From Serratia marcescens subsp. marcescens ATCC 13880 (GTDB lineage Bacteria; Pseudomonadota; Gammaproteobacteria; Enterobacterales; Enterobacteriaceae): a stretch of 64,000 nucleotides of DNA. Positions 1 to 64,000 of the stretch are shown here, piece after piece. The notes beneath the pieces are model-generated. The model searched no databases and was not told the DNA's origin. It worked only from the letters and a program-made list of their open reading frames with translations. The DNA lies in NCBI RefSeq assembly GCF_017299535.1, contig NZ_CP071238.1:496001-560000 (forward strand). The letters are read 5' to 3'. The first letter of the stretch is position 1. Each line of letters begins with the position of its first letter. A program made the translations under genes and the position numbers.

Positions 1-1607
1 TCGGCGCGATGGACATTCTGTGCACCGACAAGACCGGCACCCTGACCCAGGACAAGATCGTGCTGGAGCGCCATACCGATGCGTTCGGCGCCGGCAGCGA
101 GCGGGTGCTGCGCTACGCCTGGCTGAACAGCTTCTACCAGACCGGGCTGAAAAACCTGCTCGACGTGGCGGTGCTGAGCTGCGCGGAGCAGAACCGGCAG
201 CCGGAGGCGCTGCAAAACTACCGCAAGGTGGATGAGATCCCGTTCGACTTCGTGCGCCGCCGCATGTCGGTGGTGGTGGCCAAAGACAACGAGTATCACG
301 AGCTGGTGTGCAAGGGCGCGCTGGAAGAGATGCTGGCGATTTGCAGCCACGTGCGCCACGAAGACGAGGTGATCCCGCTGAGCGAGGCGCTGCTGGCGCG
401 CATTCGCCGCATCACCGACGATCTCAACCAGCAGGGGCTGCGGGTGGTAGCAGTGGCCAACAAGATCCTGCCGGCGCAAACCCATGAATACGGCGTGGCG
501 GACGAGTCGGATCTGATCCTCGAAGGCTACGTCGCCTTCCTCGATCCGCCGAAGGAAAGCACCGCACCGGCGCTGGCGGCGCTGAAACAGAACGGCGTCA
601 CGGTGAAGATCCTCACCGGCGACAACGAGCTGGTGGCCGCCAAAGTGTGCCGGGACGTCGGGCTCGAGGCCGATCATCTGCTGCGCGGCAGCGAGATCGA
701 GCAGATGGACGACGAGCAGCTGGCGCAGGCGGCGGCGCGCACCACGGTGTTCGCCAAGCTGACGCCGCTGCACAAGGAGCGCATCGTCAAACTGCTGCGC
801 CGCCAGGGGCACGTGGTGGGCTTTATGGGCGACGGCATCAATGACGCGCCGGCGCTGCGCGCGGCCGATATCGGCATCTCCGTCGATTCGGCGGTGGACA
901 TCGCCAAGGAAGCGGCGGACATCATCCTGCTGGAAAAAAGCCTGATGGTGCTGGAGCAAGGGGTGATCGAAGGGCGCCGCACCTTCGCCAACATGCTGAA
1001 ATACATCAAGATGACCGCCAGCTCCAACTTCGGCAACGTGTTCAGCGTGCTGATCGCCAGCGCTTTCCTGCCGTTTCTGCCGATGCTGCCGCTGCACCTG
1101 TTGATTCAGAACCTGATGTACGACATCTCGCAGATCGCCATCCCGTTCGATAACGTCGACGACGATCAGATCACCCAGCCGCAGCGCTGGAACTCCGCCG
1201 ATCTGGGGCGGTTTATGGTGTTCTTTGGGCCGATCAGTTCGATCTTCGACGTGCTGACCTTCAGCCTGATGTGGTGGGTATTCAAGGCCAATACGCCGGA
1301 CATGCAGACGCTGTTCCAGTCCGGCTGGTTCGTGGAAGGGCTGCTGTCGCAGACGCTGATCGTGCACATGATCCGCACGCGCAAAATTCCGTTTATCCAG
1401 AGCCGCCCGTCCTGGCCGCTGTGCATCATGACGCTGGCGGTGATCGCCACCGGCATCGGCCTGGTGTTCTCACCGCTGGCCGGCTTCCTGCAGCTGCAGG
1501 CGCTGCCGCTCGGCTACTTCCCGTGGCTGGTGCTGATCCTCGCTGGTTACATGGTGCTGACCCAGTGCGTGAAAGGCTGGTTCGTGCGCCGCTACGGCTG
1601 GCAATAA
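1..1607 (+). CDS. mgtA: Magnesium-transporting P-type ATPase, C-terminal part (5' end outside window)
   Basis: P-type ATPase importing Mg2+ across the inner membrane; about 534 codons are present and the N-terminal transmembrane part lies left of the window. The reading frame is open from base 3. Visible motifs are the phosphorylation site DKTGTLT (bases 27-47), the nucleotide-domain sequence KGALEEM, the TGDN motif and the hinge GDGINDAPAL, followed by hydrophobic segments of the C-terminal membrane domain (for example VFSVLIASAFLPFLPMLPLH). The GAMDILCTDKTGTLT context is typical of MgtA/MgtB rather than Ca2+ or K+ pumps. MgtA is preferred because it neighbours ridA-pyrBI, as in E. coli; MgtB cannot be fully excluded from the fragment. 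Its Mg2+-sensing leader would be outside the window. Confidence 0.93.
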   Translation, partial: GAMDILCTDKTGTLTQDKIVLERHTDAFGAGSERVLRYAWLNSFYQTGLKNLLDVAVLSCAEQNRQPEALQNYRKVDEIPFDFVRRRMSVVVAKDNEYHELVCKGALEEMLAICSHVRHEDEVIPLSEALLARIRRITDDLNQQGLRVVAVANKILPAQTHEYGVADESDLILEGYVAFLDPPKESTAPALAALKQNGVTVKILTGDNELVAAKVCRDVGLEADHLLRGSEIEQMDDEQLAQAAARTTVFAKLTPLHKERIVKLLRRQGHVVGFMGDGINDAPALRAADIGISVDSAVDIAKEAADIILLEKSLMVLEQGVIEGRRTFANMLKYIKMTASSNFGNVFSVLIASAFLPFLPMLPLHLLIQNLMYDISQIAIPFDNVDDDQITQPQRWNSADLGRFMVFFGPISSIFDVLTFSLMWWVFKANTPDMQTLFQSGWFVEGLLSQTLIVHMIRTRKIPFIQSRPSWPLCIMTLAVIATGIGLVFSPLAGFLQLQALPLGYFPWLVLILAGYMVLTQCVKGWFVRRYGWQ

Positions 1608-1614
1608 CCCGTTC

Positions 1615-1637
1615 GCCCCCTCCGGCCGGGAGGGGGC
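1615..1637 (+). terminator. GC-rich inverted repeat after mgtA
   Basis: GCCCCCTCC and GGGAGGGGGC pair around a short loop 8 bases after the mgtA stop. There is no T-run, so intrinsic termination is uncertain; it may only protect the 3' end. Confidence 0.45.
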
Positions 1638-1721
1638 AACTGTGATCCCGTCCGCTTTTTCACCGCAACGGTTGGACATCTGTTCTGTGCTGAGTCTTTA
1701 TCTACAGCGTTGGCTGTTTTC

Positions 1722-1848
1722 CCCTGCGCCTTTCAAGCCACCGCGTTGTTGGCTGTACGCCCGCCCCCCAGTGACTTAGCAGACCTAAGCGCCTGGGGAT
1801 GCGGGCGCTTGCCGCCTAGCGGTGGTTTGAAATTCATTGGGGATATTT
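1722..1848. repeat. ERIC-type palindromic repeat, copy 1
   Basis: About 125-bp imperfect palindrome with the ERIC core, here CAGTGACTTAGCAGACC then GCGCCTGGGGAT, flanked by arms TTTCAAGCC and GGTTTGAAA. It matches the copies at 13.1 kb and 20.0 kb in layout and is the most diverged of the three. It occupies the gap between mgtA and the hexosaminidase gene. Confidence 0.85.
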
Positions 1849-1874
1849 TGTTTTTTTCCTCTGAGGAATTTCCG

Positions 1875-4265
1875 ATGCACAGACCTTTCCGTTATACGCT
1901 ACTGGCTTCATCGTTATGGTTTTCTTGCGGCGCGCTGGCGCAGCCGGCTGGCGATCTGCCGCTGATGCCCTGGCCGCAGCAGGTGGAAGTGACGCAACCG
2001 GCGGGCAAACTGATTTTGGATCACCGGCTGTCGTTAAGCCTCCAGGGTGACGAACTGGGTGACGCGCTGCCGCGCTGGCGCCAGCGCATCGAGTTGCAGA
2101 CCGGCTGGACGCTGGCGCCGAGGGAGGAAGCAAACGGCGCGGCGATCAAGGTGGTGATCAAGGATCGGGTGGCGGCGCAGCCGCTGCCGGGCAGCGATGA
2201 GAGTTACCGGCTGGTGGTCACGCCGCAGGGCGCCACGCTGACCGCCAACACCCGCTTCGGCGCGCTGCGCGGCATGGAGACCCTGCTGCAACTGCTGCAG
2301 ACCGACGGGCAAAACACCTTCCTGCCGCTGGTGGATATTCGCGACGTGCCGCGTTTTCCGTGGCGCGGCGTGCTGCTGGATTCGGCGCGCCATTTCCTGC
2401 CGCTGCCGGACATTTTGCGCCAGCTCGACGGCATGGCGGCGGCCAAGCTCAACGTGTTCCACTGGCACCTGACCGACGATCAGGGCTGGCGCTTTGCCTC
2501 CGAGCATTATCCCAAGTTGCAACAGCAGGCCAGCGACGGCCAGTTCTACACCCGCGAGCAGATGCGGCAGGTGGTGGCTTACGCCACGGCGCGCGGCATT
2601 CGCGTGGTGCCGGAGATCGACATGCCGGGGCACGCCTCCAGCATCGCGGTGGCCTATCCCGACCTGATGAGCGCGCCGGGGCCGTATCGGATGGAGCGCG
2701 AGTGGGGCGTGCATAAGCCGACGCTCGATCCGACCCGCGACGAGGTGTATCAGTTTGTCAATACGATCGTCGGCGAGCTGGCGGCGATCTTCCCCGATCC
2801 TTATCTGCACATCGGCGGCGACGAAGTGGACGCCAGCCAGTGGCGGGCGTCGCCGTCGATTCAGGCGTTTATGCAGCAGAACGGGCTGGCGGATACCCAT
2901 GCGCTGCAGGCCTACTTCAACCAGAAGCTGGAAAAGATCCTCGAGAAGCACCAGCGGCAGATGGTCGGCTGGGACGAGATCTACCATCCGTCGCTGCCGC
3001 GCTCGATCGTCATTCAGTCTTGGAAAGGGCAAGACTCGCTGGGCGCCAGCGCGCAGGACGGCTATCAGGGCATCCTCTCCACCGGTTTCTACCTCGATCA
3101 GCCGCAAAGCACCGCCTATCACTACCGCAATGAAATTCTGCCGCAGCCGCTGGGGGTTGAGACAGCGGTACAACCCGGCGAGCAGGCGCAAAGCTGGCGT
3201 TTCAGCATGCCGCGCCTGAAGGGCAGCGCGGTGGAGGGCAGCTTCACGCTGATCGAGGGCAAGCAGGGCTGGCGCGGCTTTATCGATTTCAACGGCAAGT
3301 CGCGCCGCGCGGTGCACGACATCGTCTGGCGCACGCCGCAGCAGGTGACGTTCCGCGTCGATACCTGGATGGGCGACACACGGCCGGTGTTTACGCTGCA
3401 ACAGGACAAGCTCAGCGGCTATACGTTGGTCGGCAACGTGCGTTACCCCACCCAGGGCGACAAACTGGCGGCGGCGCCGGCGGGCAAGATGCCGGTGGTA
3501 CCGGATGAGAAGGGGCAGGCCAACATTCTCGGCGGGGAAGCGGCGCTGTGGGCGGAAAACGTGCGCGCGCCGCTGATCGATCTTAAGCTGTGGCCGCGCG
3601 CCTTTGCGGTGGCGGAGCGGCTGTGGTCGGCGCAGGACGTCACCGATGAGAACAACATGTACCGGCGGCTGGCGGCGATCGACGCCTGGTCGGTGGTGTC
3701 GGTCGGCCTGCAGCAGCACGCGGAAACGGCGCGCGAATTCACCCGGCTGAGCAACAGCGTGCAGATCGTGCCGCTGCAGATCCTGGCCGAGGCGGTGGAA
3801 CCGGCGCAGTATTACACCCGCCAGCATCTGAAGTTCCAGGCCGGCAACTATCACCAGTTCGAACCGCTGAACCGCTTCGCCGATGCGCTGCCGCCGGAGA
3901 GCGAGGCGGTGCGCGCCATGCATGCCCAGGTCGCGGCCTTGCTGAAGGATAAGCGCGATAAGGCGGCGGCGCAGGCGCTGCGCGAACGGCTGCAGCGCTG
4001 GCAGGCGAACGGCGCGGCATTGCAAACGGCGATCGCGGGCAACCGCACGCTGCGCGATCTGGCGCCGGTGGCGCAGGACGTGGATGCCCTGGCCGCATTA
4101 GGGTTAACGCTGCTGGAACGCCATCAGCAGGGCAAACCGCTGAGCCGAGCCGAGGCCGAACAAGCGCAGCGCCGGCTGGATGCGGCGGCGCAGACGCGCG
4201 ACGAAGTGGTGATTGCCGCGGTGTACCCGCTGGAGGCGCTGCTGCGGGGGCTTAAAACGGAGTGA
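1875..4265 (+). CDS. Secreted GH20 beta-N-acetylhexosaminidase (chitobiase family)
   Basis: Removes terminal N-acetylhexosamine residues from chito-oligosaccharides or glycans, probably in the periplasm or outside the cell. 796 aa. The ATG at 1875 was chosen because it follows a TGAGGA ribosome site and opens a signal peptide with hydrophobic core YTLLASSLWFSCGALAQ. After an N-terminal GH20b-like domain comes the TIM barrel starting near FPWRGVLLDSARHF. The catalytic pair is Asp316-Glu317 in HIGGDEVDASQW (substrate-assisted mechanism of the family), and a downstream GGEAALWAE is also typical. The C-terminal roughly 180 residues are alpha-helical and of unknown role. It stands alone between an ERIC repeat and a terminator. 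It is shorter than the well-known roughly 885-aa Serratia chitobiase, so it is probably a paralogue rather than chb itself. Confidence 0.92.
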   Translation: MHRPFRYTLLASSLWFSCGALAQPAGDLPLMPWPQQVEVTQPAGKLILDHRLSLSLQGDELGDALPRWRQRIELQTGWTLAPREEANGAAIKVVIKDRVAAQPLPGSDESYRLVVTPQGATLTANTRFGALRGMETLLQLLQTDGQNTFLPLVDIRDVPRFPWRGVLLDSARHFLPLPDILRQLDGMAAAKLNVFHWHLTDDQGWRFASEHYPKLQQQASDGQFYTREQMRQVVAYATARGIRVVPEIDMPGHASSIAVAYPDLMSAPGPYRMEREWGVHKPTLDPTRDEVYQFVNTIVGELAAIFPDPYLHIGGDEVDASQWRASPSIQAFMQQNGLADTHALQAYFNQKLEKILEKHQRQMVGWDEIYHPSLPRSIVIQSWKGQDSLGASAQDGYQGILSTGFYLDQPQSTAYHYRNEILPQPLGVETAVQPGEQAQSWRFSMPRLKGSAVEGSFTLIEGKQGWRGFIDFNGKSRRAVHDIVWRTPQQVTFRVDTWMGDTRPVFTLQQDKLSGYTLVGNVRYPTQGDKLAAAPAGKMPVVPDEKGQANILGGEAALWAENVRAPLIDLKLWPRAFAVAERLWSAQDVTDENNMYRRLAAIDAWSVVSVGLQQHAETAREFTRLSNSVQIVPLQILAEAVEPAQYYTRQHLKFQAGNYHQFEPLNRFADALPPESEAVRAMHAQVAALLKDKRDKAAAQALRERLQRWQANGAALQTAIAGNRTLRDLAPVAQDVDALAALGLTLLERHQQGKPLSRAEAEQAQRRLDAAAQTRDEVVIAAVYPLEALLRGLKTE

Positions 4266-4272
4266 GGGTGAC

Positions 4273-4300
4273 GGGGCTCGGCCAGTTGAGCCCCGGTTTT
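4273..4300. terminator. Intrinsic terminator between convergent genes
   Basis: Stem GGGGCTC / GAGCCCC with an 8-base loop, then GGTTTT. It sits between the stop of the hexosaminidase (4265) and the stop of the minus-strand A-T-R gene (4302). Confidence 0.75.
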
Positions 4301-4301
4301 G

Positions 4302-7280
4302 TTACGCCTGTAGCGACAGCGGCGCATACCCGATGGCGTGCTGCAGGTAATTCAGCAGCAGCTGGCGGGTGAAGCGCGGCTCATCGATACCGCTGCCCTG
4401 CAGGAAGCGTTGCAGGTTGCTGCAGTCCCACCGATAGGTGTCTTGATAGAGCTCCACCGTCGATAGCTCGTCCACCATAGGATCCTTGAACAGGCTGAGC
4501 AGCGGGTACAGCGGCGCGTCGCTGTCGTTTTCCCATTGTGCCCGCCACTGTGCGAAGGGCACGGGACGAAAACGATAACCGAACTCGCGCTCCAGCAGGC
4601 TGAAAAACTCACGCAGCGTCAGATTATTGTCACCTTGATGGATCAGGTTGAATTTCTGCCCCAGCGCCTGCGGATTGCGAGAGACGTGGGCGATGGCCCG
4701 GGTCATGTAATCCACCGTGGTCAACCCTTCGCGCATATCCCGTAAATCCGGCACCGTGCCGCTGCTGATGCAGGTTTTCACCAGCCGTCCCCACCATTGA
4801 TAATCGGCGTTGACGCCGGTACGGCTGTGGCAGGTGGCGTAGCCCAGGCGGAAGGTCATCAGCGGCAGGCCTTGCGCCGCCGCCAAATCGGCGATTTTCT
4901 CCATCACCCATTTGCTGCGCACGTAGCCAATATCGCGGCTGACCGCCGGCAGGTTTTGGTCGATATCGTCGCTTTCCCGCATCACCCGCTTGCCGGTGTG
5001 CAGATGCCCCCAGCTGTATACGGAGATGGTCGACAGCAGCATCAGCGGCTTGGTGCGGCTATGCGCCGCGAAGCGAATGATTTCCCGCAGGCCCTGCACG
5101 TTGTCGCGCTTCATGTAGGCGTAAGGCTGGATAAAATTCACCGCGCTGGCCGAATGGTAAATCAGATCGATATCTCGGCTTAACGCCCTGTAGGCCGCCG
5201 GCGTCAGCGAAAAGTCGTGTTTCGCTACGTTGCCAGGCACGATATGAATGCGCGCATGCTGGCTGGCGTTCAGCGCGATCCGGTAGCGCTGCAGCACCGC
5301 CTCCAGCCGCTGTCTCGGCGGCAGTTTGGCGCCGTCGCGCACCAGACAGTACAGCTCGGCGTCGGTGGTGCGCAGCAGATCGGCCAACAGATGCGCGCCG
5401 ACGAAGCCGGTGGCGCCGGTCAGCAAAATGGCGCGCGGCGCGCTGATTTGCCGCGGAGCGAACGTCGGATCGATGACGAGATCCGACGGCAAATACACAT
5501 CATCCTGCAAGGCACGCGCTTCGCCTTGCCGCTGTGTCGGTTGCCGGTCTCTGCGTTGTGCCAGTGCCTGCGCCAGGGCGCCCAGAGTGGGATATTCATA
5601 GATGTCGTGCACCGACGTCTCGACGGCAAATGCCTCGGCCAGCGCTGCCATCAGTTTGGCCGCCAACAGCGAATGGCCGCCCAGCGAGAAAAAATTATCG
5701 TCGGTTGCGGGCTGTTCCACTTTCAGCAACGAACGCCAGAGATCGGCGACGATGCGCTGATCGGCGGTCAGCGGCTGCGCAACGCCGGCGCTGACCGGTT
5801 GGTAATGCGCCAACAGAGCCGCTTTGTCGATTTTGCCGTTGTTGTTCAGCGGCATGTGTTGCAGTAAACGATAATCGGCGGGCAGAAATGCGGTGGGCAG
5901 CGTTTCTTTCAGTTTCTGTCGGACGCGTGCGATCACGTTTTCGCCGTCACACTCCGCGATCAGAAACGCCACGATTTTCTTGCTCAGCGGATCATCTGCC
6001 ATCGCCACGACGGCCACCGCTTTACGGATGCCCGCAACCTGCAGCATGGCGTTTTCGATTTCGCCCAGTTCAATGCGATTGCCGCGGATTTTGACCTGAT
6101 CGTCGATACGGCCCAGATATTGAATGCGGCCATCCGCCAGCCAACGAGCCCGATCGCCGCTGCGGTATAGGCGCAATCCGGCGAAGTGAGGCGGGGTGAT
6201 GAAGCGCTCGGCGGTCAACGCCGGATTGTTCAGGTAGCCGCGGGCCAGACAGCGGCCGCTGATATACAGCTCGCCGGGGCGATCGCCGATCACGGGCTGC
6301 AGTCGGTCATCGAGGATGAAGATTTCGGTATCGCCGATGGGCCGCCCAATGCTGGCGGGCGGGTTTTGCGTGGCGCAAGCCACCCGGTTGCAGGTGGCGA
6401 ATATGGTGGCTTCCGTCGGGCCGTAGTAATCGATCAATGCATAATCGATGCCGCGAAGATCGACCGGATGAAGTTTCTCCCCTGAGCTGAACAGATACCG
6501 CAGCGCCAGATTGGCCGGTTGCGGCGCGCCGACCACTTCGGCGACCAGTACGGCGGGCAGGCTGGCGTGGGTAATGCCCTGTTCGGCAAAGTAGGCCAGC
6601 AGGACTTCCGGCTGCAGGCGAGCGTCTTCCGGGGGCAGATACAATGTGCCGCCGCTGGTCAGAGGCGACCAGATCTCCCATTGCGCGACGTCGAAACTCA
6701 AGCCGGCGATCAGCGTAGAACGACTTTCGGCATCCATGACGAATTGCTTGTTATGCCAGAGAATTAAATGCAGCAGCGACTGATGTTCTATCAGCACACC
6801 TTTCGGTTTGCCGGTGGTGCCTGAAGTGAAAATGAGATAAACGATGGCATCGGGAGACGGAGAAATTAACGTTATATTCTCCTGCGGAGAAATTGATATA
6901 TTATCAATATAAATAATATCCTCGCTGAAGTTATTTTCCGAAAGCGCTATCGTCGCATTGCTGGCGAGTATTAAAGGGGAACCGCTTTGCGTAACGATAT
7001 CCTGTATTCTTTTTTCCGGGTAACGGGCGTCGATGGGAATATAGCCTGCGCCGGCTTTGACGATCGCCAACAAACCGATCAGCATTTCCGGCGTGCGCAG
7101 CGTAACGAGCGGCACATAGCTGCCGGGCGCCACGCCCCGCCGTAGCAACAGCGCGCACAGTGCGCTGCTGGCTTCATCCAATTGACGGTAGGTCAGGCGC
7201 TTATTATCGCCGACGACGGCAAGTTTTTCCGGATAACGGGAAACTTGTTGGATAAAATAATCCAATACGCTAGGTGCCAT
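4302..7280 (-). CDS. Single-module A-T-R enzyme: adenylation, carrier protein and thioester reductase (NRPS-like)
   Basis: 992 aa with three domains. The adenylation domain (about 1-490) has A3 FTSGTTGKPKG (151-161), A5 YYGPTE (285-290), A8 QVKIRGNRIELGEIE (395-409) and catalytic Lys483. The carrier domain has GGHSLL with phosphopantetheine Ser537. The C-terminal reductase has NAD(P)H motif TGATGFVG (621-628) and an extended-SDR YVRSK site. There is no condensation or thioesterase domain. By analogy with Lys2 and carboxylic acid reductases it should activate one carboxylic or amino acid, tether it, and release it reductively as an aldehyde or alcohol. Hand alignment to GrsA gives the specificity code D197 V198 W201 S240 F264 S266 Y285 I293 F294 K483, closest to serine-type codes from memory; this is weak evidence. 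No partner biosynthetic genes adjoin it. The promoter region 7281-7440 is strikingly AT-rich. Confidence 0.9.
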   Translation of the reverse strand: MAPSVLDYFIQQVSRYPEKLAVVGDNKRLTYRQLDEASSALCALLLRRGVAPGSYVPLVTLRTPEMLIGLLAIVKAGAGYIPIDARYPEKRIQDIVTQSGSPLILASNATIALSENNFSEDIIYIDNISISPQENITLISPSPDAIVYLIFTSGTTGKPKGVLIEHQSLLHLILWHNKQFVMDAESRSTLIAGLSFDVAQWEIWSPLTSGGTLYLPPEDARLQPEVLLAYFAEQGITHASLPAVLVAEVVGAPQPANLALRYLFSSGEKLHPVDLRGIDYALIDYYGPTEATIFATCNRVACATQNPPASIGRPIGDTEIFILDDRLQPVIGDRPGELYISGRCLARGYLNNPALTAERFITPPHFAGLRLYRSGDRARWLADGRIQYLGRIDDQVKIRGNRIELGEIENAMLQVAGIRKAVAVVAMADDPLSKKIVAFLIAECDGENVIARVRQKLKETLPTAFLPADYRLLQHMPLNNNGKIDKAALLAHYQPVSAGVAQPLTADQRIVADLWRSLLKVEQPATDDNFFSLGGHSLLAAKLMAALAEAFAVETSVHDIYEYPTLGALAQALAQRRDRQPTQRQGEARALQDDVYLPSDLVIDPTFAPRQISAPRAILLTGATGFVGAHLLADLLRTTDAELYCLVRDGAKLPPRQRLEAVLQRYRIALNASQHARIHIVPGNVAKHDFSLTPAAYRALSRDIDLIYHSASAVNFIQPYAYMKRDNVQGLREIIRFAAHSRTKPLMLLSTISVYSWGHLHTGKRVMRESDDIDQNLPAVSRDIGYVRSKWVMEKIADLAAAQGLPLMTFRLGYATCHSRTGVNADYQWWGRLVKTCISSGTVPDLRDMREGLTTVDYMTRAIAHVSRNPQALGQKFNLIHQGDNNLTLREFFSLLEREFGYRFRPVPFAQWRAQWENDSDAPLYPLLSLFKDPMVDELSTVELYQDTYRWDCSNLQRFLQGSGIDEPRFTRQLLLNYLQHAIGYAPLSLQA

Positions 7281-7440
7281 GGTTATCTCCTGTCATTATT
7301 CACGAAGTGAACGAAATGAAACAGCAATGACCCGGCCGGGTGAAAAACAATTATAGGCGTATTTTTATTGTGGAATTGTAAATGTGAGCAATATTGCGCT
7401 ATCGCTATAAATTAATTGGATTAATAAAATTCTTATCAAT

Positions 7441-7466
7441 AAAAACGGCCAGCCGAAGCTGACCGT
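7441..7466 (-). terminator. Intrinsic terminator of ridA
   Basis: On the minus strand ACGGTCAGC-TTCG-GCTGGCCGT followed by TTTTT, 19 bases after the ridA stop; the stable TTCG tetraloop supports it. Confidence 0.85.
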
Positions 7467-7484
7467 GATTCGCGTGTGTGTCGA

Positions 7485-7871
7485 TTAACGACGCACGGCG
7501 ATGGCTTCGATTTCGATCTTCACGTCTTTCGGCAGACGCGCCACTTCTACGCAGGAGCGGGCCGGGAACGGCGCGCTGTGCTCGGTGAAGAAGGCTTCGT
7601 ACGCGGCGTTGACGGTGGCGAAGTCGTTCAGGTCTTTCACGAATACGGTGGTTTTCACGATGTCGGCAACGATCAGGCCGGCGGCTTCGACGATCGCCTT
7701 GACGTTTTCCAGCGACTGGCGCGCCTGTGCGGCGACGTCGTCGGCGACGGCGCCGGTTTTCGGATCGACCGGGATCTGGCCGGAAGTGATGATCATGCTG
7801 CCCAGATCAACGCCCTGCACGTAAGGACCAATGGCTGCCGGGGCGAGTTCAGTGCTGATGTTACGTGACAT
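7485..7871 (-). CDS. ridA: 2-iminobutanoate/2-iminopropanoate deaminase RidA
   Basis: 128-aa cytosolic YjgF/YER057c/UK114 family enzyme that hydrolyses reactive enamine/imine intermediates released by PLP enzymes such as threonine dehydratase. Full family length. The conserved stretches IGPYVQGV, SGQIPVDP and the C-terminal signature RSCVEVARLPKDVKIEIEA (bearing the substrate-binding Arg and Glu) are all present. It lies upstream of the mgtA side and next to pyrI-pyrB, as in E. coli. It has its own terminator downstream and is separated from pyrI by about 100 bp, which contains a CCGGGAGA/TCTCCCGG hairpin (about 7928-7955) without a T-run. Confidence 0.97.
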   Translation of the reverse strand: MSRNISTELAPAAIGPYVQGVDLGSMIITSGQIPVDPKTGAVADDVAAQARQSLENVKAIVEAAGLIVADIVKTTVFVKDLNDFATVNAAYEAFFTEHSAPFPARSCVEVARLPKDVKIEIEAIAVRR

Positions 7872-7969
7872 GTTTTCTCCTGATAAACGAGGATTGTTCT
7901 ATCCAGAAATCCCATTATAGGGCGTCACCGGGAGAATGACAGCGCCATCTCCCGGCGCCCATGCCGGGC

Positions 7970-8434
7970 TTAGTCCGCCTGCAACACCACCTGATGCTCG
8001 AACTCTTTTTCGCAGTAGCGGCATTTCAGGTGCACTTCGCCGCCGCGCGATTTGACGCTGAAGCTCGACGCCACCGGCTCGCTGCGGCTGATGCAGTTGC
8101 CGTTCGGGCAGGTCAGCACGCCGTCGATGTGGTCCGGCAGGCTGAGGGTCAGCTTGCGCACCACTTCATAGTTGTCGATGCGGTTTACCGTGGCCTTCGG
8201 CGCGTACATCGCCAGTTGGTTGGCCTGCTGCTCGGTCAGGAAGGTGTTCTCGATCTTGATCAGATCCTTGCGGCCCAGTTCGTTGGAGGGCAGGTTCAGG
8301 CCGATGGTGATGCGCTGGTCGGTGGCGGTCAGCTTGAACAGCGTCAGCAGTTTGAAACCGATCTGTGCCGGAATGTGGTCGATTACCGTACCGCATTTGA
8401 TCGCTTCCACCTGCAGTTTGTTGTCATGAGTCAT
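7970..8434 (-). CDS. pyrI: Aspartate carbamoyltransferase regulatory subunit
   Basis: 154-aa regulatory chain of the aspartate transcarbamoylase dodecamer; binds CTP/ATP/UTP at the N-terminal allosteric domain and contacts PyrB through a C-terminal zinc domain. The four zinc cysteines are seen in CPNGNC and CRYC. The N-terminus [22 protein letters not shown] is typical. It is the second gene of the pyrBI operon, 12 bases after the pyrB stop, and is controlled by the upstream pyrL attenuator. Confidence 0.98.
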
Positions 8435-8446
8435 GGCGGTTCCCCC

Positions 8447-9382
8447 TTAAAGAGCCAAATCTGCGTTGAGCACCAGCGCCAGCAGCGCCTGACGGGCGAA
8501 GATGCCGTTGCCCGCCTGCTGGAAGTAGTAAGCGTGCGGCGTTTTATCCACGTCGGTGGCGATCTCGTCGATGCGCGGCAGCGGGTGCAGCACCTTGAGG
8601 TTGGCGCGCGCGCCGGCCAGATCCGCGGCGCGCAGCACGAACTGCGCCTTCACGTTGGCGTACTCGGACGGATCGAGGCGCTCTTTCTGCACCCGGGTCA
8701 TGTAGAGAATATCCAGCTCCGGCACCACTTCTTCAATGCTGCCGTGCAGGCTGTACTCGATGCCTTTCTCTTCCAGCATTTTCAGGATGTAGGCCGGCAT
8801 CGCCAGCGCGTCCGGGGCGATGAAGTAGAAGCGGTTGCCTTCGAACTTGGCCAGCGCCTGGGTGAGCGAGTGCACGGTGCGGCCGTACTTCAGGTCGCCG
8901 ACCATGGCGATGCTGAGGTTGCTCAGGCGCCCCTGGGTTTCCTGGATGGTGAACAGATCCAGCAGGGTCTGGGTCGGGTGCTGGTTGGCGCCGTCGCCGG
9001 CGTTGAGCACCGGCACGTTGCCGGAGAACTCCGAGGCCATGCGCGCCGCGCCTTCCTGCGGATGGCGCATCACGATGGCGTCCACGTAGGTGCTGATCAC
9101 CGAGATGGTGTCGGCCAGGGTTTCGCCTTTCTTGCCGAGCGAGGTGTTGCTGCCGTCGGCGAAACCGACCACCGAGGCGCCGAGGCGGTGCATCGAGGTT
9201 TCGAACGACAGGCGGGTACGGGTCGAGGCTTCGAAGAAGCAGCTGGCGATCACCTTGTGTTTCAACAGCTCCGGCTGCGGGTTGGCTTTCAGACCGGCGG
9301 CGGTGCGCAGCACCAGCTCCAGATCCTCGCGGCTGAGATCGTTAATAGAGATGATGTGTTTGTGATACAGCGGGTTGGCCAT
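8447..9382 (-). CDS. pyrB: Aspartate carbamoyltransferase catalytic subunit
   Basis: 311 aa, normal length. Catalyses carbamoyl phosphate + aspartate to carbamoyl aspartate, the first committed step of de novo pyrimidine synthesis. The carbamoyl-phosphate loop STRTRLSFE and the HPTQTLLDL motif are present, and [14 protein letters not shown] is typical of the E. coli-type enzyme. It heads the pyrBI pair and is preceded by the leader peptide and attenuator at 9430-9557, so it is regulated by UTP-sensitive attenuation. Confidence 0.98.
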
Positions 9383-9429
9383 TTTTCACTCCTCCTCGAC
9401 GCGTGCCCGTGGCGCGGGACTTTTTAAGG

Positions 9430-9458
9430 CAAAAAAAAGCCCCTCAATGAGGGGCTTG
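9430..9458 (-). terminator. pyrBI attenuator (intrinsic terminator)
   Basis: On the minus strand AAGCCCCTC-ATT-GAGGGGCTT followed by eight Ts, directly upstream of pyrB. The pyrL stop codon lies inside the stem-loop, so a ribosome following RNA polymerase closely would prevent hairpin formation, the known pyrBI mechanism when UTP is low. Confidence 0.93.
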
Positions 9459-9557
9459 AAAAGATCGGTTTAGCAACAGGAGAAACAACGGCAGCTGGCC
9501 GCCGATAGGCAGTCGGTTTTGTCGATTGCGGCTAACAAAACAAACGTCGTTTTTCAT
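9444..9557 (-). CDS. pyrL: pyrBI leader peptide
   Basis: 37-aa leader ORF on the minus strand, ATG at 9557 with a GGAG ribosome site nine bases upstream and TGA inside the attenuator loop. It reads [20 protein letters not shown] then [17 protein letters not shown]. The amino acid sequence differs from E. coli PyrL as I recall it, but the architecture (Arg-rich start, LPLF-type hydrophobic stretch, stop in the terminator) is the same. Its role is to couple the ribosome to RNA polymerase; the peptide itself is probably not functional. Confidence 0.88.
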
Positions 9558-9569
9558 GCTTTCTCCTGG

Positions 9570-9610
9570 CAAATTGTGGCGCATTATACTCGCGCTTTTC
9601 GCCACTGCAA
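9570..9610 (-). promoter_or_regulatory. pyrBI promoter with UTP-sensitive start
   Basis: -35 TTGCAG (9610-9605), 16-bp spacer, -10 TATAAT (9588-9583), and a start region AATTTG (9575-9570). In E. coli pyrBI the same AATTTG initial transcript allows reiterative U addition at high UTP; its conservation suggests that second control layer exists here too. Confidence 0.82.
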
Positions 9611-9671
9611 GCGTTAAAACGCCGTTTTTTGCCGCCCCGCAATCGATTGGCCGGCGATGGCCGCTCGCCGG

Positions 9672-11240
9672 CTATTTGCTGACGCGATCGTAGTAGACCA
9701 TGTCGGCGTTCAACCCTTGTTGATAGCCTTTGACGTTGTCGCGCAGCACCACTTCGGTTTTAGCCTGATCGATAAACACGTACGGCGAACTGCGCTGCAG
9801 CTCCTGCTGCATGGCGGTGTACAGCGCGCGGCGCTTGGCCGGATCGGCTTCGGCCAGCGCCGCCAGAGTCTGCTTATTCAACTGCGGGATCTGCCAGCCG
9901 TTCAGCCCGGCCACCGTGCTGCTCTTGCCGTCGTTGTAAGCGAAGGCGCTGGCGTTGGAGTGGGCGTCGAAGTAATCCGGGATCCACAGCCGGATCGCCG
10001 CCTGATGCTGCCTGGCGCGCACGCGCGAGTAAACCTGGCTGCCCGCGGCCGGCAGCAGCTCGATCTTCACGCCGGCGGCGGCGAAGCTGCCCTGCAGCGC
10101 CTGCGCGATGGTGATGAACGGCGGTTTGTTCTCCACGTCCAGCGTAATGGCGGCGTGGGTGATGCCCGCCTTGGCCAGAATGGCTTTCGCCTTGGCCGGA
10201 TCGTAGCTGAACGGGTTGGTCTCCAGCGCGCCCGGCAGCCCGACCGGCAGGAAGCTCTGGTGCACGAAGTATTGGCCCTTCAGCAGATCCTTCGTGATGC
10301 CCTGATAATCCACCAGGTAGCGCGCCGCTTCCCAGAAGGCCGGGTTGTTCAACAGCGGATTGGCGCCGTTGCCGGTGTTGAACACCAGATAGTTTTGCTC
10401 GGCGGACGGGATCTCCAGCACCTTGACGCCCGGCTGATTCTTTAGCGTGTCGGTCTGGTCGGCGCCCAGTTCGCGGGCGATATCGGCGTCGCCCTGCTGG
10501 AGCAGCAGGCGGCGGGTGGCCGGATCCGGCACGTTTTTAATGATGATGTTTTTCAGCTGCGGCTTGTCGCCCGGCGTGGTGGGATTGGCGTCCAGCACGA
10601 TCGCCTGGTGCGGCTGATAGACGCGCATCTTGAACGGACCGCTGCCGGCGGAGTGCATCTTCAGCCAGGCGTTGCCGAAGTCGCCGTCTTTGACGTTGGC
10701 CAGCGCCGCTTTGCTGTCGACGATCGAGGCGATCGGCGTCGAGAGGATATTCAGCGCCACCGCCGGGCTGACGTCCGCCGTCCAGCGCAGCTGCACAGTA
10801 TGTTCGTCGATCTTCTTGAGCTGCGCGTCGATGTTGTCCGGCTGCCAGCCGAGCACGTTGAGGATAAACGCCGGCGACTTATTCATTTTCACCGCGCGGC
10901 TGTAAGAGAAGATCACGTCGTCGGCGGTCAGCGGGTTGCCGGAGGCGAACGCCGCCTGCGGCCGCAGCTTCACCGTCAGCGTTTTGGCCGCCGCATCGCC
11001 CCGCCAGCTTTCCGCCAGCACCGGCGCCACCTTGGCCGGATCGTCGCGATCCGCCTGCACCAGCCGCTGATACAGGCTGGGCACCGTCTGGATGCTGGAG
11101 AGTTCGTTGGCTTCCGCCGGATCGAGGCTGACGATGTCATCCAGCGATTGCACCACCACCAGCGTATTCGGCGGCGTGGCGGCTAACGCGGCGGCGGGCA
11201 GGGCGGCGAGCAGGAACAGCGGCAAGAGTTTGGCTTTCAT
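9672..11240 (-). CDS. ABC transporter substrate-binding protein, family 5 (peptide/opine/nickel type), orphan
   Basis: 522-aa periplasmic binding protein. A signal peptide (MKAKLLPLFLLAALPAAALAA) precedes the SBP_bac_5 fold: LDPAEANELSSIQTVPSLYQ near the N-terminus, ESWRGDAAAKTLTVKLRP, and GNPLTADDVIFSYSRAV are family hallmarks. It should capture a peptide or similar ligand for an ABC importer, but no permease or ATPase gene is adjacent: pyrL is on one side and argF on the other. It may therefore share the Dpp/Opp membrane components encoded elsewhere. The gap 11241-11436 holds GC-rich inverted repeats (for example around 11259-11280 and 11400-11420) but no recognisable gene. Confidence 0.9.
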   Translation of the reverse strand: MKAKLLPLFLLAALPAAALAATPPNTLVVVQSLDDIVSLDPAEANELSSIQTVPSLYQRLVQADRDDPAKVAPVLAESWRGDAAAKTLTVKLRPQAAFASGNPLTADDVIFSYSRAVKMNKSPAFILNVLGWQPDNIDAQLKKIDEHTVQLRWTADVSPAVALNILSTPIASIVDSKAALANVKDGDFGNAWLKMHSAGSGPFKMRVYQPHQAIVLDANPTTPGDKPQLKNIIIKNVPDPATRRLLLQQGDADIARELGADQTDTLKNQPGVKVLEIPSAEQNYLVFNTGNGANPLLNNPAFWEAARYLVDYQGITKDLLKGQYFVHQSFLPVGLPGALETNPFSYDPAKAKAILAKAGITHAAITLDVENKPPFITIAQALQGSFAAAGVKIELLPAAGSQVYSRVRARQHQAAIRLWIPDYFDAHSNASAFAYNDGKSSTVAGLNGWQIPQLNKQTLAALAEADPAKRRALYTAMQQELQRSSPYVFIDQAKTEVVLRDNVKGYQQGLNADMVYYDRVSK

Positions 11241-11436
11241 CGGTGTGTATCCCCTGAAGGCGCCGCAGGGCGGCGCTGCGAACGGTTTGTTATCGTTGGT
11301 TTTTACGGCGCGGGCGCCGTCGGCCTGTCACGGTAGAACCTTTGCCGGCGGCGGGCAAAGGTCAATGCGCTATTTGATATTCCTGGAATATATTAGCCGC
11401 CCTGGCCGGGGGCGCCAGGGCGGAGGAGGAGGATTG

Positions 11437-12456
11437 TCAGAGGGTTTCGCTCAGCGTGGCGACCAGCACCGCCTTGATGGTATGCAGCCGGTTTTCCGCC
11501 TGATCGAACACCACGCTGTGCGCCGACTCGAACACCTCGTCGGTCACTTCCATGCCGCCGTGCAGATCGTACTGTTGCGCCATCTGCTTGCCGAGCGTGG
11601 TTTGGTCGTCGTGGAACGCCGGCAGGCAGTGCAGGAACTTCACGTTCGGGTTGCCGGTCAGTTTCAGCATCGCCATGTTGACCTGATACGGCCGCAGCAG
11701 CGCGATACGCTCTTGCCAGGTTTCTTTCGGTTCGCCCATCGACACCCAGACGTCGGTGTAGAGGAAGTCAGCGTCTTGCACCCCTTCGGCGATGTCTTCG
11801 GTCAGGGTGAGTTTCGCGCCGGTTTGCTGCGCCAGCGCCTGGCATTCGGCCACCAGCTCCGGCTGCGGCCAGCAGGCCTTCGGCGCCACCAGCCGCAGAT
11901 CCATGCCCGCCAGTGCGGCGGCTTCCAGCAGCGTGTTGCCCATGTTGTTGCGCGCGTCGCCGACGTACGCCAGCTTCACTTCACTCAGCGCCTTGCCCGG
12001 CAGGTGTTCCTGCACGGTGAGCAGATCCGCCAGCAATTGGGTAGGGTGGAACTCGTCGGTCAGGCCGTTCCACACCGGCACGCCGGCATGTTCCGCCAGG
12101 GTTTCCACCAGCGCCTGGCCGTAGCCGCGATACTGAATGCCGTCGTACAGGCGGCCCAGCACCCGGGCGGTGTCTTTCATCGACTCTTTATGGCCGATCT
12201 GGCTGCCGCTTGGGCCGAGATAGGTCACCTGCGCGCCCTGATCGAATGCGGCAACTTCGAAAGAGCATCGCGTGCGGGTCGAGTCTTTTTCGAAGATGAG
12301 CGCAATGTTTTTGCCCTGCAGCCGGCGCGATTCCCGCCCCTGCTTTTTGGCCTGTTTCAGATCGGCCGCCAGCTTCAGCAGCGCCTGCAGCTCGGCGGGG
12401 GTGAAATCCATTAACCTCAGAAAGTGACGTTGGTAGAACGCATTGCCGGTGCTCAT
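11437..12456 (-). CDS. argF: Ornithine carbamoyltransferase
   Basis: 339 aa. Catalyses carbamoyl phosphate + ornithine to citrulline in arginine biosynthesis. Motifs: carbamoyl-phosphate loop [18 protein letters not shown], and ornithine loop HCLPAFHD. The ATG at 12456 ([15 protein letters not shown]) was chosen over an in-frame upstream start at 12522 because E. coli ArgI/ArgF begin here and the upstream codons run through the operator. Divergent from rraB, as argI is in E. coli. Repressed by ArgR through the two ARG boxes at 12479-12517. E. coli calls the orthologue at this locus argI. Confidence 0.97.
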
Positions 12457-12478
12457 AGTCCGATTCCCTGATTGCTTA

Positions 12479-12517
12479 ATTGAATTAAAATTCACTTTAT
12501 ATGTATGAATATTCAAT
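12479..12517 (-). promoter_or_regulatory. Tandem ARG boxes (ArgR operator) for argF
   Basis: Two 18-bp boxes 3 bp apart. Box 1 (12479-12496) has a perfect core TGAATTAAAATTCA; box 2 (12500-12517) has TGTATGAATATTCA, one mismatch from TGAAT-N4-ATTCA. The 21-bp repeat distance is the known arrangement for hexameric ArgR. Confidence 0.9.
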
Positions 12518-12618
12518 TTCAACCCCGACGAGGAAATCTTTCACGTTTATCGTGGAAGCAATGTCGGCGGTGTGTGAAAATAGAAGGAATGAAGGCCATT
12601 TGACTTGAGGATATAGGC

Positions 12619-13044
12619 ATGGCAAACCGCGAATTGCTGGAAGAACAACGTGAAGAGACCCGCCTGATCATCGAAGAACTGCTGGAAGACGGCAGCGATC
12701 CGGACGCGCTCTACACCATCGAGCACCATCTGTCCGCCGAGAAATTTGAGGTTCTGGAGCAGGCCGCCGTTGAAGCCTTCAAGCTGGGCTACGAAGTGAC
12801 CGACGCCGAAGAGCTGGAAGTGGAAGACGGTTCGCTGGTGATGTGCTGCGACGTGATCAGCGAAGTCGGCCTGAATGCCGAACTGATCGACGCCCAGGTC
12901 GAGCAGCTGGTGGCGCTGGCGGAACGCTGCGGCGTCAACTACGACGGCTGGGGCACCTACTTCGAAGATCCGAACGGTGAAGACGGTGAGGATGACGAAG
13001 ACGGCGACTACATCGACGAAGACGACGACGGCAAACGCCACTAA
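12619..13044 (+). CDS. rraB: Ribonuclease E inhibitor RraB
   Basis: 141-aa acidic cytosolic protein that binds RNase E and changes the composition and activity of the degradosome. Starts [25 protein letters not shown], and ends in a run of Asp/Glu ([16 protein letters not shown]), as in E. coli RraB (YjgD). Divergently transcribed from argF, the same neighbour as in E. coli. A GGGCCG/CGGCCC inverted repeat (about 13063-13083) follows the stop without a T-run. Confidence 0.96.
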
Positions 13045-13087
13045 TTAACCCCGCTTATTCACATGGGCCGGCTCTCGTCGGCCCCTG

Positions 13088-13212
13088 ATATCCCCGTCGT
13101 CTTTCAAGCTGCAGCGTTGTTGGCTGCACTCTCTCACCCCAGTCACTTACCTGAGTAAGCTCCTGGGGATGAGTGAGCTGGCCGCCTAGCTGCAACTTGA
13201 AATACATAGGGC
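13088..13212. repeat. ERIC-type palindromic repeat, copy 2
   Basis: About 125-bp palindrome: CAGTCACTTACCTGAGTAAGC, CTCCTGGGGATGAG, and arms CTTTCAAGCTGCAGC / GCTGCAACTTGAAA. Closest of the three copies to the published ERIC core. Its right end (CATAGGG) runs into the miaE start region. Confidence 0.92.
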
Positions 13213-13213
13213 A

Positions 13214-13987
13214 ATGAAGCCGATGACATACCAATCCCTGTTAGCCCCGATTTTAAGCTTCCTGCACTGTGAAACTCCCGACGCCTGGATCGACGCCGCG
13301 CGCCGTCCGGAAAACCTGCAGCTGTTGCTGACCGACCACCTGGTGTGCGAGCTGAAGGCCGCGCAGACCGGCATGTGGCTGATCCGCCGCTACGTGGCGG
13401 ACAAAGAGAGCGGCGACGCGCTGTTGGCGCTGCTGCGGCCCTACGAGGCGTTTCTGCACGAGGCGCAGGGCGCGCCGGACACGCTGTTCCGCCAGGGCCA
13501 GTTCACCCGCAAGATCCTGCCGAAAAACGGCTCGGCCTACGGCCAGGATTTGGCGGATCGCATGGTGCTGTTGATCAAGGAAGAGCTGCATCACTTCTCG
13601 CAGGTGCTGGAGATCATGCAGGCGCGCGGGATCCCATATCGCAAGATCACCGCCAGCCGCTACGCTAAGGGGATGATCCGCGAGATCCGCACTCACGATC
13701 CGGCGACGCTGATCGACAAACTGATCTGCGGCGCCTACATCGAAGCGCGATCCTGCGAACGCTTCGCCAAGCTGGCGCCGCACCTGGACGACGAGCTGAA
13801 CCGCTTTTACGTTTCGCTGCTGCGATCCGAAGCGCGGCATTACCAGGACTACCTGACATTGGCCGAGCAGATCGCCGGCGGCGACATCAGCGAACGGGTG
13901 GCGCATTTCGGCCGCCTCGAAGCTGAGCTGATCCTGTCGCCGGACAGCGAGCTGCGCTTCCACAGCGGCGTGCCCGCCGCCGCCTGA
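13214..13987 (+). CDS. miaE: tRNA 2-methylthio-N6-isopentenyladenosine(37) hydroxylase MiaE
   Basis: 257 aa. Di-iron, O2-dependent enzyme that hydroxylates ms2i6A37 to ms2io6A37 in tRNAs reading U-starting codons; present in Salmonella and Serratia, absent from E. coli K-12. Sequence LLTDHLVCELKAAQTGMWLIRRY carries the first Glu ligand region of the ferritin-like fold; IKEELHHFSQVLEIM supplies the EEXXH type motif, and YIEARSCERFAKL and RSEARHYQDYL supply the second half. Start at ATG 13214 or ATG 13223 (MTYQSLL, the end matching Salmonella MiaE better). The only Shine-Dalgarno-like AGGG belongs to the end of the ERIC repeat. Confidence 0.94.
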   Translation: MKPMTYQSLLAPILSFLHCETPDAWIDAARRPENLQLLLTDHLVCELKAAQTGMWLIRRYVADKESGDALLALLRPYEAFLHEAQGAPDTLFRQGQFTRKILPKNGSAYGQDLADRMVLLIKEELHHFSQVLEIMQARGIPYRKITASRYAKGMIREIRTHDPATLIDKLICGAYIEARSCERFAKLAPHLDDELNRFYVSLLRSEARHYQDYLTLAEQIAGGDISERVAHFGRLEAELILSPDSELRFHSGVPAAA

Positions 13988-14002
13988 CGTTGAGGCGCGC
14001 CC

Positions 14003-15610
14003 TTACTGCGGCGCGCCCAGCAACAAATCTACCGCTTTTTCCGCCAGCATGATGGTCGGCGCATTGGTGTTGCCGCTGGTGAGCTGCGGCATCACCGAGC
14101 AGTCGATCACCCGCAGCCGTTCAAAACCGTGCACCCGCAGCTGCGGATCGGTCACCGCGTCCTGTGGCGACGGCCCCATGCGGCAACTGCCCACCGGGTG
14201 ATACACCGTCTTGCAGAAGTTGCGCACGAATTCTTCCAGCTGCGCTTCATCGCGCGTCCACTCCGGCTGCGGCATAAGCAGATCTTTGATCAGCGGCTTC
14301 AGCGCCGCGGTTTGCAGGAAATCCAGGCCGAACTTCACCGCGCGCACGCTGCCGGCCAGATCGTCCGGGTGGCCGAGGTAGTTGGCGTGCAGCTTGACCG
14401 GATCGCGCGGGTTGCTGCTGCGCAGCTGCACTTCGCCGCGCGCCTTCGGCTGCAGGTAGCCGACCTTGAGCGTGAAGCCGTGAATGTTCGGCAGCGGCTC
14501 GCCGGGCACGTCGTCCCAGCTGTCCAGCAGCGGCAGGAAGTGGATCTGCACGTCCGGCCGGCCGTCGCCCTGGCTGTCGGTGAAGGCGGCGCCTTCCAGC
14601 ACGTTGGATGAGAGCACCCCGCTGCGAAACGCCAGCCACTGCGCGCCGTGGCTCAGCGCCTGCAGGCCGCGATCGGCGCCGAACAGGCTGATCGGCTCGC
14701 GGGTGCTGACGTTGATCGACATGTGCAGGTGGTCGTGGAAGTTTTTGCCCACCGGCAGATCCGCCCGCACCTCGATGCCCAGTTGCTGCAGGTGGTCGCG
14801 CGGGCCGATGCCGGACAGCATCAGCAGCTTCGGCGAACCGACCGCGCCGGCGCTGACGATCACCTCTTTGGTGGCGCGCGCGGTCACTTCGGCGCCGCCG
14901 TTCTGGCTGTAGACCACGCCGGTGGCGACGTTGCCCTCGAAGGTCAGCCGGTGCGCCAGGGCGTTCAGTTTCACCACCAGCCGCCGTTCGTCGCGCACCG
15001 CCTTCAGGTAGGTGCGGGCGGTGCTGGCGCGTTCGCCGTTGTGGGTGGTGGTTTGGTAGAAACCGACGCCGTGCTGGCTGTCGCCGTTGAAGTCGTTGCG
15101 ATAGGGCAGGTTCAGCTCCTGGCCGGCGCGGATAAACGCCATGCTGAGCGGGTGGCGATAGCGGTTTTCGCTGACCGGCAGCAGCCCGTCGGCGCCGTGG
15201 TAGTCGTCGGACAGGCTTTCATTGGCCTCGGCGCGTTTGAAGTAGGGCAGCACCTCCCGGTAGCTCCAGCCGGTGCAGCCGTAGCGTTCGGCCCAGTCGT
15301 CGTAGTCTTGCGGCTGGCCGCGCAGGTAGATCATGCCGTTGACCGAACTGCTGCCGCCCAGCACCTTGCCCTGCGCGATCTGCATGCGGCGGTTGTTGGC
15401 GTGCGGTTCCGGCTCCGTCTCGTAGGGCCAGCTTTTTTTGGCGATGATCTTGGCCACCCCGGCCGGCATCTTGATAAACAGGTTATTGTCGTCGCCGCCG
15501 GCTTCCAGCAGCAGCACCCGCGCCTGGGTGCGGCGGATCAGCTGCGCCGCCAGCACGCAGCCGGCGGAACCGGCGCCGACAATGATGTAATCAAAGGTAT
15601 TTTCCGACAT
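14003..15610 (-). CDS. GMC-family FAD-dependent oxidoreductase (choline/alcohol dehydrogenase type)
   Basis: 535 aa. The N-terminal FAD-binding motif DYIIVGAGSAGCVLAAQL, the GMC signatures GKVLGGSSSVNGMIYLRG and GAVGSPKLLMLSGIGP, and the C-terminal catalytic-region sequence YHPVGSCRMG plus GNTNAPTIMLAEKA are all present. It probably oxidises a primary alcohol to an aldehyde in the cytosol. It resembles BetA but has no betB, betI or betT beside it, so choline need not be the substrate. Start ATG 15610 (MSENTFDYII) was preferred to a TTG at 15670. Convergent with miaE (15-bp gap containing GGCGCGCC repeats). Confidence 0.9.
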   Translation of the reverse strand: MSENTFDYIIVGAGSAGCVLAAQLIRRTQARVLLLEAGGDDNNLFIKMPAGVAKIIAKKSWPYETEPEPHANNRRMQIAQGKVLGGSSSVNGMIYLRGQPQDYDDWAERYGCTGWSYREVLPYFKRAEANESLSDDYHGADGLLPVSENRYRHPLSMAFIRAGQELNLPYRNDFNGDSQHGVGFYQTTTHNGERASTARTYLKAVRDERRLVVKLNALAHRLTFEGNVATGVVYSQNGGAEVTARATKEVIVSAGAVGSPKLLMLSGIGPRDHLQQLGIEVRADLPVGKNFHDHLHMSINVSTREPISLFGADRGLQALSHGAQWLAFRSGVLSSNVLEGAAFTDSQGDGRPDVQIHFLPLLDSWDDVPGEPLPNIHGFTLKVGYLQPKARGEVQLRSSNPRDPVKLHANYLGHPDDLAGSVRAVKFGLDFLQTAALKPLIKDLLMPQPEWTRDEAQLEEFVRNFCKTVYHPVGSCRMGPSPQDAVTDPQLRVHGFERLRVIDCSVMPQLTSGNTNAPTIMLAEKAVDLLLGAPQ

Positions 15611-15790
15611 GACGGCTCTCCGTGCGCGATTGGGATACTGGCAGAGTAACGCGGGGGAAAAGGCGGTCAATTTGCGATCGTTAATTTATTAACGAACTTC
15701 ACATTAAATTTACATCGTGGTTTTTAACGTCAGTTTATCTGCTTGAAAAACGGCGTTATAGCGAGTTTTACTGATTGATTGTGATATTAA

Positions 15791-15815
15791 TAAAAAGGCG
15801 CAGCAAGCTGCGCCC
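15791..15815 (-). terminator. Intrinsic terminator of the GNAT gene
   Basis: Minus strand GGGCGCAG-CTTG-CTGCGCCTTTTTA, about 20 bases after the GNAT stop. Confidence 0.85.
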
Positions 15816-15836
15816 TGATGGAGAGGCAGGGGAGGA

Positions 15837-16355
15837 TTACAGCGTTTTCAGCATGGTGACTTCACAATCGACGTGGCCGGTGGCGCCCATCGCGTGGTCG
15901 ATGTGTTCAAAGCCCAGGTGTTCGTACAGCGCGACGGCCTGCGTCAGGCTGGCGGTGGTTTCGAGATAACAACAGCGGAAGCCGTGCTGGCGGGCGAAAT
16001 CCAGCGCCTGCAGCGCCAGGCGTTTCGCCAATCCCTTGCCGCGCAACACCGGCAGGAAATACATCTTCTGCAATTCGCAAATATCGTCGGCGCCGCCCTG
16101 CAGCGGCGCGACGCCGCCGCCGCCGGCGACCTGGCCGTCCACCTCGATCACCCAGTAAGCGCTGCGCGGCAGGCTATAGAGCTGATACAGGGCGTCCAGG
16201 TTGGGATCGGAGACGGTATAGCCTTTATCCGCCGTCAGGCCGTGCTCGGCGGAGACTTCGCGAATGACGTGAGCAATGGCGGGATTGTCTTCCGCCGTGA
16301 TGGGGCGCACCAGCAGGCGCGCCGGGGTTGCTGTTGTCATGTTTACACTCGCCAT
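15837..16355 (-). CDS. GNAT family N-acetyltransferase
   Basis: 172 aa with a single Gcn5-type acetyltransferase fold. The acetyl-CoA loop is seen as [18 protein letters not shown] (R/Q-x-x-G-x-G/A type), and the C-terminal strand as [24 protein letters not shown]. The substrate cannot be told; the family includes amino-acid, peptide-end and small-molecule acetyltransferases. Start at ATG 16355 (MASVNMTT) or ATG 16340 ([10 protein letters not shown]); neither has a strong ribosome site. Monocistronic, with a terminator downstream and the valS terminator region upstream. Confidence 0.88.
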
Positions 16356-16484
16356 TGAAAGAGACCACGTTCGTTTTTCATTTTTATCGCAGCGCGAAAC
16401 GCGCCGGGGGTTATTTCCCGGCGGCGTCCCTGCAGCAGTAATATCTTGTAATAACATCTAACCCGGCCCGGATGCAACGGCGAT

Positions 16485-16516
16485 AAAAAAACAGCGGGGA
16501 AGACCCCGCTGTTTTC
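16485..16516. terminator. Bidirectional terminator downstream of valS
   Basis: AAAACAGCGGGG-AAGA-CCCCGCTGTTTT, perfect 12-bp arms with A/T tracts on both sides, 24 bases beyond the valS stop on the minus strand. Confidence 0.93.
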
Positions 16517-16539
16517 AGGCGTTGGCGTGAGCCGGTGGA

Positions 16540-19416
16540 TTACAGCGCGGCGATGGTCGCCTGCTGTTCCTGCAGCTTCACTTTGCCTTCTTTGCAGGCC
16601 GCCAGACGATCGCGTTCTTTGGCGACCACCGCTTCCGGCGCGCGCGCCACGAAGCCTTCGTTCGCCAGCTTGCCTTCGATCGAAGCGATTTCCGCATCCA
16701 GTTTGCCCATCTCTTTGGCCAGACGCGCGATCTCGGCGTCCTTGTCGATGAAACCGGCCATCGGGATCAGCAACTCGGCGCCGTCCACCAGCTTGGTGAC
16801 GGAGACCGGGCCTTTCTCACCGGCCGGCAGCAGCGCGATGGATCCCAGACGCGCCAGGCGGGCGATAAAGCTCTGGTTCTCCTGCACGCGGCGCTGGGCG
16901 TCGGCGCTGCAGTTGCGCAGCAGCACGTCGAGCGCTTTGCTTGGCGCGATGTTCATCTCGGCGCGGATGTTGCGCACGGCGATGATGGTTTGCTTGATCC
17001 ACTCCAGATCGTTCAGCGCCTGCTCGTCTTCCAGCGCGGCGTCGTAGGCCGGGAACGGCTGCAGCATGATGGTGTCTGCGGCCGTGCCGGTCAGCGGCTT
17101 CACGCGCTGCCAGATGGTTTCGGTGATGAACGGAATGATCGGGTGCGCCAGGCGCAGCAGCGCTTCCAGCACGGTGATCAGCGTGTGGCGGGTGCCGCGC
17201 TGTTCCGCTTCACTGCCGTTGCTCACGACAGGCTTGGTCAGCTCCAGATACCAGTCGCAGAACTGGTTCCAGGTGAATTCGTACAGGATGTTGGCCGCCA
17301 GATCGAAGCGGTAGGTATCCAGCGCTTCGCGGTAGGCTTTCACCGTGCGGTTGAATTCGGCCAGGATCCAGCGATCCGCCAGCGACAGCACTTTCTCGCC
17401 GCCGTTGAAGCCGCAGTCGTGCGCTTCGGTGTTCATCAGCACGAAGCGGCTGGCGTTCCACAGCTTGTTACAGAAGTTGCGGTAGCCTTCCAGGCGCTTC
17501 ATGTCCCAGTTGATGTCGCGGCCGGTCGAGGCCAGCGCCGCCAGGGTGAAGCGCAGGGCGTCGGTGCCGTGCGGCTCGATGCCGTTCGGGAACTGCTTCT
17601 CGGTGCGCTTGCGGATTTTCTCCGCCAGCTGCGGCTGCATCATATTGCCGGTGCGTTTTTCCAGCAGGTCTTCCAGCGAGATGCCGTCGACCATGTCCAG
17701 CGGGTCGATCACGTTGCCTTTCGACTTGGACATCTTCTGGCCTTCGTCGTCGCGGATAAGACCGGTCATGTAGACGGTCTTGAACGGCACCTGCGGCTTG
17801 CCGTTTTCATCCTTGATGAAGTGCATGGTCAGCATGATCATGCGCGCGATCCAGAAGAAGATGATGTCGAAGCCGCTGACCATCACGCTGGTCGGGTGGA
17901 AGGTTTTCAGCGCGTCGGTCTGCTCCGGCCAGCCCAGGGTGGAGAAGGTCCACAGGCCGGACGAGAACCAGGTGTCCAGCACGTCTTCGTCCTGGGTCAG
18001 CACCACGTCGGCGCCCAGGTTGTTCTCGCTGCGCACTTCTTCTTCGCTGCGGCCCACATAGACTTTGCCGTTCACATCGTACCAGGCCGGGATGCGGTGG
18101 CCCCACCACAGCTGACGCGAGATGCACCAGTCCTGAATGTCGCGCATCCAGCTGAAGTACATGTTTTCGTACTGCTTCGGCACGAACTCGATTTGGCCCT
18201 GTTCGACCGCTTCCACCGCCACTTTGGCCAGCGGCGCGGTGCGCACGTACCATTGGTCGGTCAGCATCGGCTCGATCACCACGCCGCCGCGGTCGCCGTA
18301 AGGCACCGTCAGGTCGTGCGGTTTGATCTCGTCCAGCAGGCCCAGATTTTCGAAGGCGGCAACCACCGCTTTACGCGCCGCGAAGCGCTCCAGGCCGCGG
18401 AACTCGGCCGGGATCTCGTTGCAGTAGTCGGAGCAGACTTCGCCCAGGGTGTTGAACACTTCCGCTTCCTGACGGATGTCGCCGTCGAAGGTCAGAATGT
18501 TGATCATCGGCAGGCCGTGGCGTTTGCCGACTTCGTAGTCGTTGAAATCGTGCGCCGGGGTGATCTTCACGCAGCCGGTGCCTTTTTCCATATCGGCGTG
18601 TTCGTCGCCGACGATGCGGATGCGGCGGCCGACCAGCGGCAGAATGATCTCTTTGCCGATCAGGTCTTTATAGCGCGGATCTTCCGGGTTGACCGCCACG
18701 CCGGTATCGCCCAGCACGGTCTCCGGACGGGTGGTGGCGACCACCAGGTAGTCTTTGCCCTCGGCGGTTTTCGCGCCGTCGGCCAGCGGATAGCGCAGGT
18801 GCCACATCGAGCCTTTGGATTCGCGGTTTTCCACTTCCAGATCGGAGATGGCGGTGCGCAGCTTCGGATCCCAGTTCACCAGGCGCTTGCCGCGGTAGAT
18901 CAGATCTTCTTTGTGCAGACGGACAAACACTTCGCGCACCGCGTTCGACAGGCCTTCGTCCATGGTGAAGCGCTCGCGCTCCCAGTCCACGGAGTTGCCC
19001 AGACGGCGCATCTGACGGGTGATGGTGCCGCCGGATTCCGCCTTCCACTGCCAGATCTTGTCGATGAACGCGTCACGGCCGTAGTCGTGGCGGGTTTTGC
19101 CTTCTTCTGCGGCGATCTTGCGCTCCACCACCATCTGGGTGGCGATGCCGGCGTGGTCGGTGCCCGCCTGCCACAGGGTGTTTTTACCCTGCATGCGCTG
19201 ATAGCGAATCATGGTGTCCATGATGGTCTGCTGGAACGCGTGGCCCATGTGCAGGCTGCCGGTGACGTTCGGCGGCGGGATCATGATGCAGAAGCTTTCC
19301 TGGCTGGTATCGCCGTTCGGCTTGAAGTAACCCTGACTCTCCCAGTGATCGTACAGCTTCTGTTCGATCTGTTTTGGGTCGTATGCGGTGTCGAGCTGAC
19401 TGTTTGTCTTTTCCAT
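16540..19416 (-). CDS. valS: Valyl-tRNA synthetase
   Basis: 958-aa class I aminoacyl-tRNA synthetase charging tRNA-Val. The ATP-binding HIGH motif is in [15 protein letters not shown] and the KMSKS loop in [16 protein letters not shown]. Between them is the large editing (CP1) domain with [17 protein letters not shown]. The C-terminus has the anticodon-binding helices and the Val-specific coiled coil ([37 protein letters not shown] split across two helices). It follows holC by 12 bases on the same strand; that pairing is conserved in enterobacteria. Confidence 0.98.
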
Positions 19417-19428
19417 TCTTTATCGTAT

Positions 19429-19878
19429 TCAGTGAGTTGGCGGCGTAGCCGTGGTCAAATGGAAGCCGACGCTGCGATAGGCCTTGTAACGGTCGCGCGC
19501 CAACTGTTTCAGAGTGTCTTCGTAAGGAACGAAGTCTACCACTTCATGGAAAGCGGTAGCAAAGTCGGCAAACTGCGGCAGCAGGGCGATCAGCAGATCG
19601 CGCGGGGCATTGCCGCGCTTGCCGGGCCAGCACAGTTCCACCGGCGCGCCGTAGTGCGGCCCTTCGCCGGCCAGATTGTGCGGCACGAATTCATGCGGCT
19701 CGCGCTGCCACAGCGCTTCGTCCAGCCGCTGGGCCTGCTCCTGGCTCTCGCAGGCGATCAGCACCCGCTTGCCGGAACGCCAGCGTTCGGCGGCAACGGC
19801 GCAGGCCACGGCCTCATGGGCGCTGAGCGCGCCTGACGGTTCCGCGTTGTCGAGCAAATAAAACGTCGCCTGTTTCAT
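19429..19878 (-). CDS. holC: DNA polymerase III chi subunit
   Basis: 149 aa. Chi links the clamp-loader complex to single-stranded DNA-binding protein through HolD. MKQATFYLLDN at the start and FVPHNLAGEGPHYGAPVELCWPG in the centre are typical. ATG 19878 chosen over an upstream in-frame start at 19914 because the latter lies in the terminator stem. Co-oriented with valS, probably co-transcribed. Confidence 0.95.
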   Translation of the reverse strand: MKQATFYLLDNAEPSGALSAHEAVACAVAAERWRSGKRVLIACESQEQAQRLDEALWQREPHEFVPHNLAGEGPHYGAPVELCWPGKRGNAPRDLLIALLPQFADFATAFHEVVDFVPYEDTLKQLARDRYKAYRSVGFHLTTATPPTH

Positions 19879-19899
19879 TAAGGATCCACCGCTGCCGAT

Positions 19900-19938
19900 A
19901 AAAAAACAGGGCACAACATGTAGGTTGCGCCCTTTTTG
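19900..19938. terminator. Intrinsic terminator between pepA and holC
   Basis: Stem GGGCACAAC / GTTGCGCCC with A-tract on one side and TTTTT on the other; can work in both directions. Separates pepA transcription from holC. Confidence 0.85.
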
Positions 19939-19983
19939 GGAACGGAGCAGATAACTCTACCCCTTCGCTGCTGAGAGGATTAT

Positions 19984-20109
19984 ATACCCAATAGATTTCA
20001 AGTTGCAGCTAGGCGGCAAGTTCGTTCATCCCCAGGAGCTGACATCAAGTCAGTGACTGGGGTGAACGAATGCGGCCAACAACGCTGCGGCTTGAAAGAT
20101 GAAGGGTAT
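19984..20109. repeat. ERIC-type palindromic repeat, copy 3
   Basis: About 126-bp palindrome with CCCCAGGAGCTGAC and AGTCAGTGACTGGGGTGAACG, very close to the ERIC core, and arms ATTTCAAGTTGCAGC / GCTGCGGCTTGAAA. It lies directly after the pepA stop, so it is transcribed as part of the pepA 3' end. Confidence 0.93.
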
Positions 20110-21636
<1,527 letters not shown>

Positions 21637-21903
21637 TTAAAGACAAAGGCGGACGCTACGGCTAGAATAATCGACTCCGTAACGATCTCCCGCCATTTGA
21701 GTTAACGGATTATGTTAACCTGAACGGCGTAAATTGCTCTGTTTTGGCGACTATAAGCAAGTTCCTATAGGACACCCAAACGGCTTGATGTTGTAATACT
21801 ATTTTAGCTGTGAAGGTTGCCATATGATGAGAATAAATGGCGGATTAGCGATGAAATTATCGATTTTCCTGCAAAAAGACAAGTTTTCACAGGCGTAATA
21901 AGC

Positions 21904-22998
21904 GTGATCATCATAAGATATCTGGTACGGGAAACGCTCAAGAGCCAAATCGCCATCCTGTTCATCCTGCTTCTGATCTTCTTTTGTCAGAACCTGGTCA
22001 GGGTGTTGGGCGACGCGGTGGACGGCAATATCCCGACAAACTTAGTACTCTCTCTGCTCGCTCTGGGCGTGCCGAAGATGGCGCAGCTCATCCTGCCTTT
22101 GAGCCTGTTTCTCGGCTTGCTGATGACGCTTGGGCGGTTGTATACCGAGAGCGAAATCACCGTCATGCACGCCTGCGGGCTGGGCAAACGCACCCTGATT
22201 ATCGCCGCCATGATCCTGGCGCTGTTCACCTCTGCGGTCGCGGCGGTGAACGTGTTTTGGGCCGGCCCCTGGGCCTCGCGCTATCAGGACGTGGTGGTGA
22301 ACGAAGCCAAGGCCAACCCGAGCATCGCCGGGCTGGCGGAAGGGCAGTTCAAACCCTCGCAGGACGGCAACGCGGTGCTGTTTATCGGCAACGTGAAGGG
22401 CAGCACCTTTAACGACGTGTTCCTGGCGCAGCTGCGGCCGAACGGCAACCAACGCCCGTCGGTGGTGGTGGCCGAGCACGGCAACATCGTGCAGCAGAAA
22501 GACGGCTCGCAGGTGGTGACGCTCGACAAGGGCACCCGTTTTGAAGGCACCGCGCTGCTGCGCGACTTCCGCATTACCGACTTCACCGACTACAAGGCGG
22601 TGATTGGCCACCGCACCGTGGCGGCGGACAACACCGAATCCGAACAGATGTCGATGCAGACGCTGTGGGAATCCGACGATCCGGACGCGCGCGCCGAGTT
22701 CCACTGGCGCCTGACGCTGGTGGTGTCGGTGGCGCTGATGGCGCTGCTGGTGGTGCCGCTCAGCGTGGTGAACCCGCGCCAGGGCCGCGTGCTGAGCATG
22801 CTGCCGGCCATCCTGCTGTATCTGATCTTCTTCCTGCTGCAGACCTCGCTGCGCTCCAACGCCGGCAAGGGCAAGCTGGATCCGATGCTGTGGCTGTGGC
22901 TGGTTAACGGCGTTTACTTCGCGATCGCGCTGGCGCTGAACCTGTGGGATACCGTGCCGATGCGCAAGCTGCGCGCACGCCTGAGAGGAGCGGCCTGA
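21904..22998 (+). CDS. lptF: LPS export ABC permease LptF
   Basis: 364-aa inner-membrane permease of the LptB2FG complex, which extracts lipopolysaccharide and passes it to LptC. The GTG at 21904 (VIIIRYLVRETLKSQIAIL) matches the E. coli LptF N-terminus exactly in position; an ATG 87 bases upstream is in frame but gives an atypical extension. Two N-terminal membrane helices, a large periplasmic beta-jellyroll (residues about 130-250), and C-terminal helices with VVPLSVVNPRQGRVLSMLPA are present. Overlaps lptG by one base. Confidence 0.96.
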   Translation: MIIIRYLVRETLKSQIAILFILLLIFFCQNLVRVLGDAVDGNIPTNLVLSLLALGVPKMAQLILPLSLFLGLLMTLGRLYTESEITVMHACGLGKRTLIIAAMILALFTSAVAAVNVFWAGPWASRYQDVVVNEAKANPSIAGLAEGQFKPSQDGNAVLFIGNVKGSTFNDVFLAQLRPNGNQRPSVVVAEHGNIVQQKDGSQVVTLDKGTRFEGTALLRDFRITDFTDYKAVIGHRTVAADNTESEQMSMQTLWESDDPDARAEFHWRLTLVVSVALMALLVVPLSVVNPRQGRVLSMLPAILLYLIFFLLQTSLRSNAGKGKLDPMLWLWLVNGVYFAIALALNLWDTVPMRKLRARLRGAA

Positions 22999-24068
22999 TG
23001 TTTGGCGTATTAGACCGGTATATCGGTAAAACGATTTTCAACACCATCATCATGACGCTGTTCATGCTGGTGTCGCTGTCCGGCATCATCAAGTTCGTCG
23101 ATCAGCTGCGCAAGGTCGGCCAGGGCGAATACACCGCGCTGAGCGCCGGCATGTATACCCTGCTGAGCGTGCCGAAAGACATCGAGATCTTCTTCCCGAT
23201 GGCGGCGCTGCTCGGCGCGCTGCTCGGCCTGGGCCAACTGGCGACGCGCAGCGAACTGGTGGTGATGCAGGCTTCCGGCTTCACCCGCCTGCAGATCGCC
23301 GGCTCGGTGATGAAAACCGCCATTCCGCTGGTGCTGCTGACCATGGCGATCGGCGAGTGGGTGGCGCCGCAGGGCGAGCAGATGGCACGCAACTATCGCG
23401 CCCAGCAGATGTACGGCGGCTCGCTGCTCTCCACCAAAAGCGGGCTGTGGGCGAAGGACGGCAACGACTTCATCTACATCGAGCGCGTCTCCGGCGATAA
23501 AGAACTCTCCGGCGTGAACATCTACCACTTCAACGATCAGCGTCGCCTCGAGACGGTGCGCTATGCGGCCACCGCCAGCTTCGAGAACGGCCTGTGGCAG
23601 CTTTCGCAGGTGGACACCTCGGATCTGACCAACCCGAAACAGGTGACCGGCACCCAGACGCTGACCGGCGAATGGAAAACCAACCTGACCCCGGACAAAC
23701 TGGGCGTGGTGGCGCTGGATCCGGATTCGCTCTCCATCAGCGGGCTGCACAACTACGTGAAGTACCTGAAGCAGAGCGGCCAGGAAGCCAGCCGTTACCA
23801 GCTCAACATGTGGAGCAAAATCTTCTCGCCGCTGTCGGTGGCGGTGATGATGCTGATGGCGCTGTCGTTCATCTTCGGCCCGCTGCGCAGCGTGCCGATG
23901 GGCATCCGCGTGGTGACCGGCATCAGCTTCGGCTTCCTGTTCTACGTGCTGGATCAGATCTTCGGCCCGCTGAGCCTGGTGTACAGCATGCCGCCGGTGC
24001 TGGGCGCGTTGTTGCCGAGCATGCTGTTCCTGCTGATTAGCGTGTATATGCTGCTCAAACGCAAGTAG
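22998..24068 (+). CDS. lptG: LPS export ABC permease LptG
   Basis: 356-aa partner of LptF in the LptB2FG exporter. MFGVLDRYIGKTIFNTIIMTLF begins a membrane helix. The loop contacting the ATPase lies around ATRSELVVMQASGFTRLQIA, and the C-terminal helices include FIFGPLRSVPMGIRVVTGISFGF. The start ATG overlaps the lptF stop (TGATG), indicating translational coupling. Confidence 0.97.
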   Translation: MFGVLDRYIGKTIFNTIIMTLFMLVSLSGIIKFVDQLRKVGQGEYTALSAGMYTLLSVPKDIEIFFPMAALLGALLGLGQLATRSELVVMQASGFTRLQIAGSVMKTAIPLVLLTMAIGEWVAPQGEQMARNYRAQQMYGGSLLSTKSGLWAKDGNDFIYIERVSGDKELSGVNIYHFNDQRRLETVRYAATASFENGLWQLSQVDTSDLTNPKQVTGTQTLTGEWKTNLTPDKLGVVALDPDSLSISGLHNYVKYLKQSGQEASRYQLNMWSKIFSPLSVAVMMLMALSFIFGPLRSVPMGIRVVTGISFGFLFYVLDQIFGPLSLVYSMPPVLGALLPSMLFLLISVYMLLKRK

Positions 24069-24088
24069 CGGAGCAAGCGGTAGTGAAG

Positions 24089-24119
24089 AAAGGCGTGGCC
24101 GCGGGGCCGCGCCTTTTTT
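24089..24119 (+). terminator. Intrinsic terminator of lptFG
   Basis: AAAGGCGTGGCC-GCG-GGGCCGCGCCTTTTTT, 21 bases after the lptG stop. Confidence 0.9.
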
Positions 24120-24203
24120 GTGGGGGGGGGCATGCCCCCGCCTGCGGTTTTTGTCGTGCTATAGTCACTTCAGCAGCAATGCAGGAGAGGGAGCAGGCAG
24201 CCA

Positions 24204-24920
24204 ATGGAAGACGAATATAATCTCAGCAACATTATCGGCAAGCGCCTGGAGGCGGCATTAGGAGAGTTGGGCGATCTCCTGTGGGCGTATGTGGTCCTAT
24301 CCAAAAAAGACATTGCCTGCATCTTTGGCGTCACCAACTACCCGAGTGAATGGGTAAAAAAGTACCAAGAGCAGGGATTGCAGTACATTGATCCGGTAGT
24401 GCTTACCGCCCGCAACCGCCTGATCCCGTTCGCCTGGGACGAGCAAATCATGGCCGACGCGGGGCTGCACTTTCCTGAGTTGTTTGAACAGGCCCGCGAG
24501 TTTGGCGTAACGCACGGCTATACCTTCGTGCTGCACGATTACAACGACAATCTTGTCACGCTTTCCTTTGCCTTCAACCTTGAGCAAAGAGCGGAAGCCA
24601 TCCAGGCGCTCACCGATCGTAAAGGTGATATTTCGGTATTGCTGGCCTCAATCCATGAGTCCTATCTGGCGCTGTCCCCACTGTCAGCAAAAAACGCCGC
24701 AGCCCTGGAGAGAAACGCCCGCTTTACCGACAGGGAAAACGAGATCCTCTATTGGGCCAGCGTAGGTAAAACTTACCAGGAAACGGCGATGATCCTCGGT
24801 ATAAAGACCGGCACCATCAAGTTTCATATGTCCAACGTCGTCAAAAAGTTGGGGGTCACGAATGCCCGACATGCCGTGCGTCTGGGGATGGAGCTGCGGC
24901 TGATTAAGCCGGTGGAGTGA
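24204..24920 (+). CDS. LuxR-family quorum-sensing regulator without an adjacent luxI (LuxR solo)
   Basis: 238 aa. The N-terminal half is an autoinducer-binding domain: the residues that contact acyl-homoserine lactone in TraR/LasR align as Trp50, Tyr54, Asp63, Pro64 and Trp78 with the correct spacing, plus the EFGVTHGYTF segment. The C-terminal half is a LuxR helix-turn-helix (FTDRENEILYWASVGKT to VKKLGVTNARHAV, about residues 172-225). It should therefore be able to bind an AHL. No synthase gene lies within the window: lptG is upstream and the leuX tRNA about 1 kb downstream. No clear 20-bp lux box was seen in its upstream region. The sequence does not look like SdiA. Ribosome site AGGAGAGGGAG precedes the ATG. 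Confidence 0.9.
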   Translation: MEDEYNLSNIIGKRLEAALGELGDLLWAYVVLSKKDIACIFGVTNYPSEWVKKYQEQGLQYIDPVVLTARNRLIPFAWDEQIMADAGLHFPELFEQAREFGVTHGYTFVLHDYNDNLVTLSFAFNLEQRAEAIQALTDRKGDISVLLASIHESYLALSPLSAKNAAALERNARFTDRENEILYWASVGKTYQETAMILGIKTGTIKFHMSNVVKKLGVTNARHAVRLGMELRLIKPVE

Positions 24921-25927
24921 CGGGCTAGTTAGCCCGTGGAATACTGAGGCAACGACTGCGCAGAACTCATCAGCCGGGATACGTCTAAAGAGAGAAAATA
25001 CCGGCTGGCGAGCAGCGTCTTTCGAATCGGGAAATGACGGGCGTTAAATCGGTAGTGATTTGGCACTGAGGCGATTAACGTAAAGGCAGCAATAACGTAT
25101 CGGCCCCGAACTCTGCGATATGAAATAATCACCTAGCTGAACTTATAAAGGTCTAGTAAGGGACTGTACTTTAGTCTAACTGGTTTCGCACCCCTTGAGG
25201 CGATACACTTTCCCGGTAATGTTTTGATAAAAAATACAAAAAAAAACCTGACCGCGTAGGGCCAGGTTGCCAATATTGGCCAACACCAGGGAAAATTTTC
25301 TTGCACCATCTTAAAGCTATTAACTCCGCAGAGGCAAGCGATCTCAGCTGGTTTTTAGGCATTAACCAGCCATTGTGTTAGGTATGTGCGCTATTTTATG
25401 GTGATTTTAGTTCGAAGCCTATCCAACCGAAAATACCGTCTCTTTTTTGATGGCGTTATTCCTCTCTTTATATTTTCCGTCTGATATTTACCAATGAAAA
25501 AATAGTGTTCTCGGAATGTTACGCAACCTCATTCTTTATTGGCTGACACATTGTTATGCAATTATTTGCAGCATTGTCATTGCGGCTGGGGATTATATTG
25601 TTTTTGCCAGGCGCAGGGTGAGGCAGTGGTGATGGGGGGCGGGTTGCGACCAACGACGTGCCGGGCTACTGAACGAATCTCGCTAGCGCGGTGAGCAGTG
25701 GGAGTGAATGACGTCCGGCACAGGAGCCATCATTGCTCTGTGCAACGACGCTGGAATCTGGAATCGGACGGCATTGCGTGAGCGTGGCGACTGATCCTGG
25801 ATGCTCGTTGCAACAGCCTGCTCATCATCAACGTGGTTGGGAGGGGGGCACAGCGAGAGGATGGGGCGGGCAAACGCGCGTGGCGGCGGTTTTTTCGACA
25901 CTTAACTCATTGAACAACGGATAAGTG
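24921..25927. other. About 1 kb without a credible protein gene
   Basis: After a CGGGCTAGTTAGCCCG hairpin (about 24921-24937) the region contains no ORF with coding character. It holds one strong minus-strand terminator (25238-25268), AT-rich stretches at 25390-25600, and a G-rich stretch at 25620-25870 before the leuX promoter. Confidence 0.6.
25238..25390 (-). ncRNA. Candidate small RNA ending in a strong terminator
   Basis: On the minus strand AACCTGGCC-CTACGC-GGTCAGGTT followed by nine Ts (25268-25238) is a strong intrinsic terminator with no protein gene upstream of it. Just before it is the palindrome GCCAATATTGGC (about 25268-25280). The transcript start is not defined; the 5' limit given is a guess. 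A 63-codon ORF (25362-25171) reads straight through the terminator and is unlikely to be real. Confidence 0.35.
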
Positions 25928-25955
25928 TTGCGTGCTGGTCGCGGGAAGGTATAAT
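25928..25955 (+). promoter_or_regulatory. leuX promoter
   Basis: -35 TTGCGT (25928-25933), 16-bp spacer and perfect -10 TATAAT (25950-25955), followed by a GC-containing discriminator (TCACCCG), as expected for a stringently controlled tRNA promoter about 30 bases before the tRNA. Confidence 0.75.
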
Positions 25956-25983
25956 TCACCCGTTTTCCGCATACTACTTCAGT

Positions 25984-26068
25984 GCCGAAGTGGCGAAATC
26001 GGTAGACGCAGTTGATTCAAAATCAACCGTAGAGATACGTGCCGGTTCGAGTCCGGCCTTCGGCACCA
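25984..26068 (+). tRNA. leuX: tRNA-Leu (anticodon CAA)
   Basis: 85 bases including encoded CCA. Acceptor arms GCCGAAG and CTTCGGC pair; the D-loop GGTAGACGC, the anticodon stem-loop GTTGATTCAAAATCAAC with anticodon CAA, the long class II variable arm and the T-loop GGTTCGAGTCC are all visible. It differs little from E. coli leuX. It reads UUG codons. Its 3' 20 bases serve as the attachment site for the satellite that follows, and integration has preserved a complete tRNA. Confidence 0.97.
26049..26068 (+). other. attL of the P4-type satellite
   Basis: 20 bp of the T-arm and acceptor 3' end of leuX including CCA, repeated exactly at 36428-36447. Confidence 0.93.
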
Positions 26069-26173
26069 TTCCACCTTCCGTAGTCGTCCGACGAAGTCCA
26101 AAAAATCCTTTAAAATCAATTAGAGTAGCCTTTCTGGCGTCCGCTGTTGTCCGAGACCGTCCGTTGAAATCCA

Positions 26174-26229
26174 GGGGGCACTGGGGGCATAATTGGGGGC
26201 ATCTCCACTTCGATAGAAAATGTGCCCCC
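26174..26229. repeat. GGGGGCA repeats next to attL
   Basis: GGGGGCA occurs at 26174, 26183 and 26195 and inverted (TGCCCCC) at 26223, between attL and the integrase start. The same heptamer recurs at 36353 and 36365 beside attR. Clustered repeats next to both ends fit integrase arm-type binding sites. Confidence 0.6.
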
Positions 26230-26232
26230 AAA

Positions 26233-27489
26233 ATGAAGCTAAACGCCCGCCAGGTCGAGACCGCAAAGCCCAAAGAGAAAACCTACAAAATGGCCGATGG
26301 TGGCGGTTTGTATCTCGAGGTTACGACGAAAGGTTCCAAATATTGGCGAATGAAGTACCGCCGCCCTAACGATAAAAAAGAGGATCGGCTTGCTTTCGGT
26401 GTTTGGCCGACGGTCAGTCTTGCCGAGGCACGTAGCAAAAGAGACGAAGCCAAAAAGCTGTTGGTACAAGGATTGGATCCAAAAGCAGAAGAAAGGGAAG
26501 CTCAGGCTGAAACTGCGGGCGCATACACGTTCGAGACCATTGCCCGAGAATGGCACGCCAACAACAAACGTTGGAGTGAAGATCACCGAGCGAGAGTGCT
26601 TCGTTATTTGGAACTGTATATTTTCCCGCACATTGGCGCAGCTAATATTCGTGGCCTTAAAACCAGCCATCTCTTAGCACCGATTAAGGCCGTTGACGCC
26701 AGCGGTAAGCACGACGTAGCGCAGCGCTTACAGCAACGTGTTACGGCCATTATGCGTTATGCAGTTCAGAACGATTACATTGATTCTAATCCTGCCAGCG
26801 ACATGGCCGGAGCATTGGCAACAACCAAAGCTCGGCATTATCCGGCATTGCCGCCTCATCGTTTCCCTGAGTTTCTCGCAAGGCTTGCCGCTTATCGGGG
26901 ACGTCTCATGACACGCATCGCCGTAGAGCTTTCTTTACTCACCTTTGTGCGTTCTAGTGAGCTGCGCTTCGCCCGCTGGGATGAGTTCGATTTTGATAAA
27001 GCGTGCTGGCGCATACCGGCGCAGCGTGAAGAAATCAAAGGTGTACGCTACTCACACCGTGGCATGAAGATGAAAGAGGAGCATCTCGTCCCGCTAAGCC
27101 GTCAAGCGTTGGTCTTGCTGGAGCGTTTGAAGTCTTTGAGTGGCGATAACAAACGGTTATTTCCCGGCGATCACGATCCCGATAAAGTCATGAGCGAAAA
27201 CACGGTGAATAATGCACTGCGTGCAATGGGATACGACACTAAAACAGAGGTGTGCGGTCATGGTTTTAGGACTATGGCTCGCGGTGCTTTAGGTGAGTCT
27301 GGGTTGTGGAGCGATGATGCGATAGAACGCCAGCTAAGCCATTCTGAGCGAAATAGTGTTCGAGCTGCTTACATCCATACGTCAGAGCATCTTGATGAGC
27401 GTAGGTTGATGGTTCAGTGGTGGGCCGATTATTTACATGCAAATCGTTATGGTTATGTAACTGCCTATGATTACGCAAAGAAAAATTAG
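26233..27489 (+). CDS. int: P4-family tyrosine recombinase (integrase 1)
   Basis: 418 aa. Catalyses site-specific integration and excision at leuX. The N-terminal DUF4102-type arm-binding domain (MKLNARQVETAKPKEKTYKMADGGGLYLEV) is followed by the core-binding domain and the catalytic domain, with the Arg in FVRSSELRFARWDE, the HGFRTMARG motif (H-x-x-R) and the nucleophile Tyr in VRAAYIHTSEHLDERR. The ATG at 26233 begins the family-typical N-terminus; longer in-frame starts run back through the tRNA. It faces away from attL. It closely resembles the integrase at 36648-37916. Confidence 0.95.
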   Translation: MKLNARQVETAKPKEKTYKMADGGGLYLEVTTKGSKYWRMKYRRPNDKKEDRLAFGVWPTVSLAEARSKRDEAKKLLVQGLDPKAEEREAQAETAGAYTFETIAREWHANNKRWSEDHRARVLRYLELYIFPHIGAANIRGLKTSHLLAPIKAVDASGKHDVAQRLQQRVTAIMRYAVQNDYIDSNPASDMAGALATTKARHYPALPPHRFPEFLARLAAYRGRLMTRIAVELSLLTFVRSSELRFARWDEFDFDKACWRIPAQREEIKGVRYSHRGMKMKEEHLVPLSRQALVLLERLKSLSGDNKRLFPGDHDPDKVMSENTVNNALRAMGYDTKTEVCGHGFRTMARGALGESGLWSDDAIERQLSHSERNSVRAAYIHTSEHLDERRLMVQWWADYLHANRYGYVTAYDYAKKN

Positions 27490-27492
27490 ATA

Positions 27493-27516
27493 ACCCCCCT
27501 CAACTAGGAGGGGGGT
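27493..27516. terminator. Inverted repeat between convergent integrase and SIR2-STAND genes
   Basis: ACCCCCCTC / GAGGGGGGT with a 5-base loop, flanked by A/T-rich DNA, located between the two stop codons. Confidence 0.75.
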
Positions 27517-27519
27517 ATG

Positions 27520-29925
27520 TTATTCATCGCTACCTAATTGGCCTGTAATAATTCGCTCAAATTTCAATATTAATTTACTTATTTCTGGATCGGACGTTCT
27601 TTCCTCTGCTTGCTTTAATCTTGTTATTGCGTCATCAAATACTGCTATATCTTTTGACTTTCTGTAAAGTTCAAGCCCAAGTGAACAATAAGAACTCAAA
27701 ATGTATTTGTGATCTGGATAACGCTGCAGAGCTATAATTGCTACCTTCTCTGCTTCTCGCAAAATTGAAATTCTATCTTCGTTCATTATGCCTGGTGTGT
27801 TTGCTGCTCTTGCTGTTAAGAGCGAAACTTTATAACGCATGATTGCACTATCAGATTTGAAATCTTTGTCAAAAATTCTTATTTCTGTTTCAGCTTTATC
27901 AAATTCACCTAAGTCAATCATATTTCTTATGAGCCTATGTCTAGGTAAGCGTTCTCCAGGCGCAATTGAAATCATTTTTCTCAGTAGTCGATTTTGAACT
28001 GTTTTATCCGAAATTCTTTGTAGTCCGTTTTCGATATTGCAAAGTTCTCTAATAGTACGAATTTCAATATCATATGTTGGTGAAATGCAATCAATAACCT
28101 TATCGAAAAGAGATATTATCTGTTCTGCATCTGAATATTTGTATTTTGCGATTATATCTACAATTACAGAATGTCTTCCTCTCCAGCCATAAATACCTTC
28201 CCGCTCACTAACGGTATACTCATTAATTATTTCTGATAAGTTAATTAAAATGGCTTGAATGGCATCACTAGGGATGCTTAGTAATCTGATGATTAATTGT
28301 CTGTGGACTCTAACCCCTGCACTTTCCATTGCGGCAACAATTTTATATATTTCTTGAAGTTCAGGCGATAAATTAGCATATTCCCGTAAGATAATATCAT
28401 CAAATTTCTCTGAGGCGAATATATTCTTCAAACAAACAAACATATCAGACTCACATCTGACCGCTAGCCGCCTCTTTCTTTCTGGCCTAGAAAAACCACT
28501 GAAGTTTTCTTCAGTTAACCCCCTCATAGTTGGGTTGTTTTCGATTAGGAAAAGAAGTCGGTCTATTTCTTCACTTGACAATTGTGAAAGACTTACATCT
28601 TTGCCATGTTTATATATGTTTGGGGTTTTAATGCGCGGATTCCATAGGTTCTTAGATGAGGCGCAAATTATTTTTAAACTGAAAATATTGTCTGAGCGTA
28701 GTCTGTCAATTAACTCGTTAATTGCATTTAGTTGAGAGTGAGCCTCATCTATAAACAATACGCCTAACTTATCATTTTTTAAAAGCTCCTTACTTACATC
28801 CAACCACGCTAATGCTTCTAAATTGAAATCGTTTTTATGTTCCCAGCATATTATACCTTTATCTATGCATCTAACGAGCATTTGCCTGGCTGCGGTTGTC
28901 TTTCCTACACCACTCGCCCCTAGAATGATGAGTGATGTAATGTCCGATGAGTTAATTAACTCATCGCTAAGGCTGATAATATCTCGCTCAAATGTTAGCC
29001 CGGATTTAATATCAGAGTATAGGGCTGGCCAACCATTAAACATGGCAATTGCATCGCCATCTCCAGACATTAAGTGATTGACATCCTGGGTTGTTGCACG
29101 TAATTGTATAGTATTATAGAAATAATCTTGATCATTCCTTTGTGGCCCTACTTGAGGTTTCGCAGCAGCTAATTCGGCAAAAAAATCATCAATTCCACCA
29201 AAGCATACCTTGAAACCTCTTCTCTCATAAAGCATGGCTCTGTTATCATCTCTATTGTAAAGGAATAATGATACCTTACCAACGCCGGAAATAGCATTTA
29301 TACTAGCTGTTTTTTCAATTAGCTCTTTAATGTGTGCGTCTGCAAGTGAATGCCCTATGATTATTAAGTGAGAGTCACCAATGTCATTTTTAAATCTATC
29401 CCAAAGTTTCTCTCTATATTCTACGGTTTGGTCGTAATCACCGTCACTTATGATTATTCGAGATTGAGTTCCGTCAACGATGTCTTTGTCTATGGTTCCG
29501 TGTAATTTAAAGTATTTTAGACTGTCAGCACTGCCGGTATTAGAAAAGTCGAAGTTTGAAGAAATGACTCTTATTCTTTTTTGAGATGAGTTGTAAGTCT
29601 GTTCTATTAATTCGTCGTAGTTTGTTGTGTATATTGACTTCCAATCATATAGAGGCGTATTTAGTATGCCTCCAGTGGGTTTGAGATCTTCAAATAGCTT
29701 CCTTAGCTCAGTTATCATCTCGAGTCTTGTATATTTTGTTTCTAATATGCTGGTAAACTCTCTGAGACTATATCCATTAGAATCTTCTTTGAATCTTCCT
29801 GCTAGTTTTTTTATTATCCCATCCACGCTGGGGGCTCTAGATGGTATGGATGATCCTGCGCCGAAAAATAAAACTGTTTTTTCCGGAGTTATATCATGAA
29901 CTAATTGTTTTATATCTATAGGCAT
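27520..29925 (-). CDS. SIR2-STAND NTPase, Avs5-like anti-phage protein
   Basis: 801 aa. The N-terminal SIR2-like domain (about 1-255) has the nucleotide motif FGAGSS (21-26), TTNYD with putative catalytic Asn102, LHG with His142, and IIIGHSLADAHI (188-199); this fold consumes NAD+ in defence systems. The middle STAND/P-loop ATPase has Walker A GASGVGKT (336-343) and Walker B VLFIDEAH (389-396), then KIICASSKNLW. The C-terminal half is helical, probably the sensor. SIR2 plus STAND is the architecture named Avs5 (AVAST type V), in which target recognition triggers NAD+ loss. It sits between int and cos, the known defence hotspot of P4-like satellites. Its base composition is much more AT-rich than the satellite backbone, a sign of separate acquisition. 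Function is inferred. Confidence 0.85.
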   Translation of the reverse strand: MPIDIKQLVHDITPEKTVLFFGAGSSIPSRAPSVDGIIKKLAGRFKEDSNGYSLREFTSILETKYTRLEMITELRKLFEDLKPTGGILNTPLYDWKSIYTTNYDELIEQTYNSSQKRIRVISSNFDFSNTGSADSLKYFKLHGTIDKDIVDGTQSRIIISDGDYDQTVEYREKLWDRFKNDIGDSHLIIIGHSLADAHIKELIEKTASINAISGVGKVSLFLYNRDDNRAMLYERRGFKVCFGGIDDFFAELAAAKPQVGPQRNDQDYFYNTIQLRATTQDVNHLMSGDGDAIAMFNGWPALYSDIKSGLTFERDIISLSDELINSSDITSLIILGASGVGKTTAARQMLVRCIDKGIICWEHKNDFNLEALAWLDVSKELLKNDKLGVLFIDEAHSQLNAINELIDRLRSDNIFSLKIICASSKNLWNPRIKTPNIYKHGKDVSLSQLSSEEIDRLLFLIENNPTMRGLTEENFSGFSRPERKRRLAVRCESDMFVCLKNIFASEKFDDIILREYANLSPELQEIYKIVAAMESAGVRVHRQLIIRLLSIPSDAIQAILINLSEIINEYTVSEREGIYGWRGRHSVIVDIIAKYKYSDAEQIISLFDKVIDCISPTYDIEIRTIRELCNIENGLQRISDKTVQNRLLRKMISIAPGERLPRHRLIRNMIDLGEFDKAETEIRIFDKDFKSDSAIMRYKVSLLTARAANTPGIMNEDRISILREAEKVAIIALQRYPDHKYILSSYCSLGLELYRKSKDIAVFDDAITRLKQAEERTSDPEISKLILKFERIITGQLGSDE

Positions 29926-30320
29926 GTTAAATCCATTTTTTGTGAATTGGGGCTATTGTTTCTTCTAATCTTAAATCTCTTCTCGATTCTGTTTGATATT
30001 TTATTCCATATTTAATGATATATTCTGCATATTTTTGATATTGATCACAATATGCTCTTCTCATGAAGAGCGCAATACTTCCCCCGCCTCGCCTGCGCGC
30101 TTCATGTGTCGCTTTTCATGCAGTTGCATGAACGGCCGCAGGCCGCGCCAGTACTGGTGCGGCAGGGGATGAAAAGTGCATTTTCTTGCATGCAAAATCA
30201 TGCACCCTATGCATGCACGCGCAATTTGAGGCTGGCTAGCCAGGAAAAAGGCTGTTTTGGGCGAGGCGGAAGGGGAATGCCCCGCGATGCTGTCGAGAGC
30301 GGCGGGGCTGAGGAGGGCGC
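29926..30320. other. Non-coding cos region of the satellite
   Basis: No gene seen. 29926-30060 is AT-rich promoter-type DNA for the SIR2-STAND gene. 30062-30106 is the cos dyad. 30117-30222 carries several ATGCA-containing palindromes: TTCATGCA/TGCATGAA at about 30116-30133, and TGCATGCA at about 30188 and 30212. A 122-codon ORF on the minus strand crosses cos and is not credible. Confidence 0.6.
30075..30093 (-). other. cos (cohesive-end) site of P2/P4 type
   Basis: Minus strand GGCGAGGCGGGGGAAGTAT. As I remember it, the P2/P4 19-base cohesive end is GGCGAGGCGGGGAAAGCAC, so 16 of 19 positions agree. It is flanked by imperfect inverted arms CATGAAGAGCGCA (30062-30074) and TGCGCGCTTCATG (30094-30106). 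Position between int-side accessory gene and delta is the P4 position of cos. Confidence 0.75.
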
Positions 30321-30575
30321 TTAGTGCATGGTTGGATTGCTGCTGTAGCGGCGACAGCGGTTCAATGTCCTTTCCTTCGGCGGCGGTGGGGCGTTCTCGT
30401 CGGCCGGTTGTGCCTGTATCGGCTGACACAGGATTTTATCGACGCTTTCCACCGTCTTGAATGTGCAAGAACAAGTCAGGCTCTGACATTGGTAATACGC
30501 CTCTTTCGTTCGCTCCGTGATATAGCGGCTGGTGCGAGTATAGGACGCATGGGTGCACAACGGGCAGCGCATCAT
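30321..30575 (-). CDS. Ogr/Delta-type zinc-finger late-gene activator
   Basis: 84 aa. Small zinc-binding transcription activator of the P2 Ogr / P4 Delta family; it recruits RNA polymerase to late promoters of satellite and helper. CPLC followed by YYQC and CQSLTCSCTF gives the Cys zinc ligands, and RTSRYITERTKEAYYQC is family-typical. The start overlaps the sid stop by 4 bases, so translation is probably coupled. In P4 the order sid-delta-psu is the same, but no psu follows here. Confidence 0.88.
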   Translation of the reverse strand: MMRCPLCTHASYTRTSRYITERTKEAYYQCQSLTCSCTFKTVESVDKILCQPIQAQPADENAPPPPKERTLNRCRRYSSNPTMH

Positions 30576-31297
30576 GATTGGGCTCCTTTTTCTTGCAGCA
30601 GACGGCGTTTTTCCGCCAGTTCTCTTGCCACTTGCATCTGGCGCATTGGACTTCTTTGTAGCTCCTGCAATACGCCAGTTTGTTCCGGTATCGTCAGACC
30701 AATCTCATTCAGCACCGGATGGTCGATATTTTGCATTGCCGTGGCAACGTTAATATGGCCCCGCAGTGTTCCCAGCAGATGTTGCTCAATCGCTTTCACC
30801 GGATCATCCCCATAAACGCTATACGCCTTTTTCGCCAGCGCGCAGGCCTTGACAATCTCAGGGCTGATAAGCGCCTTGCTCAGTGCTTCCACGGCTTGGC
30901 CCATTGCATGGTCAGCAAAGGTTGTGAGGGCGTCTTTATGCGCGTTCACCACCTTCGGGGCCGATCCTCCGCAATCAAGATGAAACTCTATTTTGTCCAG
31001 TTCCATCTCTTCAATCAGGCCGTCGAATTCCTTCGCCAGCTCCCGCTTGGAAATCCGGCTGTGGTGCTGCGCTTGCAGTTCCGGCGTCATTTCTCCGCGC
31101 AATTTGCGAAACAGGGTGCGCCACTGGCTTTCTGCCTCCTGGCTCTGCACTTCGGTGTCTTTCTTCTGTTGGTGGCAGCGGGCAATGCCTGTCACCACGT
31201 CGGTCAACGCCTGGTAGTTTTTGTCGTGGGCCGCGCGAGCGTCACGCAGGGCTTGCAGTTTATCGGTGATGTATTTCGGTAAGGCGGTGGTGCTCAT
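30572..31297 (-). CDS. Capsid size determination protein Sid-like
   Basis: 241 aa, helical. In P4, Sid (244 aa) forms an external scaffold that makes the helper phage build small capsids fitting satellite DNA. The N-terminal pattern LPKYITDKLQALRDARAAH, then WRTLFRKLRGEMTPELQAQH and SKRELAKEFDGLIEEME, follows P4 Sid (IPEYLQPALAQLEKARAAH, WRTAFRAAGGVLSDELKQRH) from memory. ATG 31297 is preferred to an upstream in-frame ATG at 31360. About 80-90 bp upstream (31375-31389) is a dyad TTGTCC-TGG-GGACAG that could bind Delta/Ogr. Psu, also helical, is a weaker alternative. Confidence 0.82.
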   Translation of the reverse strand: MSTTALPKYITDKLQALRDARAAHDKNYQALTDVVTGIARCHQQKKDTEVQSQEAESQWRTLFRKLRGEMTPELQAQHHSRISKRELAKEFDGLIEEMELDKIEFHLDCGGSAPKVVNAHKDALTTFADHAMGQAVEALSKALISPEIVKACALAKKAYSVYGDDPVKAIEQHLLGTLRGHINVATAMQNIDHPVLNEIGLTIPEQTGVLQELQRSPMRQMQVARELAEKRRLLQEKGAQS

Positions 31298-31452
31298 GGT
31301 CGAGTCTCCGGTGTCAGTCAATGTGAAGCTATTCTGCTGACCGCCGTACAACATCGCCATTCATCCCGGTTGGACTGTCCCCAGGACAACAGCCTTGGGC
31401 ACTGATGAGAAAACCATCAAGCCGTTTTTAGTTTTACCTAAAACTATTCACT

Positions 31453-31547
31453 ACTGTTCACATAAATAAAAAATATATATAAATCAGTAAATAAGAGGGT
31501 GAACACTTCTCGCTAAACTCTTCACCCAGTGTTCACCACTGTTCACC
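31453..31547. other. P4-type replication origin with GGTGAACA iterons
   Basis: GGTGAACA occurs at 31498-31505 (+) and inverted at 31530-31537 and 31540-31547; TGTTCACA at 31454-31461 and TTCACCC at 31521-31527 are degenerate copies. An A/T-only tract (about 31462-31490) separates them. In P4 the alpha protein binds repeats of this type (GGTGAACA) at ori1 and crr. Lies between sid and the AlpA-type gene. Confidence 0.72.
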
Positions 31548-31640
31548 CGGCCAAAACGACCTTTTCCCTGGCTAGCGGTGTTTGGCGGTTTTTCCCTATT
31601 AATCAACTGTACATTCATCGTTCAGGCTTTCCGGCCGGTT

Positions 31641-31700
31641 TGCCAACAACGGTCAATAAATGCCAATAAAGGCCAGTATCGGCCAACGTTGTCCACTTGA
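31641..31700 (+). repeat. Six tandem 10-bp phased repeats upstream of the AlpA-type gene
   Basis: Read in steps of exactly 10: TGCCAACAAC, GGTCAATAAA, TGCCAATAAA, GGCCAGTATC, GGCCAACGTT, GTCCACTTGA; consensus KGCCAAnAAn. One repeat per helical turn places the sites on one DNA face. Located 140-200 bp before the AlpA-type start; probably an operator or replication/excision site. Confidence 0.7.
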
Positions 31701-31838
31701 TTGAAAAGTAAGCATAAAATCTGTTCCACCACACAACAACACCTTGTTGCCACCCTGGTAAATATTCACATAATAGGGCGCTACCGAAGTTCACACAGTC
31801 CCGGCCAGCGTTGGCCGGACACAAAGAGGTAGCGTTTT

Positions 31839-32102
31839 ATGTTGACCGTTTCCACCCCCACCCCATCCACCCCGTCGCCGGTTATTCCTGGCAGTTACAC
31901 CCCGCGCGAGCGCTTTATCCGCCTGCCGGAAGTGCTCTACACCACCGGCCTGTCCCGCTCCACCGTGTACGAGATGATGAGCCGTCGGCAGTTCCCGGCC
32001 CAGGTCTCCCTCGGCGGTAAAAACGTCGCCTGGCTGGCCTCCGAGGTCGAGCAGTGGATGGATGAACGTATCGCCAACCGTCACCAGGGGGCCGCCGTAT
32101 GA
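31839..32102 (+). CDS. AlpA-family regulator / excisionase (P4 Vis-like)
   Basis: 87 aa. MerR-like winged-helix DNA-binding protein: RFIRLPEVLYTTGLSRSTVYEMMSRRQFP contains the helix-turn-helix, followed by the wing VSLGGKNVAWLASEVEQWM. In P4 the equivalent Vis controls excision and represses sid transcription. A hairpin CCGGCCA-GCG-TTGGCCGG (about 31801-31818) and ribosome site AGAGG precede it. Its stop overlaps the next gene's ATG. Confidence 0.92.
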   Translation: MLTVSTPTPSTPSPVIPGSYTPRERFIRLPEVLYTTGLSRSTVYEMMSRRQFPAQVSLGGKNVAWLASEVEQWMDERIANRHQGAAV

Positions 32103-32344
32103 TGCAGTTAACCTTTGGTCGCCAGCATTTCACCCTCGATGAGCGCGACGCGCTGTTTGTGGCGGAAGCTATTTTGTTGCAGCGTAAAGAGCCTGGCGTC
32201 GTCTTGCCGGAGCACCGCAGTGAAAAACACGGCGTTATTCGTCTGGCGAGTCGCCAGGCCGAGCCGCGCCTGTTCCGTGCCGGGCCGGTGCCGCTGACCT
32301 GCGCGGCTGCTGATACCCGCAACGACCAGCTTACCGACTGTTGA
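32099..32344 (+). CDS. Small P4-satellite protein of unknown function
   Basis: 81 aa starting MMQLTFGRQHFTLDERDALF. No domain recognised. Coupled to the AlpA-type gene by an ATGA overlap (its ATG at 32099 overlaps the stop), so it belongs to the same operon. Contains a basic stretch and ends ADTRNDQLTDC. Coding is supported by the overlap and by satellite-like base composition. The C4-type RNA promoter begins only about 40 bp downstream. Confidence 0.65.
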   Translation: MMQLTFGRQHFTLDERDALFVAEAILLQRKEPGVVLPEHRSEKHGVIRLASRQAEPRLFRAGPVPLTCAAADTRNDQLTDC

Positions 32345-32420
32345 TCACTATGCGATCGATTGAACGTCCGGGGGCGTCTTACGGCTTGCTCCCACGTCCG
32401 GCCCTGCGCTATAGTCCTCC

Positions 32421-32500
32421 CGCTGCCGCAAAATCGGCAGCCGGGCGTGGAAACCCGAGTAACTCTAAGGCGACACAACACGCGCCATGCGTGTTTTTTT
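32421..32500 (+). ncRNA. C4/CI-type antisense RNA (satellite 1)
   Basis: Promoter TTGCTC (32386) and TATAGT (32410-32415). The transcript has a hairpin CTGCCG-CAAAAT-CGGCAG (32424-32441), then antisense segments CGGGCGTGGAAA (32442-32453) and CTCTAAG (32463-32469), and an intrinsic terminator AACACGC-GCCAT-GCGTGTT plus T-run (32477-32500). The antisense segments are complementary to 32607-32632 in the same leader. This is the arrangement of phage P1/P7 C4 and P4 CI RNA, which cause premature termination of the operon and give immunity. Confidence 0.72.
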
Positions 32501-32606
32501 ATGTCGCAGCCTTTGCTCGCTCATTTTTTGCGCGGTGGATGTTATGCTATCGCAGCAGTCAATCAATGGTGGCTCAGGCGGGGCTGACTTCGGTCAGGCC
32601 GGTATT

Positions 32607-32632
32607 CTTAGAGGCCGGTATTTCCACCCCCG
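32607..32632 (+). promoter_or_regulatory. Target of the C4-type antisense RNA (satellite 1)
   Basis: CTTAGAG (32607-32613) and TTTCCACCCCCG (32621-32632) pair with CTCTAAG and CGGGCGTGGAAA of the upstream C4-type RNA: 7 bp, then 11 of 12 bp. Lies just before the Icd-like gene, where P4 has seqC-type pairing sites. Confidence 0.65.
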
Positions 32633-32703
32633 TCTGGGCTACCACCCATAAGCGTGGAAACTTCGGTGGTAGCAATAACCTTTACTCTAAGGAGGCTGCC
32701 ACC

Positions 32704-32895
32704 ATGGCTACGACCCTCACCCCGACTCACCCTACATTCTGCTTTTTGTTTGCGGCCGTACGCCGTTCTGCGCTGACTGCCGCCCCGCGTATCGTGCGCA
32801 CCGTGGCGGATTCTGAGCACAACGCTCGCCGCGTGCTGGCCCGTGATTACGTGTTGTCCTTTGCCGGTCGTCTGCCGGTTAAGGCGGTGGCATGA
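32704..32895 (+). CDS. Host cell division inhibitor Icd-like protein
   Basis: 63 aa (MATTLTPTHPTFCFLFAAVRR to FAGRLPVKAVA), resembling small proteins annotated as Icd-like or Ash-related in P4/P1-type elements. Experimentally, P1 Icd blocks cell division; transfer of that function here is only inference. ATG 32704 follows AAGGAGG. An in-frame reading extends back to about 32341 through the C4 RNA and includes SMVAQAGLTSVRPVF, an Ash-like stretch, but the antisense RNA in that segment suggests it is leader. Overlaps the next gene (ATGA). Confidence 0.7.
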   Translation: MATTLTPTHPTFCFLFAAVRRSALTAAPRIVRTVADSEHNARRVLARDYVLSFAGRLPVKAVA

Positions 32896-33155
32896 ACACC
32901 CTGGCCGACCGCTACTACCGCGACACCCATTACCCTATCCCGCACGCCGATTTTCTGCGTCTTCAGCATGCGCACGCCACCGGCGTGCTGTTCCTCGACC
33001 TGCTGGACACCCTCGACCTCGGCGGGCAGCGCCCCGACGTCGCGCAACAGGCATCGTTCGCCTCGGTCATTGCCCTGCTGACTGACCAGCTCGGCCACGT
33101 CGTCAACACCTGTGAAACCCAAATCCTTGCCCGCATGGAGGCCACCGCCGCATGA
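32892..33155 (+). CDS. Small P4-satellite protein of unknown function
   Basis: 87 aa, MNTLADRYYRDTHYPIPHADFL, predicted helical, no recognised motif. Linked to both neighbours by ATGA overlaps (32892 and 33152), so it is part of the alpha operon. Genes of this size and position precede alpha in P4-like elements; the role is unknown. Confidence 0.75.
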   Translation: MNTLADRYYRDTHYPIPHADFLRLQHAHATGVLFLDLLDTLDLGGQRPDVAQQASFASVIALLTDQLGHVVNTCETQILARMEATAA

Positions 33156-33487
33156 ACACCTCATCCTGTTTACCGATTGAAGTCCGTACCGCCGTTTTCC
33201 GCCGCGCCGTGGCGCAAGCCTATCTGGACACCTGCGCCTTTTACCGGGTGAGCCTCGGGTACACGCTGGACGAGCTGCAGATGACGATTGCCCTGCGTCT
33301 GGAAGGGCACTTTGTGCGTCAGTACGGCGCAGAAGACGGCATGGATATGGCGTGCACCATGCTGAGCGATATGGTGCAGCCGGACGTTCTGGTGGCTGCG
33401 CCGCGCCTGACCGCGCTCGGGCAAAAGATGATGGACGAGCTGTGCTGTGAGCGCCTGTCGGCATCGCAGAACGCCACCGTACACTGA
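33152..33487 (+). CDS. Small P4-satellite protein of unknown function, before the primase gene
   Basis: 111 aa, MNTSSCLPIEVRTAVFRRAVAQAYLDTCAF. Largely helical with a Met-rich central part (MDMACTMLSDMV). No catalytic motif recognised. Overlaps the previous gene by ATGA and is followed 10 bases later by the primase gene with ribosome site GAGGAG. Possibly of the DUF5375 type seen in P4-like operons, but I cannot confirm that. Confidence 0.75.
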   Translation: MNTSSCLPIEVRTAVFRRAVAQAYLDTCAFYRVSLGYTLDELQMTIALRLEGHFVRQYGAEDGMDMACTMLSDMVQPDVLVAAPRLTALGQKMMDELCCERLSASQNATVH

Positions 33488-33497
33488 GGAGAAGAGC

Positions 33498-35831
33498 ATG
33501 AGCGCCCAGTTCGTTTCCCAGACCGTACGCACCGCCACCGGCCACTGGCCGGTGATACTCCCGGCCCTCGGCATCGCCTTGCAGCCGAGCGGCAAGCCGC
33601 AGCCGTGCCCGACCTGCGGCGGTAAAGACCGCTTCCGTTTCGACAACCAGGACGGACGCGGCACCTGGTTCTGCAATCAGTGCGGGGCCGGTGATGGCCT
33701 CAACCTGGTGGAAAAAGCCCTGTCACTGTCTGCCCGGGCCGCCGCTGAACAGGTGGCTGCCGTGATGGGGGATAATGCCAGCACTTTACCACCGGCCGCT
33801 AAGGCCGGTCATTCACCACAAGACAAGGCCGAGGCTCAGCGCAAGACCGCGCGACAGGCACAGGCTCTGGTGGCTGTCGCGCAGTCCCAGACCGGCAACG
33901 CCTATCTGAGCGCCAAAGGCTGGACGGAGGCAGAAACCCTGACCCTGCACGGCCAGCCGCTGCGCGTCGGGGGTATCACCTTCCAGCCCGGCGACCTGCT
34001 GTTGCCGCTGCACAATGCCGGGGGTGAGGTGGTCAACGTGCAGCTGATTAACGCCAGCGGGGACAAGCGCATGCTGGCAGGCGGGCAGGTGAAAGCCGCC
34101 TGCCACATTCTGAACGGCCCGGACAACGCGGTTATCTGGCTCACCGAAGGCTACGCCACCGGCCTCACCGTGCATCGCCTGACCGGTGAAACGGTGTGCG
34201 TGGCGCTCAGCGTCAACAACCTGGCGGCCGTGGCGGAGCAGGTACGCAGCCATTACCCGGATGCGCGGCTGCTGCTGGCGGCCGATAATGACCGCAGCGG
34301 CACCGGGCAGACCCGCGCTGCCGAGGCGGCCACACTCACCGGCGGTATCCCGGCGCTGCCGCCCACGGAAGGCGACTGGAACGACGTTTACTGTCAGCAG
34401 GGCGCTGAGGCCACGCGCGCGCAGTTCCAGGCGTTGAGCCAGCCGCCGCAGCCGAGCCCATTTGACACGCTGAGCGATGCCGACCTGAAAGCCATGAGCG
34501 CCAGCGAGAAGGCCGAACTGCTGGCTGAGCATTACGGCAACACCCTGGCGGTGCCGCCGGTGGGGGAAGAGCTGTGCCGCTATACACGTGGCGCCTGGCA
34601 GGTGCTGCCGCACCGGCAACTGAGCCGGGAGATTGCCGCGCTGTTCCAGAAGGTGCGCGCGCCGTTCTCCGCCGCCGGTATCAACAGCATTTTGGACACC
34701 CTCAAGCTGATGGTGCCGCAGATGGGCGAGCCTGCTCGCCGGTTGATTGGTTTTCGTAACGGGGTGTTTGATACCGTCAGCGGCCAGTTCAGCGCTCACC
34801 GGCAAGAACACTGGCTGCGCACCGTAAACAGCGTGGACTACACGCCGCCGCGCGCCGGGGAGAACCTGGCCGACCATGCACCGCACTTCTGGCAGTGGCT
34901 GACGCGGGCCGCCGGGGGCAACCACGATAAACAGGAGCGTATCCTCGCGGCACTTTTTATGGTGCTGGCCAACCGCTACGACTGGCAGCTGTTCCTCGAA
35001 GTGACCGGCCCCGGTGGCAGCGGCAAGAGCGTGATGGCGGCCATCGCCCGGCTGCTGGCCGGGGCTGACAACACCACTTCCGCGACCATCGATAACCTGG
35101 AGTCGGCGCGCGAGCGGGCCAGCGTGGTGGGTTACTCGCTGATTATCCTGCCCGACCAGGAAAAATGGAGCGGTGACGGAGCAGGCATCAAGGCTATCAC
35201 CGGCGGCGATGCGGTCGCCATCGACCCGAAATACCGCGACGCCTACGCGGCGCACATTCCGGCGGTGATTTTGGCGGTGAACAACAATCCGATGCAGTTC
35301 AGCGACCGCAGCGGCGGCATCTCGCGCCGCCGCGTTATTTTGCCGTTCCCGGAAGCTATCGCCCCCGAAGAGCGCGACCCGTTGCTATTGGCGAAGATCA
35401 CCGAAGAGCTGGCCGTGATTGTGCGTCACCTGATGCAACGCTTCGCCAACCCGAATGACGCGCGTGCACTGCTTCAGGCGCAGCAGAGTTCGGCGGAAGC
35501 CCTGGAAATCAAACGGCATGCCGATCCGCTGGTCGATTTTTGTGGCTACCTGACGGTGCTGGGTACCCCGGAAGGGATGATGATCGGCAACGCCAACATT
35601 ACCCCACCGAATCCGCGCCGCTACCTCTACCACGCCTACCTGTCGTTTATGGCCGCTAGGGGTTATCAGCACGTGATGAACCTGACGGCGTTCGGCCAGG
35701 CGGTGCCGCAGACGCTCAAAGAGTACGAACACACGCTGCTGAAACGCCGCACCAAGCAGGGAATACAGACCAACCTGATATTGAGTGACGAGTGCGAAGC
35801 GGACTGGCTGCCTAAGTGCGGGGCGGTGTGA
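33498..35831 (+). CDS. P4 alpha-type primase-helicase replication protein
   Basis: 777 aa. Combines origin recognition, primase and helicase for satellite replication. The N-terminal zinc finger has Cys37, Cys40, Cys59 and Cys62 (CPTC-GGKDRFRF and CNQC). A Toprim-like segment contains VIWLTEGYATGLTV and LLLAADNDRSGTGQ. The superfamily 3 helicase has Walker A GPGGSGKS (504-511), then LPDQEKWSGDG and the AVNNNPMQF arginine/sensor region. The C-terminal part would bind GGTGAACA iterons as in P4 alpha. ATG 33498 was chosen because it follows GAGGAG and starts at the family N-terminus. Confidence 0.95.
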   Translation: MSAQFVSQTVRTATGHWPVILPALGIALQPSGKPQPCPTCGGKDRFRFDNQDGRGTWFCNQCGAGDGLNLVEKALSLSARAAAEQVAAVMGDNASTLPPAAKAGHSPQDKAEAQRKTARQAQALVAVAQSQTGNAYLSAKGWTEAETLTLHGQPLRVGGITFQPGDLLLPLHNAGGEVVNVQLINASGDKRMLAGGQVKAACHILNGPDNAVIWLTEGYATGLTVHRLTGETVCVALSVNNLAAVAEQVRSHYPDARLLLAADNDRSGTGQTRAAEAATLTGGIPALPPTEGDWNDVYCQQGAEATRAQFQALSQPPQPSPFDTLSDADLKAMSASEKAELLAEHYGNTLAVPPVGEELCRYTRGAWQVLPHRQLSREIAALFQKVRAPFSAAGINSILDTLKLMVPQMGEPARRLIGFRNGVFDTVSGQFSAHRQEHWLRTVNSVDYTPPRAGENLADHAPHFWQWLTRAAGGNHDKQERILAALFMVLANRYDWQLFLEVTGPGGSGKSVMAAIARLLAGADNTTSATIDNLESARERASVVGYSLIILPDQEKWSGDGAGIKAITGGDAVAIDPKYRDAYAAHIPAVILAVNNNPMQFSDRSGGISRRRVILPFPEAIAPEERDPLLLAKITEELAVIVRHLMQRFANPNDARALLQAQQSSAEALEIKRHADPLVDFCGYLTVLGTPEGMMIGNANITPPNPRRYLYHAYLSFMAARGYQHVMNLTAFGQAVPQTLKEYEHTLLKRRTKQGIQTNLILSDECEADWLPKCGAV

Positions 35832-35844
35832 CGGTGAGCGGGTC

Positions 35845-36028
35845 GATCGGCCGAGCCGATCAATAGGCCTTTATTGATCTGCCGAACCCATTGGACGCTC
35901 AATCGCCGCGCCGCCTATAGTGGCAGTGACCCGAATACATGCAGCAACACCAGGGCATCCTATCGGCCGCTGAACGGCCACTATCATAACGACAAGCGCT
36001 CCCAAAACCGGCTCAGGCCGGTTTTTTT
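35845..36028 (+). ncRNA. Structured region with promoter and terminator after alpha; candidate small RNA
   Basis: Hairpin GATCGGC-CGA-GCCGATC (35845-35861), then CAATA/TTATTG, then promoter-like TTGGAC (35891) and TATAGT (35916-35921), and an intrinsic terminator AACCGGC-TCAG-GCCGGTT with T7 (36006-36028). A transcript of about 100 nt from roughly 35928 to 36028 would result. It has no obvious ORF. Confidence 0.45.
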
Positions 36029-36045
36029 GTGCCTGCGGTTCAGGC

Positions 36046-36149
36046 TGTTCACCCTGTAGGTGAACAGGGGTGTACACCGAGAAGGTAGCTATACATCCAT
36101 CAATGCATTGAAATAAAAGGATAAAATAAAAAGGTGTATAGGGTGAACA
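36046..36149. other. crr-like iteron block (second alpha-binding region)
   Basis: GGTGAACA at 36059-36066 and 36142-36149, inverted at 36046-36053; related GGTGTACA at 36069 and GGTGTATA at 36133. P4 replication needs ori1 and a separate crr with the same iterons about 4.5 kb away; here the two blocks are about 4.6 kb apart. Confidence 0.7.
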
Positions 36150-36352
36150 GTTTTTCTATAAATCTTTTTTTTGTGGCAGTGAGTCCAAGAAATAAAGCTG
36201 CGATCAGAAAATAGCGACAGTAAATTTATGCGTAACAATATTTTTGGTTTGGGTTCGTGACACGGAACCTAACCGAACTCTTTGTATGGTTGAATTTTAT
36301 GCTATTGTCAGAGCAATAGTCTAATCTTCCAGCGTTTCACGAAATTTATACT

Positions 36353-36371
36353 GGGGGCACAAAAGGGGGCA
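36353..36371. repeat. GGGGGCA repeats next to attR
   Basis: GGGGGCA at 36353-36359 and 36365-36371, about 60-75 bp inside attR, mirroring those beside attL. Candidate integrase arm sites. Confidence 0.55.
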
Positions 36372-36427
36372 TAACCGTACTTTGTTTTTAACAATTTCAT
36401 ATTTTTCAATGTATTGCATGGTGATTT

Positions 36428-36447
36428 GAGTCCGGCCTTCGGCACCA
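36428..36447 (+). other. attR of satellite 1 / left junction of the second element
   Basis: Exact copy of the leuX 3' 20 bases. A second integrase gene of the same type starts 200 bp further, so this site probably also serves as the left attachment site of a second, tandem insertion. Confidence 0.9.
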
Positions 36448-36461
36448 AAAGCATGCAAATG

Positions 36462-36484
36462 GACCTCAATTGAGGTCTTTTTTT
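36462..36484 (+). terminator. Intrinsic terminator just after attR
   Basis: Perfect palindrome GACCTCAATTGAGGTC followed by seven Ts. Before integration this would lie downstream of leuX and act as its terminator, so it may be the original chromosomal leuX terminator or one carried by the second element. Confidence 0.85.
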
Positions 36485-36570
36485 ATGCCAAAAATCCGCG
36501 CCACACAAGGCTTTACCCGCTTTCCTCCTCAACTAAAGTCAACCTGGGTCAACCCACATCAACAAGCTTG

Positions 36571-36620
36571 TGAGTATACTAATGAGTATATTTGCCGATT
36601 CGATATTGCTTGTATACTCA
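36571..36620. repeat. TGAGTATA repeats before integrase 2
   Basis: TGAGTATACT at 36571, TGAGTATA at 36583 and inverted TGTATACTCA at 36611, with a further GATATACC at 36622. Candidate autoregulatory operator or arm sites of integrase 2. Confidence 0.55.
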
Positions 36621-36647
36621 CGATATACCTATGGAAGGAGGCCTATT

Positions 36648-37916
36648 ATGGCCCTAACGGATACTAAAGTTCGTTCTGCAAAACCTGAGGAGAAAGAGTA
36701 TTCACTTGTTGACGGCGACGGCATGTCCTTACTTGTAAAACCTAACGGCTCAAAGTATTGGCGATTTCGTTTCCGTTTTGGCGGTAAACAGCATTTGATG
36801 GCGTTCGGCGTTTACCCGAATGTTTCGCTGGCGGATGCCAGGAGGAAAAGGGAAGAAGCCAGAAAGCTGGTAGCTGCTGGTATCGATCCTCGTGAGCATA
36901 AACGTGCTGTGAAAGAAGAGCAGGCGAAAGAGATTATTACTTTCGAGAAGGTTGCCAGAGAGTGGCTCATTACCAATCAGAAATGGTCGGAAGATCATGC
37001 TAATCGCGTAAAAAAGAGCCTTGAGGACAATATCTTCCCGGCAATTGGCACTCGCAATATTACTGAACTGGGTACCCGCGATCTGTTAATTCCCATTAAA
37101 GCCGTAGAGACATCTGGACGTCTTGAAGTGGCTTCCCGTCTTCAACAGCGCACCACGGCCATCATGCGTTATGCAGTGCAAAGCGGGTTAATTGATTACA
37201 ACCCGGCGCAGGAGATGGCGGGGGCGGTTGCTTCCAGTAATCGACAGCATCGTCCGGCGCTGGAGTTAAAGCGTATCCCTGAGTTACTCCAGAAAATAGA
37301 TGGTTACACTGGCAGGCCGCTAACCCGTTGGGCAACGGAACTTACCCTGCTTATCTTTATTCGGTCCAGTGAGCTGCGTTTTGCTCGCTGGTCAGAGATC
37401 GATTTTGAAACGTCAATGTGGACCATCCCGCCAGAGCGAGAGCCTATTCCCGGCGTGAAACATTCTCAGCGAGGTTCAAAGATGCGTACACCGCATCTGG
37501 TGCCGCTTTCAAAGCAGGCGCTGGCGATTCTGAAGCAGATAAAACAGTTCTGTGGCGAACATGAGCTGATCTTTATTGGCGATCATGATCCGCGTAAGCC
37601 AATGAGTGAAAACACGGTAAACAGTGCGCTACGGGTGATGGGCTATGACACTAAAGTTGAGGTTTGCGGTCACGGCTTCCGCACAATGGCCTGTAGCTCG
37701 CTAATTGAGTCAGGACTATGGTCGAAGGATGCGGTGGAAAGGCAGATGAGCCATATGGAACGCAATTCGGTGCGGGCTGCATATATCCATAAAGCGGAAC
37801 ATCTGGACGAACGCAAGCTGATGTTGCAGTGGTGGGCGGATTTTCTGGATGCGAACCGGGAAAAAGGGATTACGCCGTTTGACTATGCGAAGATCAACCG
37901 GGGGAATGGAGAGTGA
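36648..37916 (+). CDS. int: P4-family tyrosine recombinase (integrase 2)
   Basis: 422 aa. Same domain plan as integrase 1: DUF4102-like N-terminus (MALTDTKVRSAKPEEKEYSL), core-binding domain with RLQQRTTAIMRYAV, and a catalytic domain with FIRSSELRFARWSE, CGHGFRTMA and Tyr in VRAAYIHKAEHLDERK. ATG 36648 has ribosome site GGAGG 7 bases upstream. The close similarity to integrase 1 and the leuX-derived repeat immediately upstream indicate the same target tRNA. It leads a region of restriction and SIR2 genes with no further satellite structural genes, so the second element is either degenerate or a defence island using a P4 integrase. Confidence 0.95.
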   Translation: MALTDTKVRSAKPEEKEYSLVDGDGMSLLVKPNGSKYWRFRFRFGGKQHLMAFGVYPNVSLADARRKREEARKLVAAGIDPREHKRAVKEEQAKEIITFEKVAREWLITNQKWSEDHANRVKKSLEDNIFPAIGTRNITELGTRDLLIPIKAVETSGRLEVASRLQQRTTAIMRYAVQSGLIDYNPAQEMAGAVASSNRQHRPALELKRIPELLQKIDGYTGRPLTRWATELTLLIFIRSSELRFARWSEIDFETSMWTIPPEREPIPGVKHSQRGSKMRTPHLVPLSKQALAILKQIKQFCGEHELIFIGDHDPRKPMSENTVNSALRVMGYDTKVEVCGHGFRTMACSSLIESGLWSKDAVERQMSHMERNSVRAAYIHKAEHLDERKLMLQWWADFLDANREKGITPFDYAKINRGNGE

Positions 37917-38312
37917 GTTGTTTAAAAGTGGACATGCGATCCTAAATTAAAAGCTGCTGATTTATCAAATGAGGAGTTGGTCGGTAGGGTCAAATAGACG
38001 AGTTTTCACTGAGGCAATACTTTCCATTGAGCCTAAGCGGCAGGAATGCGCCATGTAAGCCTAAATCTAAAGTCACGATTACTAGAAAACGGGAATGGGC
38101 TCTTGATTGGGCCCTACATCGTAACGAAGTTACAACAATTCGGCTATCATCAGGAGTGATAAGCTATTTATCAAGTTTTAATCTGATAACTAATTGAATC
38201 TTAAGGATTAGATTTCTTGCGTAAAATTGATAAATGTACTGGTGATGAAAGAAGCAATACCTTAATGTTATCGGTATAAAAAGGTTTGATTTCTTGTAAA
38301 GAGAGTATCAGT
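37917..38312. other. 396-bp gap without an intact gene
   Basis: AT-rich, stop-rich in all frames. Fragments such as a frame reading LKAADLSNEELVGRVK (about 37945-37995) suggest remains of a decayed gene, but nothing can be identified. The last 100 bp would hold the promoter of the SIR2 gene. Confidence 0.5.
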
Positions 38313-39146
38313 ATGAATTTTAAGAAAAAACTTGAAGAGCATTTTAAGCAGTTCGAAGCATCCCCAGTGTTATTTGTTGGCTCCGGAGTGTCTCGTCGTT
38401 ACCTTGGTGTGCCATGTTGGCAAGAACTTTTGAAGCATTTTGCTGAGGCTATTGGGGAAAATCATATAAAATTAAAAACAAAATCAAATGGTGACCTGCC
38501 CGAATATGCTCAATTATTGGTGTCGGCATATGCTGAGAAATGGTGGGATACTGAAGAAGGAAAATTAGCATTAAGTGAAAAAGAACAGGAGAAAACTTTC
38601 ATTAACGAACAGTCTCCTTTGAAGTTGTCAATATCTAAATATATTGAGAATGCACATGAAAATATTATAGATAATGATGAGTTAAAACACGAAATTTCTC
38701 TTTTTGCGAAAGCAAATATTGATGGGGTTATTACCACAAACTGGGATGTTTTTCTAGAAAGCCTTTTTCCTAAATTTACAACCTTTATAGGCCAGGATGG
38801 ATTGATTACTGGCAGGAGCCATGGTATTGCCGAAATATATAAAATACATGGTTGCTGCACTGAGCCTAACTCATTGATTTTAACATCAAGTGACTATGAT
38901 AAATATAGAAAGAAAAACCCTTACCTATCATCTAAGTTACTAACTATGTTTATAGAGAGGCCTGTTATTTTCTTAGGCTACTCTTTAACAGATGAACATA
39001 TAGCTGAAATCCTGGAAGATATAGTTAGTTGTTTTCCTGATGCCAGTTTGGATTTTTTACAGAATAAATTATTGTTTGTTGAATGGAAACCTGAACTTGC
39101 AGAGGCTGACATTAGTGACTCTGTTATTCATAAAAAATACCAGTAA
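38313..39146 (+). CDS. SIR2-domain defence protein, N-terminal part (frameshifted)
   Basis: 277 aa to the first stop. SIR2-like fold: nucleotide motif FVGSGVS (21-27), TTNWD with Asn143, KIHG with His179, and VIFLGYSLTDEHI (218-230). Such domains hydrolyse NAD+ in abortive-infection systems. The reading frame ends at a TAA right after an A6 tract (39132-39137). One extra A there would continue the frame through IPVKYVQAPSYKEIFEV into the ORF ending at 39901, giving about 529 aa. Thus this looks like one gene split by a 1-base deletion, or by -1 slippage on the A-run. AT-rich, unlike hsdM/hsdR next to it. ATG 38313 follows GAGAG. Confidence 0.8.
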   Translation: MNFKKKLEEHFKQFEASPVLFVGSGVSRRYLGVPCWQELLKHFAEAIGENHIKLKTKSNGDLPEYAQLLVSAYAEKWWDTEEGKLALSEKEQEKTFINEQSPLKLSISKYIENAHENIIDNDELKHEISLFAKANIDGVITTNWDVFLESLFPKFTTFIGQDGLITGRSHGIAEIYKIHGCCTEPNSLILTSSDYDKYRKKNPYLSSKLLTMFIERPVIFLGYSLTDEHIAEILEDIVSCFPDASLDFLQNKLLFVEWKPELAEADISDSVIHKKYQ

Positions 39147-39184
39147 AATATGTTCAAGCACCATCTTATAAAGAAATATTTGAG

Positions 39185-39901
39185 GTGCTGAGTGAAACTA
39201 AAAAAAGGATTCCAGCACATTTATTTCGAATGATAAAAGATGAGCTTTATGAGTTAGTCTTAACTGATGATCCGAAAGGAAAATTATATGTGAGGGATTC
39301 AGAGAAAATTGAAGAAGGGGTCAGTACAACGGAGTTTGTTGTGGGATATGGTGCTATTTCGATGGTAAAAAAATCGGAATCGATGGCAGCTAAAGGATTG
39401 GTTGGACTGGAACGTGTAGATCTTATCCGAGAAGTTGTATTTGAAAATGGACATTATGATTGGGAATGTGTTGTTAATGATGTTCTGCCAAATATATGTA
39501 AAGGCAATGCACGAATACCTGTTTTTCATTTCTTAAATCACGCTAATTTAATTAATCCCGATGGGAGTATAATTAATGAAACGGGACTCTCAGGTGGCGT
39601 TTTAACCCGATTACATATCACTCCTGTAAGTTTTCAGTCTCAAGGCTGGGATAAACGACGCTCTGAAACTGTTCCTGAAGTTAGAATTGGTGTCAATGAG
39701 TTATATCTTGCTCATGACTTCGGCTTTTTTTTAAGAATGATGCCATATATGGAACCGGGTTTAATCAAGCGTGATATGGACGAATTGCTTAAGATACTGA
39801 AAAAACATATTGATGAAGCGATGAGTATTCAAGCGTTATCAAGTAATTTTTGCAAATTAGTGTGTATTTATGATTATATTAAAAATAGTTACAGGTATTG
39901 A
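39185..39901 (+). CDS. C-terminal part of the frameshifted SIR2 protein
   Basis: 238 codons from a possible GTG at 39185, but the frame is open upstream to the A6 tract, with no good start of its own and no ribosome site. No known domain recognised (contains TTEFVVGYGAISMVKKSES and RIGVNELYLAHDFGFFLRMM). It is best read as the sensor or regulatory half of the SIR2 protein encoded from 38313. Convergent with hsdS. Confidence 0.7.
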   Translation: MLSETKKRIPAHLFRMIKDELYELVLTDDPKGKLYVRDSEKIEEGVSTTEFVVGYGAISMVKKSESMAAKGLVGLERVDLIREVVFENGHYDWECVVNDVLPNICKGNARIPVFHFLNHANLINPDGSIINETGLSGGVLTRLHITPVSFQSQGWDKRRSETVPEVRIGVNELYLAHDFGFFLRMMPYMEPGLIKRDMDELLKILKKHIDEAMSIQALSSNFCKLVCIYDYIKNSYRY

Positions 39902-39934
39902 GTAAAAGACAATCTCCTTAGAGGGAGAGATAAT

Positions 39935-39969
39935 AAGTAATGGCGTTACCTAAGGATAACGCCTTACTT
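39935..39969. terminator. Long inverted repeat between convergent SIR2 and hsdS genes
   Basis: AAGTAATGGCGTTA-CCTAAGG-ATAACGCCTTACTT with one internal mismatch pair; lies between the two stop codons and can terminate both strands. Confidence 0.75.
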
Positions 39970-40025
39970 GTCTAAAATATGTTCATTTCATCTAATAAAT
40001 TGATGTTCATTTCGATATAAAGGGT

Positions 40026-41165
40026 TTAAAAATCCATTAATCTCTTCTGTAGTGATAAAAATTGAGTTTCTAAATAATTCGATGATATTTCTATTTTTTC
40101 TTTAATTTTTTCAATTTTAGCTAATCTAGCAAGTATTTCATCTTGATAGTATAGAGGAGGAAGAGGTACATTAAAATTGTTTAATAGTTCAAGGTTTACG
40201 CCGGTTTGCCCCGCTGTTCTTTCAGAGTTTTTTACAACGACATCATGATATTCCGGAAGTTGTAGAAGATAAAATATAAATCCCTTTCTAATATTTTCTT
40301 TAGGTGAAGCTTTCATTAAAGCTACATTGTAGCTACCGGATAAACCTCTAAGTATTTGAAACACAGGTGGTCCATAACGGGCAATCATAACATCATCAAC
40401 TTCGAAAATACGCTTTGCTTTTTCTTGCGGAATATAAGTTGCATATTTATCGGATTTAAAATCTCTAATTTGCACTAACCTAATATAACCCTGTTGAGCT
40501 TCAAAAATAAAATCACTTTTAGGTGGTTGATTTCCACCTTTAAATTCAATAATATCTCCCATAAGATGGACAGGCCATTTTTTAGGATTTTTGATAGGAT
40601 TCCCATACATTGTAGAAAATGTAGATCGAATAAGAGTATTTATAAGTTCAATAACTTTCTTGCGCTTTCGTATTACTGTATTTACTCTTCCAAGAATGGT
40701 TGCAATACGTTTTTGTTCTTTCATTGGTGGAACAGGTACTTTTAATCCCCGAAGAAAAGGGAGAGTAATACCTTTGACAGTAGCCCCTTTTCCTTCATTC
40801 TCAATAAAACCACTTTGAGATTGTAACCATCCAAAGAGATATTCTCTATCAATGACGTCATGATCTTTAATTAAAAGTGCTTTTATATCTTGATTTATTG
40901 CAACATCAATAGTATTGATTGCTACCTTACCTAATGCCATTCGTGTAGGGATTAATATATTACCAGCAGCGATAATATTCGTAGCAGAGTTCTTTAGACC
41001 GAGGTGTGTGATTGAATCAATGGTAGAGTCAATAGTATTTTTTTTGAAATCCTTGACTGAAGCCCATGGGATTTCACCGTTCCAATATTCAGAGTTACTT
41101 TTCTCAGGAGTACCGCCACCTTTTATATCAACAAGGTCTCCTAATGAAATCATCTGCCAACTCAC
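40026..41165 (-). CDS. hsdS: Type I restriction-modification specificity subunit
   Basis: 379 aa. Sets the DNA target of the HsdM methyltransferase and HsdR nuclease. Two target-recognition domains: the first starts SLGDLVDIKGGGTPEKSN and is followed by the conserved helix KEQKRIATILGRVNTVI; the second starts WPVHLMGDIIEFKGGNQPP and ends with YYQDEILARLAKIEKIKE. The half-repeat structure predicts a bipartite target sequence. It overlaps hsdM by 4 bases. Its sequence is much richer in A/T than hsdM and hsdR, so the specificity gene seems to have been exchanged separately. Confidence 0.95.
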   Translation of the reverse strand: MSWQMISLGDLVDIKGGGTPEKSNSEYWNGEIPWASVKDFKKNTIDSTIDSITHLGLKNSATNIIAAGNILIPTRMALGKVAINTIDVAINQDIKALLIKDHDVIDREYLFGWLQSQSGFIENEGKGATVKGITLPFLRGLKVPVPPMKEQKRIATILGRVNTVIRKRKKVIELINTLIRSTFSTMYGNPIKNPKKWPVHLMGDIIEFKGGNQPPKSDFIFEAQQGYIRLVQIRDFKSDKYATYIPQEKAKRIFEVDDVMIARYGPPVFQILRGLSGSYNVALMKASPKENIRKGFIFYLLQLPEYHDVVVKNSERTAGQTGVNLELLNNFNVPLPPLYYQDEILARLAKIEKIKEKIEISSNYLETQFLSLQKRLMDF

Positions 41166-42796
41166 AGCATATCCTCCAAGTCATCCAAATCCGCCAGAAT
41201 CTCTTTCTCAAGGTCCTTCAGCCGCTTCAGTATCACCTTCGGATCTTCATACTCCTCCGCCTGATACACCACTTCTTTATAACGATTGATAGAGAGATCG
41301 TATTTTTGCGCAGCAATATCTGCTTTCGGCACCACAAACGCCGACTGAGTGCGGTCTTTAAAATCAACGCCAGCATCAATTCCTTCCGGGTACTGCTGCT
41401 TCAGCAACGAAGCAAATTTATCGCCCATGAAGTTATCAACGGGTAGTCCGCGTAATGCACGGTACTGCTTCCAGCTTGCCAGCAGATGCGGAAGATCGTT
41501 GTCTTTTATCGGGTTACGCTTGTCATCAAGGCTGTAGCCGTCATTTTGTAGATCGTAGAACCAGACCTCATCCGTCTGGCCGCCTTTGGTAAAGATCAGG
41601 ATCGCCGTTGCCACGCCAGCGTAAGGCTTAAATACACCGGAAGGCAGGTTGATCACCGCTTCCAGTTGGTTATCTTCCACCAGCGTTTTACGCAGCGACT
41701 GGTGCGCCTTACTGGAACCAAACAATACGCCCTGCGGCACGATAGTGGCACTGCGTCCGCCAACTTTCAGCATTTGCAGAATGCGCGCCAGGAACAGCAG
41801 CTCAGTTTTCTTGGTTTTCACCATCGCCGACAGCGTGGCGTCGATATCTTCCTCATCCAGTGAACCAGTAAACGGCGGGTTCGCCAGAATCAGGTTGAAT
41901 GCGTTTTTACTGGCCTGAGGGAAATTGGTGCTGAAGCTTTGGCTCATGGTGTCCTGATAGTGAATATCCGGCTCTTCCACTCCGTGCATAATCAGGTTCA
42001 TGGCGGCAATACGCAGCATGGTGGTATCAAAGTCGTAACCGTGGAACATGTTGTTATCCACATGGTCACGCCACGGCGTCAGCAGATCGCCGGTAAAGAT
42101 TTTTTGCTCTTCTAATTCGCCGCGTTCGTTGGTGCCAATTTCGGTATGAATGGACTCCAGCGAGCTGTATTTTTCCAGCAGGTACTCATAGCTGGTCGCC
42201 AGAAAACCGCCTGTACCACAGGCCGGATCGCAGATCGTTTCACCACGTGCCGGGTTTGGCTCCATCATTTCAACCATTGTGCGGATAATGTGGCGTGGCG
42301 TGCGGAACTGACCGTTAATCCCGGCAGTAGTCAGCTTGCTTAACAGGTATTCGTAGAGATCGCCTTTGGTGTCGCCACGATCCAGCGGCAGGTTTTTGAT
42401 CACCTCGACGGCTTTGGTCAGCAGTGACGGTTTAACAATCTCCAGGCGAGCATCTTTCATAAAGTTGCCCAGCAGCGTCACTTTCGTATCTTCAGCTTGT
42501 CCAAGCTGACGGAAATGCTGGAATACGCCGTCGCGCACTACTTCCATCATCTCGTCCGAGCCAAGGTTGCTGTAGTGGCTGAACCGGAACTCCTGCTGCT
42601 CAGGTGCAAAGCGTGGTTTAAAATCAACGCCTGCAATTTGCTTACGCTTCTCGTCCCGTTGTTCCTGGGTATCCAGCATCCTGGAGTACATCAGGTAGGT
42701 GATTTGTTCGATTACGGTCAGCGGGTTAGTGATGCCACCCACCCAGAAATCTTCCCATAGTCCGTCGATTTTACTTTTTAAGTCACCAGTAATCAT
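41162..42796 (-). CDS. hsdM: Type I restriction-modification DNA methyltransferase subunit
   Basis: 544 aa. SAM-dependent N6-adenine methyltransferase working with HsdS. Helical N-terminal domain, SAM motif I as [17 protein letters not shown], and catalytic motif IV NPPF in [11 protein letters not shown]. The C-terminus ends with a coiled-coil-like stretch ([23 protein letters not shown]), which usually contacts HsdS. Probably co-transcribed with hsdS; separated from hsdR by a terminator. Confidence 0.97.
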
Positions 42797-42825
42797 TGTT
42801 AACGTCTATACCCTGTTATAAATAC

Positions 42826-42848
42826 AAAAGCCCCGCTGCCGGGGCTTG
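42826..42848 (-). terminator. Intrinsic terminator between hsdR and hsdM
   Basis: Minus strand AAGCCCCG-GCAG-CGGGGCTTTTG, 12 bases after the hsdR stop. Implies hsdR and hsdMS are expressed from different promoters, which would allow methylation before restriction. Confidence 0.85.
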
Positions 42849-42859
42849 TCATGTGCGTA

Positions 42860-45800
42860 TTATACCGTCGCTACGTCGGTCACAACACCCAACTCTTCGA
42901 CTATCTTTTGCAACCGGGCGATCTGCTCTATGTCTGGGAAAACACCAGTAACACCTTCGTTGTGGATGTGTGTAAACGGCTGTTCAAAGAGCTGTCGCAT
43001 TTCAATGGTGCCGTAATCGCGGATGTGGTTTTTCAGCAATGACAGGAAACGCAGTTGCTGGCTAGTCAGACTGTTGTCAGCGGCGAACTGTGCAAAACGT
43101 ACTTCTACCGCGTCGCTGTCCATCCCGATAATGGTACGCAAAAGTTTATCCAGGCTTGCGGTTGCCTGCGGGTAGAACTCTTTTAGCGCTCGGATATCAA
43201 CGTTGGGGTTTTGGATCAGTACCAGTTTTGCCAACTCATCCAGTTCACCTTGTGTTACCGGATCGCCGTTGCGGATTTTTTTCAGTACCGGATTTTGCTG
43301 AAACAGGGGCTCCAACGCTCCTTGAACCTGCTGACGATAGAGTTTGAAATCAATCGAGCGGATATTGGTTTTGCGGGTCTCCGTCTGGATCAGGTTCGCA
43401 TCTTCGGTAATATCCACCTGTATCGAACCAAATTTCGGCGTCGCGTCTTTTTCCATCAGGTGCATGATGCCGCGCAAATGAATGCGGATATCCTCCAGTT
43501 CTTCCAGGCTGGCTTGCTTCCACCAGCCTAAATCACGAAGTTGATTAATCCGTTGTCCTTGCTGTTGCACCTGAGTCAGATGCGGCGGCAGACGTTCCAC
43601 TTTCTCGATGATGACCGGCCAGAGCACATCAAGCTCTTCCGGGTTGGTATAACGGGCAGTTTGCGCCGCCAGAATATCCATATCAAAGCGCATGGCATCG
43701 CTTTGCCCGCGAACATCCAGCCACTGCGTCAGCGGGGCCAGGACAGATAGCAGATCCTGCTGTGTTTTCGGGGAAAGCTGGCGCAGCACTTTTTCATCGC
43801 TGTACTGCGCTTTTTGCTGCCACTTCTCCTGTACGGCAATCGACTTTTCATCCAGCGCGTTGATCTGCTCGCGGAGCTGGTGAGCGACTAAATCCACCGC
43901 CTGTTTGTCGAACTTACGCTGTGCAGCAGCCCCCAGCCTAACCCACGCTTCGAAGCGTTTTTGCGCCAGCGATTTTGTCGCTGTGACTTCGGCTTCTTCG
44001 GTATGCAGCTCGTGATACTCAAAATTGCCCCAGTGATCGAAGATGCGGAATTTTTGTTTATCCAGCGGTTTGCCGTTGTCATCGTAGCCGTACAGCCCCG
44101 CGCAGAGGCGCGTACCACGGCCAATCATCTGCCAGAACTTCACTTTCGATTTGACCGGCTTGGCAAAGACCAGATTCACAATTTCCGGGACATCAATACC
44201 GGTATCGAGCATGTCAACAGAGATAGCGATGGTTAGCTCTTTGTTAGTGCTTTCATCCAGCCCTTTAAAATCGTCGATCAGTTGCTCGGCGCGAGGATCG
44301 TAGTTGTCGATGACCTGACAGAAGCGTCCAGCAAACTGCGGGTACATGTCGTCGAACAATTCATTCAACAGCAGCGCGTGTTTGTGGTTACGGGCGAAAA
44401 TGATGGTTTTACCGGGCAACTGGCCGTCCTGATCTTTCAGGCCATTTTCCATCAGGTTACGCAGAATATAGCGGTTAGTATCTTTGTTATAAATTGCTTC
44501 ATCAAGCGCCTTGCCGTCAAATTCCAGCGTATTGGGATCGATACCCTGTTCTTCCAGCTCGCGGATTTGAGCGTCGCTTAATCTCTCCCGTTTTATGCCT
44601 TCGCGCAGGAATTCTGTGGTATGCGTGACAACCTCATAGGGAACCAGATTGTTATCGGCGATGGCATCTTCCAGGCTGTAGTTGGCGGTAGGGATACGTC
44701 CTTCACAACCAAACAGGCCGAAAGTAGTTTTACTCACCATGTCGATCGGCGTGGCCGTCAGGCCAATCTGGAGGGCATCAAAATACTTAAACAGATCGCC
44801 GTAGACGTTGTAGATAGAGCGGTGGGATTCATCGGCGATGATCAGATCGAAATAACCGACATCGAAATTGTCCATGATTTTCATCATGCCAGGATAGGTA
44901 GCGATGTAGATCCTGGCATTCTGCGTGTCTGCTTTCTTCGATTTCCCGACCACATACAGCGGCTCATTGGTGAACTGATTGAAGGCATTTGCTGCCTGTT
45001 TACGTAACTCTTTGCGGTCACAAAGAAACAGGACTCGTTTTACCCAGCGAGCATCAATCATCAGTTTGCTTAGCGCAATCGCTACACGGGTTTTGCCTGT
45101 ACCAGTAGCCTGAACGATTAACGATTGTCGGTACTTGTTAGTAAACCGTTCGCTGACGCGGGCAATGGTTTCAAGCTGATACAAACGTCCAGCAACGGCC
45201 TTACCTTCGTTGTCTTTTACATGCGGCACACTGTTCAGTGGCAGACGGGTTTCACGCTGTTGAATAAGATATTGCAGGCTTTCCTTGCTGTAGAAACCAA
45301 ATACTCGACGCGGGGGATAACCATGAGTTTTATGGTCGTCCCACAGCCAGATATCGTAGCCGTTGGTGTAGAAGATGACCGGACGCTGACCATATTCTTT
45401 TTCCAACCAGTCGGCATACAATCGAGCCTGAATTCGTCCTTGCTCGGCATTGAAGCTGGTTTTTTTTGCTTCCACCACCGCCAGCGGTTTATGCGCCTCA
45501 TCCCACAAGACATAATCCGCATAACCGTCACCGGTTGCAGTAGGTTGTTCTTTAACGGGATGTTCCTGCGTAACCTGATCGGTATTATTAAGCTCTTCCC
45601 CTACATTCCAGTCGGCGGCAAGCAGGCGGGAGTCAATCAGGCGACGGCGGGTTTCCGCTTCATCAATAGATAGGATATCGGCAACATGCTGGTTGCGAGC
45701 TCTGGCTTCATTCAGGCGCTGAGTAAGGTGTTCGGCCTTTTCCTGCTCTTGCTGTAGTGCGCGTTGTAACGCGAGTTCGCGCTCACGGCTTTCATCTTGA

Positions 45801-46273
45801 GCCCTGATTGCATCTTCCAGACGTTTATCATCTGCACGACCTGAAGATTGCGTTAACGGAGGAAGAGAAAATTTGGGGCAGTCATCAACATTACCGTGGG
45901 CGTAGCGAACATACAGCCAGATCCCTAATAAATAAGCTTCCTTAAGCAGCCAGTAGGTATCTTTGGCTTTGATACGTCCACCGTGCGCGGCGCGGTTGCC
46001 GTGGATACGCAGCGCATCCATTTTCATGATGATGGCTTCTGGCATCATGCTGGTGAAGACATCGGCGTTCATTAAATCATACAGATTTGCCTTGATGCCT
46101 TCAGGTAGCCGTTCCTGACGATATAACCAACGCACCATCAATTCGGTGTAGTTGCGTAGCTTAACCAGACTGCTTTCCGGGTCGGTGTGAACGTAACGTT
46201 CCGCCATACACGCGAGTTCTGCCAGTTCCGGCCACTGGCTGCGCAACATTTCAAAATTGAGAGACTGCTCCAT
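42860..46273 (-). CDS. hsdR: Type I restriction enzyme restriction/translocation subunit
   Basis: 1137 aa. N-terminal DUF4145-like region (MEQSLNFEMLRSQWPELAEL), a coiled coil around residues 155-195 (RERELALQRALQQEQEKAEH), then the nuclease domain with VVEAKK (PD-(D/E)XK lysine motif), and the superfamily 2 motor: Walker A QATGTGKTRVAIAL, DEAD-box variant ADESHRS, LTATP and QMIGRGTRL. It cuts unmethylated DNA after ATP-driven translocation. The architecture resembles EcoEI-type HsdR. ATG 46273 chosen; a TTG at 46276 is one codon upstream. Encoded upstream of hsdM on the same strand, behind its own promoter. Confidence 0.96.
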   Translation of the reverse strand: MEQSLNFEMLRSQWPELAELACMAERYVHTDPESSLVKLRNYTELMVRWLYRQERLPEGIKANLYDLMNADVFTSMMPEAIIMKMDALRIHGNRAAHGGRIKAKDTYWLLKEAYLLGIWLYVRYAHGNVDDCPKFSLPPLTQSSGRADDKRLEDAIRAQDESRERELALQRALQQEQEKAEHLTQRLNEARARNQHVADILSIDEAETRRRLIDSRLLAADWNVGEELNNTDQVTQEHPVKEQPTATGDGYADYVLWDEAHKPLAVVEAKKTSFNAEQGRIQARLYADWLEKEYGQRPVIFYTNGYDIWLWDDHKTHGYPPRRVFGFYSKESLQYLIQQRETRLPLNSVPHVKDNEGKAVAGRLYQLETIARVSERFTNKYRQSLIVQATGTGKTRVAIALSKLMIDARWVKRVLFLCDRKELRKQAANAFNQFTNEPLYVVGKSKKADTQNARIYIATYPGMMKIMDNFDVGYFDLIIADESHRSIYNVYGDLFKYFDALQIGLTATPIDMVSKTTFGLFGCEGRIPTANYSLEDAIADNNLVPYEVVTHTTEFLREGIKRERLSDAQIRELEEQGIDPNTLEFDGKALDEAIYNKDTNRYILRNLMENGLKDQDGQLPGKTIIFARNHKHALLLNELFDDMYPQFAGRFCQVIDNYDPRAEQLIDDFKGLDESTNKELTIAISVDMLDTGIDVPEIVNLVFAKPVKSKVKFWQMIGRGTRLCAGLYGYDDNGKPLDKQKFRIFDHWGNFEYHELHTEEAEVTATKSLAQKRFEAWVRLGAAAQRKFDKQAVDLVAHQLREQINALDEKSIAVQEKWQQKAQYSDEKVLRQLSPKTQQDLLSVLAPLTQWLDVRGQSDAMRFDMDILAAQTARYTNPEELDVLWPVIIEKVERLPPHLTQVQQQGQRINQLRDLGWWKQASLEELEDIRIHLRGIMHLMEKDATPKFGSIQVDITEDANLIQTETRKTNIRSIDFKLYRQQVQGALEPLFQQNPVLKKIRNGDPVTQGELDELAKLVLIQNPNVDIRALKEFYPQATASLDKLLRTIIGMDSDAVEVRFAQFAADNSLTSQQLRFLSLLKNHIRDYGTIEMRQLFEQPFTHIHNEGVTGVFPDIEQIARLQKIVEELGVVTDVATV

Positions 46274-46445
46274 CAATCATCGCCTTATATCGTGGATACA
46301 ACAGCATTTCTGGAAAGGATATCACATTACTTTTGGCAGCAAAGCGAGAGGGAGTCATAGCTGATGCATCCTAAGACAAATAGATGACTGCTGATCATTT
46401 TATTAGTCTCCAAAGCAATTCTTTATTTGAGATTGGACGCACTTA

Positions 46446-47363
46446 CTACTGATCAAAATAATCACTATCTAACTTTGGTACTTTGACCAAAGTCGAACTA
46501 ACACCCACCTCGTTGTCCATCATTAGATACACCAGTCGGTTACCGTCGATAAGTACCATGCCTTCTACCGATTGCGCGTAAGCAACTGCATGTTTGGTAA
46601 AGCCAGATGTCGTGATGAATATCCCTCGTTTAGCCTTTTGTCCCACAAGTGCACCGTAGAAGGCATGCAACTCAGGGCGGCCTACGGTGTTTTGCCAGCG
46701 TTTGGCTTGTACATACACTTTTTCTAAGCCGAGCTTGTCTAAAGAAATTACGCCATCAATCCCCGCATCACCGCTGCCTCCGACACGCTTTAAATCATCG
46801 CGGTGGCCGCCGTAGCCTAAACGGTGCAGTACATCCAGCACGATAACTTCGAAGCGGCCTGGGGATACCTGGCTAAGGTTCTCCAGCAGTTCCGTTGCTA
46901 CCGCATCGCGGATCTCTTTGATTGATTGTTCCAGGCGATCGTCTGGGCTATTTGTTAACATCGCTTCGGTGAGAAGGGGTTCTGTAACCGGGTCCAAATC
47001 TACCGCATCACTATTTTGTTGAAGTTTGACGTTGGTATAAGCCAAAGCGAGATGCTCGACTTCTGCTGCAGTGAGCGGGTTTGGATGCTGCTTTAACCAG
47101 TCGATGCCTTTGGCGGTTAAGCACCATTTGCCTCTGGATAAGCTGTGCGAGAGCCCAGCACGTTTCAAACGATCGTGAGCCCAGCCGGTACGGTTCTTAT
47201 AAACCAATTGGCCGCTGGCAATGGTCTCTGCCCGTTGTTCTTCGTTTAGGTTGAGTATGTCTGCTGCTGCATCTTGCACATCTCTAGCAAGTGCGCCTTC
47301 GGGCTTGGTTGCCAAAAAGCGAAGCACTGGCTCGATGAATTGGTCGTAGGTAGGTACTGACAT
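46446..47363 (-). CDS. mrr: Mrr-type restriction endonuclease
   Basis: 305 aa. N-terminal winged-helix Mrr_N domain (MSVPTYDQFIEPVLRFLA) and C-terminal Mrr_cat PD-(D/E)XK nuclease with GSGDAGIDGVI and VQAKRW supplying the Asp and Gln-x-Lys. Type IV enzyme that attacks modified DNA or is activated by foreign methyltransferases, as E. coli Mrr. Full length. Neighbouring hsdR and the HNH gene are on the same strand; the 172-bp gap upstream of hsdR suggests separate transcription. Confidence 0.95.
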   Translation of the reverse strand: MSVPTYDQFIEPVLRFLATKPEGALARDVQDAAADILNLNEEQRAETIASGQLVYKNRTGWAHDRLKRAGLSHSLSRGKWCLTAKGIDWLKQHPNPLTAAEVEHLALAYTNVKLQQNSDAVDLDPVTEPLLTEAMLTNSPDDRLEQSIKEIRDAVATELLENLSQVSPGRFEVIVLDVLHRLGYGGHRDDLKRVGGSGDAGIDGVISLDKLGLEKVYVQAKRWQNTVGRPELHAFYGALVGQKAKRGIFITTSGFTKHAVAYAQSVEGMVLIDGNRLVYLMMDNEVGVSSTLVKVPKLDSDYFDQ

Positions 47364-47454
47364 GCTGAGGTTCCCTGTTATTCTTTATTATTCCTATGAT
47401 ACTGCACAAACCCGGTTTTGAAGTTGACAGGTAGCACGCTGTTGTCGGCAACTT

Positions 47455-47703
47455 TTAACCGATAGCGGCCTCTTTCATCTCCAACTTCACCATCAGCTGC
47501 TTGTTCACCTCTTTCCCATCCACCCCGCTGTGAATCCGCCGATGGCAAGTCGGGCAGATGGCGCCCACCCACTGCGGGTGATCGGGGCCTTCGTCGGCTA
47601 AGCGTTTGGTGTGGTGAGGTTCGAGGTAGGGCTCGCCGTTCCTTTTCTTGAACGGTGCCGGCTGGTCGCAGGCTTCGCAGATGCCATTGGCGCGCTTGAG
47701 CAC
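47455..47703 (-). CDS. HNH nuclease domain, C-terminal part of a frameshifted McrA-like gene
   Basis: 82 codons from MLKRANGICEACDQPAPF; zinc Cys in CEAC and CPTC, and the ββα-metal HNH in LEPHHTKRL and CHRRIH. It lacks its own ribosome site and is open upstream to the poly-T tract at 47707-47712 (A6 in the mRNA). With one extra A the upstream ORF would read SEDVKKYVLKRANGIC and join this frame, giving a roughly 374-aa protein. So this is the nuclease half of the gene starting at 48578. Confidence 0.75.
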   Translation of the reverse strand: MLKRANGICEACDQPAPFKKRNGEPYLEPHHTKRLADEGPDHPQWVGAICPTCHRRIHSGVDGKEVNKQLMVKLEMKEAAIG

Positions 47704-48578
47704 GTATTTTTTACGTCTTCGCTGCGTTTGAACCAGGATTTTTTGCTGTCGCTCTGTTGGCGCTGGCCCGATTGCTTTGAGGACTGCAGTGCCTTCTTGC
47801 GTAACTGTTCGAGCGTTTCTGTCTGCGTATCGGCTTCATCGGTGTCTGCATCTTCTTCAACCGCGTGCAGTGACGAGACTTTGAACAGGTTAAAGGTAAT
47901 GCCTTGGCGCATGTTATTTTCTAAGTCTAAGCACTGAATATGATCCCAAGAATCACACTCGAACATGCCAAGATAGCGAACGCCTTTTTCTTTCTTGTTG
48001 TCTTCGAACAGGAAGATGTCTTTGCCATCTTTTTTATGGTCGCGGATGGATTTATTACCTCGAATAAATTCCATATCGCCTTTTTGGCCTTCCCCCGTAT
48101 AAGAGAAGCTGCCTTCGGCTGTCCATCCATCTTTGTAGCCGTAGGTTTCGCCGCTTTCTCCGGTGAAGATAAAGATTACCGGGAATTCCCGCGGGGTCCA
48201 GATACCGCCTTGCAACTGCCCGCCGTAGAGCTCGATAAGCGCTTTGCGTGTGTATAGTTTGCCTTCGGTTAAATAGTCAAAAGGATGTGGCGTTTCGACG
48301 ATCTCAAAACCGAGCTCTTTGAGAAATTGGATGGCTTTTTCTGTTCCGCTATCGGCGTTGATTCCCTTAAACGGATAGCCATGCTGCTCACTGTATGCTC
48401 TAGCGGCAATGCCTCGGATGTCGTACTTCTCGCCATTATAATGAAGGGTGTATTTTTTAAATCGTTTTATTTCATGTTGTTTTAAGAATTCATCTCGGCC
48501 AAGTTTTTTATATTCTTCGATGGCTTTTAAAACGGATTCTTTTGAAGATAACGCCTCTATTGCAGTTGCCAAAACCAC
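47598..48578 (-). CDS. McrA/ScoMcrA-like type IV restriction protein, SRA-like part (frameshifted before HNH domain)
   Basis: Starts at GTG 48578 (TTG 48572 is an alternative after GAGGGAG). The N-terminal about 90 residues (YKKLGRDEFLKQH, YDIRGIAARAYSEQHGYPF) are followed by an SRA-like module containing FIFTGESGETYGYKDGW, FSYTGEGQKGDMEF and GNKSIRDHKKDGKDIFLF, which resembles the modified-base-binding SRA-like domain of ScoMcrA. The last about 37 residues after VKN (codons from about 47705) are out-of-frame nonsense overlapping the HNH reading frame. Intact, it would recognise modified (5-methylcytosine or phosphorothioate) DNA and cut through HNH. Beside mrr it forms a pair of modification-dependent restriction genes. 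Confidence 0.72.
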   Translation of the reverse strand: MVLATAIEALSSKESVLKAIEEYKKLGRDEFLKQHEIKRFKKYTLHYNGEKYDIRGIAARAYSEQHGYPFKGINADSGTEKAIQFLKELGFEIVETPHPFDYLTEGKLYTRKALIELYGGQLQGGIWTPREFPVIFIFTGESGETYGYKDGWTAEGSFSYTGEGQKGDMEFIRGNKSIRDHKKDGKDIFLFEDNKKEKGVRYLGMFECDSWDHIQCLDLENNMRQGITFNLFKVSSLHAVEEDADTDEADTQTETLEQLRKKALQSSKQSGQRQQSDSKKSWFKRSEDVKNTCSSAPMASAKPATSRHRSRKGTASPTSNLTTPNA

Positions 48579-48801
48579 TCCCTCATATTACCGAGTAGGC
48601 TCTGGGCAATGTGCTTGCTGACGAGAGCAGTATGCATCAATACCCAGCAGTTAACTCATCGATTTACCGAATGCGTTAACTATGCCAGGTAGGGGAGGAA
48701 ATGCCTACCTTGATGAATGCTTTTGTTGTGATATGTCAGTCAGATCTATTGGAAATCGTGGGTGGGAAGGGCGATGAGCATCGCCCTGATTGCCATTTAC
48801 G

Positions 48802-49110
48802 TTAGCCGCAGGCTTCCATCTCCCGCAACGCCCGCCCATAAAGGTTACACAACGCAGGAACCAGATGCGCTGTAGCGTTGAGGTAGCGATTCAGCTTTTC
48901 CCAGCCTTCAGCGTCCAGTTGTGGGTGCTTTTGTAGTAAATGGCCGAACAGCATCAGCCCGTGGCACAGCCCTTCAGCCTGCTCGGCAGAGAGGGCGGCC
49001 AGGTCTAAGAGTTCTGAAGGGTTAAAAGCGCTGAGATCGAGGTGGTTAAACAGTTGGCGATAAAGGGTGAGGGTACTTGTGGTGAACTCGGTGGTAATGA
49101 CATTTTCCAT
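48802..49110 (-). CDS. Hypothetical 102-aa protein downstream of a C4/Ash-type leader
   Basis: MENVITTEFTTSTLTLYRQLFNHLDL; predicted all-helical with LAALSAEQAEGLCHGLMLFGHLLQ, no recognised family. Start ATG 49110 follows AAGGATAAAGAC. It occupies the place of the Icd-like gene relative to the antisense leader, so it is probably the first gene of a satellite-type operon, but alpha and the other backbone genes are missing. The gap 48579-48801 contains nothing recognisable. Confidence 0.7.
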   Translation of the reverse strand: MENVITTEFTTSTLTLYRQLFNHLDLSAFNPSELLDLAALSAEQAEGLCHGLMLFGHLLQKHPQLDAEGWEKLNRYLNATAHLVPALCNLYGRALREMEACG

Positions 49111-49247
49111 GTGTCTTTATCCTTAGTGTGTAGTATGTGTACTACCACATGAGACGCTAAACCCATGGTGGTAGCCCAAGCGGAGTTAGCGTTACCGGAC
49201 ACGAAGGAAACCGGCGCTTCTTGCGAAGCCCCCACTTGGGCCACCAT
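49005..49247 (-). CDS. Possible Ash-family leader ORF overlapping the 102-aa gene
   Basis: 80 codons, MVAQVGASQEAPVSFVSGNANSAWATTMGLAS at the start (only the first 40-odd codons look conserved), resembling the Ash family of P4-like leaders. The rest overlaps 48802-49110 in another frame. It also contains the antisense target 49182-49202. It may be a translated leader rather than a functional protein. Confidence 0.4.
   Translation of the reverse strand: MVAQVGASQEAPVSFVSGNANSAWATTMGLASHVVVHILHTKDKDTWKMSLPPSSPQVPSPFIANCLTTSISALLTLQNS
49182..49202 (-). promoter_or_regulatory. Target of the C4-type antisense RNA (second element)
   Basis: Transcript GTGTCCGGTAACGCTAACTCC; complementary to the antisense GGAGTTAGCGTTCCGAACAC at 49320-49301 with 19 paired bases, one mismatch and one bulged base. 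Confidence 0.72.
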
Positions 49248-49269
49248 AATTCTGGATGTTTAAAGCCCC

Positions 49270-49341
49270 AACATTATATACATAATGCTGCCTTGTGTAA
49301 GTGTTCGGAACGCTAACTCCGGCTGCGGATTTTTCCGCAGC
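49270..49341 (-). ncRNA. C4/CI-type antisense RNA (second element)
   Basis: Minus strand: -10 TATAGT at 49353-49348, then hairpin CTGCGG-AAAAA-TCCGCAG (about 49340-49322), antisense segment GGAGTTAGCGTTCCGAACAC (49320-49301). Layout equals the satellite 1 RNA (TATAGT, CTGC hairpin ending GCAGCCGG, antisense). A CATTAT/ATAATG hairpin (about 49290-49275) could end it, without a T-run, so the 3' end is a guess. Confidence 0.65.
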
Positions 49342-49353
49342 AGAAAAACTATA

Positions 49354-49625
49354 GCGTTATCAGTAAAAGTAAAAAATAAGCTGTATGGAATTACAGTTTG
49401 TTTGCTTTCAGCATTGGAATACAGATCGCAGTTATTTATGGTGCTCTTTTATATTTGTAATGTTGTCTATATATAGTGAATATAATTCATGACATTCCAT
49501 TCTCTAAATGAATGTTATGCTCAGTAATCCTCTATTCGCGCTACGAAGTGTTAACCGTTCCAGTATTTATCCTTTCTAGAGCTTATGCTAATCATACGGC
49601 TTTGCTAATTCACGGATGAACGAAC
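49354..49625. other. AT-rich intergenic region
   Basis: No gene. Holds the divergent promoter regions of the C4-type RNA (left) and of the toxin gene (right). Confidence 0.5.
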
Positions 49626-50453
49626 ATGGCGAATGAAGATGAGTTGCGTATTGCCTTGTCGCCAGTGCAGCTTGCGGCGGTACTGTCTGATGAAAGCGTC
49701 ACTGAAGGTGAAACGTTCAGTAACCGTCTGCTTGGCGGTTTGGGGCTTGCCGGTGGTGTCGTTGAGCTGATGGGGGCGGGGGTGTTGTGCTATGCGCCGG
49801 ATCCGACGTTTATCACCAAAGTCGGGTGTGTGGTGGTGGGAACGCATAGCCTGGACAGCATCAAAGCCGCTTCCAATCAGATGATTACCGGGCATCCAAC
49901 AACTACCGATACTTATCAGTCTGCCGTTTTATTGGCGCAAACATTAGGTGCCGATCGGGAAACGGCCTATAACGTCGGTTTAACGGTCGATATTGCCGTG
50001 CCTTTAGTCTTTGCCGGAGCGGTTGGCGCTGCCAGAGTCGCATCCGTGCGCATGGGGCGGGTAAAGCTGGTTGAGCATGAGTCCGTTAGCGGTAAATATC
50101 CGGGCGGGCACACATTGGCTCGGCATATAAACATAGCTCCGGAAGCGCTTATTGCCAGGCTAGCCAGGCGCCCGAAACTGATCGCAGCAAGCACCTTCAG
50201 ATCGGTAAAGGAGGCCGAAAAGTATGTATCTGTCACGCTAAAGGCGAACCGTGCAGATATTATGAATTGGGTAAAGTACGCATCTCCCGGCAGCCGTTTG
50301 AGCGTGTATCATAATTTTTCAGAGTCAGTAGGTTACGGCGTATTGCGCGGCAACACTGACGTTTATCAATGTCATCGGGTTGGCGTCGTGATTGAGTTTA
50401 CCCGCTATAATGGCAAACCTTACTTTATCCTTAGCGCTTTCCCTGCGAGATAA
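49626..50453 (+). CDS. RNase A-like (CdiA-CT type) toxin, stand-alone
   Basis: 275 aa. Residues 1-145 contain two hydrophobic stretches (LLGGLGLAGGVVELMGAGVLCY about 35-56 and VDIAVPLVFAGAVGAARVA 121-139) and no secretion signal. From about 155 it matches the bacterial RNase A-like toxin domain known from CdiA C-termini: GGHTLARHI with His162 and His167, AASTFRSVKEAEKYV (188-201) and the terminal RYNGKPYFILSAFP (260-273). It should cut RNA. No CdiA, VgrG, Rhs or PAAR part is attached and none lies nearby, so the delivery route is unknown (type VI cargo is possible). Followed 4 bases later by the immunity genes. Confidence 0.78.
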   Translation: MANEDELRIALSPVQLAAVLSDESVTEGETFSNRLLGGLGLAGGVVELMGAGVLCYAPDPTFITKVGCVVVGTHSLDSIKAASNQMITGHPTTTDTYQSAVLLAQTLGADRETAYNVGLTVDIAVPLVFAGAVGAARVASVRMGRVKLVEHESVSGKYPGGHTLARHINIAPEALIARLARRPKLIAASTFRSVKEAEKYVSVTLKANRADIMNWVKYASPGSRLSVYHNFSESVGYGVLRGNTDVYQCHRVGVVIEFTRYNGKPYFILSAFPAR

Positions 50454-50457
50454 GCCG

Positions 50458-50745
50458 ATGAAAACCAGCGAACTTGATAACCTGATCGTTGTTTATTTTG
50501 GTCAAGATTATGACTTGATAAATGCAGAGGGCGATATTACTGCGCTGATAGCAGAGTACATTCGTCTGGCGACTCATCAGCAGCGCGAGGCTTTGATCGA
50601 GGAGATAGATGCGTTATTGGCGCAGGATAATGTGGAGTCCTTATTCAACCAACGTTTCGGCTTTACCTTCAGCCCGGAGCTATGGGGAACCACCGTTCCC
50701 GCATTCCTGCAACAGGCCAGAAACGCTGCGGTTAAAGCGCTTTGA
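50458..50745 (+). CDS. CdiI-type immunity protein 1
   Basis: 95 aa, MKTSELDNLIVVYFGQDYDLINAEGD. Small acidic protein placed directly after the toxin, with the FGQDYDL and SPELWGTTVPAFL motifs shared with the next gene. Expected to bind and neutralise the RNase A-like domain. ATG 50458 is the first after the toxin stop; a longer in-frame start lies inside the toxin gene. Confidence 0.78.
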   Translation: MKTSELDNLIVVYFGQDYDLINAEGDITALIAEYIRLATHQQREALIEEIDALLAQDNVESLFNQRFGFTFSPELWGTTVPAFLQQARNAAVKAL

Positions 50746-51074
50746 GCACTATCGTGATTCGCAATCACTTCAGCGAGCTCAGTAGCTTATTCAGTATCTA
50801 CTTCGGTCAGGATTATGATCTGTTTACTGATGCCGAAACGGCCGAAGGTGTGATTGACGGCTTCCTGGAGCAAAACGGCACTCAAGTCATCCGCGATATC
50901 CTCGAGGAGACTAAAGAGTTTCAGGCTACTTATGCAGGGCGTATAAACGAAGGTATGGCGGAGCATTTTTCAGATGAATTTATGCCGGAGAGCTGGGGTA
51001 CTACAGCGGTAGCGTTCTTTACCATGTTGCAACGAAAAGCAGAGCAAAAGCTGGGGCAGCTTAAACGAATTTAA
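50742..51074 (+). CDS. CdiI-type immunity protein 2 (paralogue)
   Basis: 110 aa from TTG 50742, which overlaps the previous stop (TTGA); GTG 50754 (IRNHFSEL) is an alternative. Shares IYFGQDYDLF and MPESWGTTAVAFF with immunity protein 1, so it is a diverged duplicate. It may protect against a related but different toxin variant, or be orphan immunity retained from a previous toxin. Confidence 0.75.
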   Translation: MSTIVIRNHFSELSSLFSIYFGQDYDLFTDAETAEGVIDGFLEQNGTQVIRDILEETKEFQATYAGRINEGMAEHFSDEFMPESWGTTAVAFFTMLQRKAEQKLGQLKRI

Positions 51075-51098
51075 GCCCCCCAACCCCACCGCCCAAAC

Positions 51099-53988
<2,890 letters not shown>

Positions 53989-54082
53989 GGCGTGTCGTCT
54001 CTCAGATAGCAATTCGGATAGCCCAAAGGCGAATATTTACTGCCTGGGCGATCCGTCGTTCCATTCGTATGAAACGCCCATA

Positions 54083-54096
54083 AGAAACCGGTTTCA
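54083..54096. promoter_or_regulatory. AscG operator palindrome
   Basis: AGAAACCGGTTTCA, containing the perfect palindrome GAAACCGGTTTC; E. coli AscG binds TGAAACCGGTTTCA-type sites. Located in the divergent ascF-ascG intergenic region, about 95 bp before ascF. A half-site TATGAAACG (54068-54076) lies nearby. Confidence 0.82.
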
Positions 54097-54272
54097 CAAA
54101 ATCATGTATTGGTGTTTTGTTGTTGGCAAGAACTATGGTTTTTGGCGTTTCGTTTTCGTGATCTGGATCGTCAGGGATAAGTGAGTGCCGACGCGCAGGG
54201 GCGCGAAAGCGTTCCAAACGCCGGGCGTCTTGGGTAGACTGCGCTGAACCCATGGATTTTGGCGGCGCACAG

Positions 54273-55292
54273 ATGGCAACGATACTCGAGGTGGCGAAAA
54301 AGGCCGGCGTTTCAAAGGCGACGGTGTCGCGCGTTTTGTCCGGCAGCGGCTATGTCAGCGAGGAGAAACGCGCGTTGGTGGATAAAGCCATCGCGGAAAC
54401 CGGCTATCGGCCCAACCTGCTGGCGCGCAGTCTGGCGACCAACACCACCCAAACCCTCGGCCTGGTGGTCACCAATACCCTCTACAGCGGCAACTATTTC
54501 AGCGAACTGATGGCGCAGTCGGCGCGCATCATGGAGGCGAACGGCCGTCAACTGATCCTGGCGGACGGCAAGCACACCGCCGAAGAGGAGCGGGCCGCCA
54601 TTCAGTTTTTGCTGGATCTGCGCTGCGACGGGGTGATCATCTATCCGCGTTTTCTGTCGATCGCGGAAATGGACGAGATCGTCTCCCAACACCGCCAGCC
54701 GATTCTGGTGATCAACCGGCGGCTGCGGCTGAACGACAGCTACTGCATCTTCAGCGATCAGCACGCCGCCGGCGCGGCGGCGGTGGCGCACCTGATCGCG
54801 CGCGGCCATCGCGACATCGCCTTTATCACCGGCTCGCTCGATTCCCCCACCGGGTTGGAGCGGCTTTCCGGCTACAAATCCGCGCTGGCGCAGCAGGGCA
54901 TCGCGGTTAACGAGGCGTTGATCGTCGAGGGGAAATGGCACGCGCAAAGCGGCGTGGCGGCGGTCGATGCGCTGCTGGCCGGCGGGCAACCGTTCAGCGC
55001 CATCGTCGCCGGCAACGACGAAATGGCCATCGGCGCGATGAAGCGGCTGACAGAGCGCGGCGTGGCGGTGCCGGAGGCGGTATCGGTCATCGGCTTCGAC
55101 GACATCCCGCTGGCGCCCTATACCGTGCCGTCGCTGTCGAGCATGAAGATGCCGGTCACCGAGATGATCCAGGAGACCATCAACCGCCTGCTGTCGATGC
55201 TGGACGGCGGTGAACTCAGCAAGCGCCCCAGTTTCCCGGCCAGCCTGATCGAGCGCGAGTCGGTGGCGGCGGGGCCGTACGAGCGGGATTGA
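54273..55292 (+). CDS. ascG: LacI-family repressor of the asc operon
   Basis: 339 aa. N-terminal LacI helix-turn-helix ATILEVAKKAGVSKATVSRVL, hinge, and periplasmic-binding-protein-like effector domain with TLGLVVTNTLYSGNYFSELM, LDLRCDGVIIYPRF and GFDDIPLAPYTVPSL. Divergent from ascFB and expected to repress it and itself through the operator at 54083. ATG 54273 (MATILEVAKKAG) matches the E. coli AscG N-terminus; an ATG 21 bases upstream is less likely. Confidence 0.93.
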   Translation: MATILEVAKKAGVSKATVSRVLSGSGYVSEEKRALVDKAIAETGYRPNLLARSLATNTTQTLGLVVTNTLYSGNYFSELMAQSARIMEANGRQLILADGKHTAEEERAAIQFLLDLRCDGVIIYPRFLSIAEMDEIVSQHRQPILVINRRLRLNDSYCIFSDQHAAGAAAVAHLIARGHRDIAFITGSLDSPTGLERLSGYKSALAQQGIAVNEALIVEGKWHAQSGVAAVDALLAGGQPFSAIVAGNDEMAIGAMKRLTERGVAVPEAVSVIGFDDIPLAPYTVPSLSSMKMPVTEMIQETINRLLSMLDGGELSKRPSFPASLIERESVAAGPYERD

Positions 55293-55685
55293 ACCCGGAA
55301 ATGCGTCCGGGGGGGTTAAGGTCCAGGCTGGCCGCCTAAGCCCTCGTCACTCGGCGCCGCGATGTCATCCTGCCACCATGCTTTTCCGCGGCGGCGTTTC
55401 AGCCGTTTCCCCTTACCACCCTGAGTAATAATCTGAAAGAGCGCCCCAAGACTGCTCTTTCGAGCCGCTATACGTTATGTTATCCCCCGAAAGTTTGGCC
55501 GTTCCCACCCGCCTTTAGCAGTTGAAAGCATCGCGCTTTCTTCTGTCTCGGCATGGCTTCCGGCGTTGCGTCGGTGAACGGTTTCACTGGCCAGCCTTGC
55601 GGCCCTGCGGATGAATGGCCTGAGCATGTCGCCGTCCGGCGGCAATACCCGAGCGACCACCAGAGATTGGCGTCTGTGAGCCAAG

Positions 55686-55696
55686 GGCGGTAGCGT
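55686..55696 (+). promoter_or_regulatory. ops element / JUMPstart (RfaH recruitment site)
   Basis: GGCGGTAGCGT, preceded by GTGAGCCAAG as in O-antigen and capsule JUMPstart sequences. RfaH loads onto paused RNA polymerase at ops and suppresses termination in long surface-polysaccharide operons. About 240 bp before rmlB. Confidence 0.85.
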
Positions 55697-55749
55697 AGCC
55701 ATCCGACGTTTCCGGCGACAATATCCGAACACGACGGTTGCGTGCCGAC

Positions 55750-55790
55750 CTAAAACCAACAGAGCTGCGATGCAGCTCTGTTGGTTTTAG
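55750..55790. terminator. Perfect 19-bp hairpin between ops and rmlB
   Basis: CTAAAACCAACAGAGCTGC and its exact complement around a 3-base loop, with TTTT in the right arm. Likely terminator in either direction, overridden by RfaH; or an attenuator of the rml operon. Confidence 0.7.
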
Positions 55791-55932
55791 GGGCTTGCTC
55801 GCGGCGGCGTGGCGGGAGTGTTGTTATTCGATTACCGGCAGGGTGTTTACCCAGGAAAAAGCCTTTAGCCGTTTTATGCGCATGTAAAACAATGTGGCGA
55901 TGAAATGACCACGGCGTATTTTAGAGGATTCT

Positions 55933-56997
55933 ATGAAAATTATCGTTACCGGCGGTGCCGGGTTTATTGGCTCGGCCGTTGCCCGCCATATTATCAATGA
56001 TACCGCTGATCACATTTTGGTGCTGGATAGCCTGACCTATGCCGGTAACCTCGAATCCCTGGCGCCGATCGCCGATAGCGATCGTTACTCCTTCGAGCAG
56101 GTCGATATTTGCGACCGTCAGGCGTTGGATCGCGTGTTCGTCGCCTTCCAGCCCGATGCGGTGATGCACCTGGCCGCCGAAAGTCACGTCGATCGTTCTA
56201 TTGACGGCCCGGCCGCCTTTATCGAAACCAACATCGTCGGCACCTACACCTTACTGGAGGCGGCTCGCCAGTATTGGCACGCCTTGGACGCCGAGCGCAA
56301 GCAGGCGTTCCGTTTCCATCACATCTCCACCGACGAGGTGTACGGCGATCTGCACGGCACCGACGATCTGTTTACCGAAACAACGCCTTATGCGCCAAGC
56401 AGCCCATATTCCGCCTCCAAAGCGGCCAGCGATCACCTGGTGCGCGCCTGGTTGCGCACCTACGGTTTACCGACCATTGTCACCAATTGTTCGAACAACT
56501 ATGGCCCTTACCATTTCCCGGAAAAGCTGATCCCGCTGACGATCCTGAACGCGCTGGAAGGCAAGTCGCTGCCGGTATACGGCAACGGTGCGCAGGTGCG
56601 CGATTGGTTATATGTAGAAGATCACGCGCGGGCGCTGTATAAGGTGGTCACCGAAGGTGCGGTGGGTGAAACCTATAATATCGGTGGTCACAACGAGCGC
56701 AAAAATATCGAAGTGGTGCAAACGATTTGTGCACTGCTGGATGAGCTGGTGCCGCACAAACCGGGTGATATCGCGCATTATGCGGATCTCATCACCTTTG
56801 TGACCGACCGTCCGGGCCACGATATGCGCTATGCGATCGACGCCGCCAAGATCGATGCGGAGTTGGGGTGGAAGCCGCAAGAGACCTTTGAAAGCGGCAT
56901 TCGCAAAACCGTGGAATGGTATCTAGCGAACGAAGCCTGGTGGAGCCGGGTGAAAGACGGCTCCTATGCCGGCGAGCGTCTGGGTTTGACCCGTTAA
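55933..56997 (+). CDS. rmlB: dTDP-glucose 4,6-dehydratase
   Basis: 354 aa. Converts dTDP-glucose to dTDP-4-keto-6-deoxyglucose. Extended SDR: NAD-binding [14 protein letters not shown], catalytic region STDEVYGDL, and [15 protein letters not shown] with Tyr-x-x-x-Lys. ATG 55933 follows AGAGGATT. First gene of the rmlBA-wecFE-wzx-like operon; supplies the substrate for WecE downstream. Could equally be named rffG/rfbB. Confidence 0.97.
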
Positions 56998-57017
56998 TCG
57001 AGTTTTAAGGAAGAAGA

Positions 57018-57887
57018 ATGAAAGGCATTGTTTTAGCGGGCGGTTCCGGCACGCGTCTCTATCCCATCACGCGTGGCGTTTCCAAGCAGTTGCTGCCGAT
57101 TTACGATAAGCCGATGGTCTATTACCCGATCTCGGTGCTGATGTTGGCGGGTATTCGGGATATCCTGATCATCTCCACTCCGGAAGATATGCCCTCCTTC
57201 AAGCGCTTGCTGGGCGACGGCAGCCGTTTCGGCATCAATCTGAGTTATGAAATTCAGCCGAGCCCGGACGGCCTGGCGCAGGCCTTCCTCATTGGCGAAG
57301 CGTTCATCGGTGGTGACAGCTGCGCGCTGGTGCTTGGCGACAACATTCACTTCGGCCAGGGCTTCGGCAATAAGCTGGAGTCGGTGGTGAAGCGCAGCGA
57401 AGGGGCGACGGTTTTCGGCTATCAGGTGATGGACCCTGAACGTTTCGGCGTGGTGGAGTTCGACGATAACTTCCGCGCGTTGTCGCTGGAAGAAAAACCG
57501 GCCGTGCCGAAGTCCAACTGGGCGGTCACCGGGCTTTATTTCTATGACCATCACGTGGTTGAGATGGCCAAGCAGGTGAAGCCGTCGGCGCGCGGTGAGC
57601 TGGAAATCACCACGCTCAACCAGATGTATCTGGAGCGCGGCACGCTGAACGTCGAGCTGCTGGGGCGCGGTTTCGCCTGGCTGGACACCGGCACGCACGA
57701 CAGTTTGATCGAGGCCTCTCAGTTTATACACACTATTGAGAAGCGTCAGGGCTTCAAGGTCGCTTGTCTGGAAGAGATCGCCTACCGAAAAGGCTGGTTG
57801 ACGCGCGAGCAACTGGCCACCGAAGCCAAGCTGCTCGGCAAAACGCTGTATGGCCAGTATCTGTCGCAGCTGATCGCGGAAAAATAA
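57018..57887 (+). CDS. rmlA: Glucose-1-phosphate thymidylyltransferase
   Basis: 289 aa. Makes dTDP-glucose from dTTP and glucose-1-phosphate. Nucleotide-binding [37 protein letters not shown], and [14 protein letters not shown] are all present. Ribosome site AAGGAAG; 20 bp after rmlB. Could equally be named rffH/rfbA. Confidence 0.97.
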
Positions 57888-57957
57888 CCCCGGCTCGCCG
57901 TGCTTTGAACACCCGGAGCGCGGCGGGGCACTGGACGAACCTGAATATAGAGCGGAT

Positions 57958-59007
57958 ATGAGCACTGTACATATTTGTCCTCTGGATAAATTTATTCCTT
58001 CATTCATTGAATTTGTGAATGAGAAATTCGATCCCTATGAACACACGTTTTGGGTCTATGGCGATAAGGTGCGTTTCGCTTTGCCGCCGGCGGACAACGT
58101 TCACTATCTCGGGGCGGATCTGTTTGGTAACGTCAAGCCGACGTTGAAGTTGATGAAGGCCATTCAACGTCACGATCGGGTGATTCTGCACAGCTTCCAC
58201 GGCATCAAGATGGCGCTGTTGCTACTGTTGACCCCCTGGGTATTAAAAAAATGCTATTGGTTCATATGGGGTGGTGACCTTTACCAATACCAAATCGGCA
58301 AGCGTAACTTCAAATGGCGCCTGACAGAGCTTCTCCGCCGCTTGGCCATTAAGCGTATAGGCAACTTTGTCACTTACATCAAGGGCGATTACGAGTTGGC
58401 TAAAAAGTGGTACGGCTGCGCCGGCCAGTGGCATGAGTGCCTGCTGTATACCAGCAACGTATACAAGAAAAACGTCATCGATGAACGTGCGGCGGGCGAG
58501 GACGGTAAAACCACCATTCTGCTGGGTAACTCTGCCGATCCAACTAATAATCATTTTTCCGCGTTTGATATATTGGAAACGTACAAAAACGAGAATATTG
58601 AGCTCGTCGTACCGCTTTCCTACGGTAATAAACGCTATGCGGCAGAAGTAGTGGCCGAAGGCACGCGGCGCTTTGGTGAGAAATTTGTACCATTAACCGA
58701 CTTTATGCCTTTCCAGCATTACCTGACGCTGCTGGGGAAAGTGGATATCGCGGTGTTCAACCATCATCGCCAACAGGCGATGGGTAACACCATTTCCCTG
58801 CTAGGGCTGAAAAAAACGGTGTTTTTGAATCCAGGCACCACGCAGTGGGACTTCTTTCAAGAAAAGGATATCCAGGTATTGGATCTTCAAACGTTTTCGC
58901 TACGCAGCCTGAGCGCGGCGGAAAAGCATGACAACGAGCAAAAAATCGAAGCCTATTTCTCCGCTGAGAACCTTACCGCGCAGTTAAAGGCCGTCTTTAC
59001 TTCCTGA
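57958..59007 (+). CDS. WecF-like Fuc4NAc-transferase (GT56 family)
   Basis: 349 aa. Resembles WecF/RffT, which adds 4-acetamido-4,6-dideoxygalactose to lipid II in enterobacterial common antigen: VHICPLDKFIPSFIEFVNE at the start, WFIWGGDLYQYQI, NSADPTNNH and HHRQQAMGNTISLLGLKKTVFL are family-like. Cytosolic face of the inner membrane. Differs in position: it is not in the wec cluster but next to rmlBA. It probably transfers Fuc4N(Ac) to an undecaprenyl-linked acceptor. 70 bp after rmlA. Confidence 0.85.
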   Translation: MSTVHICPLDKFIPSFIEFVNEKFDPYEHTFWVYGDKVRFALPPADNVHYLGADLFGNVKPTLKLMKAIQRHDRVILHSFHGIKMALLLLLTPWVLKKCYWFIWGGDLYQYQIGKRNFKWRLTELLRRLAIKRIGNFVTYIKGDYELAKKWYGCAGQWHECLLYTSNVYKKNVIDERAAGEDGKTTILLGNSADPTNNHFSAFDILETYKNENIELVVPLSYGNKRYAAEVVAEGTRRFGEKFVPLTDFMPFQHYLTLLGKVDIAVFNHHRQQAMGNTISLLGLKKTVFLNPGTTQWDFFQEKDIQVLDLQTFSLRSLSAAEKHDNEQKIEAYFSAENLTAQLKAVFTS

Positions 59008-59061
59008 TGCCGCACGGCACATCGCCCCGGCATGCATTCAGAATCGACAACAAGGGATAAC

Positions 59062-60192
59062 ATGATACCGTTCAACAAACCACCGGTAACCGGCAACGAA
59101 ATTCAATATATCAATGCGGCGTTGGAGAATGGGAAATTGTCGGGCGACGGCCCGTTCGGCAAACAGTGCCAGAAATGGTTTGAAAACAAGCTGGGGTGCA
59201 AACACGCACTATTGACCCCGTCTTGCACCGCCGCGCTGGAGATCGCCGCGCTGCTGGTCGATATCCAGCCGGGCGACGAAGTTATCATGCCAAGCTACAC
59301 CTTCGTCAGTACCGCCAATGCCTTCGTGTTGCGCGGCGCGAAAATCAAATTCGTCGATATCCACCCTGAAACCATGAATATGGATGCAGCGCTGGTGGCT
59401 GCGGCGATCACCGATAAAACCAAAGCCATCGTGCCCGTACATTACGCCGGCGTCTCCTGCGATATGGATGCGATCATGCGCCTGGCCGACCAGCATAACC
59501 TGCTGGTGGTCGAAGACGCCGCTCAGGGTGTCATGAGTAAATACAAGGGCGATTTCGTTGGCGTTAAAGGTCACTTGGCGGCTTTCAGCTTCCATGAAAC
59601 CAAAAACTACACCAGCGGCGGTGAAGGAGGCGCGCTGGTGATCAATGATGAGCGTTTTATCAAACGCGCCGAAATTTTGCGTGAGAAGGGCACCGACCGC
59701 AGCCAGTTCCTGCGCGGCCAGGTGGACAAATATACCTGGGTCGATTTCGGCAGCAGCTTCCTGCCGGGTGAACTGCAGTCGGCTTGCCTGTGGGGGCAAC
59801 TGGAACTGGCGGATGAGATCAACGATAACCGCCTGGCGACTTGGCACAAGTACTACGCGAGCTTTGCGCCGCTGGCGGTGAAAGGACTGCTGACGTTGCC
59901 GACTATTCCGGCGGATTGTGAGCATAATGCGCATATGTTCTATGTGAAGCTGAAGGATATTGAGCAAAGAACGCAGTTCATCGCTCACCTGAAGGCCTGT
60001 GGCGTGATGGCGGTATTCCATTATATTCCGCTGCACTCGGCGCCGGCGGGCAAGGTCTTCGGCACCTTCATTGGCGAAGACAACTACACCACCCGCGAAA
60101 GCGAGAGATTGGTTCGCCTGCCGCTGTACTACAAAATGACCGATGCCGATCAGAATAAAGTTATTGAAAGCGTAGTGAGGTTCTTTGAGTGA
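59062..60192 (+). CDS. wecE: dTDP-4-amino-4,6-dideoxygalactose transaminase
   Basis: 376 aa, the same length as E. coli WecE. PLP aminotransferase of the DegT/DnrJ/EryC1 family: MIPFNKPPVTGNEIQYI, the PLP region PSCTAALEIAALL, VVEDAAQGV, and Lys in FHETKNYTSGGEGGAL. Makes dTDP-Fuc4N from dTDP-4-keto-6-deoxyglucose and glutamate. No WecD acetyltransferase gene is present in this operon. ATG 59062 follows AAGGGATAAC. Stop overlaps the next gene (GTGA). Confidence 0.93.
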   Translation: MIPFNKPPVTGNEIQYINAALENGKLSGDGPFGKQCQKWFENKLGCKHALLTPSCTAALEIAALLVDIQPGDEVIMPSYTFVSTANAFVLRGAKIKFVDIHPETMNMDAALVAAAITDKTKAIVPVHYAGVSCDMDAIMRLADQHNLLVVEDAAQGVMSKYKGDFVGVKGHLAAFSFHETKNYTSGGEGGALVINDERFIKRAEILREKGTDRSQFLRGQVDKYTWVDFGSSFLPGELQSACLWGQLELADEINDNRLATWHKYYASFAPLAVKGLLTLPTIPADCEHNAHMFYVKLKDIEQRTQFIAHLKACGVMAVFHYIPLHSAPAGKVFGTFIGEDNYTTRESERLVRLPLYYKMTDADQNKVIESVVRFFE

Positions 60193-61586
60193 ACGCCCGC
60201 AAGATCCTGGCGTTCGCCATCGGGCCGATCGGTAATGCCGCGCTGGGGTTGTTGACCCTGCCGGTCATTACCTGGCTGTTTTCGGCGGACGACGTAGGCC
60301 GAATCAGCATGCTGAACGTGGCCGTGTCTTTCTGCGTGCTGTTTTTCAGTTTGGGGCTTGATCAGGCTTACGTTCGGGAATACCACGGTGAAACCGATCG
60401 CGGGCAGCTGTTGAAGAACGTCGCTTTCCCCGGCTTGCTGATGATTGTAGTCATCAGTGCGGTGTTCCTGCTGTTCCCCGGCAGTTTGTCCGCGTTGCTG
60501 TTCGAACAGAAAGACACGGCGATAAGCTGGCTTATCATGTTGATTCTTTTGGCGTCGTTCATCAACCGTTTCTTGTCCCTGATACTCAGGATGCAGGAGA
60601 AGGGGATGGCGTTTTCGCTCAGTCAACTGATGCCCAAGCTGATGACGCTGATCGTCATCGGCCTGTGCTATGTTCTGTTTACCCAGCATACGCTGATGCA
60701 GCTGGTGGTGGCGAACGCCGTCGGTTTTATCGCCGTATCGCTGATGCTGATGTGGTCTTCCCGGGCGGATTGGATAGCCGCGCTGCGCAGTTCGCTGGAC
60801 TACGGCAAACTGAAAGCGATGCTCAAGTTCGGCTATCCGCTGATCTTGGGCGGGTTGGCGTTTTGGGGGTTAACCACTGTCGATAGGATGTTCGTGCGAG
60901 CCTATTCCGGCTTTGAACAGCTGGCGATCTTCTCGGTGGCGGTTAGCTTCGCCGGCGTGGCGAGCATCCTGCAAAGTGTGTTCTCTACCGTTTGGGCGCC
61001 GATGGTGTACAAGCTGGCGGAGTCTAACGAAGGCGGCGAACAGCAGATGGTAACCAAGGTCACGCAGTGTATGCTGATTGCCGTGGTTTGCCTGTTCAGC
61101 CTGGGTGGGCTTTTTTCTTGGATTACGGATTATGTTTTGCCCAAAGAATACATTGACGTTAAGTATGTTCTTATTGCTTGTCTGGGCGCTCCATTGCTTT
61201 ATACGCTTTCCGAGACCACGGCGGTGGGGATCGGTTTAAGTCGAAAAACGCTCTATTCTATGTTTGTTTCATTAGTTGCTTTGGTCGTCAATATCACCTC
61301 AAACGCATTGCTGGTGCCACGTTTCGGCGCCGGTGGCGCGGCGGTAAGCACCTGTCTGGCCTTCTGGGCATTTCTGATCTTGAGAACGGAGTTCTCGATT
61401 ATCAGCTGGAAGACCATGCCACGTTTTGAAATGTATTTCTTCACTTTCCTCTGTCTGGCGGGGGCGTCGGTTTCAGCGCTGGCAGGCGAGAAAATGAAAT
61501 ACGAGCTGTTTGTCTATTGGGGTGTCTTACTGGCCGTGGTGCTGGTGAGGAACCTCAGGTTCCTTAAGTCGTTCGCCAAACGATAA
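60189..61586 (+). CDS. Wzx-type polysaccharide flippase
   Basis: 465 aa. Highly hydrophobic, about 12 transmembrane helices; MATE/MOP-superfamily Polysacc_synt domain, beginning KILAFAIGPIGNAALGLLTLPVITWLF. GTG start at 60189 overlaps the wecE stop, implying coupling. Should flip the undecaprenyl-linked glycan built by the preceding genes to the periplasmic face. It does not look like WzxE of ECA at its N-terminus, but that is only an impression. Last gene of the operon; no polymerase (wzy) or ligase follows. Confidence 0.9.
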   Translation: MNARKILAFAIGPIGNAALGLLTLPVITWLFSADDVGRISMLNVAVSFCVLFFSLGLDQAYVREYHGETDRGQLLKNVAFPGLLMIVVISAVFLLFPGSLSALLFEQKDTAISWLIMLILLASFINRFLSLILRMQEKGMAFSLSQLMPKLMTLIVIGLCYVLFTQHTLMQLVVANAVGFIAVSLMLMWSSRADWIAALRSSLDYGKLKAMLKFGYPLILGGLAFWGLTTVDRMFVRAYSGFEQLAIFSVAVSFAGVASILQSVFSTVWAPMVYKLAESNEGGEQQMVTKVTQCMLIAVVCLFSLGGLFSWITDYVLPKEYIDVKYVLIACLGAPLLYTLSETTAVGIGLSRKTLYSMFVSLVALVVNITSNALLVPRFGAGGAAVSTCLAFWAFLILRTEFSIISWKTMPRFEMYFFTFLCLAGASVSALAGEKMKYELFVYWGVLLAVVLVRNLRFLKSFAKR

Positions 61587-61598
61587 CGCTTTCGGTCA

Positions 61599-61628
61599 GG
61601 CAACCCATTGCGGGTTGCCGCCGTTTTC
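61599..61628 (+). terminator. Intrinsic terminator of the rmlB operon
   Basis: GGCAACCC-ATTGC-GGGTTGCC then GCCGTTTT, 13 bases after the wzx stop. Confidence 0.8.
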
Positions 61629-61681
61629 CCCATTTCTCCTTCTCATCATGACAGCGCGATCTCGCTGACGTCTCCTCTTGC

Positions 61682-62635
61682 TCAACGCAGCCGCTCCCGA
61701 ATCTCCTCCTCCGGCAGATCCACACCAATAAATACCAAGGTGCTCTTGCGCTCTTCCTCCGGCAGCCATTCCCGATCCCAGTCGGCGTTATACAGCCGTT
61801 GCACGCCCTGGAACAGCAGGCGGCGCGGCTCGTCTTCGATAGACAGAATGCCTTTGTAGCGCAGCAGGTTGTCGGCGTATTCCAGCAGCAGGCCTTCCAT
61901 CACCTCGGAGATTTGCATCAGCGGCAGCGGGCGCTCCAGCGTCACCACGATCGAGCGGATGTCGCTCTGCGGCTGCGGGATGAGGCGGAACAGCGGGGCG
62001 GGCGGCGTCAGGTTCAGCTTGTCGTTCAGCGTAAAGCCTTCGATGTCGAACAGCACGCTCAGATCGATATCGCCGTGCGTCACCTTGTAGACCGGCGCGC
62101 GGGCGTTCATCCGCTGCAGCCGCTGGATCAGCGCTTCGCAGTCCGGCGCCACGTCGGTTTTGGTCAGCAGGAGGCGGTCGGCGTAGCCCACCTGCGCCTG
62201 GGCGATGCTGAACTGGCTCAGCTGCTGCTCGGCGTGCGCCGCGTCCACCAGGGTGATGATGCCGTCCAGCAGGAAACGCTCGCACAGGATCTCGTGCGAG
62301 AAGAAGGTCTGGGTAATCGGGCCGGGATCGGCCATGCCGGTGCATTCGATGATCAGCCGGTCGAACGCCAGCTGGCCGCTGTCGACGCCGTCCAGCAGAT
62401 CCAGCAGCGCGTCCGCCAGTTCGTTGGACTTGCTGCAGCAGATGCAGCCGTTGCTCAACGTGGTGATGCGGCTGGCGCGATCGCCGATCAGCGCATCGTC
62501 GATCGGCACTTCGCCGAACTCATTCTCGATGACCGCGATTTTATAGCCGTGTTCGGCGTTCAGGATGTGGCGCAGCAGGGTGGTTTTGCCGGCGCCCAAA
62601 AAGCCGGTCAGGATGGTGACTGCAATGGGTTTCAT
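61682..62635 (-). CDS. yjiA: COG0523-family metal-related GTPase YjiA
   Basis: 317 aa. G3E GTPase: Walker A GFLGAGKTTLL, ENEFG, metal motif GCICC (the CxCC metal-binding site), ECTGMADP and the base motif LLTKTD. Family members insert or chaperone Zn or other metals; the target of YjiA is not known. Gene order btsT-yjiX-yjiA matches E. coli. Confidence 0.95.
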   Translation of the reverse strand: MKPIAVTILTGFLGAGKTTLLRHILNAEHGYKIAVIENEFGEVPIDDALIGDRASRITTLSNGCICCSKSNELADALLDLLDGVDSGQLAFDRLIIECTGMADPGPITQTFFSHEILCERFLLDGIITLVDAAHAEQQLSQFSIAQAQVGYADRLLLTKTDVAPDCEALIQRLQRMNARAPVYKVTHGDIDLSVLFDIEGFTLNDKLNLTPPAPLFRLIPQPQSDIRSIVVTLERPLPLMQISEVMEGLLLEYADNLLRYKGILSIEDEPRRLLFQGVQRLYNADWDREWLPEEERKSTLVFIGVDLPEEEIRERLR

Positions 62636-62656
62636 ACGGGTCCTTGTGACTGCGGG

Positions 62657-62860
62657 TTAACAGCAGCGCATGCCGCCTTTGCCGTCGCCGCCGTAGCGCG
62701 CTTGCTGGCGCTCGCGGAAAAATTCTTTATAGGTCATCACCGGCTTGTCCGGGTGGTTGTCTTTCATGTGCTGGACGTAGGTATCGTAGTCAGGCACGCC
62801 CACCAACATGCGCGCCGCCTGCCCGAGATATTTCCCCGCCTGGCCGAGATTTCCGAACAT
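62657..62860 (-). CDS. yjiX: YbdD/YjiX family small protein
   Basis: 67 aa, [32 protein letters not shown], with [15 protein letters not shown] and a terminal RCC. DUF466 family, always beside CstA/BtsT-type transporters. Function unknown. 21 bp before yjiA on the same strand. Confidence 0.95.
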
Positions 62861-62990
62861 AAGCCTTCTCCAACTTTACCCTGCATCACTACAGCGCTTG
62901 CTTAAGCCTGATATTAGGGGAAGCCGGGGGATGGGGTTCCCGCAGGGATGCCCCACCTCCGGGTCGCCCCGGGTATCTCGATTGCATCGC

Positions 62991-63030
62991 GCCGCACGCC
63001 TGGTATCTTGCGATACGTAGGCCGTGCGGC
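62991..63030 (-). repeat. Strong stem-loop in the btsT-yjiX intercistronic region
   Basis: GCCGCACG-CCTGGTATC and GATACGTAGG-CCGTGCGGC form a nearly perfect 18-bp stem around TTGC. No T-run follows. Likely affects relative expression or mRNA stability of btsT and yjiX. Confidence 0.65.
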
Positions 63031-63078
63031 TTTGGGTACTACTTAACGTTCATTATGCAGGGTATCCGTTAAATCACA

Positions 63079-64000
63079 TCAATGCTGGGTCGAAACTTTG
63101 ACCTCCCCCTCAGTTACGCCGTCGGCGGGCGCGGCCTGCGGCACCGGCACGTAAGGCGTTTCCTGGTCGGTGCGTTTCGGGTTCTTGTGCGCCGCCATCG
63201 CGGTTTTCACCCCGTAGAAGATGATGCTGTACACCACCAGCAGGAACAGAATGCTCAGCCCGGCGTTGGTGTAGTTGTTCACCACGATGTGGTTCATGTT
63301 GGCGATCTGCTGGGCGCTCAGCTCGGCGCCGCCCTCGGCGATTTTGCGTTTGTATTCGCCGGCCAGGAAGAAGAAGCCTTCCAGCTGCGGGTTGTCGCTG
63401 AACAGCTTCAGGCCCAGCGCGTAGGTGGTGCAGATCAGCAGCCACACCGCCGGCAGCACGGTCACCCAGATGTATTGCGCGCGCTTCATCTTAATCAGCA
63501 CCACGGTGCCCAGCACCAGCGCCACGGCGGCCAGCATCTGGTTGGAGATGCCGAACAGCGGCCACAGGCTCTTCACGCCGCCGAGCGGATCCACCACGCC
63601 CTGATACAGCAGGTAGCCCCATAGCCCGACGCAGCCGGCGGTGCCGACGATGCCGGCCACCAGCGAGTCGGTTTTCTTCAGGAACGGCACGAAGTTGCCC
63701 AGTAGATCCTGCAGCATAAAGCGGCCGGAGCGGGTGCCGGCGTCCAGCGCGGTCAGGATGAACAGCGCCTCGAACAGAATGCCGAAGTGATACCAGAAGC
63801 CCATATTGGCGCCCGGAATGATCTGGTGGAACACGTGGGCGATGCCCACCGCCAGCGTTGGCGCGCCGCCGGCGCGGTTCAGCACCGAAGGTTCGCCGAT
63901 GTCGGTGGCGGTCTGCAGGATCTGTTCCGGGCTGATGACGAAGCCCCAGGAGCTGACCGCCGCCGCCGCGTGCACGGTGACGTCCTTCAGCGAAGCCATG
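63079..64000 (-). CDS. btsT: Pyruvate/H+ symporter BtsT (CstA family), C-terminal part
   Basis: At least 306 codons; the N-terminal part lies right of the window. CstA-type transporter: VTVHAAAAVSSWGFVISPEQILQTATDIGEPSVL would be mid-protein, followed by several membrane helices (FHQIIPGANMGFWYHFGILFEALFILTALDAGTRSGRFMLQDLLG region, LWPLFGISNQMLAAVALVLGTVVL). BtsT is preferred to CstA because it sits next to yjiX-yjiA; in E. coli it is induced by the BtsSR pyruvate sensor. Confidence 0.93.
   Translation of the reverse strand, partial: MASLKDVTVHAAAAVSSWGFVISPEQILQTATDIGEPSVLNRAGGAPTLAVGIAHVFHQIIPGANMGFWYHFGILFEALFILTALDAGTRSGRFMLQDLLGNFVPFLKKTDSLVAGIVGTAGCVGLWGYLLYQGVVDPLGGVKSLWPLFGISNQMLAAVALVLGTVVLIKMKRAQYIWVTVLPAVWLLICTTYALGLKLFSDNPQLEGFFFLAGEYKRKIAEGGAELSAQQIANMNHIVVNNYTNAGLSILFLLVVYSIIFYGVKTAMAAHKNPKRTDQETPYVPVPQAAPADGVTEGEVKVSTQH

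What the first reader, a model, noticed from the sequence alone, without database searches (positions are those of the whole stretch)
49182..49353. Second, independently specific C4-type antisense leader
The leader at 49.2-49.35 kb has the same plan as that of satellite 1 (TATAGT, CTGC hairpin, antisense segment, downstream target), but its antisense/target pair (GGAGTTAGCGTTCCGAACAC against GTGTCCGGTAACGCTAACTCC, 19 pairs) is different in sequence. Two satellites in one tRNA with different immunity specificities would be heteroimmune, explaining how both coexist in tandem.
Basis: partly seen in the sequence, partly recalled or inferred. Interest (0 to 1): 0.7.

Follow-up and report, generated by a model that had tools for sequence, protein, structure and literature searches.

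The report
Swappable antisense switch at island edge
Beside a hypervariable tRNA island, Serratia bacteria keep a small antisense-RNA switch that appears to silence one small gene, and its recognition sequence comes in three interchangeable versions shared between species; it is not the immunity region of a second phage satellite, as first thought.

Summary
The 49.2-49.35 kb feature is real: a C4 antisense RNA (Rfam RF01695, 76 bits) on the minus strand with its target-like leader upstream. Box by box its specificity differs from satellite 1, though crude whole-stretch energies do not separate the two downstream. It is not part of a second satellite: no match to other satellite-1 hallmark genes was found around it. 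The full unit occurs in 22 of 30 Serratia genomes; in 19 of these it is linked to leuX at the far side of an island whose content differs (3 are on split contigs). Antisense loop, leader target and ribosome-site target change together. Three specificity classes occur at this locus in both main species groups: the ~200-bp cassette is 89% identical within a class across groups but 56% between classes within a group, while the flanks follow the species. So C4 specificity is an allelic, recombining, trans-species polymorphism. Function of the 102-aa protein and expression are untested.

The parts
49381..49396 (.). dyad CTGT-N8-ACAG (LexA-box-like operator or activator site), 27 nt upstream of the leader -10
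   Evidence: present in 21 of 22 orthologues, 27 nt from the -10 in 20 by script and in G011 by eye; the only CTGTN8ACAG in the 64-kb window. Likeness to LexA boxes is recalled, not tested
49348..49353 (-). TATAGT, presumed -10 of the leader promoter
   Evidence: sequence; orthologues; no good -35, transcription not shown
49322..49341 (-). leader hairpin GCTGCGG/CCGCAGC (c4-a1b1/isrK-like)
   Evidence: RF03163 41.1 bits and RF01394 39.7 bits, both under their cut-offs
49309..49320 (-). target a1 (GGAGTTAGCGTT), pairs with a' of C4
49291..49298 (-). target b1 (ACACAAGG), pairs with the C4 loop b' with a bulge
   Evidence: sequence; weak ungapped score
49273..49301 (-). internal sigma-70-like promoter CTTACA-17-TATAAT just upstream of C4
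   Evidence: 10 of 12 consensus matches; 6 promoter-like sites found in the 1-kb region, both strands, against 1.7 +/- 1.4 in shuffles; not shown to work
49164..49251 (-). C4 antisense RNA
   Evidence: Rfam RF01695 76.1 bits, cut-off 45
49199..49210 (-). antisense loop b' (TTTCCTTCGTGT), class I
49182..49193 (-). antisense arm a' (AACGCTAACTCC)
49154..49160 (-). target a2 (TTAGCGT)
49120..49129 (-). target b2 (ACACTAAGGA) over the Shine-Dalgarno of the 102-aa gene
   Evidence: one mismatch to b'
48802..49110 (-). 102-aa helical protein P0001, the presumed C4-silenced effector
   Evidence: mean pN/pS 0.19 over 231 pairs; AlphaFold2 pLDDT 84.5
47598..48578 (-). 326-aa ORF (phrog_15103; weak type IV restriction N-terminus) often next to the unit; context only
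36425..36447 (+). second copy of the leuX 3' end, right att-like end of satellite 1; context
25984..26068 (+). tRNA-Leu (CAA), leuX, other edge of the island; context

Best explanation
The feature is a complete C4 antisense switch that silences the 102-aa gene behind it, and it is a resident of the far edge of the leuX island, not the immunity region of a satellite. Steps shown by sequence: (1) C4 has two recognition boxes, a' and b'. (2) Both have complements in the leader (a1, b1) and again downstream (a2, b2), b2 lying on the ribosome-binding site. (3) b', b1 and b2 change in concert among genomes. (4) At this one locus there are three specificity classes that swap as a cassette of about 200 bp between conserved flanks and occur in both main species groups. 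Steps inferred: C4 is made steadily (perhaps from its own promoter at 49301-49273) and matures from the leader transcript. It pairs with new transcripts at a1/b1 and a2/b2 and blocks transcription or translation of the effector. The effector is released when the dyad-controlled outer promoter fires (perhaps in the SOS response) or when the matching C4 is missing, for instance when the unit enters or recombines into a cell of another class. The effector is most likely an Icd-like growth inhibitor or a small antirepressor, judged only from what other C4 RNAs precede. Keeping several classes suggests selection for rare or non-matching specificities.
For: C4 family match. Boxes and targets in 22 leuX-edge orthologues, 5 paralogues and 2 units of another genus. 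Self-pairing beats re-paired partners for b1, b2, a1 and a2: 0 of 20000 permutations each, 19 representative units; self ranks first for b1 in 16, b2 in 15, a1 in 14 and a2 in 12 of 19. Gene found in 23 of 30 genomes of the genus, own included, 22 with C4 and 1 truncated without. leuX lies in the fetched stretch in 10 of the 21 other full-unit genomes, and LptG, upstream of leuX, on the same contig and on the expected side in 8 more. Cassette identity: same class/other group 89.1%, other class/same group 55.5%; gene body 73.9% and 81.4%. Class changes: at least 8 on the LptG tree and 10 on the gene-body tree, where 2 would do for three classes. Two genomes with 99.2% identical LptG carry different classes, with sharp cassette borders. 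Purifying selection on the gene.
Against: No transcript, processing or repression was measured. Loop/b2 pairing has an inner mismatch in 6 of 22 orthologues: the window, G003, G002, G010, G025, G028. In the window b1 pairs only with a bulge, and self is only second for b1, b2 and a1. Whole-stretch energies do not separate own from satellite targets downstream. The a boxes of the three classes are almost the same, so a' does not tell the classes apart. G024 lost the unit but kept its neighbours, and G012 lacks it, so it is dispensable. The unit lies in island space, so 'resident' may mean an old island module. Cassette sharing between species could be recurrent transfer instead of long-kept polymorphism. 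Function of the protein is a guess; no fold match at E 0.001.
Confidence: 0.73

Rival explanations
1. One reading: immunity region of a second, heteroimmune P4-like satellite in leuX.
For: Second integrase at 36570-37916 behind an att-like repeat; C4 plan and different a and b1 boxes.
Against: No match to satellite-1 alpha, AlpA, Psu or Icd-like gene in 36448-51098; no third copy of the tRNA end in the window; C4 points toward the integrase; the unit recurs in relatives with other island content.
Confidence: 0.04
2. Island-edge addiction module: C4 is the RNA antitoxin, the 102-aa protein a growth inhibitor, and the pair stabilises the leuX and selC islands; classes differ so that one module cannot neutralise another.
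For: Same unit, same inward direction, near two tRNA hotspots: leuX, and tRNA-Sec in 4 of 5 paralogue loci. In satellite 1 the gene right behind C4 is an Icd-like division inhibitor by NCBIfam; in P1 Icd blocks cell division (PMC8198154, passages). Swapped specificities.
Against: Toxicity untested; P0001 itself matches no NCBIfam model; soluble three-helix model without a fold match.
Confidence: 0.35
3. SOS-linked antirepressor: the 102-aa protein inactivates repressors of co-resident prophages or satellites, with C4 as the brake, as for P1 Ant.
For: In a prophage-like region of G022 four C4 units each precede a Rha-type phage regulator. CTGT-N8-ACAG dyad in 21 of 22. Gifsy antirepressors are small and LexA-controlled (PMC3121763, abstract and passages).
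Against: No family match that names an antirepressor; the dyad lies just upstream of where the -35 should be, an odd place for LexA repression; LexA binding untested.
Confidence: 0.28
4. Decayed remnant of an old satellite or prophage without present function.
For: Found in an island region; mismatched b2 in 6 of 22; lost in some genomes.
Against: pN/pS 0.19, no pair with pN above pS; concerted change of three sites; conserved dyad.
Confidence: 0.08

Closest known systems
C4 RNA of phages P1 and P7 (Citron & Schuster 1990, recalled; summarised in PMC12197685 and PMC8198154, passages)
   Same: Same RNA family and two-box logic, with a target around the ribosome-binding site of the controlled gene; differing specificities that make relatives heteroimmune
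   Different: Chromosomal island edge, not a phage; the controlled gene is an unrelated 102-aa protein; three classes segregate at one locus in several species
C4 (CI) region of P4-like satellites (satellite 1 at 32.4-35.8 kb; satellites in L104-L107)
   Same: Leader target, C4, then the controlled gene; matched b', b1, b2
   Different: Satellite C4 precedes an Icd-like gene (NF033153), orf87, DUF5375 and alpha; none of these follows this C4; other a boxes
Gifsy-1 isrK-orf45-anrP (PMC4825925, passages)
   Same: isrK-type leader ahead of a translationally controlled gene
   Different: The passages describe control of antirepressor AnrP by IsrK inside a prophage, not C4; this unit is under the isrK cut-off (39.7 of 50)
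Type I toxin-antitoxin modules (general knowledge)
   Same: Small RNA that may block translation of a neighbouring small gene
   Different: Same-strand RNA from the leader, not a convergent antisense transcript; protein not a membrane peptide; toxicity unknown

Membership tests
C4 antisense RNA (Rfam RF01695) | covariance-model score at or above 45 bits | tested here: met
   76.1 bits, full model 1-87
C4 antisense RNA (functional) | a' and b' complementary to leader and to the ribosome-binding site of the next gene | tested here: met
   the window allele has one b2 mismatch and a bulged b1
C4 antisense RNA (functional) | maturation by RNase P and repression in trans (recalled) | not testable with these tools
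   needs RNA work
c4-a1b1 leader (RF03163) | score at or above 46.7 bits | tested here: not met
   41.1 bits at the right place
isrK (RF01394) | score at or above 50 bits | tested here: not met
   39.7 bits
P4-like satellite (components as listed in PMC8628076, passages) | integrase | tested here: met
   36570-37916
P4-like satellite | alpha, AlpA, Psu | tested here: not met
   no tblastn match at E 0.01 in 36448-51098 with satellite-1 queries; none among the Pfam hits of the 10 ORFs
P4-like satellite | epsilon, which that paper finds with PF10554 | tested here: inconclusive
   ORF 49005-49247 matches PF10554 with 33.2 bits over 33 of 107 positions, but the match lies on the C4 DNA itself; no Icd-like gene
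P4-like satellite | delta and Sid | tested here: inconclusive
   no delta hit in the 10 ORFs; no Sid profile at hand; small ORFs not all scanned
Type I toxin-antitoxin | protein toxic unless the RNA is present | not testable with these tools
   -
SOS regulon | LexA binds the dyad | not testable with these tools
   CTGT-N8-ACAG in 21 of 22; consensus recalled

The most novel reading that the evidence does not exclude
A host-resident antisense incompatibility system: Serratia keeps at least three old, mutually mismatched C4 alleles at the edge of its leuX integration hotspot, and related units near selC. Cells or incoming DNA of different class are distinguished because the effector is released when no matching C4 is present, so selection keeps several classes across species.
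Probability: 0.35. Interest if true: 0.82.

Novelty: new variant of a known kind. Interest (0 to 1): 0.62.

Why it matters
C4 RNAs are known from phages, phage-plasmids and satellites, where their specificity decides which relatives can share a cell. Here the same device guards a small gene at a fixed chromosomal place, and its recognition sequence behaves like a multi-allelic specificity locus that recombines as a cassette and is shared between species. Close relatives that differ mainly in the cassette give ready-made natural swaps, so C4 specificity and the reason for its diversity can be tested directly.

Tried and rejected
Second satellite: rejected for want of satellite genes and because the unit recurs at the island edge in relatives. 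P0001 as a relative of the satellite genes orf87, Icd-like, DUF5375 or orf81: a P0001 profile run without filters on the 9276 ORFs of the loci held at that time gave, above E 1e-8, nothing better than 0.47 (hits below 1e-8 were not printed and are taken as its own family). My first reading of the satellite gene behind C4 as 'Ash/epsilon' was wrong: PF10554 matches the translated leader and C4 DNA, and the 63-aa gene itself matches only the Icd-like model among Pfam and NCBIfam; this moved the odds slightly from antirepressor to growth inhibitor. Whole-stretch duplex energies: the GC-rich leader hairpin dominates for leaders, and downstream they fail to separate own from foreign for the 49-kb C4; I relied on box scores and say so. 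Source of the cassettes in mobile DNA: no exact match to class-specific patterns or to the a1 pattern in IMG/VR; 10 phage and 60 plasmid records with partial C4 likeness, none covering 80% of the query; tblastn of P0001 found no phage or plasmid. Fold search: 169 PDB and 301 BFVD hits at E up to 10, none at 0.001. Statistics: one genome per species, so frequencies within species are unknown; on the LptG tree of 22 rows 56 of 1000 shuffles reach 8 or fewer class changes, so a weak tie of class to phylogeny is not excluded. Rows dropped: one search uses 4 of the 22 leuX units and 2 of the 5 paralogues as representatives; one search used 15 units and gave self first in 13 (b1), 11 (b2), 14 (a1) and 13 (a2) of 15, permutations 0 of 20000 each. 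In one search the leader start of two rows (G011, G019) was set 7 and 2 bases early by my pattern, which shifts their segments slightly.

Full report
WHAT IS THERE. On the minus strand from 49396 to 48802 lies one compact unit: dyad CTGTAATTCCATACAG, TATAGT, hairpin, target a1, target b1, C4 RNA with loop b' and arm a', target a2, target b2 over the ribosome-binding site, and a 102-aa gene. Rfam calls the C4 with 76.1 bits (cut-off 45). The leader models c4-a1b1 and isrK match in the right place but under their cut-offs (41.1 of 46.7 and 39.7 of 50). A sigma-70-like promoter (10 of 12) sits between a1 and C4, so C4 may have a promoter of its own, as a P1 paper mentions for c4 (PMC8198154, passages); here this is inference.

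SATELLITE 1 AND ELEMENT 2. Satellite 1 is a P4-like element in leuX: integrase, SIR2-STAND gene, Psu-like, AlpA, C4, Icd-like gene, orf87, DUF5375 and alpha, ended by a second copy of the tRNA 3' end at 36425-36447. Behind it come a second integrase, a split SIR2 gene, a type I restriction operon and an Mrr protein, but no match to satellite-1 alpha, AlpA, Psu or Icd-like gene up to 51098 and no third copy of the tRNA end in the window. The C4 unit at 49 kb reads toward that integrase, the reverse of satellite 1.

GENUS-WIDE ORTHOLOGY. The 102-aa protein is found in 24 of 60 genomes, own included, and in 23 of 30 genomes of the genus, own included. The nine loci that carry record names are all Serratia. 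One of the 23 (G013) is truncated and has no C4 beside it; the other 22 have the full unit. The 7 without it are G001, G005, G008, G012, G017, G020 and G024, three of them (G005, G008, G017) small genomes of 1.5-2.5 Mb. Linkage to leuX: in the window; in 10 of the 21 others leuX lies within the fetched stretch; in 8 more LptG, which precedes leuX, is on the same contig and on the expected side, at most about 90 kb away; in 3 (G015, G019, G029) it is on another contig. Between leuX and the unit the content differs among genomes. On the outer side 17 of the 21 show genes of the window's 49.5-63 kb part; in 4 (G003, G016, G018, G028) the short outer piece fetched had no match. G012 has a different island and no unit; G024 has the neighbours but lost the unit. 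Five genomes carry a paralogue (34-38% identical) with its own C4; in 4 of these 5 a tRNA-Sec gene lies in the fetched stretch and the C4 points toward it, the same inward plan. In a sample of 394 genomes of the order only 5, own included, have the protein; of the 5 places in the other 4 genomes 2 have C4 upstream by Rfam, 3 do not.

CONCERTED CHANGE. For 19 representative units (5 satellites, 4 prophage-like modules of G022, 4 leuX units, 2 paralogues, 4 units of other genera) I scored the best ungapped pairing of loop with b1 and b2, and of arm with a1 and a2. Mean self score against mean other score: b1 19.1 and 10.4, b2 22.3 and 12.4, a1 21.1 and 12.9, a2 17.9 and 12.7; in 20000 permutations of partners none reached the observed sum for any of the four. 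The units are related, so this is not a strict probability. Self ranks first in 16, 15, 14 and 12 of 19. The window's own unit is second for b1, b2 and a1: its loop has a mismatch to b2 and pairs b1 with a bulge. Six of the 22 orthologues have an inner loop/b2 mismatch.

THREE CLASSES AT ONE LOCUS. At the leuX edge there are three loop classes: I in 6, II in 9, III in 7 of 22 genomes. Class I b2 is ACACTAAGG, class II GACATAYGG, class III CCCAATGG; a1 is nearly constant. Cassette identity is 94.4% for same group and class, 55.5% for same group and other class, 89.1% for other group and same class, and 56.2% for both different. For the gene body the four values are 83.7, 81.4, 73.9 and 72.9, and for the promoter 63.6, 63.4, 54.1 and 52.9. 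The groups are 10 S. marcescens-like genomes (four share contig lengths with records of S. nevei, marcescens, bockelmannii and ureilytica) and the 12 others; the LptG tree puts the 10 in one supported clade, while the 12 are not all one clade. Within each class the cassette tree separates the two groups in the main, which argues for old classes, not one recent sweep. The fewest class changes are 8 on the LptG tree and 10 on the gene-body tree. G010 and G029, 99.2% identical in LptG, are class II and I: identity per 30 columns is 83-100% in the promoter, 100% in the leader up to the end of a1, 47-83% in the cassette, and 80-100% again over the gene body.

THE GENE. The protein is under purifying selection (78 codons, 231 pairs: mean pS 0.591, pN 0.113; no pair with pN above pS). 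AlphaFold2 gives three helices, mean pLDDT 84.5, pTM 0.71, from a shallow alignment of 10; two of the five models scored above 83 and three under 53. No Pfam family, no NCBIfam model, one weak PHROG of unknown function (E 1.4e-5), no PADLOC family, no fold match at E 0.001. Its function is inferred only from what stands behind other C4 RNAs: Icd and Ant in P1 (PMC8198154, passages), an Icd-like gene in satellite 1, Rha-type regulators in G022.

HETEROIMMUNITY. The own genome has 6 C4 loci. The five other than the 49-kb unit lie among satellite genes, and each has its own combination of a and b boxes: sat1 and satB share b, sat1 and satC share a, satA and satD share a. Between satellite 1 and the 49-kb unit the a1 and b1 boxes separate clearly, a2 and b2 less, and whole-stretch downstream energies not at all for the 49-kb C4.

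PRINT. Ten searches of the held library (some long lists were shown only in part) gave no listed paper whose title or abstract start deals with C4 RNA in Serratia chromosomes. The one paper that holds both 'C4 antisense RNA' and 'Serratia' is on Acinetobacter (PMC6978653, search listing only). The survey of P4-like satellites (PMC8628076, passages) does not hold the word antisense. Most subscription papers are not held, so absence from print is not claimed.

Noticed in passing
L103 6752-9509 (G022:C2, minus strand): Four tandem leader-C4 modules about 850 bp apart, each ahead of a Rha-type regulator (PF09669); each C4 loop matches its own leader and ribosome-site target, four different b specificities in a row.
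   Followed up: partly
window 32409-32703 and 49005-49247: Pfam PF10554 (Ash) matches the translated leader and C4 DNA, not the gene behind it; a survey that uses PF10554 to find satellite epsilon (PMC8628076) may be detecting C4 loci.
   Followed up: partly
L104-L107 and window 25984-36447: Five P4-like satellites in one genome, each with a different C4 box combination.
   Followed up: partly
window 38286-39901: SIR2 defence gene (PADLOC PDC-S25) is split into two ORFs that match successive parts of one family model, so it looks broken.
   Followed up: no
window 47598-48578: 326-aa ORF: in several relatives the last ~37 residues match in a separate piece and frame, so the gene may be broken in some genomes.
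   Followed up: no
window 49626-51074: CdiA-CT RNase A-type toxin domain followed by two CdiI_2 immunity genes, just outside the C4 promoter and pointing away; present beside the unit in some relatives only.
   Followed up: no
L099 10043-12476 (G032): Two tandem C4 plus P0001-like units 2 kb apart with nearly the same proteins but different b specificities.
   Followed up: partly
L135, L136, L137: P0001 relatives in other genera without a C4 call; L135 keeps a CTGT-N8-ACAG dyad and leader-like sequence but has no C4.
   Followed up: no
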